A DNA stretch of 64,000 nucleotides, taken from contig NQOV01000002.1 in the NCBI GenBank assembly GCA_002632265.1, forward strand, positions 1 through 64,000. Reading direction: 5' to 3'. The notes beneath the pieces are model-generated. The model was not told the origin of the DNA. It saw only the letters and a list, made by a program, of their open reading frames with translations, and ran no database searches. How positions within the stretch are numbered: position 1 is the stretch's first letter; each line of letters starts with the position of its first letter. Positions 1 through 64,000 of this stretch are shown one piece after another. A program made the translations under genes and the position numbers. The stretch comes from Rhodospirillaceae bacterium MC! (GTDB lineage Bacteria; Pseudomonadota; Alphaproteobacteria; MC1).

Positions 1-344
1 GTACTCTCAACAACATGAGCGAACTAATCGGATATATAAGCTTGAAACAAAACTATAAAATAGATCATATTACTATTATACCTAAAATTATCCTTTCATC
101 TCATGTGTTGTATAATTATAATCATGGTACATATCATCATACATATACCCTTACCAACCATGACTATGACTATAACTACAATTATACAACAAACCTTAAC
201 AGCCATTACTTTGATATACAAGGAGAAATCACAACCGCACTAAGAATGAACATATACAACCTGTTTAATATAAACTTCGGCTTAGGTGCAACAAAATCCC
301 AACTCACAAAAAGCTTTAAAGTATATCTTGGATTTAGTACTTAA
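1..344 (+). CDS. C-terminal end of a probable outer-membrane beta-barrel protein (partial)
   Basis: The reading frame is open from the left edge of the window to the stop at 342-344, so the gene begins upstream. The visible ~113 residues alternate polar and hydrophobic/aromatic residues, with many Tyr and His (for example HDYDYNYNY), and end in a strand-like segment KVYLGFST. This pattern is typical of the last strands of a Gram-negative beta-barrel or autotransporter. No family-specific motif is visible. The methionine at position 15 is probably internal. The assignment as outer-membrane protein is inference from the residue pattern only. Confidence 0.45.
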   Translation, partial: TLNNMSELIGYISLKQNYKIDHITIIPKIILSSHVLYNYNHGTYHHTYTLTNHDYDYNYNYTTNLNSHYFDIQGEITTALRMNIYNLFNINFGLGATKSQLTKSFKVYLGFST

Positions 345-384
345 AATATAACTTTCTCGCAAGATTATCCCATATACATCACTC

Positions 385-3300
385 TTACAGTTCGAATTTT
401 TTCCATTCTTGGAGTAGGAGTCTGTTGAGTTTTAGGGCGTGTTTTATTTGTGAGATGTTTTCGTTTATGTTGGTATTGAAAATGAATTTTGCATTCCAAG
501 CTACAGTGTAATGGAAGTATTCCGCATTACTAACCATATGGACGATGTTCTTATTTACTTCAAAGGTTTGTTTGTAGATATCGGTTGATAGGATGGCTTT
601 ATCTAGAGAGTTATCGAGAACTTTTTCTTCTATTATGGGGCATAATAGCCAATCCATGGCCATGGTGTTGGATCTTTCATATGGGGAGATAGTTTCGTCA
701 TCAATATGTTTTTCGATGAGTTTGTAATATTCTTCCAGTAAGTTATATTTTATGGAAGTTGTTGAATTATCGAGAAAATGATCGGCGACAAAAGGCAAAA
801 AGTCTTCGGCAAAAAGGAGCATTTGGGCTTCTTCTACGTCCATGGGTTTGCGGATGATATCGAATAACACTTCGATTTTAACCATAGAACTATGATGATC
901 TTTTGGGCAGTTTAGATTATCGACCAAGCGAGCCATTTCTTCATGATTGTCTATGTCTATACTTGCGAGTTTTTCTATGGAGTTATATTCATCAATAAGG
1001 TTAAGTTGCTTTAAAAAGTACTGTTTATAGTCTGTGGGAATGCCGTCAGAAGAGAAAACTTGGCAGATATACGAGGTTTCATCGAGATAAGGGGTAAGTT
1101 TAGGCGAGGCATTAAAATGTTTAAGGCTAAGTTCTTGAAATTTAGCGATTAAAGTTTCGTTTTGTGTTTTGTTTATCCATGTTTCTAGAATCTGCAAGAG
1201 TTTTTTCTTACTTGCTAGGGAAACAAATGGAACTCTCAAGCCGTTGGATAGTATATTAATTGCCGTACTGCTGTTGATATATTGGTTATAACTTTCCGCC
1301 ATAACTTTTAATTTAGATTTAGCCGCTACGGTTGTTAAAAAAGTTGCATCTGATATATGCTTTGTATCTATATATGTTTGAGAGACATTAAGGGGATTTT
1401 TATTAGTATCATAAAATTTATTTTGAAAGCGTATTAATACTTCTTTTTTCTGCTCTCGTGGTAGCTCTTCATTGCGTAATAAATATACATTTAAGGATGT
1501 AAGTAGGGTTGAAGCTAATAACTCAATAGCATCTATGTTGCGTAAAATGTATTTAGTAACAATTTTCCTACCTTTTTTTGCATATTCAGGCTTTAATTTC
1601 TGCATGAAAGATAAACCATAGACGAAAGTATCATAGAGATTCCCTTCTAGAAGATTTTGCGATAGGCAAGCAGGATTGTTTAGTATTTCGTGATATTTTT
1701 GTGCGATATCAGGCGAGGACCAATCGATATTTTTATAAAATTCTCTGATATTTTTTAGCAATACTTTTACTTCATCTTCAACATATACGGACTTCCATTT
1801 GTTTTGAGCATAACTAGGATCAATAGTTTGTTGTTCTTGATATAGATCATCAATGATCTTGCTTTTATCTTGAGCTAAATCTTCTAAGATAATACTTTCG
1901 GAAAATGTAGCAATGGTATGTGTAAGATGCACGCCATCAGAACAATTATAAACCTTAACGTTGGTTTTTTCTTTGTTTACTTCATTTAAGAATAAGCCTA
2001 CATCCTTAGCTCCCCTAGCGTATGGGTGCATGGTTGTAGTCATTCCACCGAAATTCGCAGGAACATTCGTTGCCGTAGATTCTAAAAAGTCTGATACAAC
2101 TTCCAAAGCAGTGGTAGAATATTCATCTGTTACTTCTTGTACGTGATGATCTAACATGCCTTTTTTACCAAAATCAAGCCCAAATAAATAGATATTTTGA
2201 AAGTTAAAATGCTCTATGAATGACAAAGCTAAATTACTAACTGTAGTGCCTTCAAAGGAAAGAGTATGATCGTTTTGTTTATCCCATATTTTCGCATTGG
2301 TTGTCCTTGTGGATAATATTTCATATTTGAACTCACAAGAGAAAATACTTCTCATGAGTGTAGTATTAAAATTCTGTTCCACTTTAGTTAGTCGGCTTAA
2401 GCCTTTCGTACCGACTGTAGTAAGGGGAGCTAGTAATACCACATTGCTAAGATCTATATTTTTATTGATAAAACCATCGTGCCAGCTGGAGTCCCTTTCT
2501 AACCACACATAAAAATCAGGGGTAATATTATGACTTAAAAGGAAATTTAAACTACTACCACAAGCCACAATTAAGGCTTTATCTTTATTTGCTTTGATGA
2601 AATCCACATCATAGTTAATAGAAGGCCCACTCCCAATAATAAATACAGGCGTATTTTTTTTCTTGTAGTTTCGTTTTGTTATTAATGTTTGTCCATGCTT
2701 GAAATTAAAGGCCGTGTTGGCGTGCATTGCCAATTGATCGGAAAAGAATCCATATAGGGAGTATAAGGAAATTTTATTTCGTCCTAATTCAGAAACAAAG
2801 CCATTAGTGAAAAAATTGGATTTTATTATAGACAAAGGAGCATGATAAAAAGCTAACCTTGATTTGCTATAGATAAACTCTCTATATTCGTTAAATACTA
2901 TCTGGGTATTAGCATTTGTGTAGATCATAAAATTACCGTTAGGAATATGATCAAATATACTTTTATAATTCACACAGAAAAGCGACAAAAATATATACAT
3001 ATTAGAAACATCACAGATGAAAACCAAACTCGGATTCGTTCTTTTCATGTATTCTTTCATATGATAACCCAAACCAACCCCAACGATAGTACCAATAAAA
3101 GCATTTTTATATAGTTTACTATGAATAAAATTCTCTTGTAACATGCTTTTTATGTTTTTATCTTCATATGTAGGATTAGATAAATTCTCATTTATATACT
3201 TAAATGTAGAGGGATCTGCTCCATTAAGCTCGTGAAATAAATTATATTTTAAAACATGTAAATCAGAGAGAAACTTTTCTCCTTGGGTAACATCATTAAC

Positions 3301-3582
3301 TTTAGCATGAATGAATCCTAACTTTTCGTTGGATAACTTTTTGTGATATTCTTCCGATCCCTGCTCTTTTATTTCATACAACTTCGCATCGCCAGACTGT
3401 ATATTAGCATAGTTATTCTCATCAAACACCAACTCTGGCGGATTACTAATCTTTTGCAGATCTATTAATAATAACTTCTGATCTTGCCTACTTTGAAGCC
3501 ATTTGATATTATTGTGATATCTAGCAATAGCTTGTTCCACATGTTTTTTAGAGCCTTTAATAAATCCAAATTCATTATCCAT
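385..3582 (-). CDS. Maf-like / MptE-like DUF115 protein (motility accessory factor type)
   Basis: This 1065-residue protein carries the DUF115/MptE-like core at about residues 310-500. Visible are the glycine-rich nucleotide-binding stretch VFIIGSGPSINYDVDFI, the following VACGSSLNFLL segment, PDFYVWLERD, and the later IYLFGLDFG motif. Proteins of this family (Maf) are associated with glycosylation of flagellin with nonulosonic acids in motile bacteria; that role here is inference, but the window also holds flgE, fliX and a chemoreceptor. It is larger than typical Maf proteins (about 600-750 residues). The extra length is a C-terminal, mostly helical region of ~500 residues without a domain I recognise. 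The start follows a weak AGAAAGAA ribosome site. The 3' end is C-rich on the coding strand. Confidence 0.72.
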   Translation of the reverse strand: MDNEFGFIKGSKKHVEQAIARYHNNIKWLQSRQDQKLLLIDLQKISNPPELVFDENNYANIQSGDAKLYEIKEQGSEEYHKKLSNEKLGFIHAKVNDVTQGEKFLSDLHVLKYNLFHELNGADPSTFKYINENLSNPTYEDKNIKSMLQENFIHSKLYKNAFIGTIVGVGLGYHMKEYMKRTNPSLVFICDVSNMYIFLSLFCVNYKSIFDHIPNGNFMIYTNANTQIVFNEYREFIYSKSRLAFYHAPLSIIKSNFFTNGFVSELGRNKISLYSLYGFFSDQLAMHANTAFNFKHGQTLITKRNYKKKNTPVFIIGSGPSINYDVDFIKANKDKALIVACGSSLNFLLSHNITPDFYVWLERDSSWHDGFINKNIDLSNVVLLAPLTTVGTKGLSRLTKVEQNFNTTLMRSIFSCEFKYEILSTRTTNAKIWDKQNDHTLSFEGTTVSNLALSFIEHFNFQNIYLFGLDFGKKGMLDHHVQEVTDEYSTTALEVVSDFLESTATNVPANFGGMTTTMHPYARGAKDVGLFLNEVNKEKTNVKVYNCSDGVHLTHTIATFSESIILEDLAQDKSKIIDDLYQEQQTIDPSYAQNKWKSVYVEDEVKVLLKNIREFYKNIDWSSPDIAQKYHEILNNPACLSQNLLEGNLYDTFVYGLSFMQKLKPEYAKKGRKIVTKYILRNIDAIELLASTLLTSLNVYLLRNEELPREQKKEVLIRFQNKFYDTNKNPLNVSQTYIDTKHISDATFLTTVAAKSKLKVMAESYNQYINSSTAINILSNGLRVPFVSLASKKKLLQILETWINKTQNETLIAKFQELSLKHFNASPKLTPYLDETSYICQVFSSDGIPTDYKQYFLKQLNLIDEYNSIEKLASIDIDNHEEMARLVDNLNCPKDHHSSMVKIEVLFDIIRKPMDVEEAQMLLFAEDFLPFVADHFLDNSTTSIKYNLLEEYYKLIEKHIDDETISPYERSNTMAMDWLLCPIIEEKVLDNSLDKAILSTDIYKQTFEVNKNIVHMVSNAEYFHYTVAWNAKFIFNTNINENISQIKHALKLNRLLLQEWKKFEL

Positions 3583-4284
3583 TTTATTGTTCTTTCTCGC
3601 ATGATGTCATATTATATTTATAGTATTGTAGCAAATTTTACCACACATTTAAAGAACAAATTACATTTTCCTCCAAAAACCTCACATCACAACACCCCCT
3701 CCCCAACGAATCCCCCAACAAACACCAACCTTCGGTCGCTTTGTGTATCCTATTAGTTAACGTTTCATATGGGCTAGACTCGAGCATATGCCCTTGTCAG
3801 ACGGTTCGCACTCTCTAAAATAAGGTACAATGTAAGGTGGGAGTTGGTTCGTTTTGTGGAGTCTTGTGGAAATAAGATCTTAAGTGGGGTGATGACTTTT
3901 ATTTCGGATATGCCATGAAAAAATTGTTTATCGTATCTAAGAATACATCTGATAAAAGGCGAATTTTTCTTAAATATTTCTTAAAAGCGAATCTATAGTC
4001 GATTATCTCTGTAAATACCATATGTATAATCATTTTTTCGCTTGGAGAAAATCCTTATTTTAAATTTATTTTTGTATCAAATATACTATGATCCGATGAA
4101 TAATTTAAGGATTTTTTAAATATTTAAGTAAATAATATCTATATTTTATACTCTATCATAACAATAAAATAGATATAATAAACAGATACTTATAAGCTAC
4201 AATAATTCTATTGCTTGTGTAAAATAAATTCTTTGTAAAATAATTTTGCAAAAAAAATAAAAAATGTAAAAATATTAAAAAAGC
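3583..4284. other. Intergenic region between divergent DUF115 gene and kduI
   Basis: About 790 bases without a convincing gene lie between the divergent starts; the kduI promoter occupies the right end. Inside are a C-rich, G-poor patch (about 3670-3735) and one degenerate copy of the 33-nt repeat unit (about 3787-3815, with TTGTCAGACGGTTCG). That copy is an orphan: it is not downstream of a gene on its strand. The rest is AT-rich, with no further recognisable signal. Confidence 0.5.
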
Positions 4285-4313
4285 TTGACTTCATCTGACG
4301 AATGTACTATATT
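4285..4313 (+). promoter_or_regulatory. Sigma-70 type promoter of kduI-kduD
   Basis: TTGACT (4285-4290) and TATATT (4308-4313) are separated by exactly 17 nt, about 65 bases before the kduI start. AATGTAC (4301-4307), overlapping the spacer, and GTACATT (4342-4348) are inverted copies that could be operator half sites, but I do not recognise a specific regulator. Confidence 0.65.
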
Positions 4314-4376
4314 AATATTTATGCTACATTTAAGAGCATATGTACATTGATAACATATTCATAAGGAAAAAATAAT

Positions 4377-5213
4377 ATGGAAACTAGACAAAGTATTCAT
4401 AGCGATCACGCTAAAAGACTAGATACACAAGGCTTAAGAAAAGAATTTTTACAAGAAAATATCTTTACTAAAGGCGAATTAACAATGACATATAGTCATA
4501 TTGATCGTATCGTTTTTGGTGGAATTATGCCATCTGGGAAAAAAATAGAATTGTCTGCTGATTTAGGTAAAGCATTCGGCGTAGACTTCTTTTTACAACG
4601 TCGTGAAATTGGTATTATTAATATTGGTTCTGCAGGTAAAATCACAGTAGACGGCACAACTTACAATCTAAATAATCAAGATGCTTTATACATCGGCATG
4701 GGAGCGAAAGAGGTTTCTTTTGAATCTGACAATGCTCAAGATCCTGCGAAATTCTATTATAATTCTGCTCCTGCACATCAAAATTATCCGAATAAATTGG
4801 TTACTTTAGCGGATTCTGTAAAAGCTCATTTGGGTGATGTGGAAAGTTCAAACAAAAGAACAATTAATAAATACTTCGTACCTGATGTATTACCTACTTG
4901 TCAATTGGTAATGGGTATGACCATTCTAGAAGACAATTGCCTATGGAATACAATGCCTTGCCATACTCATGAGCGTCGTATGGAAGTTTACTTATACTTC
5001 GATATGGATAAGGATACAAACGTATTTCATTACATGGGTAAACCTGATGAAACTCGCCATTTAGTTGTTCGTAACGAGCAAGCGGTAATTTCTCCAAGTT
5101 GGTCAATTCATTCGGGCGTTGGAACAAAATCATACACATTCATTTGGGGTATGGTAGGCGAAAATCAGACATTCGATGACATGGATCATGTAGCTATGCC
5201 AGATGTTTATTAA
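4377..5213 (+). CDS. kduI: 5-dehydro-4-deoxy-D-glucuronate isomerase KduI
   Basis: KduI converts 5-keto-4-deoxyuronate, released by breakdown of pectin-type or other uronate polysaccharides, into 3-deoxy-D-glycero-2,5-hexodiulosonate. The protein has 278 residues, the usual length. The cupin metal-binding residues are in place: His196 and His198 in CHTHERR, Glu203, and His245 in WSIHSG, matching the ligand positions known for the E. coli enzyme. The start has a good AAGGAAAA ribosome site. kduD follows 129 bases downstream on the same strand and catalyses the next step, so the two form an operon ended by a strong terminator. No KDG kinase or aldolase gene is in the window. Confidence 0.95.
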
Positions 5214-5342
5214 TTTGCATTAAAAACATACATATCTAATATTGATATTAATATTGATTAAATGGGTTGAGATAATCAGCCCATCCGATCAGTACGTAAT
5301 TTAAAAATAACATACTATTATAAAGATAAAAGGAAATATATT

Positions 5343-6107
5343 ATGTCTCATATACTTTTTGAAATCAAAGGCAAAGTTGCCATTGTTACAGGTTCTACAA
5401 CTGGCTTAGGTCAAGGTCAAGCTTTAGGTTTAGCTGAAGCAGGAGTTAATATCGTTGGCGTGGATTATGTGGAAAATTCTGATGAAACTCGCAAACTAGT
5501 TGAAGCTACTGGAGCAAAATATCATTATATTAAAGCTGATCTTAGTTCTACTGCTCCCATCGATAATATCATTAAAGAAACAGTTGATACTTTCGGTCAA
5601 TTGGATATTCTAGTGAATAACGCAGGTATCATCCGCCGTGAAGATTCAATTAATTTCACTGAAAAAGATTGGGATGATGTGATGAACGTAAACGTTAAAG
5701 CCGTATTTTTCTTAGCTCAAGCGGCAGCACGTCAATTTATCAAACAAGGAACTGGCGGTAAGATCGTAAATAATGCGTCTATGCTATCTTTCCAAGGTGG
5801 TATTAGAGTACCGTCTTATACTGCGTCTAAATCAGGGGTATTGGGTTTAACTCGTATTCTTGCCAATGAATTCGGTCAACATGGTATCAACGTAAACGCC
5901 ATTGCTCCGGGTTACATGGCTACAAACAACACCGAAGCTCTAAGAGCCGACAAAAAACGCAATGCTGAAATTCTAGATCGCATCCCTGCCAACCGCTGGG
6001 GTACTCCTGCCGACCTTAAAGGCCCTGTAATGTTCCTAGCATCTTCTGCATCTGACTACATCAACGGTTTCACAATCGCTGTAGACGGTGGCTGGCTATC
6101 TCGCTAA
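5343..6107 (+). CDS. kduD: 2-dehydro-3-deoxy-D-gluconate 5-dehydrogenase KduD (SDR family)
   Basis: This 254-residue short-chain dehydrogenase reduces the KduI product to 2-keto-3-deoxygluconate using NAD(P)H. The N-terminal Rossmann motif TGSTTGLGQG (about residues 17-26), the NNAG motif (92-95), and the catalytic Ser146, Tyr159 and Lys163 (YTASK) are present; the C terminus VDGGWLSR is typical of KduD. The adjacent kduI supports this assignment over other SDR functions. The ribosome site is AAAGGAA. The last third of the gene uses many C-ending codons, unlike its start. Confidence 0.92.
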   Translation: MSHILFEIKGKVAIVTGSTTGLGQGQALGLAEAGVNIVGVDYVENSDETRKLVEATGAKYHYIKADLSSTAPIDNIIKETVDTFGQLDILVNNAGIIRREDSINFTEKDWDDVMNVNVKAVFFLAQAAARQFIKQGTGGKIVNNASMLSFQGGIRVPSYTASKSGVLGLTRILANEFGQHGINVNAIAPGYMATNNTEALRADKKRNAEILDRIPANRWGTPADLKGPVMFLASSASDYINGFTIAVDGGWLSR

Positions 6108-6145
6108 TTTCACTAAATACCGTATAATATTAGATGATACGAGAT

Positions 6146-6177
6146 AAAAAACTAGATACTTAAGTATCTAGTTTTTT
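6146..6177 (+). terminator. Intrinsic terminator after kduD
   Basis: A perfect 16-bp inverted repeat centred at 6161/6162 (AAAAAACTAGATACTT and its complement) is followed by a run of T. It lies about 40 bases after the kduD stop. The A-tract on the left side would let it also act on the opposite strand. Confidence 0.85.
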
Positions 6178-6274
6178 TTGTTTATAGCAAATACTAAATA
6201 AAATTAGAATTTTGTCTAGGATATTATTCTTGTGTTGTATAACTCCAGTATATACCAATCAAATACACATGTAT

Positions 6275-8881
6275 TTAGTCTAGGAATTTTACGAAGCCAG
6301 ACATGATTGTCTTTTGTTCGTGTTGGTTGAAGTTGATTGTTAGTTTGTTGCCGTTGGTGGAGATGACTGTGCCGTCGCCGAATTTGGGGTGGCGGACTTT
6401 TTTGCCTGTTAGGGTGGGTTTTTGTTTTGTTGGGGGGGTGGTGGTGTTGGGAATGGTGGATGATCGTAGGGATGTGTCGTTGATGTTGGTGGTGTTTTCT
6501 TTGTAGGAATCTGTTGATTGGTCAGTGGGGCGGCCGTCGTGGAGGATCATGCCGTGTTTATATTTTGTGCGTTTTGTGTAGCTTTGGCTATGGGAATAGC
6601 TACCGCCGTTTAGAGTGATGATGTTTTCGCTTGGGAGTTCGGCTAAAAATCTAGAAGGTTGATTTTTTTGCCATGTGTTGTATTGTTGGCGAGAATCGGC
6701 GTAGGTTATGTATACTTTTTTGCGTCCACGAGTGATCCCTACGTATGCTAAACGGCGTTCTTCTTGCACTTCGTGATTACCACTGTCGATACTGCGTTGA
6801 TGTGGGAACAAGCCTTCTTCCCACCCTGGTAAAAAGACATAATCGAATTCTAAGCCTTTCGCTCCATGTAAAGTCATTAGGGATACTTTGGGCGATGTGT
6901 CATTTTTGTCTTCGTTTTCCATAACTAGGCTAACGTGTTCTAGGAATTCGGATAGGGTAGCGAATTCGTTTAAAGCTCCGTATAGTTCGTTGATGTTTTC
7001 AAGGCGTCCGTGGGCTTTTAGGTCTCCGTTTTGGCTTTGATCCTTAAGCATTTGAATGTAGGTGCTTTCTTCGAGTACGGATCTGGCAAGAGAAGATAAA
7101 TCATCATTATCAAAGGATTCTCGCCAATGGTCAAAGAGTTGGCAAATGTTTTGCATTTTATCAAGGAGTTTACCTTTGAAAGAGCGGTCTTTTATCATAT
7201 TTTTCATGGTCTGTAATAACGGCATGGCGTTTTCTACAGATTTCACACGGATTTTATTAACGCTGGTTGTTCCGATTCCCCTTTTAGGAACGTTGATAAT
7301 TCGCTCAAGTGCCAAACTATCGGCAGGATTGTTGATCACTCTTAGATAGGCGATAGCGTCCCTTATTTCTTGACGTTCATAGAAACGAACACCACCGACG
7401 ATTTTATAGGGAACTTGTCCATGTAAGAGTTGTTCTTCTATGGCACGAGTTTGCGATCCTGTGCGAACTAGAATGCCGATTTCTGCAAGATTGGTATTCT
7501 TATTCATATGTTTGAGTTTGAGAATTTCCGATGATATCCATTTGGCTTCGCCGTTGCCGTCGTAATTGCCTTTAACAAGAACCTTTTCGCCTGATATATC
7601 TTCGGTCCAAAGTTTTTTGCCTAAACGTTCTTCATTATTATCGATAACGGCGGAGGCAGCGGCGAGAATGTGGCCTGTGGATCTGTAATTCTGTTCTAGT
7701 TTTATGGTGCTACTTTCTGGATACTCTTTGGAAAAACGTAAGATATTACCAACTTCAGCTCCACGCCAACTATAGATCGATTGATCATCATCACCAACAC
7801 AACAAATGTTCCCATGCCCCATGGCTAGGAGCTTTAACCATAGATATTGGGCGGTGTTGGTATCTTGATACTCATCCACAAGAATATATTTAAAGCGACG
7901 TTGATAATATTGAGCCACTGTAACATTATTTTTTAGGATCTCAATTGTATGTAATAATAGATCGCCAAAATCAACGGCGTTCACAAGAATCAAACGCTTT
8001 CTATATTCTTCATAGACCTTGACTGTGTCAATATCATTTAAGATAACTTTTTCATTTTCAGGGATGTTTTTTGGAATGTATCCTTTATCCTTATAGGCTT
8101 GAATTTGATCGTTGATAACTCTTGGAGTTATGGTTTTATCATCATTCTTATCAAGGGACATTTCTCTTAGGATTTGCTTGATTAAGCGGATTTGATCATC
8201 GGGGTCAAGAATAACAAAGTTAGAACTCAAGCCCACAAGTGGAGCATTGGCACGTAAGATTTTTCCTGCTAAAGAGTGGAATGTCCCCAGCCACCAATTA
8301 TCTACAGGCATATTAGATAGTTGACTAGCACGAATCTTCATTTCTGATGCGGCTTTGTTGGTAAAAGTTACCGTTAGTATTTCATAGGGGCTTGCTTGTT
8401 TGGAAAGAATTAGCCATGCAAGTCTTGTAGTTAATACTTTGGTTTTGCCTGTGCCTGCTCCTGATAATACCAACAACGCCCCTTTTGTGTGCAAGACCGC
8501 TTTTTTTTGTTCAGGATTAAGGTTTTGCTTATTAACCCAATCGAGTTTTGCCACACTGTAATCACTGTTATGTTCATCTTGATATATGGGTTCATATAGA
8601 GGTTTGATTGTATCTGTGCTATTTATTTCTTGTAATACGTTAAGATAATCACTATCATTATCATATACAGGTTGAAAATTTTCTGGATCTTGTTCCGTAA
8701 GATAATCTTCATAAGTGAAATCTGGAACATTTTGTAAATATTCAGGAATGGGCGGTGTGTCATTTGTTTGATCATTTGCTTGGTTATTGTCATGATCATT
8801 GTCATGATCTTTCTTGTGATCATGTGCTTTATTTAATGATTGTGTTTCGTCCAAATCGGCTAAATCAAATAAGTTATCCAA
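6275..8881 (-). CDS. uvrD: UvrD/PcrA-type ATP-dependent DNA helicase
   Basis: An 868-residue superfamily 1A 3'-5' DNA helicase acting in repair and in removal of stalled replication or transcription complexes. Visible motifs in order: Walker A LSGAGTGKTK, GTFHSL, Walker B VDEYQDTN, GDDDQSIYSWRGA, LEQNYRST, TLHGAKGLEFDYVFLPG, and YVGITRGRKK. A C-terminal Tudor-like segment (VRHPKFGDGTVIS...INF) is characteristic of PcrA/UvrD. An N-terminal extension of about 120 residues, very rich in Asp, His and Asn, precedes the helicase core and is probably disordered. The 3' third is C-rich on the coding strand, seen as a G/T-rich plus strand at 6300-6500. No SOS box was recognised upstream. Confidence 0.93.
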   Translation of the reverse strand: MDNLFDLADLDETQSLNKAHDHKKDHDNDHDNNQANDQTNDTPPIPEYLQNVPDFTYEDYLTEQDPENFQPVYDNDSDYLNVLQEINSTDTIKPLYEPIYQDEHNSDYSVAKLDWVNKQNLNPEQKKAVLHTKGALLVLSGAGTGKTKVLTTRLAWLILSKQASPYEILTVTFTNKAASEMKIRASQLSNMPVDNWWLGTFHSLAGKILRANAPLVGLSSNFVILDPDDQIRLIKQILREMSLDKNDDKTITPRVINDQIQAYKDKGYIPKNIPENEKVILNDIDTVKVYEEYRKRLILVNAVDFGDLLLHTIEILKNNVTVAQYYQRRFKYILVDEYQDTNTAQYLWLKLLAMGHGNICCVGDDDQSIYSWRGAEVGNILRFSKEYPESSTIKLEQNYRSTGHILAAASAVIDNNEERLGKKLWTEDISGEKVLVKGNYDGNGEAKWISSEILKLKHMNKNTNLAEIGILVRTGSQTRAIEEQLLHGQVPYKIVGGVRFYERQEIRDAIAYLRVINNPADSLALERIINVPKRGIGTTSVNKIRVKSVENAMPLLQTMKNMIKDRSFKGKLLDKMQNICQLFDHWRESFDNDDLSSLARSVLEESTYIQMLKDQSQNGDLKAHGRLENINELYGALNEFATLSEFLEHVSLVMENEDKNDTSPKVSLMTLHGAKGLEFDYVFLPGWEEGLFPHQRSIDSGNHEVQEERRLAYVGITRGRKKVYITYADSRQQYNTWQKNQPSRFLAELPSENIITLNGGSYSHSQSYTKRTKYKHGMILHDGRPTDQSTDSYKENTTNINDTSLRSSTIPNTTTPPTKQKPTLTGKKVRHPKFGDGTVISTNGNKLTINFNQHEQKTIMSGFVKFLD

Positions 8882-8991
8882 AATATATTCCTTTAAAGAT
8901 GTGGGTAAGAGTTAAAATTTCTATCTTTGTTCTTGATTATGGATTAAGTATAGCAAAATGTTAAAGAATTATCAATAGTAATAATTTTTTA

Positions 8992-9019
8992 TTGCATTAT
9001 TTTTTTAATGTGTTATAAT
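8992..9019 (+). promoter_or_regulatory. Promoter of the mlaA-like gene
   Basis: TTGCAT (8992-8997) and a consensus TATAAT (9014-9019) are 16 nt apart. The start of transcription would fall just before the phased TTAA array at 9038-9074. The leader to the ATG would be about 95 nt. Confidence 0.6.
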
Positions 9020-9037
9020 GGTTATAACTTAAATATG

Positions 9038-9074
9038 TTAAATCGTTGTTAAATAATTATTAAATACTTGTTAA
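9038..9074 (+). promoter_or_regulatory. Array of four TTAA half-sites spaced by exactly 7 nt (CtrA-type)
   Basis: TTAA occurs at 9038, 9049, 9060 and 9071, each separated by 7 nt. This gives three overlapping TTAA-N7-TTAA boxes, the recognition sequence of the alphaproteobacterial cell-cycle regulator CtrA, in register at an 11-bp period. They lie downstream of the predicted -10 and upstream of the ATG, a position compatible with repression. The genome is AT-rich, so single boxes are expected by chance; four in phase are not readily expected. Binding is inference. Confidence 0.5.
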
Positions 9075-9122
9075 GTAGGGATAATTATAATGTCAATAAA
9101 CAAAAGGTATTAAGTAAGAATT

Positions 9123-10616
9123 ATGTATAAGAAAAAAAATTTAGTCTTCTCAACAATATTTATTGTACTTTTGTCATTTGCTTTTAATAACAACGCTATG
9201 GCACAAGACCCCGTTGATACGTCTACAGATCAAACTCTTGACACTTCTATAGATAAGAAAGCCGACACTTCTACAGATAAGAAAGCCGACACTTCTCCAG
9301 ATGATAAAGCCGACACTTCTACAGACGAGAAAGCCGACACTTCTACAGACGAGAAAGCCGACACTTCTACAGACGAGAAAGCCGACACTTCTACAGATAA
9401 GAAAGCTGACACTTCTACAGACGAGAAAGCCGACACTTCTACAGATGAGAAAGCCGACACTTCTCCAGATGATAAAGCCGACACTTCTACAGACGAGAAA
9501 GCCGACACTTCTACAGATAAGAAAGCCGACACTTCTACAGACGAGAAAGCTGACACTTCTACAGACGAGAAAGCCGACACTTCTACAGACGAGAAAGCCG
9601 ACACTTCTACAGACGAGAAAGCTGACACTTCTACAGACGAGAAAGCCGACACTTCTACAGACGAGAAAGCCGACACTTCTACAGATGAGAAAGCTGACAC
9701 TTCTACAGATGAGAAAGCCGACACTTCTACAGATGATAAAGCCGATACTTCTACAGACGAGAAAGCCGACACTTCTACAGATAAGAAAGCCGATACTTCT
9801 ACAGATGAGAAAGCCGACACTTCTACAGATGAGAAAGCCGATACCAAAGTAGCGAAGACCACAGAAAATCAGATTCCTGAACATCGTCAAAATAACGACA
9901 TAACAGGGAAATCTGCGGTTGTGGATCTTTTACCTAGTACAAGTAAGTATGTCGGTAAGTTTAACATTGCCATATATCAAATGTTCTTACATCCTTTTGG
10001 TAAGGCTTACGGCTTATTTGTGCCAAAGATTGTCGACAAGAAAATCAATGATATCGTAGATTGGTCATACGGTCCATATTACATGGTAAATGATATTTTA
10101 CGATTGGATATGAACAAATTAGCCAACAATGCAGGAGCGTTTTTAATTAACGGTACTGTAGGGGTGCTTGGGATATTTGATATTTCATCTAACTTTAATA
10201 TTAATCAGTCCAAAGACGATCTTTTAGGCACGTTCCACACATGGGGATTAAATGATACTTACTATATTCAATTGCCATTGGTCGGCCCACAAACGGAATT
10301 AACCTTAGTGTCAATGATCGGCGGAGTTCTACTAAAACCTACCACATGGTTAACAGGTGCTAACATTTTCATCCCAAGTGCTAGCGTGGTAGATAAAGTA
10401 TTATATACTCGAAATGTGGCAAAATACGGAACTCTTGCCTATAACACATCCAACAGTTTAGACGTACTTAAGAACATCCCAGGAGATAAAAGTACCCTAA
10501 TGCGTGATGCGTGGTTATCAATGCACGATCTATACTTAGACGGAGATTCTGCCTATGATCTAGATCTTGGCGATAGTGATGGATCTGACGATGAATTCGG
10601 CGAAAGCGATTTCTAA
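9123..10616 (+). CDS. mlaA: MlaA/VacJ-like phospholipid-transport protein with long N-terminal 8-residue repeat
   Basis: The 497-residue protein has three parts. Residues 1-28 are a signal peptide ending AMA, a signal peptidase I type site. Residues ~30-240 are about 25 copies of the octapeptide DTSTDEKA. The C-terminal ~250 residues match MlaA: FLINGTVGVLGIFD, LLGTFHTWGL and YIQLPLVGPQ align with the family's conserved FLINSTVG.LFDVA, .LG.WG and LPLLGPS segments. MlaA removes mislocalised phospholipids from the outer leaflet of the outer membrane together with the MlaBCDEF transporter; no other mla gene is in the window. Unlike E. coli MlaA, there is no lipobox cysteine, so it would not be lipidated. 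The start has only a weak ribosome site. A long acidic tail (DLDLGDSDGSDDEFGESDF) ends the protein. Confidence 0.8.
   Translation: MYKKKNLVFSTIFIVLLSFAFNNNAMAQDPVDTSTDQTLDTSIDKKADTSTDKKADTSPDDKADTSTDEKADTSTDEKADTSTDEKADTSTDKKADTSTDEKADTSTDEKADTSPDDKADTSTDEKADTSTDKKADTSTDEKADTSTDEKADTSTDEKADTSTDEKADTSTDEKADTSTDEKADTSTDEKADTSTDEKADTSTDDKADTSTDEKADTSTDKKADTSTDEKADTSTDEKADTKVAKTTENQIPEHRQNNDITGKSAVVDLLPSTSKYVGKFNIAIYQMFLHPFGKAYGLFVPKIVDKKINDIVDWSYGPYYMVNDILRLDMNKLANNAGAFLINGTVGVLGIFDISSNFNINQSKDDLLGTFHTWGLNDTYYIQLPLVGPQTELTLVSMIGGVLLKPTTWLTGANIFIPSASVVDKVLYTRNVAKYGTLAYNTSNSLDVLKNIPGDKSTLMRDAWLSMHDLYLDGDSAYDLDLGDSDGSDDEFGESDF
9217..9845 (+). repeat. 24-bp tandem repeat (about 25 copies) inside the mlaA-like gene
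   Basis: The unit ACTTCTACAGACGAGAAAGC plus CGAC encodes TSTDEKAD. Copies differ mostly at silent or conservative positions (GAC/GAT, GAG/AAG, TCTACA/TCTCCA). The unit has no stop in any frame on either strand, so it produces long spurious open frames on both strands. Confidence 0.97.
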
Positions 10617-10663
10617 CTTTAAAATATACTTACTGTAAAATATAATGAAAAGTGTAGAAAATG

Positions 10664-10712
10664 AAAAGGGATATGAAAAGCATTCACTTTAGTGTTTTTT
10701 TCACATCCCTTT
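10664..10712 (+). terminator. Hairpin of the GTGAAAAAGCACTT family after the mlaA-like gene
   Basis: AAAGGGATATGAAAA pairs with TTTTTTCACATCCCTTT around a short loop, about 50 bases after the stop. It reads in the same direction relative to the gene as the related hairpins after pgi, nrdA and nrdB. It is likely a terminator or mRNA 3' end structure. Confidence 0.6.
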
Positions 10713-10721
10713 AGAGTTTGC

Positions 10722-10774
10722 CATGGATCTATCCATTAAGGCCAACTATTTAGGCCTTAATGGATAGATTCATG
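10722..10774. repeat. 22-bp palindrome with GGCC arms
   Basis: ATCTATCCATTAAGGCC (10727-10743) and its perfect complement (10753-10769) enclose a 9-nt loop; five more outer pairs include one G-T pair. This resembles the GGCCTAA palindromes elsewhere in the window. It is followed by an AT-rich stretch with a TATAAT (10855-10860) that may serve ftsE. Confidence 0.7.
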
Positions 10775-10921
10775 ATGAATCATACACCATAAACAGAATA
10801 TATAAATAAAAATATAAGATTATAAAAATTAACACATTTATAATCTTTCTTTAGTATAATCCAAGTTAAAATATAAAAGAATTATATATGAGCATTATAA
10901 TATAAAAAGGTATAGTTTGAC

Positions 10922-11923
10922 ATGTCTTCAGTCATATCATTGGAAAATATCACATTACGATATAGCAGAAAGGGCCCAGATGTTTTAAAAAATGTCTCTC
11001 TTGAAGTGCCAAAAGGTTCATTTTGTTTCTTAACAGGACATTCAGGAGCAGGTAAAAGTACCTTATTAAAATTAATGTACTTAGCCCATAGCCAAACATC
11101 AGGAACATTAAAGCTTTTTGGCGATGATGTAACAAAAATCCCCAAAGCAAAAATGCCTTTTTTGCGTCGTAAAATAGGAGTGGTATTTCAAGAATACGGC
11201 TTGATCAATCATCTAAGTGCCTTTGATAATGTGGCACTACCATTACGCATTGCAGGATACAAAGAAAAAGAAGTAAAAGAATATGTTACCGATCTGTTAG
11301 ATTGGGTAGGCTTAAAGGATTTTATCAATTCCAAACCCACCGTATTATCAGGGGGGCAACAACAACGAATTTCCATAGCTCGTGCGGTTATCAATCGCCC
11401 TAGCATTCTCCTTGCAGATGAACCAACTGGGAATGTGGATGATGATCTTGCCGTACGATTATTACGTCTATTTGAAGAGCTAAACCGTAGTGGAACTACA
11501 ATAATCATAGCTACCCATAGCGAATGGTTGGTAAAACGCTTTAATAAGTATCCCCGCTTGCACATTAACGAAGGTAAACTAACAGTAATCGCCCCTAACA
11601 CTACTCCACCACGTGGCAACACATCACAAAATACCACACAGACACAATCACAGACGCAGGTTCAAGCTCAAGCTCAATCACAGGTACAATCTCAATCTCA
11701 AAACCAAACACCACAACAACAAACAACACAACAGCCCCCAAAATCTGCTTTAAATCTTGAGATAGATATGAAAAGACAGTTGCCACCAGTTCAACAACAA
11801 GCCACATACGCCCCGCAAGGGAATGTATCTCCAGCCTATAACAATGTGGAAGAAGAATTATTACAAGGCAATCAAAATTTAGAACTATCCTTAAAAAAGA
11901 ACATCAAGCAAGGAACAAGATAA
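10922..11923 (+). CDS. ftsE: Cell division ATP-binding protein FtsE with Gln-rich C-terminal extension
   Basis: FtsE is the ATPase of the FtsEX complex, which couples the divisome to peptidoglycan hydrolase control at the septum. Residues 1-220 form a complete ABC domain: Walker A GHSGAGKS (39-46), Q-loop in VVFQEYGLI, signature LSGGQQQR (~143-150), Walker B ILLADEPTGNVDD and switch His in ATHSEW. Most FtsE proteins end near residue 220-230. This one adds about 110 residues, first Gln/Ser/Thr-rich (QSQTQVQAQAQSQVQSQSQ), then a charged tail that is probably disordered. ftsX begins one base after the stop, so the two are translationally coupled. The ribosome site is AAGG. Confidence 0.93.
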   Translation: MSSVISLENITLRYSRKGPDVLKNVSLEVPKGSFCFLTGHSGAGKSTLLKLMYLAHSQTSGTLKLFGDDVTKIPKAKMPFLRRKIGVVFQEYGLINHLSAFDNVALPLRIAGYKEKEVKEYVTDLLDWVGLKDFINSKPTVLSGGQQQRISIARAVINRPSILLADEPTGNVDDDLAVRLLRLFEELNRSGTTIIIATHSEWLVKRFNKYPRLHINEGKLTVIAPNTTPPRGNTSQNTTQTQSQTQVQAQAQSQVQSQSQNQTPQQQTTQQPPKSALNLEIDMKRQLPPVQQQATYAPQGNVSPAYNNVEEELLQGNQNLELSLKKNIKQGTR

Positions 11924-11924
11924 C

Positions 11925-12818
11925 ATGGCCACTAAAAAATTAGATTTCCCCATTCACAGAGATCCAACAACTCGATTCCTACCATGGATCATCGCCTTTA
12001 TGGTATTTTTATCTGTTTTGGCAATGGTCGGATTCATTATCATGAATAAGGAAGTTTCCCATTGGCAAGAAGATGTAAACTATCAATTTACCGTATCAAT
12101 CCCCAGCATGAAAAATAAACAACAAGATAAAGTAGTACTCATCAAAGTTATTAACGGCTTAAGAGGTGTTGATAAGGTTGTCAGCGTTTCCCCTTTGAGT
12201 CAAAGTGATATAAGCCAGCTCTTAAAACCATGGTTTAGCGACGGTAACCTTTTAAAAACATTACCCTTACCACATTTGATCAGCGTGATAGCGTCTGCAG
12301 GTAATCCACCCACATCGGCGGAACTTTCAAGAATCATAAAGCCCATTGTAAAAACCGCTACCATTGATGATCATAGTATATGGCTTGCTCACATTGTGAG
12401 TGTATTTTCGTCCATTCGTAATGGCTCGTTGGGGATCTTGCTTTTAGTACTCTTGGCAATGATCGGAACGGTGGTGTTTACCACACGCACAGGGATATCA
12501 GTCCATGCAGATGTACTAAAGGTTTTATACTTAATAGGAGCACAAAATAAATACATCGCCACCCAATTCGCCTATCAAGCCACAAGATTATCCTTTTGGG
12601 GTGTGATAATCGGTATGATATTCTCATCACCAGTATTTTACACACTTTGGAAATTAAACCACACAACAAATAATACTATGATGTTTAGTCAAATTCATAT
12701 GGGATCACTTTCATTATTATTGTTAATTATCGTCCCCTCGATCCTAGCAATTATCATCGCAAGAATTACCGCATGGCTAACCGTAATGTTCGTACTAAAA
12801 AGCCATAGTAATCGATAA
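11925..12818 (+). CDS. ftsX: Cell division protein FtsX
   Basis: FtsX is the membrane partner of FtsE. The 297-residue protein has one N-terminal membrane segment (FLPWIIAFMVFLSVLAMVGFII), an extracytoplasmic domain of about 110 residues, and three C-terminal membrane segments (around LGILLLVLLAMIGTVVF, FWGVIIGMIFSSPVFY, LLLLIIVPSILAIIIA). This is the 4-segment FtsX topology. The ribosome site AAGGAA lies in the end of ftsE. Confidence 0.88.
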   Translation: MATKKLDFPIHRDPTTRFLPWIIAFMVFLSVLAMVGFIIMNKEVSHWQEDVNYQFTVSIPSMKNKQQDKVVLIKVINGLRGVDKVVSVSPLSQSDISQLLKPWFSDGNLLKTLPLPHLISVIASAGNPPTSAELSRIIKPIVKTATIDDHSIWLAHIVSVFSSIRNGSLGILLLVLLAMIGTVVFTTRTGISVHADVLKVLYLIGAQNKYIATQFAYQATRLSFWGVIIGMIFSSPVFYTLWKLNHTTNNTMMFSQIHMGSLSLLLLIIVPSILAIIIARITAWLTVMFVLKSHSNR

Positions 12819-12863
12819 TTAAAGGGATAATTACATCAACACAAGAAAAAAGGTAAATCACAT

Positions 12864-13190
12864 ATGTCCCCATTCATAAAAAAATACGCCCGCTTAAAAA
12901 TAACAACCATAGCAGGAACATGCTTTATGTTTTATCTTGGTTGGAACTTGATATATGCCGATAAAGGTATCCTAAGCCTAAAAGCCAAACAAGGCGAAGT
13001 AATCCGCCTTACCAAAGAATTAAAAGAGCTAAAAATCAAAAAGGCCCAACTCTATCACAGAGTCAACCTCCTTTACCCCCAAACTTTCGACCTCGACCTC
13101 CTAGAAGAACAATCCGTCAAAGTCCTAGGCTACTCCCACCCCACCGATTTAATTATCCTTAAAGATATCAAATCAGACACATTAAAGTAA
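12864..13190 (+). CDS. ftsB: FtsB/DivIC-family septum formation initiator
   Basis: This 108-residue protein has one N-terminal membrane helix (ITTIAGTCFMFYLGWNLIYAD), a GILSL turn, a coiled coil (about residues 45-72, LTKELKELKIKKAQLYHRV), and the conserved C-terminal segment FDLDLLEEQSVKVLGYSHPTDLIIL. The D.DLLEE.....LGY.HP.E.. pattern is typical of alphaproteobacterial FtsB-like proteins, which bridge FtsL and FtsQ in the divisome. It lies 45 bases after ftsX, consistent with a division operon. In many alphaproteobacteria ftsB lies near eno/pdhA, so this arrangement is different. The 3' half is strongly C-rich. Confidence 0.82.
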   Translation: MSPFIKKYARLKITTIAGTCFMFYLGWNLIYADKGILSLKAKQGEVIRLTKELKELKIKKAQLYHRVNLLYPQTFDLDLLEEQSVKVLGYSHPTDLIILKDIKSDTLK

Positions 13191-13440
13191 ACCCCAAATA
13201 ATAATTACCTATCTTTACACCTTTACATCTTTACACCTTTTCATCTTTTCATACGGAACGAACACACACATATAAAATATGCCTGTTTAATATTCTACAG
13301 ACTACTACATCTTTCAGGCCTAACATAAATCATATAAACAAAATATATAAAGCTGATTTATATAGCAAGCGTCTTTATTTCTACAAAAGAAAAGAAAAGA
13401 GCAAATAGGATAGAATATGCAATAACACTATAAAATAACA
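13191..13440. other. Intergenic region between ftsB-like gene and rpoH terminator
   Basis: It contains a 5 x 8-bp tandem repeat at 13213-13252 (CTTTACAC / CTTTACAT / CTTTACAC / CTTTTCAT / CTTTTCAT). The rest is AT-rich; no gene is seen. Confidence 0.6.
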
Positions 13441-13490
13441 ATAAGGAATGCGAAAAACAGTCATATTATACTATCTTTCGCATTCCTTAT
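13441..13490 (-). terminator. Hairpin downstream of rpoH
   Basis: ATAAGGAATGCGAAA (13441-13455) is perfectly complementary to 13476-13490, just after the rpoH stop. It could serve both convergent genes. The T-run on the minus strand is weak. Confidence 0.65.
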
Positions 13491-13502
13491 CTTCATCTAA
13501 TC

Positions 13503-14423
13503 TTAGGCTATTTTATGATCTGGTATATGATTATGATGAATTGAATCCTGTTGAATATTTTTGTAGGCAAGTTTTATGCTTACTGTGATTTTTTCAAGGG
13601 TTTTCTTTTCTATTTGTCTTACACGTTCTTTAGAAATGTTTAAGTTTTGCGATAGCACATCAAGAGTGGCTACTGTTTCATTTAAATGGCGAGCAGTTAA
13701 GATCACTCTTTCTCTTTCTGGTAATTTATCGATGGCTTCCTTTAGAAGTTTTTTTCTAAAAGCTACTTCGTCCATATCCATAAGAATTTCTTCTGCATTT
13801 TGCGTCTTAGATTCCATTTTATCAATAAAAGAATCCCCTGCGGTTTCATCGGAATTCGAAACCTTAACATTAATAGATGCGTCTGATCTTAACACACGAA
13901 TACACATCTCATGTACCACCGACGGCGATACATCAAGATCCTTTGCGATGATCTGTGCTTCTTCATCTTTTAAGATCCCGTTGAAGTTTTCTAGCTTTTC
14001 AAGTTTCTTTCTTAAATTAAAAAATAATTTCTTTTGTGCCGAAGTCGTGCCAATTTTAACCAACGACCAAGATTTCATTACAAACTCATTCACATAAGAT
14101 CTAATCCAATGAGTGGCATATGTTGATAATCTGTAGCCCTTAGAAGTTTCGAATTTCTCAATGGATTTCAATAATCCCAAATTCCCCTCACTAATAATTT
14201 CCTCAAACGGCACATGAGGCCCCTTATATTTTGACGCAATACTCACAACTAAACGTAAATGACTATTCAATAACTTCGATAATGCCTGCTGATTATTGTT
14301 GTTCTGATACTCATTAATCAAAGCCTCTTCCTCTTTGGCTTCTAACATAGGATATGTTTTAATGCGTCTCAAATAAGAATCTAAACTGCTTGAATTTAAG
14401 TTTGCGTATGGGTTAGTGTTCAT
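13503..14423 (-). CDS. rpoH: RNA polymerase sigma-32 factor RpoH (heat shock)
   Basis: A 306-residue sigma-70 family factor. Region 2 is complete (LLNSHLRLVVSIASKY, EIISEGNLGLLKSIEKF, RLSTYATHWIRSYV). The RpoH box QKKLFFNLRKK (130-140), specific to heat-shock sigma factors, is present, and region 4 carries the helix-turn-helix (LDVLSQNLNISKERVRQIEKKTLEKI). It directs transcription of chaperone and protease genes. The ribosome site GGAGATTACC precedes the ATG. Unlike many neighbours, its 3' end is not C-rich, and it is followed by a clear hairpin. Confidence 0.94.
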   Translation of the reverse strand: MNTNPYANLNSSSLDSYLRRIKTYPMLEAKEEEALINEYQNNNNQQALSKLLNSHLRLVVSIASKYKGPHVPFEEIISEGNLGLLKSIEKFETSKGYRLSTYATHWIRSYVNEFVMKSWSLVKIGTTSAQKKLFFNLRKKLEKLENFNGILKDEEAQIIAKDLDVSPSVVHEMCIRVLRSDASINVKVSNSDETAGDSFIDKMESKTQNAEEILMDMDEVAFRKKLLKEAIDKLPERERVILTARHLNETVATLDVLSQNLNISKERVRQIEKKTLEKITVSIKLAYKNIQQDSIHHNHIPDHKIA

Positions 14424-14681
14424 GGTAATCTCCTAAAGATTGTGATTGATAATTTATAATATACTAAATGTATGTAACTACTACTTTGTATATTTCAAAT
14501 ATAACGCATATAATATTTTTAAACTTACAAAATCATTTAAAACGTTTTAAATTCCTTATTCTCCGCCATTCCCTAAAAAATTATAAAATCCCACCCCCCA
14601 TCCCCAAGACCGAATCCCCCCCCGAATCAGCAAACGATTCGCCCTCTATTTTTTATAAAGATTCTTTTTGTTTTGCGACTG

Positions 14682-15038
14682 TTATTCTTCTTCAATTTCT
14701 GTTTGTTCGTCGTATTCTTCGCAGATTTGTTCGTAGGTGTCGACTAGGGAGATGATTATTGATCCTTTTAGGCTTGTGGGTTTGTGGAGGTCCATATTGT
14801 AATTGGTGTCTTCGAAGTAGTTTTCTATGATATTGAAGAATGTTTCGATGTCGTCTTCTTGGGGTTCGTTGTCGAAAATGTCTTCGTTGATACCGCTAAG
14901 GAGTTCTCTGGTGATAAAGCAGATATCATCTTCTTTTGTTTCACTATTTACCTTAAATTTAACGCTATCATTTTCGGGATCTTTTAAGATTGTAATTAGT
15001 GTTTCTAAGTTTTCTTGGAATTCAATGGAATTAAACAT
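14682..15038 (-). CDS. Hypothetical acidic protein
   Basis: A 118-residue, strongly acidic protein (many Glu/Asp, ending CEEYDEQTEIEEE) with no signal peptide or membrane segment and no family I recognise. Its coding strand becomes C-rich toward the 3' end, as in other real genes here, which supports it being coding. The ribosome site (GAAAGAAAA) is weak. It lies between rpoH and the large gene-poor region; an 8-C run (14616-14623) lies just downstream. Confidence 0.6.
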   Translation of the reverse strand: MFNSIEFQENLETLITILKDPENDSVKFKVNSETKEDDICFITRELLSGINEDIFDNEPQEDDIETFFNIIENYFEDTNYNMDLHKPTSLKGSIIISLVDTYEQICEEYDEQTEIEEE

Positions 15039-16272
15039 GAGCTATTTTCTTTCAGTTTTTTGGTATTTAGTTTTTTACGCTTACTATTATATCATAGGAG
15101 TTGGATAATTTACAGGAAAAAATATTTCTTGGCGTATGTTAAAGATAAAATGCAAGAAAAATAGAATTGTAAAATCGTAAGAATTATCTTAAAGTTATCT
15201 TTCATATGTAGTAGTAAAGATTGCTCTTAATCATTCGATTTAATTGATTCGATAAAATTTTAGATTCTAATGATTCGCAACAATATATGTGAATTTTTCC
15301 TTGTAAAGTATTGTATTTTAAATATTTATATGTAATTCTCTATAATATGATATGCGAATCGTATTTTTTAAAATCATTCGATTAAATGGGTATATGATTT
15401 TTATAATTTAGCTTTTTTCTATCTTTTTTTGAAAAAAAATTTCGTAATAAAATCTTTAAGAATAAGATTATTTCAAAGAAAAAGTATACTCCATTAAGTG
15501 GAAATAATACAAGGGGGAATTTCTGATATAAATCATATATTATCAACATTTTATTCTCCAATTATAGGCTCTAAACAAGTCTAATATGGGGGGTATTCTA
15601 TTACCAAAGCATTAATCGGATGATTTAGTAAACTAATTAATTCTTGTTAATTTATGTTTGACTTCAAAAATATTCTTTGGTAATCTTTAATAGTTAGCTA
15701 CTTATGGATAAATAAGAGAATTTATTTTTAAATATAAGTACGTTTCATGCTTAAATATAAGATTGTTTAGAATATCAATTTTATAGCTTCCCATAACGGT
15801 TACAAAATCCCTTAATATAATTACATGTGAATATACCTTTTATGCTCTAAGTATATAATTATATGCTTAAGATTTTATATCCCCAGTATATTTTCATATC
15901 CGATAGTATTTTTTTATGCTTGTGTATCCTTATACATGTATTTTAATATGCTCGCATATTCCTACGTTCATGTATTCTTACATCTCGTATTAGTATACCC
16001 ATACATCATATGCCTGCATGTTATTATATTGGTGTCTTATGATACTTGTATCTGATTATACTTGCATATCATTATACTTTGCATAAAAGGATTATTCAGA
16101 TGAATATACTCCCTGTTGTAACACATTATCGGAATTTTCACGCATGTAACTCTTTAAACATTATAGAGTTTAAAAGGTTAACATCATGGAAATTTAACGT
16201 AATAAGTAGTACTCATTCCATAATGGATTATTGCTTTAAATATTTAATAACATTTATTTTTTTGGAGATAAA
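15039..16272. other. 1.2-kb AT-rich gene desert
   Basis: No open frame here looks coding. The left part has several GATTCG/CGAATC words, including four GANTC sites (15246, 15263, 15272, 15356). The right part (15835-16085) holds a degenerate repeat listed separately. No origin signature such as a DnaA-box cluster was recognised. Confidence 0.6.
15835..16085. repeat. Degenerate 16-18 bp iterated motif
   Basis: About a dozen imperfect copies follow each other, best seen as TACTTGCATATCATTA, TACTTGTATCTGATTA, TATGCCTGCATGTTATTA and TATGCTTGTGTATCCTTA. The copies are strongly diverged and AT-rich. They lie 190-440 bases upstream of the next gene. Confidence 0.5.
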
Positions 16273-16854
16273 ATGATAAACGCAATTAGTGGTTCATCAA
16301 GTGTAGCTTATGCACAAATGATCAAAAACCAAGCGAATCAAGCTCAACAAGCTGATTCAGATGATACAACAGAAGATACAAGCTCAACCGAGCAACCACC
16401 AGCAGGTGGGCAACCACCAGTAGGCGGACAGCCACCAGCAGGTGGGCAACCACCAGCAGGTGGGCAACCACCAGTAGGCGGACAGCCACCAGCAGGCGGA
16501 CAGCCACCAGCAGGCGGGAAACCTCCCGTAGGCGGACAGCCACCAGCAGGCGGTAAACCTCCCGTAAGCTTAACATCTTCTGATGATAGCGATAGCACTG
16601 ATGATAGTGATGACACTACTTCAACTAGTTCTACAGCTTCAACAGTTGCCAGTGCTTTCAGTGCATTAGTTAATCTTAATGAGTACACTTCAACATCTGA
16701 CGATTCTAGTTCTGATGACGACGATGACGACGACGATGATGATGATGATTCTAGTTCAACTAGTTCTACAAGTTCTAGCACTAGTACATCTTCTACATCA
16801 TCAACCGATGTTACCGACGTTCTTAAACTAATCGACGACGGTTTAGAAGCGTAA
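16273..16854 (+). CDS. Pro/Gly-repeat low-complexity protein
   Basis: A 193-residue protein without a recognisable family. Residues 1-40 are Ser/Gln-rich (MINAISGSSSVAYAQMI...). Residues ~42-98 are nine copies of PPAGGQ/PPVGGQ. The C-terminal half is Ser/Asp/Thr-rich with a run of 11 Asp and ends in a short helical segment DVLKLIDDGLEA. No signal peptide is seen. The GGAGAT ribosome site at good spacing supports translation. It is likely disordered; a surface or structural role would be a guess. Confidence 0.65.
   Translation: MINAISGSSSVAYAQMIKNQANQAQQADSDDTTEDTSSTEQPPAGGQPPVGGQPPAGGQPPAGGQPPVGGQPPAGGQPPAGGKPPVGGQPPAGGKPPVSLTSSDDSDSTDDSDDTTSTSSTASTVASAFSALVNLNEYTSTSDDSSSDDDDDDDDDDDDSSSTSSTSSSTSTSSTSSTDVTDVLKLIDDGLEA
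16396..16567 (+). repeat. 18-bp tandem repeat encoding PPAGGQ
   Basis: Nine full units of CCACCAGCAGGTGGGCAA and variants, in frame within the gene at 16273-16854. Confidence 0.95.
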
Positions 16855-16930
16855 TTAGTATTAAAATATCCTGATTAGCATCTTTATTTATATTTATATT
16901 TCTCAAATCGAGGATAATTAATATTTAATT

Positions 16931-16977
16931 CCCTAATTTTGTTTGGATTCTCAAGTTTTTCCATAACAAAATTAGGG
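16931..16977. terminator. Hairpin after the Pro/Gly-repeat gene
   Basis: CCCTAATTTTGTT (16931-16943) pairs perfectly with AACAAAATTAGGG (16965-16977). It lies 77 bases after the stop. Confidence 0.55.
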
Positions 16978-17009
16978 TGCTATTAATTAATAAGACACAC
17001 TAAAGAATT

Positions 17010-17045
17010 AGGGTTGGAAAGATATCAATTGATATTTTTCCAACC
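17010..17045. terminator. Bidirectional terminator between convergent genes
   Basis: An 18-bp stem with a single G-T pair and no loop (GGGTTGGAAAGATATCAA facing TTGATATTTTTCCAACCC) lies between the Pro/Gly-repeat gene and the pgi stop. Confidence 0.65.
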
Positions 17046-17060
17046 CTATTCTTATTTTAA

Positions 17061-17097
17061 GTGATGTAAAAAAGTGCTTGAATGCTTTTTCACAATT
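17061..17097 (-). repeat. GTGAAAAAGCACTT-family hairpin directly after pgi
   Basis: Read on the minus strand, GTGAAAAAGCATTCAAGCAC followed by an A/T tract begins three bases after the pgi stop. It is a short copy of the hairpin family seen after nrdA, nrdB and mlaA. Confidence 0.55.
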
Positions 17098-17099
17098 CT

Positions 17100-18743
17100 T
17101 TATTTATAGAAAGATTTAAAATAGTTAATTAAACCATTTGTTGAGCTATCAAATGCCGATGTGGCACGTGATTTATTATCCAACTCTGGTAAGATACTCT
17201 TAGCCAGTTGTTTACCTAGCTCAACCCCCCATTGATCGTAACTATTAATGTTCCAAATAGCTCCTTGAACGTGGATCTTATGTTCGTATAAGGCCACTAA
17301 AGTCCCCAATGATTTAGGGTTGATTTGTTCCATTAGGAAACTACTTGTTGGACGATTACCTTCAAATACCTTATGGGGAGCGATTTTGTCAATGCTTGCT
17401 TTATCCATACCGCTTTCTTTAAGTTCTTGAATTACGGTCTCTTTAGTTTTACCCTGCATTAAAGCTTGGGTTTGAGCAAAGTAGTTTGAGAGTAAGGTAT
17501 CATGATGTTTACCCAATGGATTATGAGAAATCGCAGGAGCAATAAAATCCGCAGGAATCATATGAGATCCTTGATGAACAAGTTGATAAAAAGCATGTTG
17601 TCCATTAGTTCCTGATTGTCCGAAAATGGCAGGACCAGTATCGTAATCGATACGGCTACCGTCTTGGGTTACGAATTTACCATTGGATTCCATGTCGCCT
17701 TGTTGGAAGAAATCAGCAAAACGGCACATATATTGATCATATGGTAAGATTGCATGAATCTTACTAGCGAAAAAGTTAATATACCATACACCCAACAATC
17801 CCATAAGAACAGGAATGTTGTTTTCTAATTCGGTATTTTTAAAGTGATTATCGGCAATATGTGCCCCTTCAAGAAGTTGTTCGAAATTATCATAACCGAT
17901 AGTTAAAGCAATGGATGTACCGATAGCCGACCATAAAGAATATCTACCGCCTACCCAATTCCAAAATGGGAACATGTTCTTGGTATCGATACCAAAATCC
18001 GCAACCGCTTTTTCATTGGTTGAAAGAGCTACGAAATGCTTGGCAATGGAATCCTTACCCAAAGAGGCCACCACTGCATCACGTGCCGAATGGGCATTCA
18101 TTAAGGTTTCTTGAGTTGTGAAAGTTTTAGAGGCCACTAGGAAAATAGTTTCTTCTAAATTTACTTTTTTAAGAACTTCCGAAATGTGCGTGCCGTCTAC
18201 ATTGGAAACGAAATAAGAAGATATCCCCTTAACCCAATAAGGACGCAAAGCCTCGGTAACCATAACCGGCCCCAAATCCGAACCACCAATTCCGATATTT
18301 ACGATGTTTTTAATTGCTTTACCTGTAAAACCTTTCCATTCCCCTGAATGAACTTGATTACAGAAAGATTTAATCTTATCTAGTACAGCGTTTACATCTG
18401 GCATAACGTCTTTACCGTCAACCATAATCGGAGTGTTCGAACGATTACGCAAAGCAATATGCAACACCGCACGATCTTCGGTAAAGTTGATCTTCTCTCC
18501 TGCGAACATTGCGTCTCTATATTTTTCAATGTTTAATTCTTTGGCAAGATTAATAAGTAAAGATTTAGTTTCTTCGGTAATAATATTCTTAGAATAATCA
18601 TATAAAATACCGTCTATTTTAGTTGAAAACTTGTTAAAACGCTCCTTATCTTCCTTAAATAACTCTTTCATTTGCATAGATTTAATACTATCATAATGAG
18701 ATTTTAATTGGGAAAAAGCACTCGCTGATGTTAATTTAGACAT
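17100..18743 (-). CDS. pgi: Glucose-6-phosphate isomerase
   Basis: The 547-residue enzyme interconverts glucose 6-phosphate and fructose 6-phosphate. Visible conserved segments: [22 protein letters not shown], the family signature [12 protein letters not shown], the active-site region [18 protein letters not shown], and the C-terminal Lys in GVELGKQLA. Length fits the bacterial/eukaryal type (about 550). The ribosome site AAAGGAG is strong. It is transcribed alone and converges with the Pro/Gly-repeat gene. Confidence 0.97.
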
Positions 18744-19283
18744 GAAAATATTCTCCTTTAAATTTTAATATATATTTTACAAATGTAACTTTCGAACTGA
18801 ATAAATCCAATCCTTTCAACTATTCTTTATCTTATTATATTATATAAAAAATAGCTTATTGGTTAGTATTATACAATATTTTATCGAGATTGTAAAGCAA
18901 ATAATATATTTTTTTATCAACCCCCTACAAATAAAAATAATTTTTATAAATAACCACAACCCTACCCAAGCATATATCAAGACATTCTATCTAAAGAATG
19001 CCACATGTAGTCTTGTTTGCGGATTAGCTTCTTATGGAATCCTTAAGATATAATAAAGTTTTCTCTTGCATAAGATACGATTAAATATTATAATGTTTTC
19101 AAGCATAGTTATTTCTTGTAAATATGGATCTTTAATTCTATAATTATCTAATGATAAAGGTCATGTATTTTGCTAAATAGATTATGCTTAGTATATGTAT
19201 GTATGAAACTGTTTTGTCTTACCTTTTTGGGTTTTTTAGATAAACTTTAAAATCTTAAGGGATGATAATTTAAGGGGATTAGT
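18744..19283. other. Intergenic region with a promoter toward fliX
   Basis: About 540 bases between the divergent pgi and fliX genes. A promoter TTGCAT (19066-19071), 17 nt, TATAAT (19089-19094) points toward fliX with a leader of about 180 nt. A short open frame inside (18859-19053) has no ribosome site or coding look and is not called. Confidence 0.5.
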
Positions 19284-19754
19284 ATGAAAATAAAAGGCTC
19301 AAGTTCTTCTAGTGCTTCATTATCGAAAAGTTCTGCAGGTGGGAAGAAATCTTCAGGGGTTGGATTTGCAAAAAGTTTGCGTGCGGTTGGTTCTGCTTCG
19401 TCGACTACGGCGTCGGCAAGTACTTCTGCCAGCTCGCCGATTTTATCTATAAATTCCATACTAGCCACTCAAATGGTTGGTGCGGTGAATAATGAAGATA
19501 AAAAGGAAGAGGGAACAAACAAGCAAAAACTTGTCTCTCATGCTAAAGATATTCTTGATGATCTCGATGAAATTCATAAGGGGATAGTTTTAGGCTTAAT
19601 TCCAAAAGCTAAATTACTAGATATCACAAAAAGATTACAAAACAGAAAAACCTCTGTTAAAGATAGTAATCTTATGGGATTAATCGAAGAAGTTGAATTA
19701 CGAGCAAGTGTCGAGCTTGCTAAATACAATCGAAATGATAGTAATATGGTGTAA
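19284..19754 (+). CDS. fliX: Flagellar assembly regulator FliX
   Basis: The 156-residue protein has the FliX layout: a Ser/Gly/Ala-rich N-terminal half beginning MKIKGSSSSS, and a C-terminal helical domain with AKDILDDLDEIHKGIVLGLIPKAKLLDITKRL and the conserved ending EVELRASVELAKY. In Caulobacter, FliX links assembly of early flagellar structures to the sigma-54 activator FlbD. The flgE gene 2 kb downstream has a sigma-54-type promoter match, which fits that role. The ribosome site AAGGGG is good. dksA follows at 97 bases. Confidence 0.85.
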   Translation: MKIKGSSSSSASLSKSSAGGKKSSGVGFAKSLRAVGSASSTTASASTSASSPILSINSILATQMVGAVNNEDKKEEGTNKQKLVSHAKDILDDLDEIHKGIVLGLIPKAKLLDITKRLQNRKTSVKDSNLMGLIEEVELRASVELAKYNRNDSNMV

Positions 19755-19850
19755 ATTTTATTGCTCAAGGCTATGACGCATAATATATATAATATAAGGA
19801 TTTTAATCCTTTATAAATAACATTTTTATAAAATTAAGGAGTATAAAGAA

Positions 19851-20291
19851 ATGTCAGTTTTATTACCAAGTGGGTATGACCCCTTAAAGGATAGCGAGTA
19901 TATGAGTCCTCATATGCTGGAATACTTTAAAAATGTTCTGATAACTTGGAAAAATGAATTGCTTGATGAATCAAATCAAACCATTAAACATCTGCAATAT
20001 AGCGAAAAGCAAGCGGATGTTTTAGATACGGCTCAACAAGAATCAGAACACAACCTAGAATTAAGATCTAAGGATAGAGTGTTGAAACTTATTCATAAAA
20101 TCGATTCAGCCCTAATTCGTATCGAAAATAATGAGTATGGTTTTTGTTTGGAAACTGATGAAGAAATCGGGGTAAAACGTTTGATCGCTCGTCCAGTTGC
20201 GGAATATACCGTTCTAGTTCAAGAACAAATTGAAAGCAAGCGTAAAAATCTTAAAGATAACCATTGGAGTTATGATAACGCCATAACATAA
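19851..20291 (+). CDS. dksA: DksA-family RNA polymerase-binding transcription factor
   Basis: DksA binds the secondary channel of RNA polymerase and works with ppGpp in control of rRNA and amino-acid promoters. The 146-residue protein has the coiled coil with the acidic tip motif DVLDTA (D56, D59, A61) and the C-terminal globular domain YGFCLETDEEIGVKRLIARP. Only one cysteine (C99) of the classical four-cysteine zinc site remains; reduced-cysteine DksA proteins occur in alphaproteobacteria. The ribosome site AAGGAG is strong. fliX lies just upstream. Confidence 0.9.
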   Translation: MSVLLPSGYDPLKDSEYMSPHMLEYFKNVLITWKNELLDESNQTIKHLQYSEKQADVLDTAQQESEHNLELRSKDRVLKLIHKIDSALIRIENNEYGFCLETDEEIGVKRLIARPVAEYTVLVQEQIESKRKNLKDNHWSYDNAIT

Positions 20292-20604
20292 AGGTATATC
20301 TCATATATTTCAATAGTTAACATGATTTATTCTATCGGTCCATATCATATATAATGCTCGGATTTTCACATGTTTATATTTTAGAACACAAAAACAATAA
20401 GATATCTAATATATAATAAAATCACTTCTATTAATACTTTTACTATCAATTCATAATAAAAACATTAGTACAGTGATCGGAAAATCTATCCACTTTATGA
20501 TTCTTGATCTGTGAATAATCATGTTAATTTTTTAATATTAACTCTAAGATAAATATATAATGCTATAATTCTATCCCTTATTATGAAAGTTTATTTTAAC
20601 CAAT

Positions 20605-20919
20605 ATGTGTATGTTAATTCCCAAAGATAAAGATAAAAAAGATCGCCAATATCAAGCAACAAAACAACAAGAACAGGCTCAAACCCTAGCTCTTGAATGC
20701 TTCTCCTTTATTTTCGCCGATGATGAAAAACAGAGCAATTTCTTACGCTTAACAGGAGCTAATATAGACGATCTTAAAAACTTACTATCCGAAAACCACT
20801 TTTTAATTTCTGTCTTATCTTTTATCATGGAACATGAATCATGGCTCTTAGAATTCGCCCAAAACAACAACATATCCCCACAAGACATCCCAAACGCCCT
20901 TCACACACTTTCCCACTAA
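20605..20919 (+). CDS. DUF3572 family protein
   Basis: A protein of 102-104 residues (ATG at 20605 or 20611) with the DUF3572 pattern: ALECFSFIFADDEKQSNFLRLTGANIDDLKNLLSENHFLISVLSFIMEHESWLLEFAQNN. The family is small, helical, of unknown function and mainly alphaproteobacterial. No clear ribosome site decides between the two starts; a TATAAT at 20564-20569 may be its -10. The 3' end is very C-rich. A 3'-end repeat element follows. Confidence 0.75.
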   Translation: MCMLIPKDKDKKDRQYQATKQQEQAQTLALECFSFIFADDEKQSNFLRLTGANIDDLKNLLSENHFLISVLSFIMEHESWLLEFAQNNNISPQDIPNALHTLSH

Positions 20920-20959
20920 CTCAACTTTTTTACAACTAGCTTTTCCTCCCACCAATGAA

Positions 20960-21036
20960 CATTTTAACAGACTCTCCGAACACAACAATGTTACACAAAG
21001 TTTGTTCGATCCCACGTTAGGGATGGAGATAGGTAA
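20960..21036 (+). repeat. 3'-end repeat element, copy 1 (core and one degenerate 33-mer)
   Basis: It starts about 40 bases after the DUF3572 stop and reads in its direction: a degenerate unit AACAGACTCTCCGAACAC, then the core GTTACACAAAGTTTGTTCGATC. An inverted counterpart lies at 24007-24177. Confidence 0.65.
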
Positions 21037-21129
21037 TTGTCTATAACATCGGTATGTTTAATGCTGATGTGTGTGATACTGTTGTGTTTTATACTATTGT
21101 TTTTTATATTTTATTGATTATTATATTTT

Positions 21130-21256
21130 CTGGCCGAAAGTAAGTATATAATGAATACCTTTAAAGCTACTTTAAATACTGTTTACTAAATAACTATTTT
21201 TAGATATATCTAAACTAACAATATCTATACTTAGATTATACCTAGTTTAAATCTGC
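21130..21256 (-). repeat. MITE-like AT-rich element, copy 1
   Basis: About 127 bp. Its reverse complement aligns over its whole length with 23679-23834, including the shared internal stretch around TATCTAAAAA.AGTTAT and TGTATTTAAAGTAG. One end carries GGCCAG; the other, CTGC, is degenerate. No coding capacity. Confidence 0.65.
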
Positions 21257-21271
21257 AAGTGCAAGCGATAG

Positions 21272-21367
21272 GAACAATATAAAACAGCCATATTTTATAT
21301 TATTGTTCTAGTTATCATGAATCTCTCTTTACAGGCTTAAATATTAGGCCTGTAAAGAGAGATTCAT
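21272..21367. repeat. Two adjacent palindromes
   Basis: First hairpin: GAACAATATAAAA (21272-21284) with 21293-21308. Second: a 20-bp perfect stem at 21317-21336 and 21348-21367 (ATGAATCTCTCTTTACAGGC) around a GGC..TAAATATTA..GGCC centre. The second is a member of the GGCCTAA palindrome family. Confidence 0.75.
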
Positions 21368-21497
21368 AACAGCACGCAAGCAAAATCCTAAATAAAAAAG
21401 ATCACAATACATATTATATCTTCTACTAGAAATAAAAACCCATAAAATATCCTTATAATCACCCATTTTTTCATCTATTAGCATCTTCTTTTCAAGC

Positions 21498-21514
21498 TTG
21501 GCATACTTCGTGCA
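21498..21514 (+). promoter_or_regulatory. Sigma-54 (-24/-12) promoter match upstream of flgE
   Basis: TTGGCATACTTCGTGCA contains GG and GC separated by exactly 10 nt and matches 11 of the 13 specified positions of TTGGCACR-N4-TTGCW. It lies 102 bases before the flgE ATG. Hook genes are sigma-54 dependent in Caulobacter, and FliX, part of that switch, is encoded nearby. Confidence 0.6.
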
Positions 21515-21615
21515 TTACTAAAGTCAAAACCATATGAATTTTAAGCATAAGATTAACAAAATCCAAGATTAATTCATAGATGATAACAAATATATAAAGA
21601 CAAGGATCATAACAT

Positions 21616-22833
21616 ATGTTAGGTAATTTAGCTGTAGGTGCAACCGCAATGATGGGGCAAGCAAAAGCAATGGAAGTAATCAGTGCGAATATTTCCAACT
21701 TAAATACCAATGGTTATAAGGCTTCTAATGTTCAATTTAAAAGTATATTAGGCTCGAAAGTAGCCAATGAAAATCAAACTGCAGGTATGATCCCCATTCA
21801 ACGTCAAAGTGTGGGAACTTCTGGGCTTATTAGTAATACTGGGAATAATCTAGACATTGCTGTTTCTGGTCGTGGTATGTTGATCCTAACAGGTCAGAAA
21901 AACGGTAAAACCAATGTGTATTATGGGCGTGATGGTTCGCTACACACTCAAATCGCAAAGGACGGTAGATCGGAACTTGTGGATAAAAACAACAAAAATC
22001 TTCAAGGTTTTATGTATGATGAAGCAACAGAAACATATTTGCCAACTCTTTCTAGTGTTACCTTTGATGAAACTAAACCTATGCCCTTTGAAACTTCAAC
22101 AATAGCAAGCATGGTCGGTACGTTGCCAGCCACATCTAAGGTTGGGACTGCGTCTCTTGATCCTACAGATCAAACGGCAGGAAAGCATGTTAAAATGTCT
22201 GTATCTGCCATAAATCCAGCGGGACAAAGTCAAATTCTCCATTTAAATCTAACCCATACAGGGCATAAGGAATGGACAATGACTTACGATGGCCCAGTGG
22301 GAAAAGACGGTAATCCTACCACAATCACCCAACAAGCAAAATTTGATAGCCATGGGGATTTAGTATCTCCTAAAAAGATCGATTTAGGCTGGGGCGTTAG
22401 CACAACCTTACATCTAAGCCAAAATGGTAACGAATATATACCAGGTAGATCTGATATTAATGGCCACAAACCAGGATATATTAACAAAGTGAGTTTCGAT
22501 GATAAAGGCGTACTATACGCTAGCTTTAATAACGGACACATCCGCCCCATTGCTAAGATCCCAGTGGCTCGCTTTATTAATCCCAATGGTTTAGCAGCAG
22601 AAAATGGTAACATTTACTCGGAGACAGACACATCAGGCTCGCCTTTAGTCAACACAATCGAAGAAACCAACGGCACAACTAAGATAGTTCCCAATTCTGT
22701 AGAGTTATCTAACGCCGATCTAAGCTCTTCTTTTAGTAATATGATAAAGACACAACAAGCCTACAGTGCGGCCTCTAAGATCATCACCACATACGACGCT
22801 ATGGAACAAACCGCAAGAGAAATTGTACGATAA
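21616..22833 (+). CDS. flgE: Flagellar hook protein FlgE
   Basis: FlgE polymerises into the flagellar hook. The 405-residue protein starts with the rod/hook N-terminal domain (ATAMMGQAKAMEVISANISNLNTNGYKASNVQFKSIL), has the FlgE/F/G-like segment NNLDIAVSGRGMLIL, a central FlgE D2-type domain, FINPNGLAAENGNIYSET, and ends with the C-terminal domain VELSNADLSSSFSNMIKTQQAYSAASKIITTYDAMEQTAREIVR. The central domain makes it FlgE rather than FlgF/FlgG. It is the only structural flagellar gene in the window. The ribosome site is AAGGAT. Inverted copies of the repeat elements flank this gene and the next one. Confidence 0.92.
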   Translation: MLGNLAVGATAMMGQAKAMEVISANISNLNTNGYKASNVQFKSILGSKVANENQTAGMIPIQRQSVGTSGLISNTGNNLDIAVSGRGMLILTGQKNGKTNVYYGRDGSLHTQIAKDGRSELVDKNNKNLQGFMYDEATETYLPTLSSVTFDETKPMPFETSTIASMVGTLPATSKVGTASLDPTDQTAGKHVKMSVSAINPAGQSQILHLNLTHTGHKEWTMTYDGPVGKDGNPTTITQQAKFDSHGDLVSPKKIDLGWGVSTTLHLSQNGNEYIPGRSDINGHKPGYINKVSFDDKGVLYASFNNGHIRPIAKIPVARFINPNGLAAENGNIYSETDTSGSPLVNTIEETNGTTKIVPNSVELSNADLSSSFSNMIKTQQAYSAASKIITTYDAMEQTAREIVR

Positions 22834-22868
22834 TAATTTTTTTATACCATTAAGTTAGTTTTTTTCTT

Positions 22869-22895
22869 TTAAATTGCGTTTAAATTTGCTATAAT
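22869..22895 (+). promoter_or_regulatory. CtrA-type box at the -35 position with consensus -10
   Basis: TTAA-ATTGCGT-TTAA (22869-22883) is followed after 6 nt by TATAAT (22890-22895). This is the usual arrangement of CtrA-activated promoters, where the box replaces the -35 element. It would transcribe the unknown gene at 23048. Confidence 0.5.
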
Positions 22896-23047
22896 ATATA
22901 TATCAGAGTTAATTCTTTAACTTCATTCTATGAAATTATCTTAATATTCATAAGGTTTTTAAAGTTAACTCTTGTTATGATATCTCATAAATTATCCTTA
23001 TAATTTCATGATTATATTATAATTTTTATCAACAAAGGAAATTGACA

Positions 23048-23527
23048 ATGAAAATAACAGAACAAGAAATTCAAAATATCGTAGATCCTATATTTGCCAA
23101 CACAGAAGAACGCTATAAAGCATCAGACTTTAAAGTTAAAGGCTTTGACCACGAATTTAACAAAAATACTTTAACAATAACCCTACGCTTCCGATTCGAA
23201 AACTTCAGATTCACAATGGGAATTCCCATGATCGATGACTATGTAGTATTTAGAATCAAAGATAACAACAGCGAAAACCTACTATATTCCGCTGCTGCTA
23301 CCAAATACAGCAACGATCCCGAAAGCTTAGAAGATATCCTAAGACTTAAACTCGACGGTTTCGATCGCCTAATGCAAAATTACGAAGAAAGCGTAGCTAA
23401 AGAATTAGAACTAGAAATCAAAAAACTCAACAAAGAAATCAGAGCCAAAACCGAAATTCTCCAACTCTCAATCGCCAACAAACATCAATTACTTTTATCA
23501 ACAATTAACCTAATTGATTCCGTATAA
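23048..23527 (+). CDS. Hypothetical protein with C-terminal coiled coil
   Basis: A 159-residue protein I do not recognise. The N-terminal ~100 residues look like a mixed alpha/beta domain (TLTITLRFRFENFRFTMGIPMIDDYVVFRIKD); residues ~110-145 form a charged coiled coil (KELELEIKKLNKEIRAKTEIL). There is no signal peptide. The ATG at 23048, with AAAGGAAA 7 bases before it, is preferred over an upstream in-frame TTG. A CtrA-type promoter precedes it and an intrinsic terminator follows, so it is a single-gene unit downstream of flgE; a link to motility or the cell cycle is inference. Confidence 0.7.
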   Translation: MKITEQEIQNIVDPIFANTEERYKASDFKVKGFDHEFNKNTLTITLRFRFENFRFTMGIPMIDDYVVFRIKDNNSENLLYSAAATKYSNDPESLEDILRLKLDGFDRLMQNYEESVAKELELEIKKLNKEIRAKTEILQLSIANKHQLLLSTINLIDSV

Positions 23528-23555
23528 CCTTAACCCAATACAAAAACCACAGATA

Positions 23556-23593
23556 AAATAAATGATCACTACCAAACTAGCGATCATTTATTT
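23556..23593 (+). terminator. Intrinsic terminator after the coiled-coil gene
   Basis: AAATAAATGATC (23556-23567) pairs with GATCATTTATTT (23582-23593), followed by T residues, 29 bases after the stop. Confidence 0.8.
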
Positions 23594-23678
23594 TTCCATA
23601 TACCTTTCTTCTATCTATAAATTTTAATAATAGATTCTAAATAAAAATATCCTTTTTATAGGGTTTCCATTTCTTACA

Positions 23679-23834
23679 GTTGCAGGCCGAAACTAAGTAT
23701 AATATAAGTATATATATTACTAATTTAAGTATATTATAATAACTTAACGACATATCTAAAAACAGTTATCTTATTAAACTGTATTTAAAGTAGTGTTAAA
23801 TATATCTATATTATATCTACTTTAGGCCAGCAAC
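23679..23834 (+). repeat. MITE-like AT-rich element, copy 2, with terminal inverted repeats
   Basis: 156 bp bounded by GTTGCAGGCC (23679-23688) and GGCCAGCAAC (23825-23834). The interior matches the reverse complement of 21130-21256. The same arms without the interior form the perfect palindrome at 40138-40184, so that short palindrome looks like an internally deleted form. A hairpin with ATATAAAACAGCC follows at about 23836-23885, as it does next to copy 1. Confidence 0.7.
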
Positions 23835-24006
23835 TATAATAACAAACATTATATAAAACAGCCCTTTTTATTTGTTATATCCATATAATATAATATTATA
23901 TCTTCTTTCATAAATAACAACACTGATTATGTATCAGCACAATAATAAATAAAAACCAAATAAATATTAAACCCAATAGCGTTACACACACCGATAGTAT
24001 ACTCAC

Positions 24007-24177
24007 TTACCTATCCCCGCCCCTTAGTGTGGGATCGAACAAGCTTTGTGTAACAGTGTTGTGTTCGAACTGTCTGACAAGACATCTAGCCAAATAATGT
24101 GAATGCCTGTCAAGACTTCTATCTAAAAAATGCAACACTCTATCAAGAGTTATGCTCGGATAGAGTGAGTATTTTTT
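24007..24177 (-). repeat. 3'-end repeat element, copy 2 (33-mers and core)
   Basis: Read on the minus strand, directly after the flavoprotein stop: a hairpin (24125-24144 with 24159-24177, containing CTCTATCCGAGC) that matches a 33-mer unit, then GTCTTGACAGGC and, 33 nt later, GTCTTGTCAGAC, then the core TTACACAAAGCTTGTTCGATC and a match to copy 1 up to GATAGGTAA. The first hairpin ends in T residues and may terminate transcription. Confidence 0.7.
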
Positions 24178-24182
24178 GTATG

Positions 24183-25589
24183 TTAATTGCCTTCGATTAT
24201 GGCTTTTATTAGGGTGGCGATTGTAGGGTATGTGCCTTGGTTGAATAGGGGGTCGGTGGAGAAGTTGCTGGCGGAGGTGCCGGAGAAGGCTAGGTTGTTG
24301 TGGACATCGTTGGTGTGGGCGATGTTTTGGAGAGATTTTTGGATACAGAATGAGCGGGGGTCAGGGAGTCTGCCTGTAGATCCACGGGTTGAGTATTTCC
24401 AGTTGGAGAATAGGCAGTGGGATAAACAGCCCATACAGTTGTTTTGATCTGTTTTGATTGACACGGCGGTTTCGGGGGTAACGAAAACCATGGTTTCATC
24501 AGGGGTTGGCATATTGGTTGTAAAGCCTTGATCTTTCCATGTTTGGATTTTTGTTGCGTCATCTGCTGATGTGAAAATTGAGCGATTACGAACGCCTATT
24601 TTTACTTCGGTTGTTAAGCCGTTTTCAGCGTCGGCAGTGCGAGAGAATTTTGCTTGACGTTGTGAGCGTGCTACTAATTCGTTAAGGAAGTCATTTTTAA
24701 GGGCAGAAGAATAAAAGCCTGTAGGGGAAAATTTATGCAACAATATATCGCCTTCTTTGGAATTAAGGAGCATTTGTTTCCATGGGTCAGGGATTTCGCT
24801 TTCGGCGGTTAGCATTGGTCTTGTACCGAATTGAAAGGCGATCTTGCCGACTTTATCATTATCAATGAACTCTTTCCAGTCTCGTAAATACCAAACTTTA
24901 CCAGCCATAATAATTGGAGTATCATCTAAGCCAAAAGAGTTTAGAGTCTCTCTTAGTTCGATAATACGTGGTAAGGGATCTTGTGGTTGATCTGGCAGGT
25001 CTTGGTTACTTAGTCCGTTATGACCGCCTGCATGCCATGGATCTTCATAAACCACACCACCTAGTAGCTCTTTATATTTTTTGTAACTTCTACGCCATAA
25101 AAGTTGAAAAGCTCTTGCAGATGAAACGATTGGATAATACCATAGACCATTTGCCGATGCGACCTTACCCAAATCAAAGGGCATGCCTGCTCCACAGGTA
25201 ACACCGTGGATATACTGTTTAACTTGCGGTAATACTTGCTCTAACATTTCTGGAGTTGCGGCAGCTTCCCATAGCATATTTAAATGGATTCTACCCTTAC
25301 CATTGGAAATCTCAAAGGCTTTTTTTGCTTGGGCGATAATACCGTCGATAGTTTTTTGTCTTATGGTTTCCACACGCTCGGAACGGGTTGTGTCTTTTGA
25401 ATAGTCAGGTGGTGAATAGTTACCGTTTTCATCGTAGCTATCTGGGATAGTCCCTGATATTGTACCAACTGCTCCAGCGGCTGCGAATGCTCCCGAGGTT
25501 GCTCCTGTTGATACGGCAATGCCCTTACCACCTTCAATAATAGGTAGGACTTCCATTCCTGAAATCATCATTGGCTTAATTAAATTCAT
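24183..25589 (-). CDS. Nitronate monooxygenase-like FMN-dependent oxidoreductase
   Basis: The 468-residue protein belongs to the 2-nitropropane dioxygenase/nitronate monooxygenase TIM-barrel family. Seen are the N-terminal PMMISGMEVLPIIEGGKGIAVSTGATSGAFAAAGAVG, the substrate-side HGVTCGAGMP, VVYEDPWHAGGHNG (AGGH motif), PIIMAGKVW, and the FMN-phosphate segment KIAFQFGTRPMLTAES. It is longer than classical enzymes (320-380) and carries a C-terminal cysteine group (NCMGCLSHC) that could bind a metal or Fe-S cluster. The physiological substrate is unknown. The ribosome site is AAGGAA. It lies downstream of pnp on the same strand with an 85-base gap. Confidence 0.78.
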   Translation of the reverse strand: MNLIKPMMISGMEVLPIIEGGKGIAVSTGATSGAFAAAGAVGTISGTIPDSYDENGNYSPPDYSKDTTRSERVETIRQKTIDGIIAQAKKAFEISNGKGRIHLNMLWEAAATPEMLEQVLPQVKQYIHGVTCGAGMPFDLGKVASANGLWYYPIVSSARAFQLLWRRSYKKYKELLGGVVYEDPWHAGGHNGLSNQDLPDQPQDPLPRIIELRETLNSFGLDDTPIIMAGKVWYLRDWKEFIDNDKVGKIAFQFGTRPMLTAESEIPDPWKQMLLNSKEGDILLHKFSPTGFYSSALKNDFLNELVARSQRQAKFSRTADAENGLTTEVKIGVRNRSIFTSADDATKIQTWKDQGFTTNMPTPDETMVFVTPETAVSIKTDQNNCMGCLSHCLFSNWKYSTRGSTGRLPDPRSFCIQKSLQNIAHTNDVHNNLAFSGTSASNFSTDPLFNQGTYPTIATLIKAIIEGN

Positions 25590-25674
25590 AAAACTGTTCC
25601 TTATTAGATTTTATTAAAATTGCGATTGGTTGTTGGTTATGGGTTAATATAATATAAGATACGAAACTTGAAAG

Positions 25675-27978
25675 TTATCTTCTTCCACTTCTTAGGGGAG
25701 CGTTTGGTTCGTCGTTGTTATTGCGATTGTTACGATTATCACGGCGTTTATTATTGTGGTTTCGGTCGTTACGGTCGTTACGATCATGGCGATCATTACG
25801 GTCATTTTTCTTGTATCCGCCACGGTCATCGTCGTTGCGTGGAGGTTTGGGAGGTCTAAGATCTTCCAGTTCTTCGCCTGTATCCTGATCAACCAAACGA
25901 GCTGATAATTTATATTTACCACGATCAGTCCCTAGAAGTTTAACCTTGATTTGTTGCCCTTCTTTTACTACATCGTTGATGTTTTCCACTCGTTCGTTAG
26001 TGAATTCGGAAATGTGGATGAATCCGTCATGTTTACCCATGAAGTTAACAAAAGCACCGACTTCTAGAACTTTAACCACATTCCCACAGTATAACGCTCC
26101 GATTTCTGGATCTTCGGTTAATTCTTTGATCCATTCTATGGCTTCAAGAATAGAGGCTTTATTTAGTGATGAAACCATAACTACGCCGTCATTGGAAATA
26201 TCTACCTTAGAATTGGTTGTTTCTGTGATTTCTTTTATGGTCTTACCGCCTGAACCGATAACATTACCGATTTTTTCTGGCGGGATCTTGATTACTTCAA
26301 TGCGTGGAGCGTTGTCTTTTACTTCTTCACGTGGGCCAGTTAGAGCCTTTTCCATTTCGCCTAGAATGTGTAAGCGACCTGCGTGAGCTTGTTCTAAGGC
26401 TTGTTTCATGATATCTTTTGTTATGGAAGTTATTTTGATATCCATTTGTAAGGATGTAATACCGTCTTTTGTTCCTGCCACTTTGAAATCCATATCGCCC
26501 AAGTGGTCTTCATCGCCCATGATATCGGTAAGAACGCAGAATTCATCGTCTTCTTTAATCAGACCCATGGCAATACCAGCCACTGGTTTTTTTAAGGGTA
26601 CGCCTGCATCCATTAGGGCTAGAGTAGCACCGCATACTGTGGCCATTGAGCTTGAGCCGTTGGATTCGGTGATTTCTGATACTACTCTTAATGTGTATGG
26701 AAAATCTACTTTAGCTGGTAACATAGGATTAATGGCACGCCATGCTAGTTTACCATGACCAATTTCACGACGCCCAGGAGTTCCCATGCGACCGCATTCG
26801 CCGACAGAATAAGGGGGGAAGTTATAATGTAACATGAAACGTTCTCTATATTCTTCGTCCAATCCGTCGACTATTTTTTCATCGCTCCCAGTGCCGAGAG
26901 TGGTGGTTACTAGTGCTTGAGTTTCGCCACGTGTGAACAAGGCACAGCCGTGAGATTGTGGCAATAATGATACTTCACAATCGATAGGGCGAACTGTTTT
27001 AGTATCTCTACCGTCAATACGGATACCGCTTTTTAGTAAATCCTTACGTACGATACTTTTTTCCAGTTCCTTAAGAAGATTCTTAATCATAGATTCGGAA
27101 ATTGGATTCTCTTCATCTTTGATCTCTTGAGCGAATTCGCTGATTACTTCTTTTTTAGCGTCGGCAATAGCGTCTTGGCGTTCAAGTTTGGTTGTGATTT
27201 TGTAAGCATTACGAATGCTATCTGTACCTAATTTAGTAACCTTTTGTCTTGCCACGTCCTTTTCTGGGATCTCATCGGCGATTTTGAAGTCAGGTTTTTT
27301 GCATTCGCTAGCGAAATCATTAATTAAAGTAATAACTTCTTGATAGCTTTCATGGGCGAAGTTTACCGCATCAAGCATGATTGTTTCGTCCAGCTCTGCC
27401 ACTTCGGATTCCACCATAAGAACCCCTTCTTTTGTACCTGCGATCACAAGATCCATAAGAGAGATGTTTTGTTCTTGTTTTGTGGGATTAAGTACGAATT
27501 CTTCATTGATGTAGCCCACACGAACCGCTCCAATTGGTCCTTGGAAAGGCAAGCCTGATATGGCAAGAGCTGTAGATGAGGCTATTAAAGCTAGGATATC
27601 GGGAGAGTTTTTCCCATCATAACTTAAGGTTGTGATTATAATTTGAGTTTCGTTTTTAAAGTTCTCGGGGAATAGTGGGCGGATAGGACGATCTATCAAG
27701 CGTGATGTTAATACTTCGCTATCGTTGGGACGCCCCTCACGTTTTAGGAAACCGCCAGGGATCTTACCTGTAGCATATGCCTTGTCTTGATATTGGACAG
27801 TAAGTGGAAAGAATCCCAATTCGGGATTGGAAGTTTTTTCCGATACTACCGTAGCTAGCAATTTAGTTTCGCCGTAAGTTGCTAATACTGCACCTGTAGC
27901 TTGGCGAGCTATTTTGCCCGTTTCTAGTGTTAGATCTTTACCACCCCAATTGATAGTCTTGGTTGTTATATTAAACAT
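25675..27978 (-). CDS. pnp: Polyribonucleotide nucleotidyltransferase (PNPase)
   Basis: PNPase degrades RNA 3'-5' phosphorolytically and can add 3' tails. The 767-residue protein has both RNase PH-like domains (first with [29 protein letters not shown]; second with [16 protein letters not shown] and [17 protein letters not shown]), the KH domain ([14 protein letters not shown]) and the S1 domain ([25 protein letters not shown]). The last ~50 residues are an Arg/Asn/Asp low-complexity tail ([13 protein letters not shown]...), longer and more repetitive than usual; such tails often bind RNA or partners. Gene order truB-rpsO-pnp is the classic bacterial one. Confidence 0.97.
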
Positions 27979-28384
27979 ATTTATTAGTATTCCTTATACA
28001 TATAATTTACTTGGCTAAGTTTTACTATCTGTAACCATTTCTTATAACCATTATTGTATGATATCATAGACCCATATTCTATTTGTAAGTGATATCATTA
28101 TAGATATTGCCAAATAACTTTTTATGATAAGCTTAATCTTATTATTTTAATAATTTAGATTATCTTTATTGCATTTTATGACCGTACATTATGTTAACAC
28201 AATTTTAAATGAATTTAAATATTTAATTGTTATTTTCGTGATTTTTGTTGATAAGATATTGAAAAAACATATAAAAAAAACATTATAACTATGAATTACA
28301 ATGTTTTTCTTATGTTTTTAACTGGGACTTTACTTAAAAGTCAGACAAAATTCTAAATTATTTAGTCTCATATTTCTTACGAAA
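27979..28384. other. rpsO-pnp intergenic region with rpsO terminator
   Basis: About 400 bases. An imperfect stem AAAAACATTATAA / TTACAATGTTTTT (28276-28308), giving a T-run on the minus strand, lies 77 bases after the rpsO stop. The rest is AT-rich pnp leader. PNPase often autoregulates through its leader, but no specific structure could be identified. Confidence 0.55.
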
Positions 28385-28654
28385 TTAACGACGTAATTTA
28401 AGACTTTGAATAATAGCTTGGTAACGGTCTTCATCTTTAGATTTAAGATAATCTAATAAACGGCGACGTTTACTAACCAAGTTCAATAAACCACGACGAG
28501 AAGAGAAATCCTTATGATGCTCTTTCATGTGATCAGTTAAGTAAATAATACGTGCAGTTTGCAAAGCTATTTGCACTTCTGGACAACCTGTATCCCCAGG
28601 TTTACGTGCATATTTTGCAACAATCTCATCACGTTGTTCTTTGTTAAACGACAT
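28385..28654 (-). CDS. rpsO: 30S ribosomal protein S15
   Basis: 89 residues, the standard length, with the conserved [53 protein letters not shown]15 binds 16S rRNA early in 30S assembly. The ATG at 28654 with AGGAG six bases upstream is the start; an in-frame TTG directly before it would add one residue and is not needed. The last codons are not C-rich. Confidence 0.97.
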
Positions 28655-28802
28655 CAATATCTCCTATTAAGTTGAGTATTTATAAAATTCTAAGATAATA
28701 ATATCTCTGATAAGAATATCTAAGATAAAAGTATCTATAATGAAAGAATGAGTTGAAACTTGATTGTGTTTCCCTTTTAAGCAACACATCTACAAAAAAC
28801 AC

Positions 28803-29726
28803 TTAAAAGGAAAAGCCACGGATAGATTTAATCTCGTCATTCATGAATTGGGCTATTGCTACAGGTTTGTTAGCGAGATCCTTATTCAAGATAAGTATTC
28901 TTGTGCCGTCTTCATGTAGTTCTAGATCCGCAATTCGCTTATGATTGATTCGCAAGCCGTTGGCGATCTTGTTTGCCATATTGTCATTAACAGCCAATGC
29001 CAAGATGTCGTCTAGCACGGTTGTAATATCAATTAAAACATTCTTCAAGTTATCATTATGCCTTATTTTTTCCAGATTTGCAATAGTAAAAGAATCTTTT
29101 AAGGAAAATTTGCCAACTTTGGTACGCTTTAATAGGCTCACATGCCCGCAGGTATTGAGATCATGGATGATATCTCGAGCTAAAGATCTTACATAAGTAC
29201 CCTTTCCGCAGTCAACAATAAAGGTTGCTTGATTGTTGTTTATCTTTAAGAGATCCAGATGATATATCTTAACATTTCTCGCTTGAAGTTTTACAGTTTC
29301 TCCTGATCGTGCGAGATCGTAAGCACGTTTGCCATTAACTTTTATCGCCGAAAATATGGGCGGTACTTGGGCGATATCTCCGATAAAATTTGAAAGAATG
29401 CTTGTTATTTGCTCTTCTGTGGGGATGATATCCGAATGCTCGGTAGCTTGCCCCTCTTTGTCGATAGTTGTGGTATTATAGCCGAATGTTATGGTGAATT
29501 CGTAGGTTTTTCTTCCGTCCATAACGTAGGAAACTGTTTTGGTGGCCTCGCCGAATGCTATGGGTAATACGCCACACGCTAGCGGATCGAGTGTGCCACC
29601 GTGTCCGGCCTTTTGTGCATTAAATAGACGCTTAACAATGGCTAAATCCTTAGCTGATGAATTCCCCTCCTCCTTATTAAGAACGAACCAACCATGTATT
29701 TTATCTCCTTTTTTTCTTTTTCCCAT
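28803..29726 (-). CDS. truB: tRNA pseudouridine(55) synthase TruB
   Basis: The 307-residue enzyme makes pseudouridine 55 in the T-arm of tRNAs. The catalytic Asp lies in GGTLDPLACGVLPIAFGEATK; other family segments are KTYEFTITFGYNT(D) and CGKGTYVRSLARDI. A C-terminal domain of about 80 residues follows. The ribosome site AAAGGAAAA is good. A hairpin (CCTTTTAAG 28773-28781 with 28802-28810) overlaps its stop codon. Confidence 0.96.
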   Translation of the reverse strand: MGKRKKGDKIHGWFVLNKEEGNSSAKDLAIVKRLFNAQKAGHGGTLDPLACGVLPIAFGEATKTVSYVMDGRKTYEFTITFGYNTTTIDKEGQATEHSDIIPTEEQITSILSNFIGDIAQVPPIFSAIKVNGKRAYDLARSGETVKLQARNVKIYHLDLLKINNNQATFIVDCGKGTYVRSLARDIIHDLNTCGHVSLLKRTKVGKFSLKDSFTIANLEKIRHNDNLKNVLIDITTVLDDILALAVNDNMANKIANGLRINHKRIADLELHEDGTRILILNKDLANKPVAIAQFMNDEIKSIRGFSF

Positions 29727-29749
29727 GTTTATTTTCCTTTACGCTTTTA

Positions 29750-29797
29750 AAAATACTAAGTTAGAAATATTCAGTTAAAAATACTAAGTTAGAAATA
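29750..29797. repeat. Direct repeat, 20 bp at 27-bp spacing
   Basis: AAAATACTAAGTTAGAAATA occurs at 29750-29769 and again at 29777-29796, with a partial third copy running into the permease 3' end. It sits between truB and the permease gene, whose last codons lie inside it. Confidence 0.8.
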
Positions 29798-30644
29798 CTA
29801 AGTAAGATTCTAGGTGTAGAGTTTTATCGAAGAAATATTTCACATAGAAATTCAAAGGATTATCTGGAGTAGTGTAAATTAGTTTAAGAATCATTAAGAT
29901 AGTAATGATTATTACCAGCGGTTTAATGATCTTCGAGCCGTTTTTTACTGCCAAGCGTGAGCCGATATTTGCTCCAATGAATTGGAATATGGCCATAAAG
30001 ATCCCAATGGAATAATATATATTACCTGCTAAAGCAAATAGTATCAGAGCGGTAATGTTGCTTGATGCGTTCATTACTTTTGCTTTGCCTGTGGCGTGGA
30101 TAGAGCCTAAGCCCATTACAAGTACGTAAGATAACATCCAGAATGTGCCAGTACCAGGACCGAAAAAGCCGTCATAACAGCCGATTGCCAAACCGAAAAT
30201 AAGCGAGAATGTGAGATCTTTCATTTTTCCTTTGACGTTTTCCCTATGGGACGGCATTTTTATTAAAGCTAGCACCGTAAGAATAAGCATAAGGAAAAAG
30301 GGCATTATCACAACCCACATGTGTTTATTGATAATATGAGCAAACCATACTCCAAACATAGATCCTATAATTGTAAAGAATATTGTTTTGATCTCATTTT
30401 TAGGTTTAACGATTCCCACTCTAATATAATAGGTTGAAGAAGAGAACGCTCCAACAAAGCCTTGTAATTTATTTGTTCCTAAAATAGTTGTATAAGGTAT
30501 ATTACCGACAGACATAAGAATCGGTACAGTCAGTAAACCACCACCGCCTGCGATAGAATCGATGATCCCTGCCGAGAGTGCGGTGATTCCAACAATCAAC
30601 CATGAATTTAATGACAAAATATGGACAAAATCGAATATGTGCAT
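29784..30644 (-). CDS. TauE/SafE (TSUP) family membrane permease
   Basis: A 286-residue integral membrane protein with eight or so hydrophobic segments and the two TSUP repeats: AGIIDSIAGGGGLLTVPILMSVG near the N terminus and GCYDGFFGPGTGTFWML in the middle (second G..DGFFGPG motif). Family members export sulfite, sulfoacetate or related organosulfur anions; the substrate cannot be deduced here. Its last codons are made of the 27-bp direct repeat, so the C terminus may be recently altered. Confidence 0.88.
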   Translation of the reverse strand: MHIFDFVHILSLNSWLIVGITALSAGIIDSIAGGGGLLTVPILMSVGNIPYTTILGTNKLQGFVGAFSSSTYYIRVGIVKPKNEIKTIFFTIIGSMFGVWFAHIINKHMWVVIMPFFLMLILTVLALIKMPSHRENVKGKMKDLTFSLIFGLAIGCYDGFFGPGTGTFWMLSYVLVMGLGSIHATGKAKVMNASSNITALILFALAGNIYYSIGIFMAIFQFIGANIGSRLAVKNGSKIIKPLVIIITILMILKLIYTTPDNPLNFYVKYFFDKTLHLESYLVFLT

Positions 30645-30677
30645 GTTATTATTTTCCAGTTAGTTATTTTTTTAGAA

Positions 30678-32009
30678 TTAGTATTCTTTTAGAATTGAGA
30701 TGAAAAAACTATCGCCTGCTGTTTTATGTGAAAGGATTCGAGATCCGTAAGGCGTGGAAAGCATGGGGATATGTGTAGTATTTATGTTTTCTAACTCATC
30801 CAGTGCGTTCACTTTAAAGCTAGGATTATCATTTAGGAACTCTTTTATGATCATTTCATTTTCTTCGGCAAAAATGGAACAGGTTATATATACTATTTGT
30901 CCGTTTTCGTTTATGAGATCCTTGGTGTTTTCCAATATATTGAGTTGGGTTTTATGGAAATCTAGCAGATCATCGGGAGTTAACTTCCATTTTTCATAGG
31001 GAGTACGTTTCCATGTACCTGACCCCGAGCAGGGAACATCTAGCACGAGAATATCCGCTTGGGTTTTGATTTTCTTGTGGAAATCATCATGAAAGACTAT
31101 TTCTATATTCTTAGTTTTCGCACGTTTTAGACGTGGGATAAGACGCTTTAAGCGATCATCTTCCATATCATGAGCGAATATCTTACCGCTATTTTCCATG
31201 ATACTCGCTAGAGCTAGGGATTTCCCCCCTGCTCCTGCACAATAATCAATGATGATATCTTCGGAATTTACTGGAATCAATGCGGAAATAAGCTGACTAT
31301 TGTGATCTTGAATATCAAATAAACCATTTTTATAGGCTTGCATATGGGTTAGTTGATAATTACCTAAGATCTTAAGGGAAGTGTTAGAATAGGGCGAGTC
31401 TTCCATATCTGTTGGGATAATCTGCTCTCCTGCTAGCTCTTCCATTAACTCTTTTTTGGAAGTTTGTAGGGTGTTTGTACGAATATAGGTAGAATTCTCA
31501 ATTTTAAGATCTGCTAAAAGCTTATGAATCTCTACCTTGTCCATGATATCTTCATGAGCTAACAAGCGAGTATAAACCCATTTGGGAACTTCAAGATTTA
31601 CATGGATATTTTCTTCTAAATTAAGCGAATCTTGGTTAATGCTCTCTTGATGAATACTCTCAAGCGTGCTTTTATCTTCAGCAGAAAGGGATTCTAAAGC
31701 GTATTTACTATTGTTGTATAATTCCAATTCTAAGGATTGAACATCTGCATTTTCTGCGAGAATTAAATAGCATGATACCCATAAATGAGCATTCTTTTTA
31801 GTAATTTCTTGAGCTTGTAAGAAAAAAGATATTTTAGCGTAATTTCGAATCACTCCCCATAATATCTTTTTGATGTTCCTACGATCTTTCGAACCAATAA
31901 AGCGACGTTGCTTAAACCAAGATGATAGGGATCTTGTTATGGGAACATCTGTTTTATTTTGTTCTATTAGGAAGTCAATAACCGATGTTATCTGGCCCGA
32001 TTTCTGCAT
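30678..32009 (-). CDS. rsmB: RsmB-type 16S rRNA (cytosine-C5)-methyltransferase
   Basis: The 443-residue protein has an N-terminal NusB-like helical region and a C-terminal Rossmann methyltransferase domain. Motif I is DYCAGAGGKSLALA; motif IV with one catalytic cysteine is DVPCSGSGTWKRTP; motif VI with the nucleophilic cysteine is YITCSIFAEENE. RsmB methylates C967 of 16S rRNA in E. coli. Alphaproteobacteria often have two such paralogues, so the exact target is inference. It directly precedes the permease gene with a 33-base gap. Confidence 0.85.
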   Translation of the reverse strand: MQKSGQITSVIDFLIEQNKTDVPITRSLSSWFKQRRFIGSKDRRNIKKILWGVIRNYAKISFFLQAQEITKKNAHLWVSCYLILAENADVQSLELELYNNSKYALESLSAEDKSTLESIHQESINQDSLNLEENIHVNLEVPKWVYTRLLAHEDIMDKVEIHKLLADLKIENSTYIRTNTLQTSKKELMEELAGEQIIPTDMEDSPYSNTSLKILGNYQLTHMQAYKNGLFDIQDHNSQLISALIPVNSEDIIIDYCAGAGGKSLALASIMENSGKIFAHDMEDDRLKRLIPRLKRAKTKNIEIVFHDDFHKKIKTQADILVLDVPCSGSGTWKRTPYEKWKLTPDDLLDFHKTQLNILENTKDLINENGQIVYITCSIFAEENEMIIKEFLNDNPSFKVNALDELENINTTHIPMLSTPYGSRILSHKTAGDSFFISILKEY

Positions 32010-32087
32010 GATGTGAGGTTCCCTGTTTCGATTATATAATTTTTATATTTGTATACTTATACCTTATATGTTTTATAAAATCAACAA

Positions 32088-32122
32088 GAAAAACGAACAC
32101 ATGTAAAATGTCTTCGTTTTTC
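32088..32122 (-). terminator. Intrinsic terminator after the cyclophilin gene
   Basis: GAAAAACGAA (32088-32097) pairs with TTCGTTTTTC (32113-32122), with an inner ACA/TGT pairing. On the minus strand it ends in a T-rich tract. Confidence 0.75.
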
Positions 32123-32163
32123 CCTTGCCTACTGGCGATTTATCTGTGATTTTAGCTGTGATC

Positions 32164-32775
32164 TTATTGATCGATTACCACATCACCACTTGCTACTAAA
32201 TCAGATAGTAAAGCTAACTTGATCATTTTATCAGGATCTGTAACCGTACCATTATCAAAAGGACTACCTAATTTAATGTTATCCACATGCTCCATACCGT
32301 CTACCACTTGACCCCATACAGTATATTGACCGTTCAAGTGAGACGCCTCTTTAAAACAAATGAAAAATTGACTATCTGCACTATCAGGATCTTGAGATCT
32401 CGCCATCCCTAAAGTACCACGCTCAAAAGGAACATCGTTAAACTCCGCCTTAATATTCTGCCCACTTCCGCCCATGCCTGTACCTTGAGGATCTCCAGTC
32501 TGTGCCATGAATCCTTTAATCACACGGTGGAATACTAATCCATCATAAAATTTCTTTTCCACCAATTCCTTAATGCGTTTTACGTGATTTGGAGCTTTTT
32601 CTGGTAATAATTTAATGATAACATCCCCGTCTTTTAATGTTAGTACTAAAGTATTTTCTGCGGTCATGCCGTCTTCTAATTTCATGTGTTTTACCTTTTT
32701 TGCTTGTGTGAATGTACCATATGTACAAAATAATGTAAATATAATAAGTGTTAAAATTTTACATGTTTTTTTCAT
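32164..32775 (-). CDS. Periplasmic cyclophilin-type peptidylprolyl isomerase
   Basis: A 203-residue protein with an N-terminal signal peptide (KKTCKILTLIIFTLFCTYGTFTQA) and a cyclophilin domain: FYDGLVFHRVIKGFMAQTGDPQGTGMGG, then FERGTLGMARSQDPDSADSQFFICF and LNGQYTVWGQVVDGMEHVD. The catalytic Arg in FHRV and the QTGD and SQFFI elements are present. It assists folding of envelope proteins. It is transcribed alone with its own terminator. Confidence 0.92.
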   Translation of the reverse strand: MKKTCKILTLIIFTLFCTYGTFTQAKKVKHMKLEDGMTAENTLVLTLKDGDVIIKLLPEKAPNHVKRIKELVEKKFYDGLVFHRVIKGFMAQTGDPQGTGMGGSGQNIKAEFNDVPFERGTLGMARSQDPDSADSQFFICFKEASHLNGQYTVWGQVVDGMEHVDNIKLGSPFDNGTVTDPDKMIKLALLSDLVASGDVVIDQ

Positions 32776-32984
32776 AATATACCATGATTCTCAAATAGTG
32801 TTAATCTTAATTTAGTAAAAAATTAAAAATTAGTTAAATTTTCTTATTTACTAAAAGCATATTAGTATGTTATAATATTATTAGGAAAAAATCAAATACT
32901 ATTTTGAGAGAAAATTTTTTTTAAGTATTATAATATAGAATAACTACACAATAAATTCTCATTACCCATGGAATTATGGAGATC

Positions 32985-33040
32985 GTAATTATTGGATAAG
33001 GCAATATATAGCCAAACGTATCTTTTAATTTGATCTTTCT
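32985..33040 (-). pseudogene. Decayed fragment of a Sel1-repeat gene
   Basis: 56 bases directly downstream of the Sel1 gene stop match 33175-33230 inside that gene at 46 of 56 positions (hand-aligned), on the same strand. The part copied encodes the KGYAWFSIALSNN segment. It is a leftover of a tandem duplication or of a second sel1 gene. Confidence 0.65.
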
Positions 33041-33051
33041 ATTATTTCTCC

Positions 33052-34020
33052 CTAAGATTTCTTAATAGTCTTCATTAATTCTTTAGTTAAGGCTTTGGCT
33101 TTTGCTAGATCGGATTCGGACATATGAGATTCTAAGGTTTTAAGTTTTTTACTTATGTAATTGTCGGGATTATAATTATTGGATAGGGCGATAGAGAACC
33201 AAGCGTAGCCTTTAATTGGATCTTTCTTCACGCCAGCGAGATTAATTGTATATCTAATACCTAAAGAGGTTTGAGATCTTACGTTGCCATTTTTTGCAGA
33301 TTTAAGATTTAAAGATGTAGCTTTTGCTATATCCTTTTTCACGCCCACACCCCACATGTACATATCAGCTAAAAGATATTGAGATAGTGCATTATTTTTA
33401 CTCGCCCATGTGCTTAAACATACGCTTGTATTGGTTTTGCTTGGGCTTGCAGGCTTGATAATTTTTTTAAGAAGTTCGGTTTTTAATTCTTCCCCTTTTG
33501 CCAGTTGATCCTTTGATAGCTGTTGTTTCACTTTATTTAAAAATGTATTAGGCTTACCTTTTACACTAGAAATAGATAACCAAGCATAGCTTTTTACTCT
33601 ATCATCCTCAACTCCAGAGCCTGAATAATACATACTTCCTAGCATAAGCTCCGCATACTTATTGCCCTGAAAAGCAGATTTCTCAAACCATTTGAAAGCT
33701 TGAGTTCGATCTCTAGTTACCCCTTCCCCACTAAAATAACGCCCTCCCAAATTAAATTGAGCCGTAATACTACCATTATTCGCTGATTTAGTGTACCACA
33801 TTATGGCCTTATTCATATCCTTATGCAGTCCGCCTGCGTAGATATTCCCTAAAGTTATTTGAGCTTGTGAATCCTTTTGATCGGCTAAAGCTTGTAAACC
33901 CATAGTTACATTAGCTTGATTCTCACAAGCACTTACAAGCTTTTAATCAATATTATTTGAATTACAAGCCATAATTGGTAATAATAATATACATGATAAG
34001 CCGATACTAATTTTCTTCAT
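33052..34020 (-). pseudogene. Sel1-repeat lipoprotein gene with an in-frame stop at codon 26
   Basis: From the ATG at 34020, preceded by GGAGAA, the frame reads a lipoprotein signal MKKISIGLSCILLLPIMAC, then NSNNID and a TAA (33943-33945). The same frame then continues without interruption through KLVSACENQANVTMG into a 283-residue Sel1-repeat region ending at 33052 (repeats such as AQFNLGGRYFSGEGVTRDRTQAFKWFEKSA). The signal peptide and the body therefore belong to one gene broken by a single nonsense codon. A shortened product from the ATG at 33903 would lack the lipobox and stay in the cytoplasm. An intact paralogue lies at 40337-41389. A sequencing error or stop readthrough cannot be excluded. 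Confidence 0.8.
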
Positions 34021-34102
34021 GATGTTCTCCTTTAAATAGTTATTCATGCTAACACTCAATTATAAGTATGTCAATAAAAAAATAGTCAGACATTTAACTT
34101 TT

Positions 34103-34888
34103 CTAATCCAAAATAAATGTGAATATGGTTGATATCGTACATCCAACAAGTAAGATTTTATGATATTTAAGGTTATATTCGCCTATTTTTCCCTTTAAGT
34201 ATTTTCTTATGATTCCATATATAAGAATTGCGAGAATCGTAAATATAAAACATAATGTCATAGTATTATCTAGGGTATGCACATGTGAATATTGCTCACG
34301 TGTATAGGCTTCAAATCTTAATCTTGGAATTATAACTTTATTGAAAAAAGCGTAAACTAATAAGATGATGAATACAATTAAGAAGTATTTATCAAGGTTT
34401 TTATTTTTGATTAGATCAAATATCAGATATATAAATAGGCTGACGAATATACAAAGTTGCAATATGGACACAAAAGCCACTTGAATATTCTTATAGATAA
34501 TTAAATCAGCTAATGAGCATAACATTAATGGGGTAAAAATTACAAATAATGTAAGAGAAAATACTGTATGATATTTATTTGCTCTGGATTGGCTTTGGTA
34601 TCTAATGGCATGGAATAAATTTTCTCCAATAAAAAATACAAATATAATTATAATTGCCACAAGAATTGAATAGTGGCCCAAAAATGTATTGCTAAATATG
34701 TTCAGAATAACTGCAAGTATGGACCCTTGAGCTATTATTAGAAAAAGCATTTTTGCTAAATACTCATTCATTTTTTCTGATTTTATTCGCTTTATTACAA
34801 AATATAGACAAAGCATAAGAAACATTAAACCTTGTAACAACAATGATACTCTTATAAAATCCTTATCACTCAACCAAGAATTTATCAT
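34103..34888 (-). CDS. Polytopic membrane protein of unknown function
   Basis: A 261-residue protein with about eight hydrophobic segments and short charged loops; no family is recognised. The ATG at 34888 (MINSWLSDKDF) is chosen because GGGGA stands 8-9 bases before it. A longer frame reaching 35014 would take its first ~42 residues from the inverted-repeat element at 34913-35022 and is not credible. The gene follows nrdB on the same strand, separated by that hairpin, so it is probably transcribed on its own. Confidence 0.65.
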   Translation of the reverse strand: MINSWLSDKDFIRVSLLLQGLMFLMLCLYFVIKRIKSEKMNEYLAKMLFLIIAQGSILAVILNIFSNTFLGHYSILVAIIIIFVFFIGENLFHAIRYQSQSRANKYHTVFSLTLFVIFTPLMLCSLADLIIYKNIQVAFVSILQLCIFVSLFIYLIFDLIKNKNLDKYFLIVFIILLVYAFFNKVIIPRLRFEAYTREQYSHVHTLDNTMTLCFIFTILAILIYGIIRKYLKGKIGEYNLKYHKILLVGCTISTIFTFILD

Positions 34889-34912
34889 AATTATATTCCC
34901 CAAAAAAACTAC

Positions 34913-35022
34913 AAGGGGTGGGAAAAAGTGCTTAGTCAGTGTTCTTAAGCGAGGCGACTGTACTACACGCCTACACGAGCCTCGCTTAAGGACGCTGAAT
35001 AAGTGCTTTTTCACGCCCCTTT
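34913..35022 (-). repeat. Long hairpin element after nrdB (GTGAAAAAGCACTT family, full copy)
   Basis: Two ~43-nt arms (34913-34955 and 34979-35022) pair with several G-T pairs around a 23-nt loop. On the minus strand the first arm begins AAAGGGGCGTGAAAAAGCAC, 42 bases after the nrdB stop. The size and base composition suggest a palindromic repeat acting as a strong 3'-end structure. Confidence 0.8.
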
Positions 35023-35064
35023 GATTAAGGTAGCATGTGATTATAATGGTGTCAATAAAAAATT

Positions 35065-36144
35065 CTACTTTTTGCCGTTGTACTTATCAAACATAGACCA
35101 TACGCCTGCGTCGCCGTGCCATTCGCCTTCGGTGGCTACTTTGGAATATTCGGTTGAGCGTTGTTCGAAGAAGTTGGCGTGTTCTACGCCGTTTAGGATT
35201 TCGGTTAGCCATGGGATTGGGTGGGGTTTGATTTGTTCGTAGGTGTTATGATCTTGCTTGAAGTATCCGTATTTGATTGGGAGTTGCAATTGGGTTAAAC
35301 GCCAATCGGCTATGTAGTGGATATATGCTTTGATTTCGTCAGGTGTCATCCCTGGTACGTCGCCCATTTCGAAAGCTAATTCGATGAATTTTTCTTCGAG
35401 TTTTACTTGGGTGTCGCATACATCCATGATGTCATCTTTTACCGATTGGGTTAAAGCCCCTGTTTCTTTGTTCCATTCGTGGAATAATTTAATGATACAT
35501 TCACAATGTAAAGATTCATCACGCACGGACCAAGTTACGATTTGCCCCATGCCTTTCATTTTATTTTGACGTGGGAAATTCATTAACATGGCAAAGCTGG
35601 CATATAAAGAAAGACCCTCGGTGAATCCGCCGAACATGGCAAGAGTTCTTGAAACATCCGAGCAGGTGTTCATATTGAACTCTCTCATATATGAAACCTT
35701 ATTACTCATTTCCGAGTATTCTCTAAAGGCTAGGAATTCATGATCAGGCAAGCCTAAAGTTGTTAAAAGTAGGGCGTAAGCGTCGATGTGAATGGTTTCT
35801 ACGTTGGTAAAGGCACTTAACATCATACGAACTTCAAGCGGTTGAAAAACTTTCATATAACGATTGATATAGTTTTCGCCCACTTCGATATCCGATTGAG
35901 TAAACAGGCGGAAGATCTGCATTAAGAGATTGCGTTCATTGTCCGATAGCTTATCGCCATTCCAATCCTTAAGATCTTCACTCAAGGGAACTTCTTCGCC
36001 TAGCCAGTGGATTCGCTGTTGATATTTCCACGCCTCATAGGCCCACGGATAACGATTAACCACATACGCCCCCGCACTATCTAGCAAGCCGATTTTATCT
36101 TTACCTATGAAATCAAGCGGATTATTTTTACCATAGTTAAGCAT
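35065..36144 (-). CDS. nrdB: Ribonucleoside-diphosphate reductase beta subunit (class I)
   Basis: The 359-residue subunit carries the diiron-tyrosyl radical site. Visible are the helices with metal ligands (SDIEVG, FTNVETIHIDAYALLL, SVRDESLHCECIIKLFHEW) and the C-terminal region ending DKYNGKK. Together with NrdA it makes deoxyribonucleotides under aerobic conditions. It lies 87 bases after nrdA with a hairpin fragment between. The ribosome site AAGGAA is good. The 3' 150 bases are strongly C-rich on the coding strand. Confidence 0.95.
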   Translation of the reverse strand: MLNYGKNNPLDFIGKDKIGLLDSAGAYVVNRYPWAYEAWKYQQRIHWLGEEVPLSEDLKDWNGDKLSDNERNLLMQIFRLFTQSDIEVGENYINRYMKVFQPLEVRMMLSAFTNVETIHIDAYALLLTTLGLPDHEFLAFREYSEMSNKVSYMREFNMNTCSDVSRTLAMFGGFTEGLSLYASFAMLMNFPRQNKMKGMGQIVTWSVRDESLHCECIIKLFHEWNKETGALTQSVKDDIMDVCDTQVKLEEKFIELAFEMGDVPGMTPDEIKAYIHYIADWRLTQLQLPIKYGYFKQDHNTYEQIKPHPIPWLTEILNGVEHANFFEQRSTEYSKVATEGEWHGDAGVWSMFDKYNGKK

Positions 36145-36189
36145 ATGAGTTTATTCCTTAAATTAAATTTTCTAATGTACTACCTAAGC

Positions 36190-36229
36190 ATGCCTTAAGG
36201 ACGCTAAAATGAGTGCTTTTTCACGCCCC
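36190..36229 (-). repeat. Partial copy of the GTGAAAAAGCACTT hairpin between nrdA and nrdB
   Basis: Starting two bases after the nrdA stop on the minus strand, GGGGCGTGAAAAAGCACTCA and the following AGCGTCCTTAAGGC match one arm of the nrdB element. The other arm is missing, so it should terminate poorly and could allow read-through into nrdB. Confidence 0.65.
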
Positions 36230-36231
36230 AG

Positions 36232-38031
36232 TTACTGACAAGATAAGCATTCTTCGTAATTAACGGCGTGAGCGTATAATGAATCTGGTGAGTCGTGTTT
36301 TTCATTGCCGATGGTTGCTTTAGAACTACCTGCGAATCCTGCACGCATGATAGATTTTGAACGACAGTAATATAAGGATTTCATGCCACTTTTCCACGCT
36401 ATCCAATGGAGCATGTGAAGATCCCATTTATTAACGTCGGAACTTAGATACAGGTTAACCGATTGAGATTGGCAAATATACGGCGTTCTATCGCTGGCGA
36501 ATTCTAGAACCCAACGTTGATCGATTTCAAAAGCGGTTTTGAATATTTCCTTTTCGTAATCGGATAATTGTGGCAAATGTTGGACAGATCCGTCATGTTC
36601 TAGAATGGAATGCCATATGGTATCATTATCGATATTTTTTTCTTGTAAAAGTCTTCTTAGGGCTTTATTTTTCACTGTGAATGATCCGTCTAGGGTTTTG
36701 TGAGTGTAAACATTCGCAGGAATCGGCTCAATACAAGCACTAGCACCACCACAGATCACAGAAATGGACGCTGTGGGAGCTACGGATAATTTATGGCTAA
36801 AGCGTTCTTTAGATCCCACTTCTTCGGCATCCAAGCATGGGCCACGTTCTTCGCCGAGTTTTAGCGATGCCTCGTCGGCTTTCGCTTTCAAATGCTTGAA
36901 TAAATTCATGTTAATGGATTTAGCCATAGGGCTTTCAAAGGGTATCTTTTTCGCTTGTAATAGGGAATGGAATCCCATTAAGCCCAGACCTACAGAGCGT
37001 TCACGTTGTGCGGAATATATGGCTTTTGACATACTATCAGGAGCGGAATCTATGAATTGTTGGAGTACATTATCTAGCATGCGTAAGATATCTTCAACGA
37101 ATCTTTCATTATTTTTCCACTGGTCATAGGTTTCGGCGTTAACTGATGAAAGACAACACACGGCGGTTCTATCGTTGCCTTTGTGGTCTTTACCTGTGGG
37201 CAGAACGATTTCGGCACAGAGATTAGATGAAGTAACTTTCAAGCCCAATTTCTTTTGATGAGCTGATAAATTATCATTTACCGTATCACTAAAAATAAGA
37301 TAAGGTTCACCTGTTTGCATGCGTGTATCAAGGATCTTTTGCCACAATTCACGAGCTGATACGCTTTTTAAGGTCTTTTTAGTTTTGGGGCTAATTAGAT
37401 CGTAATCCGTATCATTTTTAACCGCTTCCATGAATTTATTATCGATGTTAACACCATGATGAAGATTTAAGGCCTTACGGTTGAAATCGCCAGAGGCTTT
37501 ACGCAATTCGATAAACTCTTCGATTTCAGGATGAAAAATATCCAAATACACCGCTGCCGAACCACGACGCAAAGATCCTTGAGAAATGGCTAAAGTCATG
37601 GAATCCATAACCTTAATAAAAGGGACGATTCCCGAAGTAGATCCTGCTTTTGCGATACTTTCGCCCATGGAACGCACTCCGCCCCAATATGAGCCGATCC
37701 CACCGCCGTTACTGGCAAGGGCAACATTTTCGTTCCAGATGACAACGATATCTTGCAAGCTATCATCTACGCTATTAATAAAGCAGGAAATGGGCAAGCC
37801 ACGATTGGCCCCGCCATTGGAAAGAATCGGCGTAGATGGCATGAACCATAATTTAGACATATAGTCATATAAGCGTTGTGCGTGATCTTGATCATCGGCA
37901 AAGGCGTTAGCAACTCGTGAGAACATATCTTGAAAGCGTTCGCCCTGTAAAAGATAGCGTTCCATTAGGGTTTTTTTTCCGAAATCTGTTAACAGATTAT
38001 CACGTTCTAGATCTATTTGTATATCGTACAT
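36232..38031 (-). CDS. nrdA: Ribonucleoside-diphosphate reductase alpha subunit (class I)
   Basis: The 599-residue catalytic subunit has the active-site segment TSSNLCAEIVLPTG, the radical-site region NLHHGVNIDNKFMEAV..., the PTASISVICGGASACIEPI motif and the C-terminal redox cysteines ECLSCQ. It is shorter than the E. coli protein (761) because the N-terminal ATP-cone is absent, so dATP inhibition through a cone is not expected; short forms occur in other alphaproteobacteria. The N terminus begins directly with the ten-stranded barrel precursor helices (LTDFGKKTLMERYLLQGE). NrdR boxes lie upstream. Confidence 0.95.
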   Translation of the reverse strand: MYDIQIDLERDNLLTDFGKKTLMERYLLQGERFQDMFSRVANAFADDQDHAQRLYDYMSKLWFMPSTPILSNGGANRGLPISCFINSVDDSLQDIVVIWNENVALASNGGGIGSYWGGVRSMGESIAKAGSTSGIVPFIKVMDSMTLAISQGSLRRGSAAVYLDIFHPEIEEFIELRKASGDFNRKALNLHHGVNIDNKFMEAVKNDTDYDLISPKTKKTLKSVSARELWQKILDTRMQTGEPYLIFSDTVNDNLSAHQKKLGLKVTSSNLCAEIVLPTGKDHKGNDRTAVCCLSSVNAETYDQWKNNERFVEDILRMLDNVLQQFIDSAPDSMSKAIYSAQRERSVGLGLMGFHSLLQAKKIPFESPMAKSINMNLFKHLKAKADEASLKLGEERGPCLDAEEVGSKERFSHKLSVAPTASISVICGGASACIEPIPANVYTHKTLDGSFTVKNKALRRLLQEKNIDNDTIWHSILEHDGSVQHLPQLSDYEKEIFKTAFEIDQRWVLEFASDRTPYICQSQSVNLYLSSDVNKWDLHMLHWIAWKSGMKSLYYCRSKSIMRAGFAGSSKATIGNEKHDSPDSLYAHAVNYEECLSCQ

Positions 38032-38135
38032 TATAACTCGCCATTTGCTAAAAATATTGTCTTTAAATTCGCTTATCTACTCTTGAAAATCCGCTCATAT
38101 GGAAACTTTTCAATTATTTTAAGTAGTTAGTTAAA

Positions 38136-38182
38136 TCACTATATATAGTGTTTATGTTTCACATTAAACCTACATGTAGTTA
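38136..38182 (-). promoter_or_regulatory. Pair of NrdR boxes upstream of nrdA
   Basis: The first, TCACTATATATAGTGT (38136-38151), differs from the NrdR consensus ACACTATATATAGTGT at one position. The second, around CCTACATGTAGT (38167-38182), is degenerate. Their centres are 31 bp apart, three helical turns, as is usual for tandem NrdR sites. No nrdR gene is in the window. Confidence 0.75.
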
Positions 38183-38516
38183 GTTAGTATAATATAGCAA
38201 AAATACAACGTCATAATCAACAGATATATTTTATTTTTTTCTATTGACAAGTTTTAATACGTTCCACAGGTCTAATATTGCCATAATATAGATATATATT
38301 CAAGCAACTTACAGATCTTTTTTTTACGATTTGATTTTTTTAGATTCTCCCCAAATAAATCAGAAAATAAAATTATAGGAAATTTAATAAAGATTCTTAA
38401 AGATCGACCATGTGAACATCTCTTAAGATTTTATCTTGTAATTCGCCATAAAATACACTACAATTATACACACGTGAATTAAATACTTTGGCAATACTTT
38501 TGAAAATGGACAGCAT
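38183..38516. other. Remainder of the nrdA / yibQ-like divergent intergenic region
   Basis: AT-rich. It must hold the nrdA promoter and that of the divergent deacetylase gene, but I could not single out convincing -35/-10 pairs. A TTGACA at about 38244 lacks a -10 at the right distance. Confidence 0.4.
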
Positions 38517-39878
38517 ATGAACAAAAAGGTTATTATTACATCTGTAGCTATTATCATTTTTGCTATTGTAATTTATGGTCTATTGAAAACGCCGAGCATT
38601 CCTTATTATGTGGAAACCGCCATTCAACATATTTTAAGAGATAATTCTGTCTTTCCTGCTGATATCATTACTGGACACGTGAAAGAAGACGAAAATGAAA
38701 TCTATAAGCATGTAACTAAAACAGCTGACGAAAATACCATTGATCTTTCAACTATGAATCTTCAACAGCCTGACAATGATGAAACCTTAGAAGTGCTTTC
38801 ATTTGACACTCTAAAACGCAATAAGTCAACTCTTCCGCCTGTGGTGATTGATGAAGAAACAAGCAAAAAGCTTGCCTTGGAAAATAAAAAGGATATCATC
38901 GGCGATATTAGTGAACGTGAAATACGCAACCACAAAACAAAAAGATACAGAAGAACACATCGCACCATAATACAACCGCCAATCCCTTCAGCAGATAACA
39001 GCAAGCCACAGGCAGGTACTTCGCAAGCAGGTACACAACAAGCAGGTACTCCACAGGCTAGCACGCAACAGGCAAGAACTCTGCAAGATATCAAGCAAGA
39101 AAATAAAAATATTCTAGCTCTGCCAAGTATTCCCACAAATACGCAGGCGACAAACACTCAAGCAACAAAAATCAAACCTATCGCCATACTCATCGATAGC
39201 ATGGGCGAAAATGCGACGATGACAAAGCAAATTATAGACATGAAATATAATCTAAATTTAAGCTTTATCCCTTATACTTCTCATGTGAAGTATCAAGTGG
39301 AATACGCAAGAAAAAGACACAAAACCATTGTAGTACAAATGCCAATGCAACCTAATAATCCTAAAATCAAACTCGATCCCCACGCCCTACTTACAAGCGA
39401 TTCCCACGCTATCCTAATGAAAAAAATCAAATGGAATTTATCTCAATTCGCAGGATACACCGCCGTTACTACCTATATGGGGAGTAGCTTTGTGAAAAAT
39501 GAAAGCGGTTTGAACGTTTTAATGGACGAAATAAAAAGAAAAAACCTTAATTTCATCGACGCACTTACTATAGTGAATTCCAAAGCCTACCAAATCGCCA
39601 TACAACACAAAATCCCAACCCTAAAACGTAATATATTCATAAACAACAACCACTCCTACGCCCAAACCCTAAAAGACTTCAACAAAATAACAACCATGAC
39701 AAATAAATACGGCTACACCATGGCTATAATCCACCCCAGCCCCACAACCATAAAAGCCCTAAAAACATGGCTTAAAACCACCAACAACCAACAATACAAA
39801 CTCGTAACAATCAAACAACTCATAAACCACATATACAACGTCCACCCTAGCCACATATCTAAAGTCATCCTTAAATAA
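38517..39878 (+). CDS. Divergent polysaccharide deacetylase family protein (YibQ-like)
   Basis: The 453-residue protein has an N-terminal membrane anchor (KKVIITSVAIIIFAIVIYGLLK), a long linker with a 5-residue repeat (QAGTS/QAGTQ/QAGTP), and a C-terminal NodB-like barrel: PIAILIDSMGENATMTKQIIDMKYNLNLSFIPY, VVQMPMQPNNP, GYTAVTTYMGSSF, NLNFIDALT and YGYTMAIIHPSPTTIKALKTWL. This matches the divergent deacetylase family (DUF610), often encoded near division and envelope genes. Catalytic activity is uncertain for the family. The 3' end is an extreme case of C-ending codons: in the last 55 codons I count 28 ending in C and 5 in T, against 5 and 20 in the first 40. Confidence 0.8.
   Translation: MNKKVIITSVAIIIFAIVIYGLLKTPSIPYYVETAIQHILRDNSVFPADIITGHVKEDENEIYKHVTKTADENTIDLSTMNLQQPDNDETLEVLSFDTLKRNKSTLPPVVIDEETSKKLALENKKDIIGDISEREIRNHKTKRYRRTHRTIIQPPIPSADNSKPQAGTSQAGTQQAGTPQASTQQARTLQDIKQENKNILALPSIPTNTQATNTQATKIKPIAILIDSMGENATMTKQIIDMKYNLNLSFIPYTSHVKYQVEYARKRHKTIVVQMPMQPNNPKIKLDPHALLTSDSHAILMKKIKWNLSQFAGYTAVTTYMGSSFVKNESGLNVLMDEIKRKNLNFIDALTIVNSKAYQIAIQHKIPTLKRNIFINNNHSYAQTLKDFNKITTMTNKYGYTMAIIHPSPTTIKALKTWLKTTNNQQYKLVTIKQLINHIYNVHPSHISKVILK
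39009..39083 (+). repeat. 15-bp tandem repeat in the deacetylase linker
   Basis: Five in-frame units of CAGGCAGGTACTTCG and variants encode QAGTS-like pentapeptides. The later copies are diverged. Confidence 0.8.
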
Positions 39879-39923
39879 TGGGGAGATATCTCGCCGATAA
39901 GCGTTTGGCATTTGCTCTTTTTG

Positions 39924-40090
39924 GTTGGATATCTTGACAGACGGTCGCACTTTTTAGTTGGATATCTTGACAGACGGTCGTCCTATTCTGGCGGAAGTCT
40001 TGACAGACGGTCGCTCTACCCGAGCAGGAGTCTTGCTATACGGGCCGAACATAGCGATGTTGTACAAAGTTTGTTCGATCACAAGTTAGG
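39924..40090 (+). repeat. 3'-end repeat element, copy 3 (four 33-mers and core)
   Basis: It begins 46 bases after the deacetylase stop, in the same direction. CTTGACAGACGGTCG recurs three times at 33-nt spacing, then a diverged fourth unit, then the core TGTACAAAGTTTGTTCGATC. Each unit can form a hairpin GTCT-TGAC-AGAC and a second one; here the second is GCTC-TACCC-GAGC (40013-40025). No spacer-like unique sequences are present, so it is not a CRISPR array. Confidence 0.8.
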
Positions 40091-40137
40091 CTAGAATCTT
40101 GTTTATATTTTCAATTGATAGAGTTTTTTGTGTTAAG

Positions 40138-40184
40138 GGTTTTATAGTTGCTGGCCTAATATTTAGGCCAGCAACTATAAAACC
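40138..40184. repeat. Perfect 22-bp palindrome of the GGCCTAA family
   Basis: 40138-40159 and 40163-40184 are perfectly complementary, with a 3-nt loop; the arms contain GTTGCTGGCCTAA. The outer arms equal the ends of the MITE-like element at 23679-23834. Confidence 0.92.
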
Positions 40185-40266
40185 TTATCCCATGAAAAAA
40201 TTATTCTGTGTTCTGTGCCGTGTCTTATGTATAAAAGATTCTATTATTACAATTCACGGCCTAAAT

Positions 40267-40297
40267 GTGTTATATATATATTAAATATATATAACAC
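40267..40297. terminator. AT-rich hairpin between convergent genes
   Basis: GTGTTATATATATATT is followed at once by AAATATATATAACAC. It lies about 40 bases beyond the stop of the minus-strand Sel1 gene. Confidence 0.45.
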
Positions 40298-40336
40298 TCT
40301 TAAGGCACTATAGTGTGTTGATTATTCTATCTCTAC

Positions 40337-41389
40337 TTAACGTAATAAGGTTTTGCTTAGTTTTATTGCTTTTTTTATGTCGGCACGGGACATACGTTTT
40401 TTTAGAGTTTTTAGAGGGCTATCTGACTGGTAGTCGTCTTTTTGGGCTAGTGTTTCCCAAGCATATGCCTCTATGTCATGATCTTTGGATTTACCCGTAT
40501 AGATACTGGCAATATTATGTTGAGCAGTTGTATTGCCTAGTTCTGCTGATCTTTTAAACCAATACAGGGCTTTTTTAAGATCTTTTTTTACTCCCTTTCC
40601 AGAAAAATAGAAGAAACCTATAAGATTTTGAGATGGTGAATCACTTTGTAACGCTGATTTTTTTAACCAGTAAAATGCTTGTGTATAGTCCTGTTTTACC
40701 CCTTGCCCATTTTTATATAAAAGACCTAATTGATATTGAGCATTTACATCCCCTTGTTTTGCCGATAGAAGCCACCATTTAAAGGTTTGTTTATTATCTT
40801 TTTTGAAAGTGTCGCCATCATTATACATAACACCTATATTATATTGGGCTTCTTCATTACCTGATTTTGCAGATTTAAGAAATAATTCTTTGGCTTTATT
40901 ATGATCTTTTTTTACGTAATAACCATGGTAATACATTTCCCCTAAATAAGTTTGTGCATCTACATTGCCTTGTTTTACTGCTTTTGTGAACCACTTGAGT
41001 GCATATTTGTTTCGTGTTTTATCGTCGTATTTATCGAAAGGTTCTTCATTTCTGTAATATATTTCACCAAGTTCGGATTGAGCCTTATCGTATCCTAAAT
41101 TGGCAGATTTAGCTAAAATTTCGCTATATTTTTTACGATCTAGTCTGAATGGCCCTTTATGCTCTTGATAACCATCTTTATAGATTTGACTTATAATGTA
41201 TAGGGCGTGAGCATTATGATCAAGAGAGAACTTGTCTATACATTCATTGCTTTTTGGATTCTGTTTATTTTGCATACAGTTTAACAACTTAGCTTTCAAT
41301 TTTGTTTCTGCTTTTTCATTGGTTTTTAAGTTTCCACAACCCATAAGAGCTAATAATAATATGCTTGATGTTATGATGATTTTTCGCAT
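40337..41389 (-). CDS. Sel1-repeat lipoprotein
   Basis: A 350-residue protein with a lipoprotein signal peptide (RKIIITSSILLLALMGC; lipobox LMGC, lipidated Cys at 18) and about seven Sel1/TPR-like repeats (for example AQTYLGEMYYHGYYVKKDHNKAKELFLKSAKSGNEEAQYNIGVMY). Sel1 proteins act as scaffolds for protein interactions; the lipobox places it in the envelope. It is the intact paralogue of the broken gene at 33052-34020, sharing the C-terminal YAW....L....M S...D..KA.. pattern. Confidence 0.88.
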   Translation of the reverse strand: MRKIIITSSILLLALMGCGNLKTNEKAETKLKAKLLNCMQNKQNPKSNECIDKFSLDHNAHALYIISQIYKDGYQEHKGPFRLDRKKYSEILAKSANLGYDKAQSELGEIYYRNEEPFDKYDDKTRNKYALKWFTKAVKQGNVDAQTYLGEMYYHGYYVKKDHNKAKELFLKSAKSGNEEAQYNIGVMYNDGDTFKKDNKQTFKWWLLSAKQGDVNAQYQLGLLYKNGQGVKQDYTQAFYWLKKSALQSDSPSQNLIGFFYFSGKGVKKDLKKALYWFKRSAELGNTTAQHNIASIYTGKSKDHDIEAYAWETLAQKDDYQSDSPLKTLKKRMSRADIKKAIKLSKTLLR

Positions 41390-41484
41390 GTGTGAACCTT
41401 TTATAATATGTAACTTTGTATAATATGTAATAAGTGTTATGTTATAAGTGTTATCTTATCATTTTTCATGAACAAGGGCGGTAG

Positions 41485-42462
41485 TTATTTCTTTTTATAC
41501 CTAAACTTATGTTCGTGTTTTATGTGGTGGTTGCGGTGGCGGAGTTCTTTGCCTGTGGCGGTTTGGATGCCGATTTTGCCCATGTATTCGCCGATGAATG
41601 TGGTTTTGGCGTTACCTATTTTGTACATGGGAGCGTTAAGACCTGTGATTTTTTGGTTGGTGGCGGTTAGTTTTTGTAGGCGGGCTTTTTCTGATTGTAC
41701 GTCGAGAATATATTCGGTTGGGGTAACTTTAAGAAGACCCATATTATATAGTACGTATTTATTCTTTTTATTGTCGATTGGTTGGGATTCGAGATCGAGT
41801 AATCTAAAGAATTTCAGACGGTTAGCCGTATTAGTAGTGATGTGTAGATTCAAGAGATCTTTGGTATATGATTTTGTATCTTCATCATAGAGAATATAAT
41901 TAGCAAAGTTATTGATAAAATTTCTATTGGAAATTTCAGTTGTATTGATCTCATCTAAAATGGATGCGGTGGTCGTGAATTTAGTAGTATCTAACCTTAC
42001 ATTAAAGGCTCTTTGTGCTCTTGCGGTTGGTCGTCTTACCTTGTTGGAAAATAAGGTAAGATCATCGAATAATATTTCATCTTCTTGAGTGGAATTTTCA
42101 TTAATTAAGGAATTATCTTGAGAGTTAGGATCGAGATTTTTCTTATTTAGATAGACGATTTTTTCAGGTTCTAAATTATCTTGCATATTTTGAGATTGAT
42201 CCAACAAAATAGCTTGCACTACTTTTTGTTGGATTTCATTTAATTGTAATAAGTAGTTATTTTTCACATTAGGTTTTAGAATTCCTTTGTTAATATCGGG
42301 AATTTTCAAGCCTGTATGCTTATATGTTTCATAGGCATTTGGAGCATTAACCCCGCCTGTGAAGTTTGCCAGTAAAGTTTTATTGTTGGCACTATTACAA
42401 GCACTTAGCATACTGATAACTGCCAGTAAAAATAGAATTTTTAAAGATATAATTTTAAACAT
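41485..42462 (-). CDS. Lipoprotein, DUF3035/BamF-like
   Basis: A 325-residue protein with a signal peptide ending in the lipobox LSAC (FLLAVISMLSACNSANN). Shortly after comes NAPNAYETYKHTGLKIPDINKGILKPN, which resembles the DUF3035 start (P.EF.V..R.PL.IPP...LP.P). In alphaproteobacteria a DUF3035 gene, proposed as BamF of the outer-membrane protein assembly complex, follows ileS-lspA, exactly as here. The remaining ~250 residues are polar, with a basic end. The assignment rests on context plus a weak motif match. Confidence 0.5.
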   Translation of the reverse strand: MFKIISLKILFLLAVISMLSACNSANNKTLLANFTGGVNAPNAYETYKHTGLKIPDINKGILKPNVKNNYLLQLNEIQQKVVQAILLDQSQNMQDNLEPEKIVYLNKKNLDPNSQDNSLINENSTQEDEILFDDLTLFSNKVRRPTARAQRAFNVRLDTTKFTTTASILDEINTTEISNRNFINNFANYILYDEDTKSYTKDLLNLHITTNTANRLKFFRLLDLESQPIDNKKNKYVLYNMGLLKVTPTEYILDVQSEKARLQKLTATNQKITGLNAPMYKIGNAKTTFIGEYMGKIGIQTATGKELRHRNHHIKHEHKFRYKKK

Positions 42463-42488
42463 GATAAACTCTTTTTTTCTCCATTAAT

Positions 42489-42995
42489 TTATAAATACGG
42501 TCTGATAAAAATTAGCACTGCACCAATAAAGATAAAACTATCAGCACTATTAAAAGTAGGATAATGGCTATGACCCCAATAGAAATCCAAGAAATCAATT
42601 ACCCCCACATAATGAAAGCGATCCAACAAATTCCCCATAGCTCCCCCCACTATTATGGCTGTGGAAATGGTATGAATGACGGTTTTATCCTTTAACATCC
42701 AAATGATCAGCACAAGAGATATAAGCAAAGGCAATATGATTAATAAGCCATGTGTTAACTTACCACCACCGTTTAGCATGCTAAAGCTTATCCCTGTATT
42801 ATAGACAAAACGGATATTAAAAAATGGTAGAATTTCAATAACATCGGATCTATTAAGATTCTTAAATATCAAGTATTTAGTAAACTGATCAATCACAAAT
42901 GCTATGATAGACAAAATAATAAAAACACTAAACAACTTGAACTTTGTCAATTTTGTTTCTAATTTATTATGAATGTTTTTGCCTAATATATACAT
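42489..42995 (-). CDS. lspA: Lipoprotein signal peptidase (signal peptidase II)
   Basis: The 168-residue integral membrane aspartyl protease cleaves prolipoprotein signal peptides. Four membrane segments and the family motifs are visible: DQFTKYLI, NTGISFSMLNGG, and the two catalytic aspartates in GNLLDRFHYVGVIDF and FNSADSFIFIG. It would process the lipoproteins encoded nearby (Sel1, BamF-like, beta-propeller). It lies between ileS and the BamF-like gene on the same strand. Confidence 0.95.
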   Translation of the reverse strand: MYILGKNIHNKLETKLTKFKLFSVFIILSIIAFVIDQFTKYLIFKNLNRSDVIEILPFFNIRFVYNTGISFSMLNGGGKLTHGLLIILPLLISLVLIIWMLKDKTVIHTISTAIIVGGAMGNLLDRFHYVGVIDFLDFYWGHSHYPTFNSADSFIFIGAVLIFIRPYL

Positions 42996-43048
42996 TAAGT
43001 TTTTTCCTTTTATGAGATGTTCCTATTATCTGATGTAAAATCAAGATC

Positions 43049-45874
43049 TTAAGAATTAACTACACTTTGACAACGCTCACATAGAGGAACATCTTCAGAT
43101 ACTTCAGGTTTGATCTTCCAACAACGTTCACATTTTTCGCCCTTAGCCATACTAACTACCACTTTAACATTCTCGTGATTATCAAGCATATAGGCATCTT
43201 TTGGAGCTGGGGTTTTATCCTTATCGATCAAATGTGAGCCTGATGTAATGAATAAATCGGCAGTTGTTCCATGTAATAGGGCTATATCTTCACTTGATAA
43301 GTAAACATCAACATGAGCTTGCAAAGATGAGCCGATTTCCTTTGAGCCACGTTTTACTTCCAACGCTCCAGTTACCACACGGCGGATGTTTCTGATTTTT
43401 TCCCATTTCTCGGCTACTATGGGATTTTTCCACGATTTATCAACTGGTTCGAATGTTTGTAAATGGATAGATTCCACATCATCGCCATAACGTGATATCC
43501 AAGTTTCTTCGGCAGTAAATGGCAAGAATGGAGAGATCCACTTGCTAATTACATTAAACAGGATGTTTAACACTGTACGAGTGGCACGGCGGATATATGA
43601 ATCAGTAGAATCACAATATAAAACATCCTTACGCACATCAAAGTAAAAGGCAGATAGTTCGATGTTTAAGAAAGTATGAATCTCATTAAAGATACTATGA
43701 AAGCTATAGTTTTCTATGCCATGTACGATACTTTTGTGAATTTCATATACACGATGTAGCACCCATTTTTCCAAATCTGGCAACTCGGAAGACGCCACAT
43801 ATTCCACTTTTTCATCGAAATCATGCAGATTACCCAACAAATAACGCAAGGTATTTCTCACACGGCGGTAAATGTCCGCTTGTTGTTTTAGAATATCGTT
43901 ACTCACTCTTAATTCGGAAGAGAAATCAGAATTCGCCACCCACAAGCGTAAAATATCTGCTCCTGATTGCTCAATTACCTTTTGCGGACTGATGATATTT
44001 CCTAAAGATTTTGACATCTTTAAGCCTTTACCGTCCAATACGAATCCGTGAGTTACTACATTCTTATAGGGTGCTTTGCCACGAGTGGCCATTGATTCCA
44101 ATAGGGAAGATTGAAACCATCCACGGTGTTGATCACTACCTTCTAGGTAAACATCGATAGGACTATGTAAATCTTCTCTATCTTCTACAACGAATGCGTG
44201 AGTTGAGCCACTATCGAACCATACATCTAAGATATCAAGAACTTTATCGTAATGGGACGGATTATATTTATCTCCTAGAAAGTATGATGGTTGGAAATTT
44301 TTATCATCGAACCAACAATCCGAGCCGTGTTCTTCGAATGCTTGAATGATTCGCTCTTGCACATCCACATCTTTTAGCGGTTCTTTTGTTTCTTTATTTA
44401 CGAATAACGCAATGGGAACTCCCCAAGCACGCTGACGAGATATGCACCAATCAGGACGTGTTTCAATCATCCCACGCAAGCGATTCTTACCAGCTGGGGG
44501 AAAGAAGTTAATACGGTTGGCGATCTCATCTAAGGTCTTATCCTTTAACGCACCATTCACACGGATAAACCATTGGGGAGTATTACGATAAATTAATGGC
44601 TTTTTAGATCGCCAAGAATGGGGATAACTATGGACAAGTTTATCGTGTCTTAGAATGGATTTCTCTTCTACAAGCTTATCCATAATCGGCTGATTTGCTT
44701 TAAAGACGTGTAAACCCTCAAAGCCGTAACAAAGAGCAGTTAAAACCCCTTTACCGTTCACGGTTTCCCCTGATTTGATTCCATATTTAGAAGCTGCTAG
44801 CCAATCATCATAACCATGGGCAGGAGCAGTATGGACTAAGCCTGTACCTGTATCATCGGTAACATGATGAGAGCCGATCATTGGCACATCGAATTCATAT
44901 CCGCCCAATCCTGCGTCATATAAAGGATGATGTAGGATAGTATTTGAAAGCTTATTCCCTTGAGTCTTTAAAATTTGCTCATGTTTGATGATTCCTAGGG
45001 TTTGGCATACTTCATCCACTAGATTATCAGTAATAATATATCTCTGCCCTACTTTAATCACATCATTTTCACTTTCCAGCACTTGGATAATACGATAATC
45101 GAATCCAGGACGGTAAGACATTGCTCTATTGGCAGGAATTGTCCATGGGGTTGTTGTCCATGTGATTGCGTAAGTGTCATTTGTTTCGAGATTACACGCT
45201 TCAATATCGGTACTTTTGACTTTAAAGCGTAGATATATGGCATCTGATTCCTTATCGTGATATTCCACTTCAGCCTCTGCCAAGGCGGTTTCTTCAACTA
45301 CAGACCACATAACAGGTTTAGCACCTAAATATAAGCCGTCGTTATTTAGGAATTTGTATAATTCTTTAACGATCAGAGCGTCCGAGCGTTTATCCATAGA
45401 TACGTAAGGATTATCCCAAGCCCCCTCGATTCCTAGGCGTTTGAATTCTTCACGTTGGATATCAACCCATTTTTGAGCATACTCGGCACAATCTTTACGG
45501 AATTGTAAAATGGGAACTTCATCTTTTTTCACACCTTTTTTCTTGTACTGCTCTTCAATTTTCCACTCAATGGGTAATCCATGGCAATCCCAGCCAGGTA
45601 CATAGTTGGCATTGAATCCTAACATCTGACGAGAACGCACAACAAAATCCTTTAGGATCTTATTTAAAGCATGACCAATATGTAAATTTCCGTTGGCGTA
45701 GGGAGGGCCATCGTGCAAAGTAAAGGTAGGCTTGCTTTGTGAGTTGTTACGGATCTTAGCATATAGATTCTCTTTCTTCCAACGATCTAAAAGCTTAGGT
45801 TCGTTTTTCGGTAAGCCTGCACGCATGGGATATGAGGTTTTAGGTAGCTTAATAGTCTCTTTATAATCTGTCAT
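43049..45874 (-). CDS. ileS: Isoleucine-tRNA ligase
   Basis: The 941-residue class I synthetase has HIGH (65-68, in PPYANGNLHIGHAL), the KMSKS loop (GLKMSKSLGN), the editing domain (TWTTTPWTIPANRAM; GTGLVHTAPAHGYDD) and C-terminal zinc cysteines (CERCWK and CERC). The length and zinc motif make it the standard bacterial type. The ribosome site is TGGAAG. It heads the ileS-lspA-BamF-like unit. Confidence 0.97.
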   Translation of the reverse strand: MTDYKETIKLPKTSYPMRAGLPKNEPKLLDRWKKENLYAKIRNNSQSKPTFTLHDGPPYANGNLHIGHALNKILKDFVVRSRQMLGFNANYVPGWDCHGLPIEWKIEEQYKKKGVKKDEVPILQFRKDCAEYAQKWVDIQREEFKRLGIEGAWDNPYVSMDKRSDALIVKELYKFLNNDGLYLGAKPVMWSVVEETALAEAEVEYHDKESDAIYLRFKVKSTDIEACNLETNDTYAITWTTTPWTIPANRAMSYRPGFDYRIIQVLESENDVIKVGQRYIITDNLVDEVCQTLGIIKHEQILKTQGNKLSNTILHHPLYDAGLGGYEFDVPMIGSHHVTDDTGTGLVHTAPAHGYDDWLAASKYGIKSGETVNGKGVLTALCYGFEGLHVFKANQPIMDKLVEEKSILRHDKLVHSYPHSWRSKKPLIYRNTPQWFIRVNGALKDKTLDEIANRINFFPPAGKNRLRGMIETRPDWCISRQRAWGVPIALFVNKETKEPLKDVDVQERIIQAFEEHGSDCWFDDKNFQPSYFLGDKYNPSHYDKVLDILDVWFDSGSTHAFVVEDREDLHSPIDVYLEGSDQHRGWFQSSLLESMATRGKAPYKNVVTHGFVLDGKGLKMSKSLGNIISPQKVIEQSGADILRLWVANSDFSSELRVSNDILKQQADIYRRVRNTLRYLLGNLHDFDEKVEYVASSELPDLEKWVLHRVYEIHKSIVHGIENYSFHSIFNEIHTFLNIELSAFYFDVRKDVLYCDSTDSYIRRATRTVLNILFNVISKWISPFLPFTAEETWISRYGDDVESIHLQTFEPVDKSWKNPIVAEKWEKIRNIRRVVTGALEVKRGSKEIGSSLQAHVDVYLSSEDIALLHGTTADLFITSGSHLIDKDKTPAPKDAYMLDNHENVKVVVSMAKGEKCERCWKIKPEVSEDVPLCERCQSVVNS

Positions 45875-46287
45875 GATACTTCCATTGAATTTAATGTGAT
45901 ATACAAATAATTAGGGCAATCCTAACACATAAATACAAGCTGGTCAATGATATTATTTTTTATCTTGATTTTTTTTCTTTTCTTCCCCTTGACTAATGAA
46001 AATAAAATTGCTAAAATAAGAAAACTAAGGTAAATAAGAACACTATATATGGCAATAAAGGTCATTGCTCTATTGATCTGTGATTGCTATAGTCCGAAGT
46101 TGGGGAAAATAAATTGGGAATATACTCAAGTAATAATTAAGAAGAATTGTTAAGGGTGGGTAAAATAACTTAAAAATATGTGCTTGTAATTATAATAGTA
46201 TGTCAACGCAAATGCTTACATGAATCTCGCTTACAAGCACATATTAGTTCTTTTTTACATTCCTTAAACAAGAGAAAAAGATTCATT
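45875..46287. other. Divergent region between ileS and the beta-propeller lipoprotein gene
   Basis: It contains a promoter TTGACT (45989-45994), 17 nt, TAAAAT (46012-46017) toward the lipoprotein gene, and a 15-bp perfect inverted repeat AATATGTGCTTGTAA (46175-46189 with 46231-46245). The region 46149-46268 around this repeat looks like a degenerate copy of the long hairpin family (AAGGGTGGGTAAA facing TTTACATTCCTTA). The leader before the ATG is about 260 nt. Confidence 0.55.
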
Positions 46288-47769
46288 ATGAGAAAATATA
46301 CAAAACTATCATTAATCACGATTTTATCAATTAGTCTTTTAGCGAGCTGTTCACAAAAAGATAATAATAACACTAATAAGCAAGATAACAATAATAATAC
46401 TTCTGAAAAATCCACTGCCAAGCAAGTGGATTATTTTGCTACAAATGGGGTAGGAAATCCAGTTGCCTTAGTGCAAAGTCCGTCAGGATTGTACGATAAA
46501 AAGAAAAATATAACTTATGTGGCGTATCAAGGATACTTAGAAGATCCTTATGTTGTTTCTTATAATCACAATACGAAAAAATGGAAAGGGCCTTATAAAG
46601 CAGGCTTTAGCGAATTGGGAAAGGACACCGAACATTCGCCGTCAGGTAGACAAACAGATAATCACGGTAAACCAGCCATAATCCAAGATAACGCAGGATA
46701 CTTCCATATTTTCTTCGGTGGCCACGGCGGAGCGGAAAGACTCGGCAAGAATCCCCTAGGTAATACCCATGATGGTCGTAATAAACATGTGATGACAGTC
46801 AAACCCTATGACATATCAAAATGGGTAGAAGTAAATAACATTTCGCCCTTTGGCAGTTATAATCAAGTGATAAAAATGGATAATGGCGATATTTATTTAT
46901 TCTATCGTCATGGGGCCCATAGAAGTAATTGGGTATATCAAAAATCCACCGATAACGGTAGACATTTCGGCAAAGAAGTTTCATACTTAAAGACTTTAAC
47001 AAGAACCGATCTCAAAGCCCATGACAGTTGGTATTCGTGGGCTACTAAAGGGAAAAATGGAAATATTATAGTTGGCTATGATTATCATTTATGTTGGAAC
47101 GGCAATGCCAATAATGGGCGTGGTCATACTACCGAACGCCATAATGTTTACTATATGAGCTTAAACACTAAAACAGGTAAATGGACTAACATCAAAGGGC
47201 AAACCCTAAAAATGCCACTTACCAGAACAGACGCCAATAAGCAAACCCTAGTTTATGACACTAAAAAACTATGGACGTTTAACGGATCTGTTCATCTAGA
47301 TGATAAGGGATATCCTGAAATCGCTATGAATATCGGTAAAGATCTAGGTAAAAAAACAGGCGGACCCAAACAAACCGTATTTTTCCGTTATAACGGAACA
47401 AAATGGCTAAAAGGTGGAATCGTCAATCCCCAAGCTCGCACAGATAATCTGACAACTCGTGGCGACTTCTTCCACAATAAACAAGGCGGAATCACTTTTG
47501 CCCTAAGCTATAAGGAAAAAAATAAAGACGGCGTAATAGCCTACTTCAATTCCAAAGATAAGGGACAAACTTTCCAAAAGGGTAAAGAGCTCTTCCGCCA
47601 CAAACATGCAGGATATTCAATATCTGCTTTAATCCAAAACCCCAACCCCAACGCCAGATTCATAATCGCCGAACGCAAATCAGGCAAAACCCCAGTACAC
47701 GTCTATCTCATCGGCGACCACGGCCCCATAACACGCCCCACCGCCGATTTTAAATCTCTTAAAAAATAA
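46288..47769 (+). CDS. Surface lipoprotein with BNR-type beta-propeller, possible polysaccharide lyase
   Basis: A 493-residue protein. The start at 46288 gives a lipoprotein signal MRKYTKLSLITILSISLLASC (lipobox LASC); an upstream in-frame extension would mask it and runs through the inverted repeat. After an Asn/Thr-rich linker comes one domain of ~440 residues resembling the BNR-repeat family PF15892: THYVAYQG-type start (NITYVAYQGYLEDPYVVSYNH), KPAIIQDNAGYFHIFFGGHGG, and the Asp-box-like STDNGRHFG and SKDKGQTFQKG. Polysaccharide lyases PL24/PL25 (ulvan lyases) share this fold. The kduI-kduD operon in the window metabolises the product such lyases make. Enzymatic function is inference. Confidence 0.65.
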   Translation: MRKYTKLSLITILSISLLASCSQKDNNNTNKQDNNNNTSEKSTAKQVDYFATNGVGNPVALVQSPSGLYDKKKNITYVAYQGYLEDPYVVSYNHNTKKWKGPYKAGFSELGKDTEHSPSGRQTDNHGKPAIIQDNAGYFHIFFGGHGGAERLGKNPLGNTHDGRNKHVMTVKPYDISKWVEVNNISPFGSYNQVIKMDNGDIYLFYRHGAHRSNWVYQKSTDNGRHFGKEVSYLKTLTRTDLKAHDSWYSWATKGKNGNIIVGYDYHLCWNGNANNGRGHTTERHNVYYMSLNTKTGKWTNIKGQTLKMPLTRTDANKQTLVYDTKKLWTFNGSVHLDDKGYPEIAMNIGKDLGKKTGGPKQTVFFRYNGTKWLKGGIVNPQARTDNLTTRGDFFHNKQGGITFALSYKEKNKDGVIAYFNSKDKGQTFQKGKELFRHKHAGYSISALIQNPNPNARFIIAERKSGKTPVHVYLIGDHGPITRPTADFKSLKK

Positions 47770-47803
47770 CTAGTTTTATATGTGATCTTTCTCCCTTTGT
47801 CTT

Positions 47804-47915
47804 GACATTGATATGTCTTGACAGACGGTCGCTCTATTCGGGCGGAAGTCTTGCCAGACGGGCCGAAGATAGCGATGTTGCACAAAACTTGTTCGATCGC
47901 AAGTTAAACTAGGAT
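47804..47915 (+). repeat. 3'-end repeat element, copy 4 (33-mers and core)
   Basis: It begins 35 bases after the lipoprotein stop in the same direction: GTCTTGACAT, GTCTTGACAGAC, GTCTTGCCAGAC units, a second hairpin GCTC-TATTC-GGGC (47831-47843, with one U-G pair), then the core GTTGCACAAAACTTGTTCGATC, where AACTTGTTCGATCGCAAGTT forms a 6-bp stem. Confidence 0.8.
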
Positions 47916-47998
47916 CTTGTTCATATTTTAATATGAGAGAATTATTTTGTGTTAAAGATTTTAATGTTTTGGTCTTTTAGTATTTTGTCATCTTTTCA

Positions 47999-48025
47999 TT
48001 ACTGGCCTAAATATTAGGCCAGTAA
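47999..48025. repeat. 12-bp palindrome of the GGCCTAA family
   Basis: TTACTGGCCTAA, loop ATA, TTAGGCCAGTAA. It follows repeat element copy 4, as in copies 3 and 5. An ATATAAAACCAG stretch like those near the MITE copies follows. Confidence 0.85.
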
Positions 48026-48197
48026 CTATAAATAATAGAAATTATATAAAACCAGTATTTTTTTATTGTAAAGTAGTTAATTTTATGTTAATCTCATCAA
48101 GATCGTAAAAGAATGGTTCTTTTACATTGTTTACACATACTTTTAATATACATTACAATAATACACCTATGTATATTTTCATGAAAGGAAAATACAA

Positions 48198-49499
48198 ATG
48201 AACCCAATCAAAAAGCTAACTCTTGGACTACTAATAACTACTAGTTTTTTCGCTCTAAATGATTCGGCCTACGCTAGCGTGGCCGGATCAAATACGGCTC
48301 ATGTTTCCATAACCAACAATATGGATTTCTCACAGCTAACCCCTGAACAACTGGCAAATATAACCAATGCAGATCTATTAAAGTTAACACCTGAACAGTT
48401 ACAAGCGTATATGAACGCTTTACACCACGCCATAAGCAGAACCCCCACTTTAAAAGCAAGATTACAACCTAAACTAGACCAAGCCAAGGAAGTATCACGC
48501 CTACACACAAGCACAAGCACAAGCACCCACACACGAAGAACAACAAGCACAATCTCACATGTGGCAACAAGTCATAATAGCATTAGCCATAGTAGCGTTA
48601 ACCATACTTCAACTTCAACCGCTAGCAAATCGCATAATACACAAGTAGCAAATGACTTATCCAATAATAAAGCACAGGCACAAGCCAAAACTCTTTCAAG
48701 ATATGATAAAGCAATAGCTAAGGCTCAAACATCAGAATATGATAAAAAAATGGATGCCTTAGCACTTTGTATGGATAATGGGGTATGGAATGCACTTTAT
48801 GAAGCAACTCTCAAAACTTCTACAGATTTTACAATCGATCAAGTAGTGTCTTTAATTCCTGAAGATCATATCAATGAATTAGAAAAAGAACTTGCAGTAA
48901 GCTATTTACAGAATCAATTAATTAAAATAGCAAAACCTAATGGCAAAATTGACTTAACCTCTTTAAAAGAACTTTACAATAAAGTTGAGAATTTAATAGA
49001 CCAAGCCGACGAGTTTAGAGAGAGTACTTCTGGGGATTACTTGAAAGTCTTTCTTGATAATGTGGATGAAGACACACTAAATATATATTATACCGCCAAT
49101 GGCATAACCGCAGATAGTGGCAAACAGCCGACGCCTGCGGGATATGTGGAAGTGGTTAAAGTGCCTGTTGCTAAAGCTCATAATGTATCATCAAGCCCAG
49201 TTAAGAAACATTATGTTTCTTATGGCGGAAGTTCTACAAGTCATCATCGTAAAAAAGTTAGTATGAATCATAGTCATTACAGTCATGATGATCATAGGAA
49301 TCGCCATAATCATACATCGCATGTTAAAAAGACATCTTCACATACAAGCTATAATTATAAACCATATGCACATACTCATGTGAAGAAACATAAAGCGGTA
49401 TCGCATACACATACGCATATTAATGTAATTCATACCTTAAGCATTCATCAACACATGAAAAAGCATAAGGCGAAACATTCGGCGAAATCTCGCAAATAG
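48198..49499 (+). CDS. Secreted protein with His-rich C-terminal region
   Basis: A 433-residue protein with a signal peptide (NPIKKLTLGLLITTSFFALNDSAYA). Two LTPEQL motifs follow (FSQLTPEQLANI, LKLTPEQLQAYM), then a Ser/Thr/His-rich linker, a helical domain (~residues 165-320) without recognisable family, and about 100 residues very rich in His, Ser and Lys (HSHYSHDDHRNRHNHTSHVKK). The His clusters could bind metal ions; this is inference. The ribosome site AAAGGAAAA is good. The gene is flanked by inverted copies of the 3'-end repeat element (47804-48025 and 49611-49858). Confidence 0.72.
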   Translation: MNPIKKLTLGLLITTSFFALNDSAYASVAGSNTAHVSITNNMDFSQLTPEQLANITNADLLKLTPEQLQAYMNALHHAISRTPTLKARLQPKLDQAKEVSRLHTSTSTSTHTRRTTSTISHVATSHNSISHSSVNHTSTSTASKSHNTQVANDLSNNKAQAQAKTLSRYDKAIAKAQTSEYDKKMDALALCMDNGVWNALYEATLKTSTDFTIDQVVSLIPEDHINELEKELAVSYLQNQLIKIAKPNGKIDLTSLKELYNKVENLIDQADEFRESTSGDYLKVFLDNVDEDTLNIYYTANGITADSGKQPTPAGYVEVVKVPVAKAHNVSSSPVKKHYVSYGGSSTSHHRKKVSMNHSHYSHDDHRNRHNHTSHVKKTSSHTSYNYKPYAHTHVKKHKAVSHTHTHINVIHTLSIHQHMKKHKAKHSAKSRK

Positions 49500-49561
49500 C
49501 GATTTAACAAATAGCGATTTGAACAATAGCGATTTGATAAATAGCTAACACATCACTATAT

Positions 49562-49598
49562 GATAAGATCATGAAGTAACATTCATGATCTTATTTTT
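49562..49598 (+). terminator. Intrinsic terminator after the His-rich protein gene
   Basis: ATAAGATCATGAA pairs with TTCATGATCTTAT around a 7-nt loop, followed by T residues, about 65 bases after the stop. Confidence 0.85.
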
Positions 49599-49610
49599 TA
49601 TATCATACAT

Positions 49611-49653
49611 TTTTATCATTACTGGCCTAAATATTAGGCCAGTAATGATAAAA
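49611..49653. repeat. Perfect 20-bp palindrome of the GGCCTAA family
   Basis: TTTTATCATTACTGGCCTAA, loop ATA, and the exact complement. It belongs to the repeat element downstream of cckA, read on the minus strand. Confidence 0.92.
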
Positions 49654-49668
49654 CCCTTAACACACAAA

Positions 49669-49858
49669 AACTCTTCCAGTTGAAAACACCAAACAAGATC
49701 CTAGCCTAACTTGTGATCGAACAAATTTTGTTCGGCCCGTCTGGCAAGACTTCTGCCCGAATAGGGCGACTGTCTGTCAAGACCCCTGCTCGGGCAGAGC
49801 GACCGTCTGGCAAGACTTCCGCCCGAATAGGGCAACCGTCTGTTAAGACATCTACAAA
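49669..49858 (-). repeat. 3'-end repeat element, copy 5 (33-mers and core)
   Basis: On the minus strand it starts 20 bases after the cckA stop. Second-hairpin sequences stand exactly 33 nt apart at 49821-49833 and 49755-49767 (stem GCCC/GGGC) and at 49788-49800 (stem GCTC/GAGC), alternating with GTCTTGCCAGAC-type hairpins. The core TTTGTTCGATCACAAGTTAG follows. Nine C (49870-49878) stand between the array and the cckA stop. Confidence 0.82.
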
Positions 49859-49878
49859 AAAACACACATCCCCCCCCC

Positions 49879-52449
49879 TTAAGAAGACAAAGCAGTTTTT
49901 ATAGTTTGGCTTAGTTTTTTGGAATTAAAGGGTTTTGGTAGGAATATGACGTTGTTACGATTTGCCAGTTCGGGGGGGACGCTGTCTTCGGAGAAGCCTG
50001 AAATTATAATAATAGGTAGATCTGGGTTCATGGTATTTAGGTTTTGCGATAGGGTGAATCCGTCCATTTCTGGCATGGTTACATCGGTAAGGACTACATC
50101 TGGAGTGAAACCCTCTTTTATTTTTTCTAGGGCGTCGACGCCGTTAATTGCCTCGACAACGTTGTAGCCTAAGCGACTAAGATTGATACAACAAGCGGTT
50201 CTTAGGGAATCGTCATCATCGACGAATAGGACTTTTTCGTTACCTGTGAGATCAGCACCTTTTTTAGTTTTGATCTTTTGTTCGTCGGATGTGCGTATTA
50301 ATTGTTCTTCTTCGCTTTCGATGTAAGCAGGGAAGAAGACCTTAAATTCTGTAAACTTATCGATCTCGCTTGTTACTGTAATATAGCTTTTACCCTCTTG
50401 AACGATGGCTAGAACTGTAGATAATCCCAAGCCTGTCCCCTTAGCTTGCCCACGGTTTTTAGTACTAAAATACGGCTCGAAGATACGTTCTTGGACTTCT
50501 TTTGTCATCCCTGTTCCGTGATCTCGCACACTTAAGAGAACATAATTTCCCTTAGGAACTACCACATTATTATAGTTTGTATCATATTCCACGGTCATAT
50601 TACGGATGTCGATGATGATATCGCCATGGCGGTCGCTTTCGTTTATGGCGTCTCGAGCGTTTACCGTTAGATTCAAAAGAATTTGCGAGATTTTTGATTC
50701 GTCAAAGCGGATGTTATAAAGTGCCATACGGCTATCTTTTAGCTTGATATCAATGGCACGCCCTACGGTGGCCACACCTTGAAGAAGTTTCCAGTTATTA
50801 TTTATAACGTTCTTGATATTAATAACCTTAGGGTTATTCCCTGCGGATTTAGTAAAGCTAAGCAATTGAAAAACAAGATTGGTAGCTTGAATGGATGTTT
50901 GTTCTATGGCTTTTAAATATTGATATGATTGATCACTCTCTAAGATATACGCTCCTGCAGCGTCGCAACTTTGAATTATGGTAGCAAGCATATTATTAAA
51001 ATCATGGGCAATACCGCCCACAAGCAAGCCGACAGATTGCTCTTTGCTTTCCCTATCTAGCTGGCGGATCATTTCTGTTTGTTTTGTGATATCGGTAGCA
51101 AAAAGATATATACACTTTTCTCTTGTACGTTCCATACTGCGGTAATCATCGCCACGAACGGCAATGAAAGAGACCATTTTTTCATCGGTACGAGTGGTAA
51201 TTTTAGCCTCAAAGGTAACCCTAACTTCATTGGATTTCTCAAATAGATTTAGCTTTTCTTCTATCATCTCATGATATTCAGGCTTAATACGATGATTCAA
51301 ATGATAAGAACTTACATCTATTTGACGAACGCCATATAAATTTAAATAGGCAGTATTACATTCTATAACCTTACCGTCTTTAGATAATAGAGCCATACCA
51401 AAGGGCGAATTTCCGTAGATAGGTTCAGGGATAACCGCCTTTTCAATGGTAGTAGTGGCATGTATGGGCGAATTAAATGAGGCTTGCTGATTGGAAATAT
51501 TTACTGTCTTTACACTTTCTTGCGTACGTAACAATACGCTTTCCTTATCCTTTAGAATCAGACCGTACGCCATTTCATTTTCATTATCTACTCTAGTGGC
51601 GATGTAGGCTTTAAATCTTTCGCCAACGCTGGGAATTAATTCGGCTATGGTTTCATAACTATCAGTTAAGCCGAAATTATAATGTTCAAATCCTGCGATG
51701 ATTTTTGTGAGATCCAGCCCTCGCCCACTGTTGGGATAATCTCTCATTCCTAGCCATTCCAGTAAGGTTTCATTGGCAAAAAGAATTTCCCCATGACTAT
51801 AAGCAACATAGTATCCTGCGGGATTCTGGTTTAAGAACTTATTGCGGATGTCTTCTCGTTTTTTACGAGTATTTTCTAAAATGCGTATGTGAGTGATATC
51901 TTCTATTTTCCATAAACGATACTTATGATTTTTGCTGGTAGATATCTTATACCACAATTGGGTATTATTTACCAAGACAGGAATTTCAATATAATGATTA
52001 ATACCGTCGCTTATATAGGATCTTAAGGCCTCAAATTGTTGGAAAGCGTCCCTATCTTTAATGATGTGAAAGAAACTTGAGATTTCCAATAAATCGCCCT
52101 CTTGGATATTAAGAAGAGTTTTAGTGTTATCGGTAAAATATACGATCTCTTCTTCTGCTTTGGCAATTATCCACCCCTCATAGACGTTATTTAAGGCCTT
52201 TAACATATACTGATTAAAGGGCGACAAATATTTACTACGTGCTAAAGTAAAGCTAAATATCGATAAGGAAAAAATAGCAATCATCCCACATATGGCACTA
52301 GGGATATAGGCAAGATCCTTAGGCACTTTATGGGAAAATATCACAACTAATATGGCTATTATGCTTAATAGTACACAAGCTAACCATAGTTTATAATTTA
52401 AATAAAAAGATATTTTATTTATGTCATCTACGCTTTTTTGCTTACTCAT
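49879..52449 (-). CDS. cckA: CckA-type hybrid sensor histidine kinase
   Basis: The 856-residue protein has two N-terminal membrane segments (LWLACVLLSIIAILVVIFSH; IPSAICGMIAIFSLSIFSF), PAS-like domains (around LKALNNVYEGWIIAKAEEEIVYF and GMALLSKDGKVIECNTAYLNLYG), the HisKA phospho-acceptor in GGIAHDFNNMLATI, an HATPase domain (NLTVNARDAI, VRDHGTGM, KGTGLGLSTVLAIV) and a C-terminal receiver domain (VLFVDDDDSLR, phospho-Asp in VVLTDVTMPEMDG). This order and the HDFNN box are those of CckA, which feeds phosphate through ChpT to CtrA. The receiver is covalently attached, as in CckA. Phased CtrA-type boxes occur in this window. Confidence 0.88.
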   Translation of the reverse strand: MSKQKSVDDINKISFYLNYKLWLACVLLSIIAILVVIFSHKVPKDLAYIPSAICGMIAIFSLSIFSFTLARSKYLSPFNQYMLKALNNVYEGWIIAKAEEEIVYFTDNTKTLLNIQEGDLLEISSFFHIIKDRDAFQQFEALRSYISDGINHYIEIPVLVNNTQLWYKISTSKNHKYRLWKIEDITHIRILENTRKKREDIRNKFLNQNPAGYYVAYSHGEILFANETLLEWLGMRDYPNSGRGLDLTKIIAGFEHYNFGLTDSYETIAELIPSVGERFKAYIATRVDNENEMAYGLILKDKESVLLRTQESVKTVNISNQQASFNSPIHATTTIEKAVIPEPIYGNSPFGMALLSKDGKVIECNTAYLNLYGVRQIDVSSYHLNHRIKPEYHEMIEEKLNLFEKSNEVRVTFEAKITTRTDEKMVSFIAVRGDDYRSMERTREKCIYLFATDITKQTEMIRQLDRESKEQSVGLLVGGIAHDFNNMLATIIQSCDAAGAYILESDQSYQYLKAIEQTSIQATNLVFQLLSFTKSAGNNPKVINIKNVINNNWKLLQGVATVGRAIDIKLKDSRMALYNIRFDESKISQILLNLTVNARDAINESDRHGDIIIDIRNMTVEYDTNYNNVVVPKGNYVLLSVRDHGTGMTKEVQERIFEPYFSTKNRGQAKGTGLGLSTVLAIVQEGKSYITVTSEIDKFTEFKVFFPAYIESEEEQLIRTSDEQKIKTKKGADLTGNEKVLFVDDDDSLRTACCINLSRLGYNVVEAINGVDALEKIKEGFTPDVVLTDVTMPEMDGFTLSQNLNTMNPDLPIIIISGFSEDSVPPELANRNNVIFLPKPFNSKKLSQTIKTALSS

Positions 52450-52490
52450 TTGATACTCAATATTTCTATTAACGAATTTTTTACATATAT

Positions 52491-52647
52491 GTAAGGGGTG
52501 TGAAAAATGAGTGAAAACGTTTTTCTTGCCCTAAAGCCAAGGGCTGGGAAAAGTGCTTAGCCAGTGTTCTTAAGCATTGCGTGGCGTATCCACCACTATC
52601 GCAAAATGCTTCAAGGACGCTGGATGAGTGCTTTTTCACATCCCTTT
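52491..52647. repeat. Long, interrupted hairpin of the GTGAAAAAGCACTT family upstream of cckA
   Basis: The outer arms AAGGGGTGTGAAAAATGAGTG and AGTGCTTTTTCACATCCCTTT pair; inside, a second arm pair (TTAGCCAGTGTTCTTAAGCAT with ATGCTTCAAGGACGCTGGA) is preceded by an extra ~45 bp. Unlike other copies it lies before a gene (cckA), not after one. Confidence 0.7.
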
Positions 52648-52749
52648 ATGTTATCATATCATTATAATAACATATATATTAACATTTTCTTAATTATTTT
52701 TTTAAAGATATGAAAAATATAGATATTATATGAAAATTATAATCTTAGC

Positions 52750-52850
52750 CATATGTATCAAGAGATAGGGCTAAATACTGAAGTGGTTTGCCTTTAAACC
52801 TTACAGAGTGCATACAGCTTACATTAGTATTTTTTCCTATCTCTTTTTTA
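52750..52850 (+). ncRNA. Candidate small structured RNA between cckA and lptD
   Basis: A TATAAT (52738-52743) is followed about 17 bases later by a long stem: AAGAGATAGG-GCT-AAATACT (52760-52779) with AGTATTTTTTCCTATCTCTT (52826-52845), ending in a T-run. The loop holds a second hairpin GGTTT-GCCTTT-AAACC (52785-52800). There is no clear -35. It does not match SRP RNA or other RNA families I know. It could also be a plain terminator, but no plus-strand gene lies upstream. Confidence 0.35.
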
Positions 52851-52883
52851 TCTCTTTTTTATCCCTTTAGCTATCCCTTTAGC

Positions 52884-52909
52884 TTAAGGCTTTCTTAACT
52901 TAACATTAA
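52884..52909 (+). promoter_or_regulatory. Three TTAA half-sites at 7-nt spacing (CtrA-type) upstream of lptD
   Basis: TTAA at 52884, 52895 and 52906, each separated by 7 nt, form two overlapping TTAA-N7-TTAA boxes. They lie 26-50 bp upstream of the lptD -35 element. Confidence 0.4.
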
Positions 52910-52934
52910 CCCTAAATAAATATATTTTTTGCAA

Positions 52935-52963
52935 TTGATTTTTGCTTTATTTTTGTATATAAT
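52935..52963 (+). promoter_or_regulatory. Promoter of lptD
   Basis: TTGATT (52935-52940), 17 nt, TATAAT (52958-52963). The leader would be about 80 nt. Confidence 0.6.
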
Positions 52964-53052
52964 CTATGGAAGATATAATCTCAAGATAATCTCAAGATAA
53001 TCTCAATGGAAAAAGAATAACTAACAAGTGTTAATTTGGTGTCAGTAATATA

Positions 53053-55518
53053 ATGTTATATAAGAATATGTTACCATATAGTAAGAATAAGGAATTAAGT
53101 ATCTTAAGAATACTTTTTTATATTCTTATGACTTTTATAATTGTGGGAATATCACACAAAGCCATAGCCAATCCTAGCATAAAGACAACACAGACAGCAA
53201 ACACTACCGTAAATACTACAGCAAATACTAAAGAGAATCCGCAAAAGCCCGCTCCGTCATCCACTGGTACGATACATGCGGATCATGTGCAGTATGGCAA
53301 GACTAAAGGCTCAATCATCGCTACAGGGAATGTTAAGCTCATCTATCAAAATGTCGAGCTGGATGCCGATAGAGTGGTATGGGATAAGGCGAATAATAAA
53401 ATAGAAGCCCATGGAAATGTTATGCTCATTAAAGATAATAACATCATGAAATCTAAAAATATCCATATGTCCGTAGATTTCCAACATGCGATTATGGATG
53501 CCATGACCGCTAAACTTGAAAACAATAGCTATATTACCGCTAAAAAAACCACTCGAGTGGCAGGCAAATCCATTGAGTTTGATTCGCCTGTATATACTCT
53601 ATGCCGTCCCGATCCGAAAAAAACCACACAATGTCCTATTTGGCGTTTACGTGCTAGCTCTGGTATGCAGGATCAAACGGATAAAAGTTACAGCTTTTAT
53701 AATCCTAGAATCGAACTCTTTGGCGTGCCAGTCGTATATTTTCCCTATATCTATGTGGACGGCGAAATCCAACGAGAAACAGGATTCTTAACACCATCTT
53801 TAGGAAGTACATCTTCCATTGGTCAGTATGTTACTTTGCCATTTTATTGGGATATATCCAACGACAAAGATTTTACGGTTTTACCTTCTAAATATATAAC
53901 CAATTCGCAATTTTTCACTCAAGCAGTATATAGGCAACATCTAGGAAATGGCTTATTTACCTTAAGCGGTAGTATCACAAAACCCGCCAACTATAAAAAG
54001 GGCGGTTTAGATGAAACCAATCCTTGGCGTTGGGATATTAACGGTTCACTTAAGTATAACATCAATGACAAATGGCGTATGGGTGCTAATCTTATGCTTG
54101 TTTCTGATGATACTTTCTTAACGGTATACGGTTTAAATTCAGGCGTTTACAGTACTATTTTTCTACCGTCGAAAATCTATATGGAACGCTTGGACGAACA
54201 TTCATATTTAAAAACTCAACTTACATACTTCCGAGATATCCGCAACGAATACACAAGAACAGATAGTGCCTACTTACTCGGTAAAACCAACTATATCATC
54301 AAAACCGAACCCGATAAAAATGACGTATATTACACCATAGATACAGGCTACACCATGGTTAAACGTAGGGATAAGATCTCAACTTATCGCTTACATGCGT
54401 CTTTAAATTTGAATAAATCCGTAATTTCCTCGTGGGGAACTCGCTTGGACGGTAATATCTCTTTAACAGGTATCGGCTATCATGAGGGCTTGGAAGATAT
54501 CAACTACAATCCACAAGATACCAAACTAGATACGCTTTTATTCACTCCTACCGCAAGTTTAAAAGTATCACATCCCTTAGTAAGACCATTGGGAGAGAAA
54601 AATGATATTGTGGAAATTCTAGAACCTATAGTTAATTTAAAGCTCGGCTTAAATCATAGTATCGGTAGCGATAATCCCAATGAAGATAGTCAATCCCAAG
54701 AGCTAGACAATACCAACATATTCAGAGATAACCGCTTTTCAGGTATCGACCGTATAGAAAATGGTACACGTGTGGATTACGGCTTTAACTGGGGATTCTT
54801 TTTCCCCAACGGAAGATATCTTCAATCCTTTATCGGACAAAGTTATCGTTTTAATAAGATCTCAAAATACTCCGCAGGATCAGGCTTGGATAACCGCAGA
54901 TCCGATTATGTGGGAAGTTTGGAAATTGTACCATCGGATTATTTATCCTTACGCTATCAATATCGCATTGATTCCAAAAGTCTATTATTTCACAGAAGTG
55001 AAGGCTCAATTTCAGTGGGCCCGAGTTTCCTACGCTTAAGTGCCGATTACATTAAATACGATATCGTCCAATCCGATCCCGTTACCAATGAACTATATCG
55101 CCAATTAAGTGAATCAGTGAAAGGAAGTCTAGACATCCACGTCTTTGATCATTGGCGATCATACACCACCGCCGACTTCACCATTAATCCCACAACATCA
55201 TACCTAATAGGTACACAACAAGCCGACCAAACCGCCTACAAAAATAAACTAACAAAAATCACAGAAACCATTTCCTATAACGACGAATGTTTCGACCTAT
55301 CTCTAGGAATTACACGAACATATTACAGCGATAGAGATATTAAACCAGAAACATCAATCCTTGTCCTAATCCAACTAAAATCCCTAGGCTCAATCAACTT
55401 CAATAGAGTCCTTGCTGGCGGAACAAACGACAACTCCGAACCAGAACCCGATAACGACGACAACAACAACTCCAACAACAACGACAGTATCTTCCCTTTC
55501 ACCGATACATTCTTTTAA
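53053..55518 (+). CDS. lptD: LPS-assembly outer-membrane protein LptD
   Basis: The 821-residue protein inserts lipopolysaccharide into the outer leaflet together with LptE. After a signal peptide (ILRILFYILMTFIIVGISHKAIA) and a Thr/Asn-rich linker comes the OstA/LptA-like beta-jellyroll (GTIHADHVQYGKTKGSIIATGNVKLIYQNVELDADRV), the cysteine pair CRPDPKKTTQC, and the LptD barrel (PRIELFGVPVVYFPYIYVDGEIQRETGFLTPSLG). The C terminus after the last strands is an Asp/Asn low-complexity stretch ending FTDTFF. No clear ribosome site decides the start; a second ATG lies five codons on. It converges with the HAD gene. Confidence 0.93.
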   Translation: MLYKNMLPYSKNKELSILRILFYILMTFIIVGISHKAIANPSIKTTQTANTTVNTTANTKENPQKPAPSSTGTIHADHVQYGKTKGSIIATGNVKLIYQNVELDADRVVWDKANNKIEAHGNVMLIKDNNIMKSKNIHMSVDFQHAIMDAMTAKLENNSYITAKKTTRVAGKSIEFDSPVYTLCRPDPKKTTQCPIWRLRASSGMQDQTDKSYSFYNPRIELFGVPVVYFPYIYVDGEIQRETGFLTPSLGSTSSIGQYVTLPFYWDISNDKDFTVLPSKYITNSQFFTQAVYRQHLGNGLFTLSGSITKPANYKKGGLDETNPWRWDINGSLKYNINDKWRMGANLMLVSDDTFLTVYGLNSGVYSTIFLPSKIYMERLDEHSYLKTQLTYFRDIRNEYTRTDSAYLLGKTNYIIKTEPDKNDVYYTIDTGYTMVKRRDKISTYRLHASLNLNKSVISSWGTRLDGNISLTGIGYHEGLEDINYNPQDTKLDTLLFTPTASLKVSHPLVRPLGEKNDIVEILEPIVNLKLGLNHSIGSDNPNEDSQSQELDNTNIFRDNRFSGIDRIENGTRVDYGFNWGFFFPNGRYLQSFIGQSYRFNKISKYSAGSGLDNRRSDYVGSLEIVPSDYLSLRYQYRIDSKSLLFHRSEGSISVGPSFLRLSADYIKYDIVQSDPVTNELYRQLSESVKGSLDIHVFDHWRSYTTADFTINPTTSYLIGTQQADQTAYKNKLTKITETISYNDECFDLSLGITRTYYSDRDIKPETSILVLIQLKSLGSINFNRVLAGGTNDNSEPEPDNDDNNNSNNNDSIFPFTDTFF

Positions 55519-55537
55519 TGGGCAAGACGCATATAAA

Positions 55538-55576
55538 AATAACCTATGGCAAGAAAAATATCTGCCATAGGTTATT
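55538..55576. terminator. Bidirectional terminator between lptD and the HAD gene
   Basis: AATAACCTATGGCA (55538-55551) pairs perfectly with TGCCATAGGTTATT (55563-55576), between the two convergent stops. Confidence 0.8.
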
Positions 55577-55627
55577 GCGAGCTTATAGAACACTCATAGA
55601 ATACTTATAAAATACTCATATTATGTC

Positions 55628-56509
55628 TTATTTTGTTAAGCAAACGCCTTTACGTGCTGGATAGATAGTATTAAGTACTCGTTCTAATTTTTTCCATTTA
55701 CGATCCATTATGCTAGCTTGCTTTTTAGTAACGATAGCACCGAACTTCTTCATGCGTTGTTTTTCGATTTTAGTAAAGTAAACCACTTGAGTATCCACAG
55801 ATTTATACTTACTAAGGGCAAATTCTTTTGCCACACTTTGGATATTGCTTAAGCCATCATCAACAAACACGATTGATTTATATTTTCTTTTGCTTGTAGT
55901 TAAGATATAATCTAACATCTTACCTTTATCGCCACCTGTTGTCATCATAATACCATCCATGTATGAATATGGACGAGAGAACTTTCCTCTAAGTAGCAGT
56001 TCTTTATTATTCGCATATGATAAAGCAGTAGGAATAAAACTCAAACCATTTCTTTTTAATTCTCTTTCTGTTGCAGTTCTATAATCAGGAGAACGAGAAG
56101 TTAAAGCGAACATCGGCTGTTTTCTTTTTTGTAAAAGATTTAATACCGTAGGTACATTCTTAGCCGTTAATTTCATTGGTAATAATTCATAAAGTAATCC
56201 GATAGTATCACTATATAAACACGGAACTTTCTGCGACTTTGTCGCTTTTACTTTTAATTTACCTGTTTGCCATTGATACCACACATCACTACCTAGATCC
56301 TTTGTAGCTGTTAATAACGTGTTATCAATATCAAACACCACTAACACATTAGAAGTCTTATACTTTTTATCCTGTTGCAAAACAATCTGCTTAACCTTAG
56401 TAAAAACTTCTGTAGTATTTTGATTAACCTTTGCTTCCGCATTAGCCCCCACCATTACCACCATCGCCATCGCCGAACCTGCCAATAATACCTTATTAAA
56501 TTTACTCAT
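55628..56509 (-). CDS. Secreted HAD-superfamily protein, DUF2608-like
   Basis: A 293-residue protein with a signal peptide (NKVLLAGSAMAMVVMVGANAEA) and a HAD fold: motif I VVFDIDNTLL (both Asp present), motif II FALTSRSPDYR, a Lys in GGDKGKML, and motif III/IV IVFVDDGLSN. It resembles the DUF2608 family of periplasmic HAD-like proteins found in intracellular and gut-associated bacteria. It is probably a phosphatase; the substrate is unknown. The ribosome site is AAGGTAGG. The gene stands alone. Confidence 0.75.
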   Translation of the reverse strand: MSKFNKVLLAGSAMAMVVMVGANAEAKVNQNTTEVFTKVKQIVLQQDKKYKTSNVLVVFDIDNTLLTATKDLGSDVWYQWQTGKLKVKATKSQKVPCLYSDTIGLLYELLPMKLTAKNVPTVLNLLQKRKQPMFALTSRSPDYRTATERELKRNGLSFIPTALSYANNKELLLRGKFSRPYSYMDGIMMTTGGDKGKMLDYILTTSKRKYKSIVFVDDGLSNIQSVAKEFALSKYKSVDTQVVYFTKIEKQRMKKFGAIVTKKQASIMDRKWKKLERVLNTIYPARKGVCLTK

Positions 56510-56889
56510 ATTAACCTACCTTAAAAATTATATTGTCTGTTTATTATTATATATCTTACGAAATCCCATATTGATCTCAATCTCAATCCCAATTCAGATC
56601 AATAATAATTCCAAATGTAATATATAATAAAACGACTATAATGTCAATATCTTTATTTACAAGACAAAAAAAATAATGAAAAAATAGTGAAAATACAAAC
56701 CAAGATCCTAATAAAAAGCAAAAACCACAAATTACGATAGCGAAACCGCCATTCAAATATTCGAACAGTTAAAATCATCTAAGATAATTTCCAACTAATT
56801 AAGATTTATTTAACTATCTAAAGAGTAATTAAATACAATCACTTAACTAGTATATTAAATATTAAACTCAAGTATATATTATATAATCC
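56510..56889. other. AT-rich region between the divergent HAD and chemoreceptor genes
   Basis: About 380 bases without a gene or a repeat that I can identify; the chemoreceptor promoter follows at its right end. Confidence 0.5.
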
Positions 56890-56917
56890 TTGACTATATT
56901 ATATATTTTAGTATATA
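56890..56917 (+). promoter_or_regulatory. Promoter of the chemoreceptor gene
   Basis: TTGACT (56890-56895), 16 nt, TATATA (56912-56917), about 48 bases before the ATG. Confidence 0.55.
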
Positions 56918-56965
56918 GTTCATTAAGATATAAATAAATAAATTGCTTAAGTTAAGGAGTCGAAG

Positions 56966-58309
56966 ATGTTTGGCATACACATGGGTTCTAGTTCGGAATT
57001 CAAGAAGTTAAAAAGAATCATTAAAGAACAAGAGATCACTATAAAAAGGCAAGAACGTGCCTTAAATAGATTGGAAGAAGACCAAACTCCTAAAAATAGT
57101 ACACAAAAAATCTATACTAATATTTTGTCTAGAGCGTCAAACATATCTGTGGGGATCAACTTGGATTTCTCGAAATTATTAGGGCCGATTACCTTTTTCA
57201 AACAAATGGCTGACAGCTTTGATAAAACTGCTAAAGTTGCTCAACAATTGAATGACGAAACCTTAAAGATCTCATCTTCCATTGATGATACTAAAGAAGC
57301 CATTAGTAATGAGTTGGCAGGAATCGCCTCTTCTTTTAATGGTTTGGAAAGTACCATGGAAACAGTGAACGGCTCAATAGAAACAACAAGTGAGACAGTA
57401 TTATCTCTTGAGGGATATTCCCAAGATGTGGCAAATATCATTCAAACCATTGAGGCCATTGCCAATCAAACCAATCTTTTAGCATTAAATGCAACCATTG
57501 AGGCCGCTCGTGCTGGGGAAGCGGGTAAGGGATTCGCTGTTGTGGCGTCCGAAGTGAAAAGTTTAGCAACACAAACCGCAGGAGCTACCGAAGATATTAA
57601 GGTGCGAATCCAACAATTAACAAGTAGTGTATCAACTATCATTACTAATATTGATAATGTAAAAGTATCCATTAGCGAAAGTATGGAAATCGCCAAAAAG
57701 AACAAGGATATTGACGATAAAGTTACCCAAATCAATAGTAATTTTGCTGATTTATCAAATAATGTTGAGGGTTTCCGTGGGAGTATTTCTTCTCTTGAAA
57801 ACGATATCGCCAACATCAATCACAACTACATCTCGCAAATTGATTCTCGAGTTGTAAAAGCCATTTTGGAATATGTGGACAATTCTTCGGCAAAAGCTAT
57901 GGATCTTATGGAATATCTATCAGAGCTTGAGATTCCTAACTATATTTTACAACAAACTAAACAAGATCATGCCCTATGGATGAAAAAATTAATCTCGTCA
58001 TCAACTGGTACAGTGGCTATTAATTTAAATGAATTATCAGATCATCATCAATGTCGCTTAGGTAAGTGGTATGATCAAATGGAAAATCCGTCAATTAAAG
58101 CCAACACTGCTTATAAAAATCTTATTGAACCGCATAAGGGCGTACATGCTACAGGTATCCAAGCCATGAACCTATTTACCGAAGGTAAGATCTATGAGGG
58201 GATTGACATAATCAACACCCAAACATCTAGCTACTCTGCCGAAGTTATTAAATTGCTAGATGCCCTATACAACGACATGAACACCGAACATTTCAAAAAA
58301 GGAGAGTAA
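56966..58309 (+). CDS. Cytoplasmic methyl-accepting chemotaxis protein with C-terminal CZB domain
   Basis: A 447-residue soluble chemoreceptor without membrane segments. An N-terminal coiled coil ([26 protein letters not shown]) precedes the signalling domain, whose hairpin tip [39 protein letters not shown] is fully conserved. The last ~120 residues are a chemoreceptor zinc-binding (CZB) domain with the ligand set [18 protein letters not shown] and PHKGVHATG (three His and one Cys). CZB domains sense zinc and, in some bacteria, hypochlorous acid through the cysteine. The ribosome site AAGGAG is strong. No che genes are in the window. Confidence 0.93.
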
Positions 58310-58406
58310 TAAATATTTAATTTATAATGTGTTTTTTGTTGTGTATTAGTCTTTTTTGTGCTATATTTATAATATAAACATAAAGATTACACATGGAGAT
58401 CGCACA

Positions 58407-60179
58407 ATGAATTCAAAAGATAAAGTATTAAAGTTACAATCTATATTATCAGAACACAATATAGATGGCTACATGATTCCAAGAGAAGATGAATACCAAA
58501 ATGAAGAAGTAACTAAAGCCAGTGAACGCTTACATTGGTTAACAGACTTTACAGGATCAGCAGGCTTGGCCATAGTCTTAAAGGATAAATCTGCGTTATT
58601 TGTTGACGGTCGCTATACTACTCAAGCCACACAACAGACCGATCTAGATGTCTTTGAGCAACTGCATTTAATTAAAGATCCTTTTACTAAGTGGATCATT
58701 AAGAATGTGCCAACTAATTCCACCATTGCGGTAGACGGTAATTTATTCTTACATTCTAAATTCGAAAAATCCCATAAGGAACTTGCCAAACACAATATTA
58801 AATTAATAACATTATCTACAAATCTCATCGATTCCCTATGGCAAGATCAACCGCAACAGCCAACAGATAAAATAGTTATCCACGGCATGGAATACGCTGG
58901 GCGTAGTAGTGAAGACAAAATTAATTCCATTACGAAAACCCTAAAGGAAAAAGATACCGACGCAATTATCATAAATAATCCCTCTTGTCTTGCGTGGTTA
59001 TTAAATATCCGTGGGAGAGAGCTGAAAAATACGCCCTTTGTTCTTGCTTTCGCTATTTTACAGAGCGATAAAACTTGCGATATCTTCATTGATGAACGCA
59101 AACTCACCGCAGAAACTACCGCTTATCTTGAAAAGCTATGTAATATCAATCCTTTAGAAAAATTTCATGAGGCTCTTGCCAACTTTAGTAATAAAAAAGT
59201 CCATTTAGATACGCCTTTTGCCAGTGAAAATATGTACCAGATCATCACAAGTAATAATGGGACATGTGTGGATTATCCGTGTCCCATTAGTGTGGAAAAG
59301 TGCCATAAAAATCCAATCGAAGTCGAAGGATTCGAAAAAGCCCACGTTTTAGACGGTGTGGCAATGGTGAAATTCATTAAATATATGCGTGAAGAAGTAG
59401 AAAAAGGAACAAACTTGAGCGAATTATCCCTAGCCGACGATCTTGAACGCATTCGTAGAGAAAATCCCAACTGCTTAGGTTTAAGCTTTGAGAGTATTAT
59501 CGGCTTTAATGCCAACGCCGCCTTGCCCCATTATCGAGCTACTAAAGATAATTTCTCACAGGTTACCAATAACGGTATTTTGCTCATAGATAGCGGTGGC
59601 CAGTATCTATCAGGGACAACCGATATCACACGCACATTCGCTTTCGGTAACGTTCCGCAGGAATTTAAAGACAACGCTACCTTAGTTCTAAAGGGTCATT
59701 TAGCATTAATTAACGCCACATTCCCCAACAAAACCCACGGAGCTCAACTGGATACCTTAGCCCGTATGCACCTATGGAATAACGGCTTGAATTTCGATCA
59801 TGGAACAGGCCACGGCGTTGGCTCACATTTATCAGTTCACGAAGGTCCAGTCTCAATCTCGCCACGCACCACCAATCCCCACAGTGTGGTAGAAGTGGGC
59901 AACTGTATGTCCGTAGAACCTGGATACTATAAAGAAGGCCATTACGGCATTCGCATTGAAAACCTAGCCATAGCCCAAAAAAGCGAAAGCGATGGATTCT
60001 TAAATTTCAATAACATAACCTACTGCCCCATCGATTTCAACATCATCAATCAAGAGCTATTATCAGTTGAAGACAAAACTAATCTAAACAACTACCACCA
60101 ACTAGTATTCCAAAAACTCTCTCCCCTTTTAGATGACACCCACAAACAATGGCTAAAAGAAAACACTAAACCTTTATAA
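58407..60179 (+). CDS. pepP: M24-family aminopeptidase P (Xaa-Pro aminopeptidase)
   Basis: The 590-residue metallopeptidase removes N-terminal residues before proline. Two creatinase-like N-terminal domains precede the pita-bread domain, with metal-binding residues in LLIDSGGQYLSGTTDITRTF, FDHGTGHGVGSHLSVHEGP, and the Glu residues in CMSVEPGYY and GIRIENLA. The length is that of the long, eukaryote-like form common in alphaproteobacteria (about 600). The ATG at 58407, with TGGAGAT six bases before it, is chosen over an upstream in-frame ATG at 58356. The 3' end is C-rich. Confidence 0.93.
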   Translation: MNSKDKVLKLQSILSEHNIDGYMIPREDEYQNEEVTKASERLHWLTDFTGSAGLAIVLKDKSALFVDGRYTTQATQQTDLDVFEQLHLIKDPFTKWIIKNVPTNSTIAVDGNLFLHSKFEKSHKELAKHNIKLITLSTNLIDSLWQDQPQQPTDKIVIHGMEYAGRSSEDKINSITKTLKEKDTDAIIINNPSCLAWLLNIRGRELKNTPFVLAFAILQSDKTCDIFIDERKLTAETTAYLEKLCNINPLEKFHEALANFSNKKVHLDTPFASENMYQIITSNNGTCVDYPCPISVEKCHKNPIEVEGFEKAHVLDGVAMVKFIKYMREEVEKGTNLSELSLADDLERIRRENPNCLGLSFESIIGFNANAALPHYRATKDNFSQVTNNGILLIDSGGQYLSGTTDITRTFAFGNVPQEFKDNATLVLKGHLALINATFPNKTHGAQLDTLARMHLWNNGLNFDHGTGHGVGSHLSVHEGPVSISPRTTNPHSVVEVGNCMSVEPGYYKEGHYGIRIENLAIAQKSESDGFLNFNNITYCPIDFNIINQELLSVEDKTNLNNYHQLVFQKLSPLLDDTHKQWLKENTKPL

Positions 60180-60323
60180 AATCCAGTAATTAAATTTCAG
60201 GATTATCATTCGGTTTATCCAATTCGTTTAATTTGCTTTTTAAACTACAAGTATCACAAATTTCGGAATTATGTAAATTATCACACCACCACAAATGAAA
60301 TAACTTAAAGGCGTAAAACCATA

Positions 60324-60352
60324 TTGACAAATAAAACGGAATATGATACAAT
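60324..60352 (+). promoter_or_regulatory. Consensus promoter before the membrane protein-sdaA pair
   Basis: A perfect TTGACA (60324-60329), 17 nt, TACAAT (60347-60352), 45 bases before the next ATG. Confidence 0.75.
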
Positions 60353-60397
60353 ATCCCATATAAATAACCACTTCATAACCATTTATAGGAGTTTGAT

Positions 60398-60901
60398 ATG
60401 TTACTTATACACATTATACAACACACGCCGATTTGGGTATGGATTATATTTGTGGTGTTAGCGAAAAGGGTGGCGAGTGCGTGTCGTGAAACTAAAGTGG
60501 ATATTCGTGTATCTGTAATCACTCCGTTAATCTTTGTAGCATGGGGATTGGAAAAGGTTGTGATGAATTTTTCCTATTATATAAGTGATGTTTTAATTTA
60601 TATTATTATGCTGGCAATAGGATCAGCTATAGGTTATGTAATATATAAAAGATTTCATAAATTCTACTTAAAAGACAATGATTTATGGCGGAAGAAATCC
60701 TATTTGCCTTTGTATGTGTTGCTCCTTAATTTCTTTTCAAAATACATATTAAATGTATTTCTAGGAGTAAAGCCAAAATTAACGGAAGATTTGACTTTTA
60801 ACATAATTTATTGTTGTATCTGTGGATTATTTGCAGGATTATTCATCGGTGGGATTTTAAATGCCATTCAGAATAAAAAAAGACTTGAATCAAACATATA
60901 A
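60398..60901 (+). CDS. Small integral membrane protein of unknown function
   Basis: A 167-residue protein with about five hydrophobic segments (TPIWVWIIFVVLAKRVASA, VITPLIFVAWGL, VLIYIIMLAIGSAIGYVIY, YLPLYVLLLNFF, IIYCCICGLFAGLFIGGIL). I do not recognise the family with confidence; the start TPIWVW...L resembles small DUF6622-like proteins. The ribosome site AGGAG is strong. It is followed after 16 bases by sdaA and shares its promoter. Confidence 0.72.
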   Translation: MLLIHIIQHTPIWVWIIFVVLAKRVASACRETKVDIRVSVITPLIFVAWGLEKVVMNFSYYISDVLIYIIMLAIGSAIGYVIYKRFHKFYLKDNDLWRKKSYLPLYVLLLNFFSKYILNVFLGVKPKLTEDLTFNIIYCCICGLFAGLFIGGILNAIQNKKRLESNI

Positions 60902-60917
60902 ACGGAGAAATTTTCCC

Positions 60918-62129
60918 ATGGATTCCCTAAGAGAGTTATTTAAGATTGGTAATGGTCCATCAAGTTCGCATACTATGGGGCCAGAGAAAGCGTCGAAGAT
61001 ATTTAAAGAAAAGAATCCCACATGTAAGAAATTCCGTGTGGAATTGTACGGATCGCTTGGAGCAACAGGCAAGGGGCATTTAACCGATTGGATCATTATT
61101 GAAACCCTAAAACCAGCCTTTAGCGAAATTGTGTGGAAAGCGGATTTCGTTCATGAATTTCATTCCAATGGTATGAAGTTAATGGCCTTGGATGATTTTG
61201 ATAATGTAGTGAATGAATCTCTGGTGTTTTCCGTAGGTGGTGGGGCGATTGTTTTCTATGATTCTCTGGATAATAATCAAGAAACATCAGCACAACCCGT
61301 CTATAATCTTACAACAATGAGCGATATAATAGCGTGGTGCAAAGGTCATAATAAAGAGCTATGGCAATATGTGGAAGAATGTGAGGGTGTGGAAATTTGG
61401 GATTATCTTAAAACCATTTGGCAAGCCATGAAAGATTCCATAAATAATGGCTTAAGTACGCAAGGGTTATTGCCTGGCTCTCTTAAATATCCACGTAAAG
61501 CCAAGGATTTCTATGAGAAAAATCAGCATAAAAACAAAGAAGATCAGTTCTTAGGTAAGATCTTTGCCTATACTCTAGCGGTATCCGAAGAAAATGGAGC
61601 AGGTGGGAAAATCGTAACCGCTCCCACTTGCGGATCGGCAGGGACTATCCCAGGGTTATTATACGCCATGCAGGATGAATATAATCTCACTGATGATCAG
61701 ATTTTAAAATCCTTAGCGATTGCAGGAATTATCGGCAATACTATCAAGCATAACGCCACCATTTCAGGAGCGGAAGGCGGTTGCCAAGCGGAAATCGGAT
61801 CAGCCTGTTGTATGGCCGCAGGAATGGCGAGCTATCTTTTAGGTGGCACGCTCGGTCAGATAGAATATTCCGCCGAAATTGCCCTAGAACATAATCTAGG
61901 TTTAACCTGTGATCCCATTGGCGGATACGTGCAGATCCCTTGCATAGAAAGAAACGCCATAGCTTCCACACGAGCGTTAAACACAGCCAAATACACCCTA
62001 TTCACTGACGGCTCTCACAGAGTTTCCCTAGATCAAGTAATTCTTACCATGAAACAAACAGGCGAAGACCTCCGCACCGAATACAAAGAAACCTCCCTAG
62101 CTGGACTAGCAAAAATCTTGCCAACTTAA
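60918..62129 (+). CDS. sdaA: L-serine dehydratase (Fe-S dependent, single chain)
   Basis: The 403-residue enzyme deaminates L-serine to pyruvate and ammonia. It has the N-terminal beta domain (LFKIGNGPSSSHTMGPEKAS) fused to the catalytic alpha domain, with cluster-related cysteines in VTAPTCGSAGTIPG, AEIGSACCMAAGMAS, CDPIGGYVQIPC. The ATG at 60918 with CGGAGAAA 7 bases upstream is the real start; a longer frame from 60861 would overlap the preceding gene. The single-chain form and length fit the one-subunit type. The 3' end is C-rich. Confidence 0.94.
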   Translation: MDSLRELFKIGNGPSSSHTMGPEKASKIFKEKNPTCKKFRVELYGSLGATGKGHLTDWIIIETLKPAFSEIVWKADFVHEFHSNGMKLMALDDFDNVVNESLVFSVGGGAIVFYDSLDNNQETSAQPVYNLTTMSDIIAWCKGHNKELWQYVEECEGVEIWDYLKTIWQAMKDSINNGLSTQGLLPGSLKYPRKAKDFYEKNQHKNKEDQFLGKIFAYTLAVSEENGAGGKIVTAPTCGSAGTIPGLLYAMQDEYNLTDDQILKSLAIAGIIGNTIKHNATISGAEGGCQAEIGSACCMAAGMASYLLGGTLGQIEYSAEIALEHNLGLTCDPIGGYVQIPCIERNAIASTRALNTAKYTLFTDGSHRVSLDQVILTMKQTGEDLRTEYKETSLAGLAKILPT

Positions 62130-62136
62130 GCCAATA

Positions 62137-62196
62137 TGCACCTTGAATTAGAGCTTAGGTAAGCATATGTACATGTACGCTCTAATCCAAGGCACA
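62137..62196. terminator. Bidirectional hairpin between sdaA and gltB
   Basis: TGCACCTTGAATTAGAGC (62137-62154) faces GCTCTAATCCAAGGCACA (62179-62196) with three mismatched or G-T positions. It sits between two convergent stops. Confidence 0.65.
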
Positions 62197-62210
62197 TGAT
62201 TGTTGTGTTG

Positions 62211-64000
62211 CTAGAAAGGTTTGATATCTAACTTATCTAGCATTTCTTTGGCGGTTAGTTGTTTAAAGAAAGGTAGATGATCGTTCCAGTTGTTTAGGAT
62301 CTCGAAAGCGATAGAAGATTGGGTATTGGTTAGATAATCTTCTAGGTGAGATTTAAGGATATCTTGGTAGTGGGATACTTCCACGTTATGGACGATGACT
62401 GTATCGCTATTGGTTTGTTTTTCCACTGTTTTATTTTTATCGTAGATAAATACCAAACCGCCACTCATACCAGCACCAAAATTAGATCCAATTTCGCCTA
62501 GGATGATAGCCACACCACCAGTCATATATTCACAACCGTTATTTCCGCAACCCTCGGCAATGGCGATACCGCCTGAATTTCTAACGCAAAAGCGTTCGCC
62601 TGCTTTACCGTTTGCCATGAGTTTACCTGATGTAGCTCCGTACATGGCAGTATTACCGATAATGGTATTTTGCCCGCTCACTAGGTTAGATTTTAACGGT
62701 GGTTTTATGATAATAGTAGCACCGCTTAAGCCTTTACCTACGTAATCGTTAGCGTCGCCATATACTTCGAGCTTAAGACCGTAAGTGGCGAATGCTCCTA
62801 GGGATTGCCCTGCTGATCCGTCTAATCTTAAGGTAATTTGATTTTCTCTTATGCTGATTGTTTTGGATTTTCTTGTAATATACGAGCTGATTTTCGTTCC
62901 TACAGATCTATGAATATTCTTAACTTTTAACGCCAATTGAAGATTGGTTTTACTTTTAACCGCTTTTCTGATATCACTAAAGATAATATGATCCAAAGTT
63001 GTCGGAAGTTCATTTCGTCCTTCAATTGAGTAAACTCGTGGATGTTTCCAACTATCGGCGGTGGCGATGATCGGATTAAGATCCAAGTTATCAAGCCACG
63101 AATTACCATGACTCACTTGAGAAAGTAAATCCGCACGCCCTACGATTTCTTCGATAGAAGTATATCCCAACTCGGCTAAAATTTCTTCTACTTCTTGAGC
63201 CATAAAAGTAACTAAATTGATCACATGTTGAGATTTTCCCTTAAAGAATGCTCGCAGATCTTCCTTTTGGGTACAGATACCGAAAGGACAAGTATTCGTA
63301 TGGCACTGTCTTAACATTTGGCAACCCATGGCGATTAAAGCGATAGTTCCCAAGCCGAATTCTTCTGCTCCTAACATAGCACCGATGACAATGTCTCGCC
63401 CTGTGCGGATTCCGCCGTCTACTCGTAATTTTACCTTATGGCGTAAGGCGTTCATGGTCAAGACTTGATTGGCAGAAGCTAAGCCCATTTCCCATGGCAT
63501 ACCAGCATAGAAGATAGATCCTTGTGGGCTTGCTCCTGTACCGCCGTCCGATCCTGATATGACGATAGTATCAGCTCCAGCCTTGGCTACCCCTGCTGTA
63601 ATTGTACCGATACCAATACGAGATGTTAACTTAACGCACACTGTGGCAGTGGGGTTAATTTGTTTCAGATCGTAAATTAATTGTGCCAGATCTTCGATGG
63701 AATAAACGTCATGATGTGGCGGTGGCGAAATTAAGCTCACTCCAGGAGTAGCATGGCGTAATTTGGCGATTTCTAAAGTTACCTTAAAGCCAGGTAACTG
63801 ACCACCTTCCCCAGGTTTTGCCCCTTGAGCTACTTTAATTTCTAGCTCTTCGGCAGAGTTTAAATATTCGGCAGTAACTCCGAATCTACCAGATGCTACC
63901 TGCTTAATTTTCGAATTGGCATTGTCGCCATTTTCGTAAGGTGTGAAACGGTCTGTACTTTCTCCGCCCTCGCCTGATGAAGATTTCGCTCCGATTCGAT
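62211..64000 (-). CDS. gltB: Glutamate synthase large subunit, C-terminal part (partial)
   Basis: The frame is open to the right edge of the window, so the 5' part lies outside. About 596 residues are visible. The GTG at 63740 is internal: the sequence before it reads IGAKSSSGEGGES...NSKIKQVASGRFGVT...KVAQGAKPGEGGQLPG, conserved in GltB. The FMN-binding synthase domain (SLISPPPHHDVYSIEDLAQLI), the [3Fe-4S] cysteines (CQMLRQCHTNTCPFGIC) and the C-terminal beta-helix with repeated Gly motifs (GGIAIAEGCGNNGCEYMTGGVAIILGEIGSNFGAGMSGG) follow. It makes glutamate from glutamine and 2-oxoglutarate; gltD is not in the window. Confidence 0.96.
   Translation of the reverse strand, partial: RIGAKSSSGEGGESTDRFTPYENGDNANSKIKQVASGRFGVTAEYLNSAEELEIKVAQGAKPGEGGQLPGFKVTLEIAKLRHATPGVSLISPPPHHDVYSIEDLAQLIYDLKQINPTATVCVKLTSRIGIGTITAGVAKAGADTIVISGSDGGTGASPQGSIFYAGMPWEMGLASANQVLTMNALRHKVKLRVDGGIRTGRDIVIGAMLGAEEFGLGTIALIAMGCQMLRQCHTNTCPFGICTQKEDLRAFFKGKSQHVINLVTFMAQEVEEILAELGYTSIEEIVGRADLLSQVSHGNSWLDNLDLNPIIATADSWKHPRVYSIEGRNELPTTLDHIIFSDIRKAVKSKTNLQLALKVKNIHRSVGTKISSYITRKSKTISIRENQITLRLDGSAGQSLGAFATYGLKLEVYGDANDYVGKGLSGATIIIKPPLKSNLVSGQNTIIGNTAMYGATSGKLMANGKAGERFCVRNSGGIAIAEGCGNNGCEYMTGGVAIILGEIGSNFGAGMSGGLVFIYDKNKTVEKQTNSDTVIVHNVEVSHYQDILKSHLEDYLTNTQSSIAFEILNNWNDHLPFFKQLTAKEMLDKLDIKPF

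Follow-up and report, generated by a model that had tools for sequence, protein, structure and literature searches.

What makes a gene change its synonymous codon preference as it nears its stop codon? The question is raised by the polysaccharide deacetylase gene at 38517-39878, in which codons 1-40 include 5 NNC and 20 NNT codons, as opposed to 28 NNC and 5 NNT in the final 55. These counts, made by hand in the earlier note, proved exact on recount, and within-gene permutation of synonymous codons gave an expectation of 16.2 ± 2.6 C-ending codons for the final 55 (p=0.0005). Per 100 nt, the final 350 nt (39529-39878) contain 27-36% C, 4-9% G and about 46% A. Immediately 3' of the stop codon, this excess of C over G flips. 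Directly downstream, the plus strand is G>C (39879-40078); because of this, the facing Sel1-repeat gene (40337-41389, minus strand) has its C>G stretch past its own stop and not in its coding end. It encodes one of two Sel1-repeat proteins in the window, the other being encoded at 33052-33903, and a DUF2608 phosphatase-like gene is located at 55628-56509.

The window is the whole 64,000-nucleotide stretch analysed, which forms the start of contig 1 in a 2.05 Mb alphaproteobacterial genome (19 contigs, 35.5% GC). Among 384 other genomes of the class, none of which belongs to the same order, the closest isoleucyl-tRNA synthetase is 55% identical. The permutation test was also significant for the kduD-like SDR gene (5343-6107), uvrD (6275-8881; 31 NNC and 1 NNT in its final 55 codons), a nitronate-monooxygenase-type flavoprotein gene (24183-25589), nrdB (35065-36144), the genes at 41485-42462 and 46180-47769, lptD (53053-55518), the M24 peptidase gene (58356-60179) and sdaA (60861-62129). 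For the FtsB and DUF3572 genes, the switch is visible when gene halves are compared. The genes listed as switching in the earlier note were upheld in this way, except for pnp (25675-27978), which lacks the pattern by the same test (p=0.11); rpoH (13503-14423), described there as lacking the switch, indeed lacks it (p=0.19). Moreover, ileS, lspA, pgi, the gene at 48198-49499 and many further genes of the window are without the pattern, which is, therefore, a property of a subset of genes. The pattern occurs on both strands, as that note had observed, and an effect of the replication strand was rejected on this basis.

Blocks of altered codon choice were detected using a two-state codon model and scored by their log-likelihood ratio (LLR). 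Those in the window, together with one contrasting element, are the following:

39363-39878 (core 39529-39878), plus strand: 3'-terminal block of the polysaccharide deacetylase gene 38517-39878, rich in C and poor in G through synonymous choice (LLR 45.5; Pfam PF04748).
6275-7210, minus strand: block at the 3' end of uvrD (6275-8881), the strongest in the window (LLR 71.6; PF00580/PF13361).
24183-24854, minus strand: 3'-terminal block of the nitronate-monooxygenase-type flavoprotein gene 24183-25589 (LLR 49.0; predicted hairpin, -10.7; PF03060).
55027-55518, plus strand: block at the 3' end of lptD (53053-55518; LLR 41.9; PF04453).
35065-35442, minus strand: block at the 3' end of nrdB (35065-36144; LLR 33.6; PF00268).
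23096-23527, plus strand: block over most of the 161-aa gene 23042-23527 (LLR 27.7; predicted hairpin, -11.7).
41485-41799, minus strand: block at the 3' end of 41485-42462 (LLR 26.9).
59712-60179, plus strand: 3'-terminal block of the M24 peptidase gene 58356-60179 (LLR 26.4; PF00557).
47344-47769, plus strand: block at the 3' end of 46180-47769 (LLR 25.8).
49879-50340, minus strand: 3'-terminal block of the hybrid sensor kinase gene 49879-52449 (LLR 24.2; permutation of the last 55 codons not significant, p=0.12).
61980-62129, plus strand: weaker 3'-terminal block of sdaA (60861-62129; LLR 14.5; predicted hairpin, -10.6).
5913-6107, plus strand: weaker 3'-terminal block of the SDR/kduD-like gene 5343-6107 (LLR 12.7; strong predicted hairpin, -14.6).
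49562-49595, plus strand: contrasting element, a hairpin resembling an intrinsic terminator after 48198-49499, a gene with a C-poor end (5 NNC and 22 NNT in the last 55 codons).

Downstream of nrdB, a same-strand ORF whose start codon is uncertain begins at a distance of 50 nt.

Beyond the window, 1.264 Mb (62% of the genome) was sampled in stretches. A simple, purpose-written codon-usage caller retrieved 963 genes, 887 of which were classed by their downstream neighbour, with transcription units assigned from gene orientation and gaps. In genes with a convergent neighbour (n=212), NNC/(NNC+NNT) is 0.34 at a distance of 150-200 codons upstream of the stop and rises to 0.60 close to it, and G3/(A3+G3) drops in parallel, from 0.28 to 0.17. 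Where a co-directional gene follows after a gap of >200 nt, the rise towards the stop is from 0.34 to 0.48 (n=187), and for gaps of <40 nt the profile is nearly flat, from 0.35 to 0.40 (n=183). At the gene level, the mean rise in C is 0.196 for convergent genes (n=199) versus 0.045 for those with gaps of <40 nt (n=176; p=2e-14), a contrast kept for pairs in which both genes are well supported (0.206 versus 0.054) and seen on either strand. Hence, the genome-wide profile is not flat and the gradient inside operons is not equal to that at unit ends, these being the two outcomes that the earlier note had named against its reading. The difference C-G per 100 nt is about -1 in gene bodies and reaches a maximum of +7.9 immediately ahead of the stop of convergent genes; the C>G signal sits at the presumed ends of units, as defined by orientation and gaps, and is rare inside operons. 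A comparison of paralogues with one convergent and one operon copy was uninformative with 17 usable pairs (0.47 versus 0.39, p=0.58), and promoter-like motifs in the gaps after C-rich ends showed no clear link.

The pattern is an end-anchored block rather than a smooth slope. At LLR>12, 199 local blocks were found; in 159 of them, the end lies no more than 15 codons from the stop, and in 8 the beginning lies close to the gene start. End-anchored blocks with LLR>8 are present in 51% of convergent genes, 26% of those before gaps of >200 nt and 9% of operon-internal genes, the last figure being equal to the shuffled background (9%); with LLR>15, the corresponding values are 34, 18 and 4%, versus 6% in shuffles. 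Blocks have a median length of 91 codons in convergent genes, as opposed to 138 where a wide co-directional gap follows, and they span roughly the final 70-150 codons, that is, about 270-400 nt of C-rich, G-poor RNA that terminates at or soon after the stop codon. An apparently sharp step at the 5' boundary of the blocks was discounted as evidence, because the boundary position is picked by the fit.

Which bases are preferred within the blocks? In convergent genes, each of the 15 NNY amino-acid groups is shifted, as opposed to hardly any in operon-internal ones. For Leu, CTR/(CTR+TTR) increases from 0.25 to 0.51 in convergent genes versus 0.26 to 0.31 in operon-internal genes. Arg codons change from AGR to CGR at gene ends, an A-to-C transversion (CGR:AGR OR 2.0, p=9e-5; operon-internal OR 1.09, not significant), and Lys, Glu and Gln codons in the same 3' regions lose G (G→A). 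As Leu (TTR→CTR) and Arg (AGR→CGR) codons take part in the shift, C itself is favoured over G, T and A, a preference that fits neither wobble or tRNA choice nor neutral mutation. A wobble or tRNA explanation was rejected given the position-1 shifts at Leu and Arg and the dependence on context. More broadly, translational selection, by which the near-stop codons of unit-terminal genes would be tuned to tRNAs, speed or release, agrees with the fact that the change in codon usage ends at the stop codon, but it is contradicted by the context dependence, as the pattern follows the downstream neighbour and not the gene itself. It would also have to act at codon position 1 as well as position 3 and to produce the G→A shift in Lys, Glu and Gln codons, and we regard it as very improbable.

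The earlier note had named a mutational gradient as the alternative to its reading. Transcription-associated mutation without selection would proceed by deamination of the template strand, yielding changes that read as T→C and G→A in the coding strand, for example through antisense read-through between convergent genes. The main changes observed are exactly those predicted from deamination of template A and C, and convergent genes show the strongest effect. However, a neutral process should ignore the stop codon, and the composition changes there: fourfold sites in strong blocks contain C at 0.51-0.53 and G at 0.01-0.02, versus 0.19-0.25 and 0.14-0.19, respectively, in the first 120 nt past the stop of strong-block genes. 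In addition, the Arg AGR→CGR change requires A→C transversions, sense transcription should normally outweigh antisense read-through, and units whose next co-directional gene is far away also show the pattern. The change at the stop codon and the Arg transversion, in particular, make a mutational origin quite unlikely.

We consider it fairly likely that rut-like C>G elements lie where transcription units end and that the C-ending codons are their trace in the coding sequence. Judging from sequence features, Rho is probably the reader of these blocks. Once the last ribosome leaves the stop codon, the C-rich coding end would become bare RNA behind RNA polymerase; Rho, together with NusG, could load on this bare C-rich RNA, move 5'→3' and release the polymerase just downstream of the stop, before the facing gene is entered. 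A loading site within the ORF would keep 3' UTRs short, and intrinsic hairpins would fill the same role in other parts of the genome. The Rho gene, at C8:16260-17516, is intact (421 aa, 662 bits to TIGR00767), with an end-to-end match to E. coli Rho structures and a conserved RNA-binding motif, DGFGFLR, so that an active protein is predicted, and NusG is present (192 bits).

Several features of known Rho-dependent terminators are found in the blocks. Prediction of rut sites by RhoTermPredict is based on C>G across 78 nt and regularly spaced C residues (PMC6407284), and the blocks are C-rich and G-poor (C>G) over at least about 78 nt, in accordance with the C>G part of this rule. In Bacillus subtilis, C exceeds G over long stretches (>150 nt) in Rho-terminated fragments, and synonymous recoding alone made a gene into a Rho terminator (PMC13323073); the blocks also fit this feature of >150 nt with high C relative to G. 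The spacing of C residues, assessed by autocorrelation, revealed nothing beyond the 3-nt codon period and no 11-13 nt spacing. The Rho protein of E. coli prefers YC dinucleotides, for which no preference was observed here (observed/expected ratio of 1.05 in gene bodies and 1.07 at ends).

Terminators made up of a hairpin and a U-tract are located after about one in four unit ends. A comparison of genes with and without strong blocks showed an inverse relationship: at LLR>25, a hairpin follows 8 of 61 block genes versus 88 of the 280 genes lacking a block (OR 0.33, p=0.004), and before co-directional gaps of ≥400 nt, at LLR>15, 1 of 22 versus 18 of 43 (OR 0.07, p=0.001). Splitting convergent genes by intrinsic terminator, as the earlier note had proposed, left their mean rise in C unchanged, at 0.196 with and 0.204 without a hairpin. 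Across eight contigs, block and hairpin frequencies are inversely ranked (rho -0.83), and stratification by contig weakens the relationship (Mantel-Haenszel ORs of 0.43-0.63, p=0.07-0.24). Strong blocks and intrinsic hairpins tend toward mutual avoidance, which is partly, perhaps largely, regional. About 41% of presumed unit ends carry neither a block nor a hairpin.

The style of termination differs strongly between regions of similar GC content, with C18 and C1 on one side and C19, C13 and C10 on the other: blocks and hairpins mark 57 and 5% of unit ends, respectively, in the block-rich, hairpin-poor contig C18, and 9 and 39% in C19, where the opposite holds. Such a split would allow two termination modes to be compared inside one genome. 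Contig C18 also contains an open frame of about 1,866 codons with long tandem repeats (units of 78/156/234 nt and 105 nt; C18:55960-61563, minus strand), whose repeat region is followed in frame by a ferrochelatase domain and has an A/C-rich codon style as in the blocks.

The retention of the C rise in convergent genes with hairpins bears on another explanation, namely selection for an unstructured (A/C-rich) or protein-bound mRNA 3' end, for instance for stability, 3' processing or the avoidance of duplexes between convergent transcripts. It is in line with this explanation, as are the A+C content of about 78% in the deacetylase block and the weaker predicted folding at gene ends. Yet the folding change is about equal in operon-internal genes and is, thus, not specific to context, C beats even A at Arg (AGR→CGR), and the block lies upstream of the stop, within the path of the ribosome. 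Selection for unstructured RNA in its pure form is weakened by the first two of these observations, and the explanation as a whole is unlikely.

The reading in terms of Rho faces an objection of its own, since ribosomes should hinder its loading on translated RNA. The known case of Rho targeting driven by composition is that of runaway transcription, and genomes with runaway transcription are expected to have the stems of intrinsic terminators close to the stop codon. In the present genome, intrinsic stems start at a median of 35 nt past the stop, with 12% within 12 nt, and U-tracts begin at a median of about 64-72 nt versus about 38 nt in E. coli using the same pipeline. Gene bodies do not avoid C>G, as windows with C-G≥15 make up 1.32% in the observed sequence versus 1.02% after synonymous randomization. 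On both counts, runaway transcription is unsupported. The purine content of the bodies, expected to be high in such genomes, is 52.8%, versus 50.9% in an E. coli sample. The lack of C>G avoidance in bodies fits loading after ribosome release better than targeting of untranslated RNA by composition alone, although neither this lack nor the stem distance proves the involvement of Rho. The suggestion of built-in Rho sites in the earlier note is supported in part: it is favoured by a C>G, G-poor composition limited to unit ends, by the tendency of strong blocks to lack hairpins and by the canonical Rho gene, and the absence of a YC preference and the partly regional nature of the trade-off count against it.

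The comparative survey covered proteobacteria, and the pattern was lacking in E. coli and in about 100 other proteobacterial loci or genomes. Using the same pipeline, no comparable gradient was found in E. coli K-12 (250 kb) or in seven low-GC alphaproteobacteria (40-100 kb each). The unit-end shift averages 0.03 log-odds in 130 pieces from other proteobacteria versus 0.65 in 60 pieces of the present genome, and when T→C and G→A are combined, 2 of the 130 exceed the median of the latter (AUC 0.94). A signal in one 20-kb piece of a relative (G030) was gone once 100 kb was examined. None of the papers covered by our literature search describes synonymous C-rich recoding at unit-terminal coding ends; a preprint on codon composition in oral bacteria reportedly may suggest a similar connection of 3' codons with termination. 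The C-rich coding-end blocks may be a variant on the known theme of Rho terminators, and we do not claim that they are unique to this lineage.

Among known systems, the rut sites of E. coli and Salmonella (Alifano-type C>G elements; RhoTermPredict, PMC6407284) resemble the blocks in that >78 nt of C>G, G-poor RNA is located at the unit end, upstream of the presumed release zone, and Rho and NusG are present here as for the Rho-dependent terminators of those species. In contrast to those sites, the element described here lies inside the translated part of the last gene and is built through synonymous codons, is 270-400 nt long and is not enriched in YC dimers or 11-13 nt spacing, with termination itself being presumed. 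Rho targeting in B. subtilis (PMC13323073; rut map, PMC12350095) is likewise defined by long stretches of C over G, but coding strands avoid the signal in that species, whereas unit-terminal coding ends gain it here, gene bodies lack avoidance and hairpins are not near the stops. As with the intragenic (latent) Rho sites responsible for polarity, Rho would load on RNA within an ORF when ribosomes are absent; those sites are scattered inside genes, whereas the blocks are anchored to unit-terminal stops and largely absent elsewhere.

The usual explanations of codon usage are tRNAs, translation or mutation. In this genome, codon usage varies with the gene that follows and contains a signal in base composition of the type that Rho reads. 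We tentatively propose, as a possibility that we rate just short of even, that, in this lineage of Alphaproteobacteria, a large proportion of units may be ended by Rho signals coded by composition in the last 70-150 codons of the final gene; these would constitute a second message, read when translation ends, with synonymous choice marking the unit boundary. If so, the sequence alone would suffice to recognize unit ends in this lineage, synonymous sites would be under strong selection from termination, and the use of just-translated RNA by Rho would become testable.

Follow-up and report, generated by a model that had tools for sequence, protein, structure and literature searches.

The 33-nt repeats that follow five genes in the window (the whole 64-kb stretch of DNA analysed here) belong to a real, apparently undescribed, genome-wide family of modular repeats, which is most likely a polar DNA repeat family at gene ends; its main rival is a sense-strand function exerted through sequence recognition. 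The fuller account favoured here, that of a lineage-specific, BOX-like DNA repeat, modular and interspersed along the 3′ flanks of genes, with slippage-grown arrays and DNA-level matching of palindrome arms, is considered somewhat probable. The genome is alphaproteobacterial (2.05 Mb, 19 contigs, assembly 95.5% complete), and the window, with a mean GC content of ~36%, covers the initial 64 kb of its contig 1; no 16S rRNA gene was found in a whole-genome search of the assembly.

The initial annotation had described five copies downstream of genes for a DUF3572 protein, a flavoprotein, a deacetylase, a beta-propeller lipoprotein and CckA. The gene names are borne out, the products being a DUF3572 protein, an NMO-type flavoprotein, a polysaccharide deacetylase, a BNR-repeat protein and a PAS/HATPase/response-regulator hybrid kinase. 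The copies are borne out too: within the window, the unit core GTCTTGMCAGACGGTCG is present nine times, where 0.03 would be expected, and five tail cores lie at the places described. The copies and their palindromes are as follows:

10722-10774, no strand: palindrome without an element copy nearby (core 10740-10756, arms about 18 bp)
20962-21063, plus strand: copy 1, decayed half-unit and tail (profile R1, E=4e-24), in a tandem gap, 42 nt past the stop codon of the DUF3572 gene (gene named by Pfam)
21311-21373, no strand: GGCCTAA-family palindrome beyond the tail of copy 1 (core 21334-21350, outer arms about 23 bp)
23673-23840, no strand: long MITE-like GGCC palindrome beyond the tail of copy 2 (144 nt with its two GGCC motifs counted, arms about 12 nt)
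23981-24083, minus strand: copy 2, tail (E=1.3e-21), in a convergent gap
24084-24149, minus strand: copy 2, decayed 33-nt units (sequence matches)
39931-40029, plus strand: copy 3, three 33-nt units (unit-core matches)
40030-40130, plus strand: copy 3, tail (E=2.6e-20), in a convergent gap
40136-40186, no strand: GGCCTAA palindrome by copy 3 (outer arms about 17 bp)
47815-47847, plus strand: copy 4, one 33-nt unit (unit-core match), in a tandem gap
47848-47951, plus strand: copy 4, tail (E=3e-20)
47993-48032, no strand: GGCCTAA palindrome beyond the tail of copy 4
49611-49653, no strand: GGCCTAA palindrome beyond the tail of copy 5 (outer arms 13 bp)
49669-49750, minus strand: copy 5, short-form tail CGAACAAAATTTGTTCG (E=8.6e-12), in a convergent gap
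49751-49849, minus strand: copy 5, three 33-nt units, following the cckA-like hybrid kinase gene

In all five copies the order runs from units to tail, away from the same-strand gene. Other parts of that description hold in part: 33-nt units are present in copies 3-5, but copy 1 has no complete unit and copy 2 has two to three decayed ones. Palindromes do accompany copies 3-5, but begin about 65-105 nt past the TTGTTCGATC core and not directly after it, and the modules reported near copies 1 and 2 are confirmed as a GGCCTAA-family palindrome and the long MITE-like form, respectively. A co-oriented gene lies upstream of every copy, but only copies 1 and 4 are informative on strand, because the genes flanking copies 2, 3 and 5 converge, so that such a copy would follow a co-oriented gene whichever way it pointed. 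The window also carries another family of repeats (AAGGACGCTGAATAAGTGCTTTTTCACGCCCC, paired with an inverted repeat, at 34913-35021, 36198-36232 and 52541-52647) and two tandem repeats within open reading frames, one of 24 nt (8 codons, 25 copies, 9240-9841, within ORF 9123-10616) and one of 18 nt (6 codons, 9 copies, 16392-16553, within ORF 16273-16854).

Across the genome, the element consists of 33-nt units that share the core TCTTGACAGAC; between 1 and about 20 of them stand in tandem, followed by a single tail. Allowing two mismatches, GTCTTGMCAGACGGTCG is matched 85 times and a reversed-pattern control not at all. Conservation is 94% over positions 2-12 of the unit and 74% over the rest, and this unevenness could mean that the core is a selected binding site. 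Arrays are homogenised (84% unit identity within arrays vs 70% between them) and mostly keep a 33-nt period, with one array at 34 and one at 35 nt; together these features fit what is expected of slippage. The 35-nt array (C18:5675-5977, locus L126 at 4776-5078) retains the TCTTGACAGAC core, has an unrelated spacer and carries its own dyad, CGCTA/TAGCG. The tail is ~45 nt long and occurs in a long form, CGAACATAGCGATGTTGCACAAAGTTTGTTCGATC, and a short form with an internal deletion (CGAACAAAATTTGTTCG, CAAACATAGCATGTTTG). A tail sequence profile (R1) gave 57 matches in this genome at a cut-off of E<=1e-3, where E-values are rough and some of the weakest copies (E near 1e-3) may have matched by chance. 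The profile matched nothing in 384 further genomes from this class, a comparison set without a close relative; the analysis of the family covers one assembled genome. Exact 17-mer matches in public genomes and viral contigs, considered as possible family members elsewhere, were isolated, without arrays or tails. Rfam returned no family at the gathering score, only sub-threshold matches to the palindrome, mostly of miRNA-hairpin type. In a check for terminal inverted repeats, flank complementarity was only slightly higher than in mismatched pairs (7.99 vs 7.55, p=0.017). Degenerate ~15-nt tandem repeats resembling GTATAATATCGCTAT were seen downstream of the tail at locus L118 and some others, and related 15-nt copies are expanded within the tail at C7:15101. 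At two contig ends (L110 at the end of C5, L120 at the start of C14), near-identical arrays share downstream sequence, a likeness that suggests either that the segment was duplicated or that the assembly broke at the repeat.

The association of the element with gene 3′ ends is confirmed genome-wide, and with it the earlier claim of a fixed orientation downstream of genes. Of the 62 mapped copies, convergent gaps hold 38 and divergent gaps none; tandem gaps hold 18 on the strand shared by both genes and three on the opposite strand. The other three are at contig ends (two) or in a spurious ORF running through the array (one). Background gaps, from fetched regions picked for carrying repeats, number 58 convergent, 152 tandem and 58 divergent, with genes called by a codon-score caller on 715 kb around the repeats and hence approximate. 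Against this background, both the lack of divergent copies (p=5e-6) and the convergent excess (p=6e-10) stand out, and the tandem copies favour the same strand by 18:3 (p=0.0015). Convergent gaps by themselves are uninformative on strand preference, but in them the unit side is closer to its own gene in 34 of 38 cases (34:4, p=6e-7). When only the 40 strongest copies are kept, the tandem ratio is 9:3 and the unit side is nearer in 24 of 26 convergent gaps. Facing elements were counted in four convergent gaps, and a fifth (C6:1700-2008) is arranged alike on reading; in four of the five, the C18 gap being the exception, the facing elements are separated by a GGCC palindrome or by its long form. 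Recognisable intrinsic terminators are found at 64 of 282 gene ends; 12 of 58 copies sit behind the terminator of the upstream gene, some beginning 3-50 nt past it, and a hairpin with a U-tract occurs in or after the element in only 13 of 58 copies, several of these with poor hairpins. Neither the element as an intrinsic terminator nor its insertion behind terminators was retained, since the rates are not above those of gene ends generally.

The palindrome GGCCTAAATATTAGGCC occurs 61 times genome-wide at up to two mismatches, and a slightly looser pattern identifies 63 intergenic copies in the fetched regions (32 convergent, 31 tandem, none divergent). A full palindrome lies within 350 nt downstream of 25 of the 62 elements and a half motif (random rate 4%) in 15 more, that is, on the tail side of 40/62 and on the unit side of none, indicating that the natural unit is a composite of units, tail, spacer and palindrome. 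The outer arms mostly reach about 12 bp or more. Their sequences vary from copy to copy, and the two arms of any one copy match each other; for the majority of positions, complementarity is 83-98% within a copy vs 32-92% across copies. Among the modules, compensatory evolution is real only in this palindrome, whose arms show Watson-Crick covariation: there are 185 double-change cells vs 51.5 in shuffles and the covariation score is 0.434 vs 0.116, neither value being reached in 500 shuffles. Arm mispairs include 17 G-U and 21 A-C, a balance that points to DNA-level rather than RNA-level matching. G-U pairs would be favoured if an RNA helix were under selection, but not if arms were re-matched by template switching during replication, a documented process that can make and maintain perfect hairpins (PMC8794818).

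The units and tails behave differently from what the initial annotation had proposed, namely two hairpins per unit with compensating stem changes, kept by selection on RNA structure at mRNA 3′ ends. Over 65 distinct units, 76.3% of the proposed pairs are kept vs 76.5% in shuffles, and the covariation score of 0.157 vs 0.153 was equalled or exceeded by 148 of 500 shuffles. RNAalifold predicted no pairs for the units or for 31 tails. The minimum free energy of copy 3 (160 nt) is no better than that of shuffles on the two strands (z -0.14 and -0.06), and mean z over 57 tails and 65 units is near zero and slightly stronger antisense. Unit stem mispairs show no preference for G-U (57, vs 71 A-C), the outer pair of hairpin 1 is broken in 31/65 units, and hairpin 2 is lost in the 19-unit C7 array and in the GGATA variants of C11. 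Compensating changes come down to a single base pair, which turns from CG to UA in some of the arrays, and they fail family-wide. An outer stem around the units (C-rich left, G-rich right), also considered, is strong at C12:43342 and weak across the family. These results make an RNA double hairpin under selection highly improbable, even though the GC-type units, which include the best copies of the window, pair in 96% of cells with double changes at position 19-27 only, and other small hairpins are present in the spacers of several array types and absent from others.

A reading that dispenses with the fold, in which the tail and the conserved TCTTGACAGAC units work at the 3′ ends of mRNAs once transcribed, so that copies are kept only in sense orientation, putatively through protein or RNA binding, Rho-linked termination or 3′-end protection, is unlikely but deserves to be taken seriously. 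It draws on the orientation and closeness to the stop codon, on mirrored pairs in convergent gaps with one element per gene, on the uneven conservation along the unit and on the scarcity of intrinsic terminators at gene ends. It is weakened by the absence of covariation or extra folding in units and tails, by the 12/58 copies behind a terminator, which would rarely be transcribed with the upstream gene, by the small number of copies (only about 57 in the whole genome) and by a unit number that is free to vary. It is doubtful that the palindrome is instead the functional part, as a bidirectional 3′-end hairpin or a DNA site, with units and tail as passengers. Strong arm covariation and the absence of all 63 copies from divergent gaps are in keeping with this, but the palindrome has no U-tract, its T-rich 5′ and A-rich 3′ arms are the reverse of an intrinsic terminator, G-U pairs are not in excess and many gene ends are devoid of it. 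In a further reading, a gene-end module of one alphaproteobacterial lineage would give each gene its oriented array and tail, mirrored in convergent gaps about a shared covarying DNA palindrome, and would mark the boundary of converging transcription units via sequence-specific binding and not an RNA fold; this is quite unlikely.

Targeted insertion by a machinery with gene-end polarity, comparable to integron attC sites, group IIC introns or REP/RAYT systems, could explain the orientation, the copies starting shortly past a terminator and the GTTAGGC within some tails. However, copies behind terminators are no commoner than terminators at gene ends, and searches of this 95.5% complete assembly found no RAYT (Y1_Tnp) gene and no reverse transcriptase, and for integron integrase only a single tyrosine-recombinase gene, well below the cut-off. 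Insertion of this kind is thus considered very unlikely. A coding tandem repeat (33 nt keeps the frame) was rejected because the period is 34 or 35 nt in other arrays and because arrays lie after stop codons, and a CRISPR-like array because units are contiguous, without spacers.

REP/BIME sequences, too, are partly palindromic, extragenic and located at the 3′ ends of genes. The present family shares this position and these parts, but its unit hairpins are not conserved. MITEs and small palindromic repeats resemble the long GGCC form (about 144 nt between arms), whereas the short form is centred on only 5 nt, with arms that are specific to each copy and match themselves, and no transposase is linked. 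The closest architecture is that of BOX elements of Streptococcus pneumoniae (boxA-boxB(n)-boxC), which are modular, vary in the number of middle units and are over-represented between convergent genes (PMC3049150). Variable tandem modules, convergent-gap enrichment and clustering with other repeat families are common to both, but the present family has no boxA-like 5′ module, reaches about 20 units, is never found in divergent gaps, has a fixed orientation to the nearest gene and lacks the consensus RNA fold predicted for BOX. The likeness is one of architecture, no sequence relation to BOX being known. Quasipalindrome hairpins attributed to template switching likewise have perfect stems re-matched via compensatory multi-base changes (PMC8794818), but the palindrome described here belongs to a dispersed family confined to gene 3′ sides, and its mechanism is inferred.

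The BOX-like DNA repeat thus remains the favoured reading. In the direction of the upstream gene, a copy comprises units (33-35 nt, 1 to about 20 of them), a tail, an AT/GT-rich spacer, and the GGCCTAA palindrome or its long MITE-like form. Copies may have spread as non-autonomous elements and survived only where no promoter was disrupted, while arrays would grow through replication slippage or unequal exchange and palindrome arms could be re-matched through template switching during replication. BOX elements have been interpreted as parasitic elements tolerated downstream of CDSs (PMC3049150). Such tolerance accounts for the avoidance of divergent gaps, but not for the 18:3 and 34:4 orientation, which might instead reflect a polarity of insertion or copying at gene ends rather than a conserved RNA fold. 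The reading is also weakened by the negative searches for a RAYT, a reverse transcriptase and an integron integrase, and by the uneven conservation along the unit.

Altogether, this family provides a clean case in which position and orientation suggest an RNA function, while covariation, folding and G-U tests contradict it, and in which an adjoining palindrome covaries strongly without RNA-like G-U pairs. It lends itself to tests of how processes at the DNA level can by themselves mimic compensatory evolution, and of why small repeats settle one-way at gene 3′ ends.
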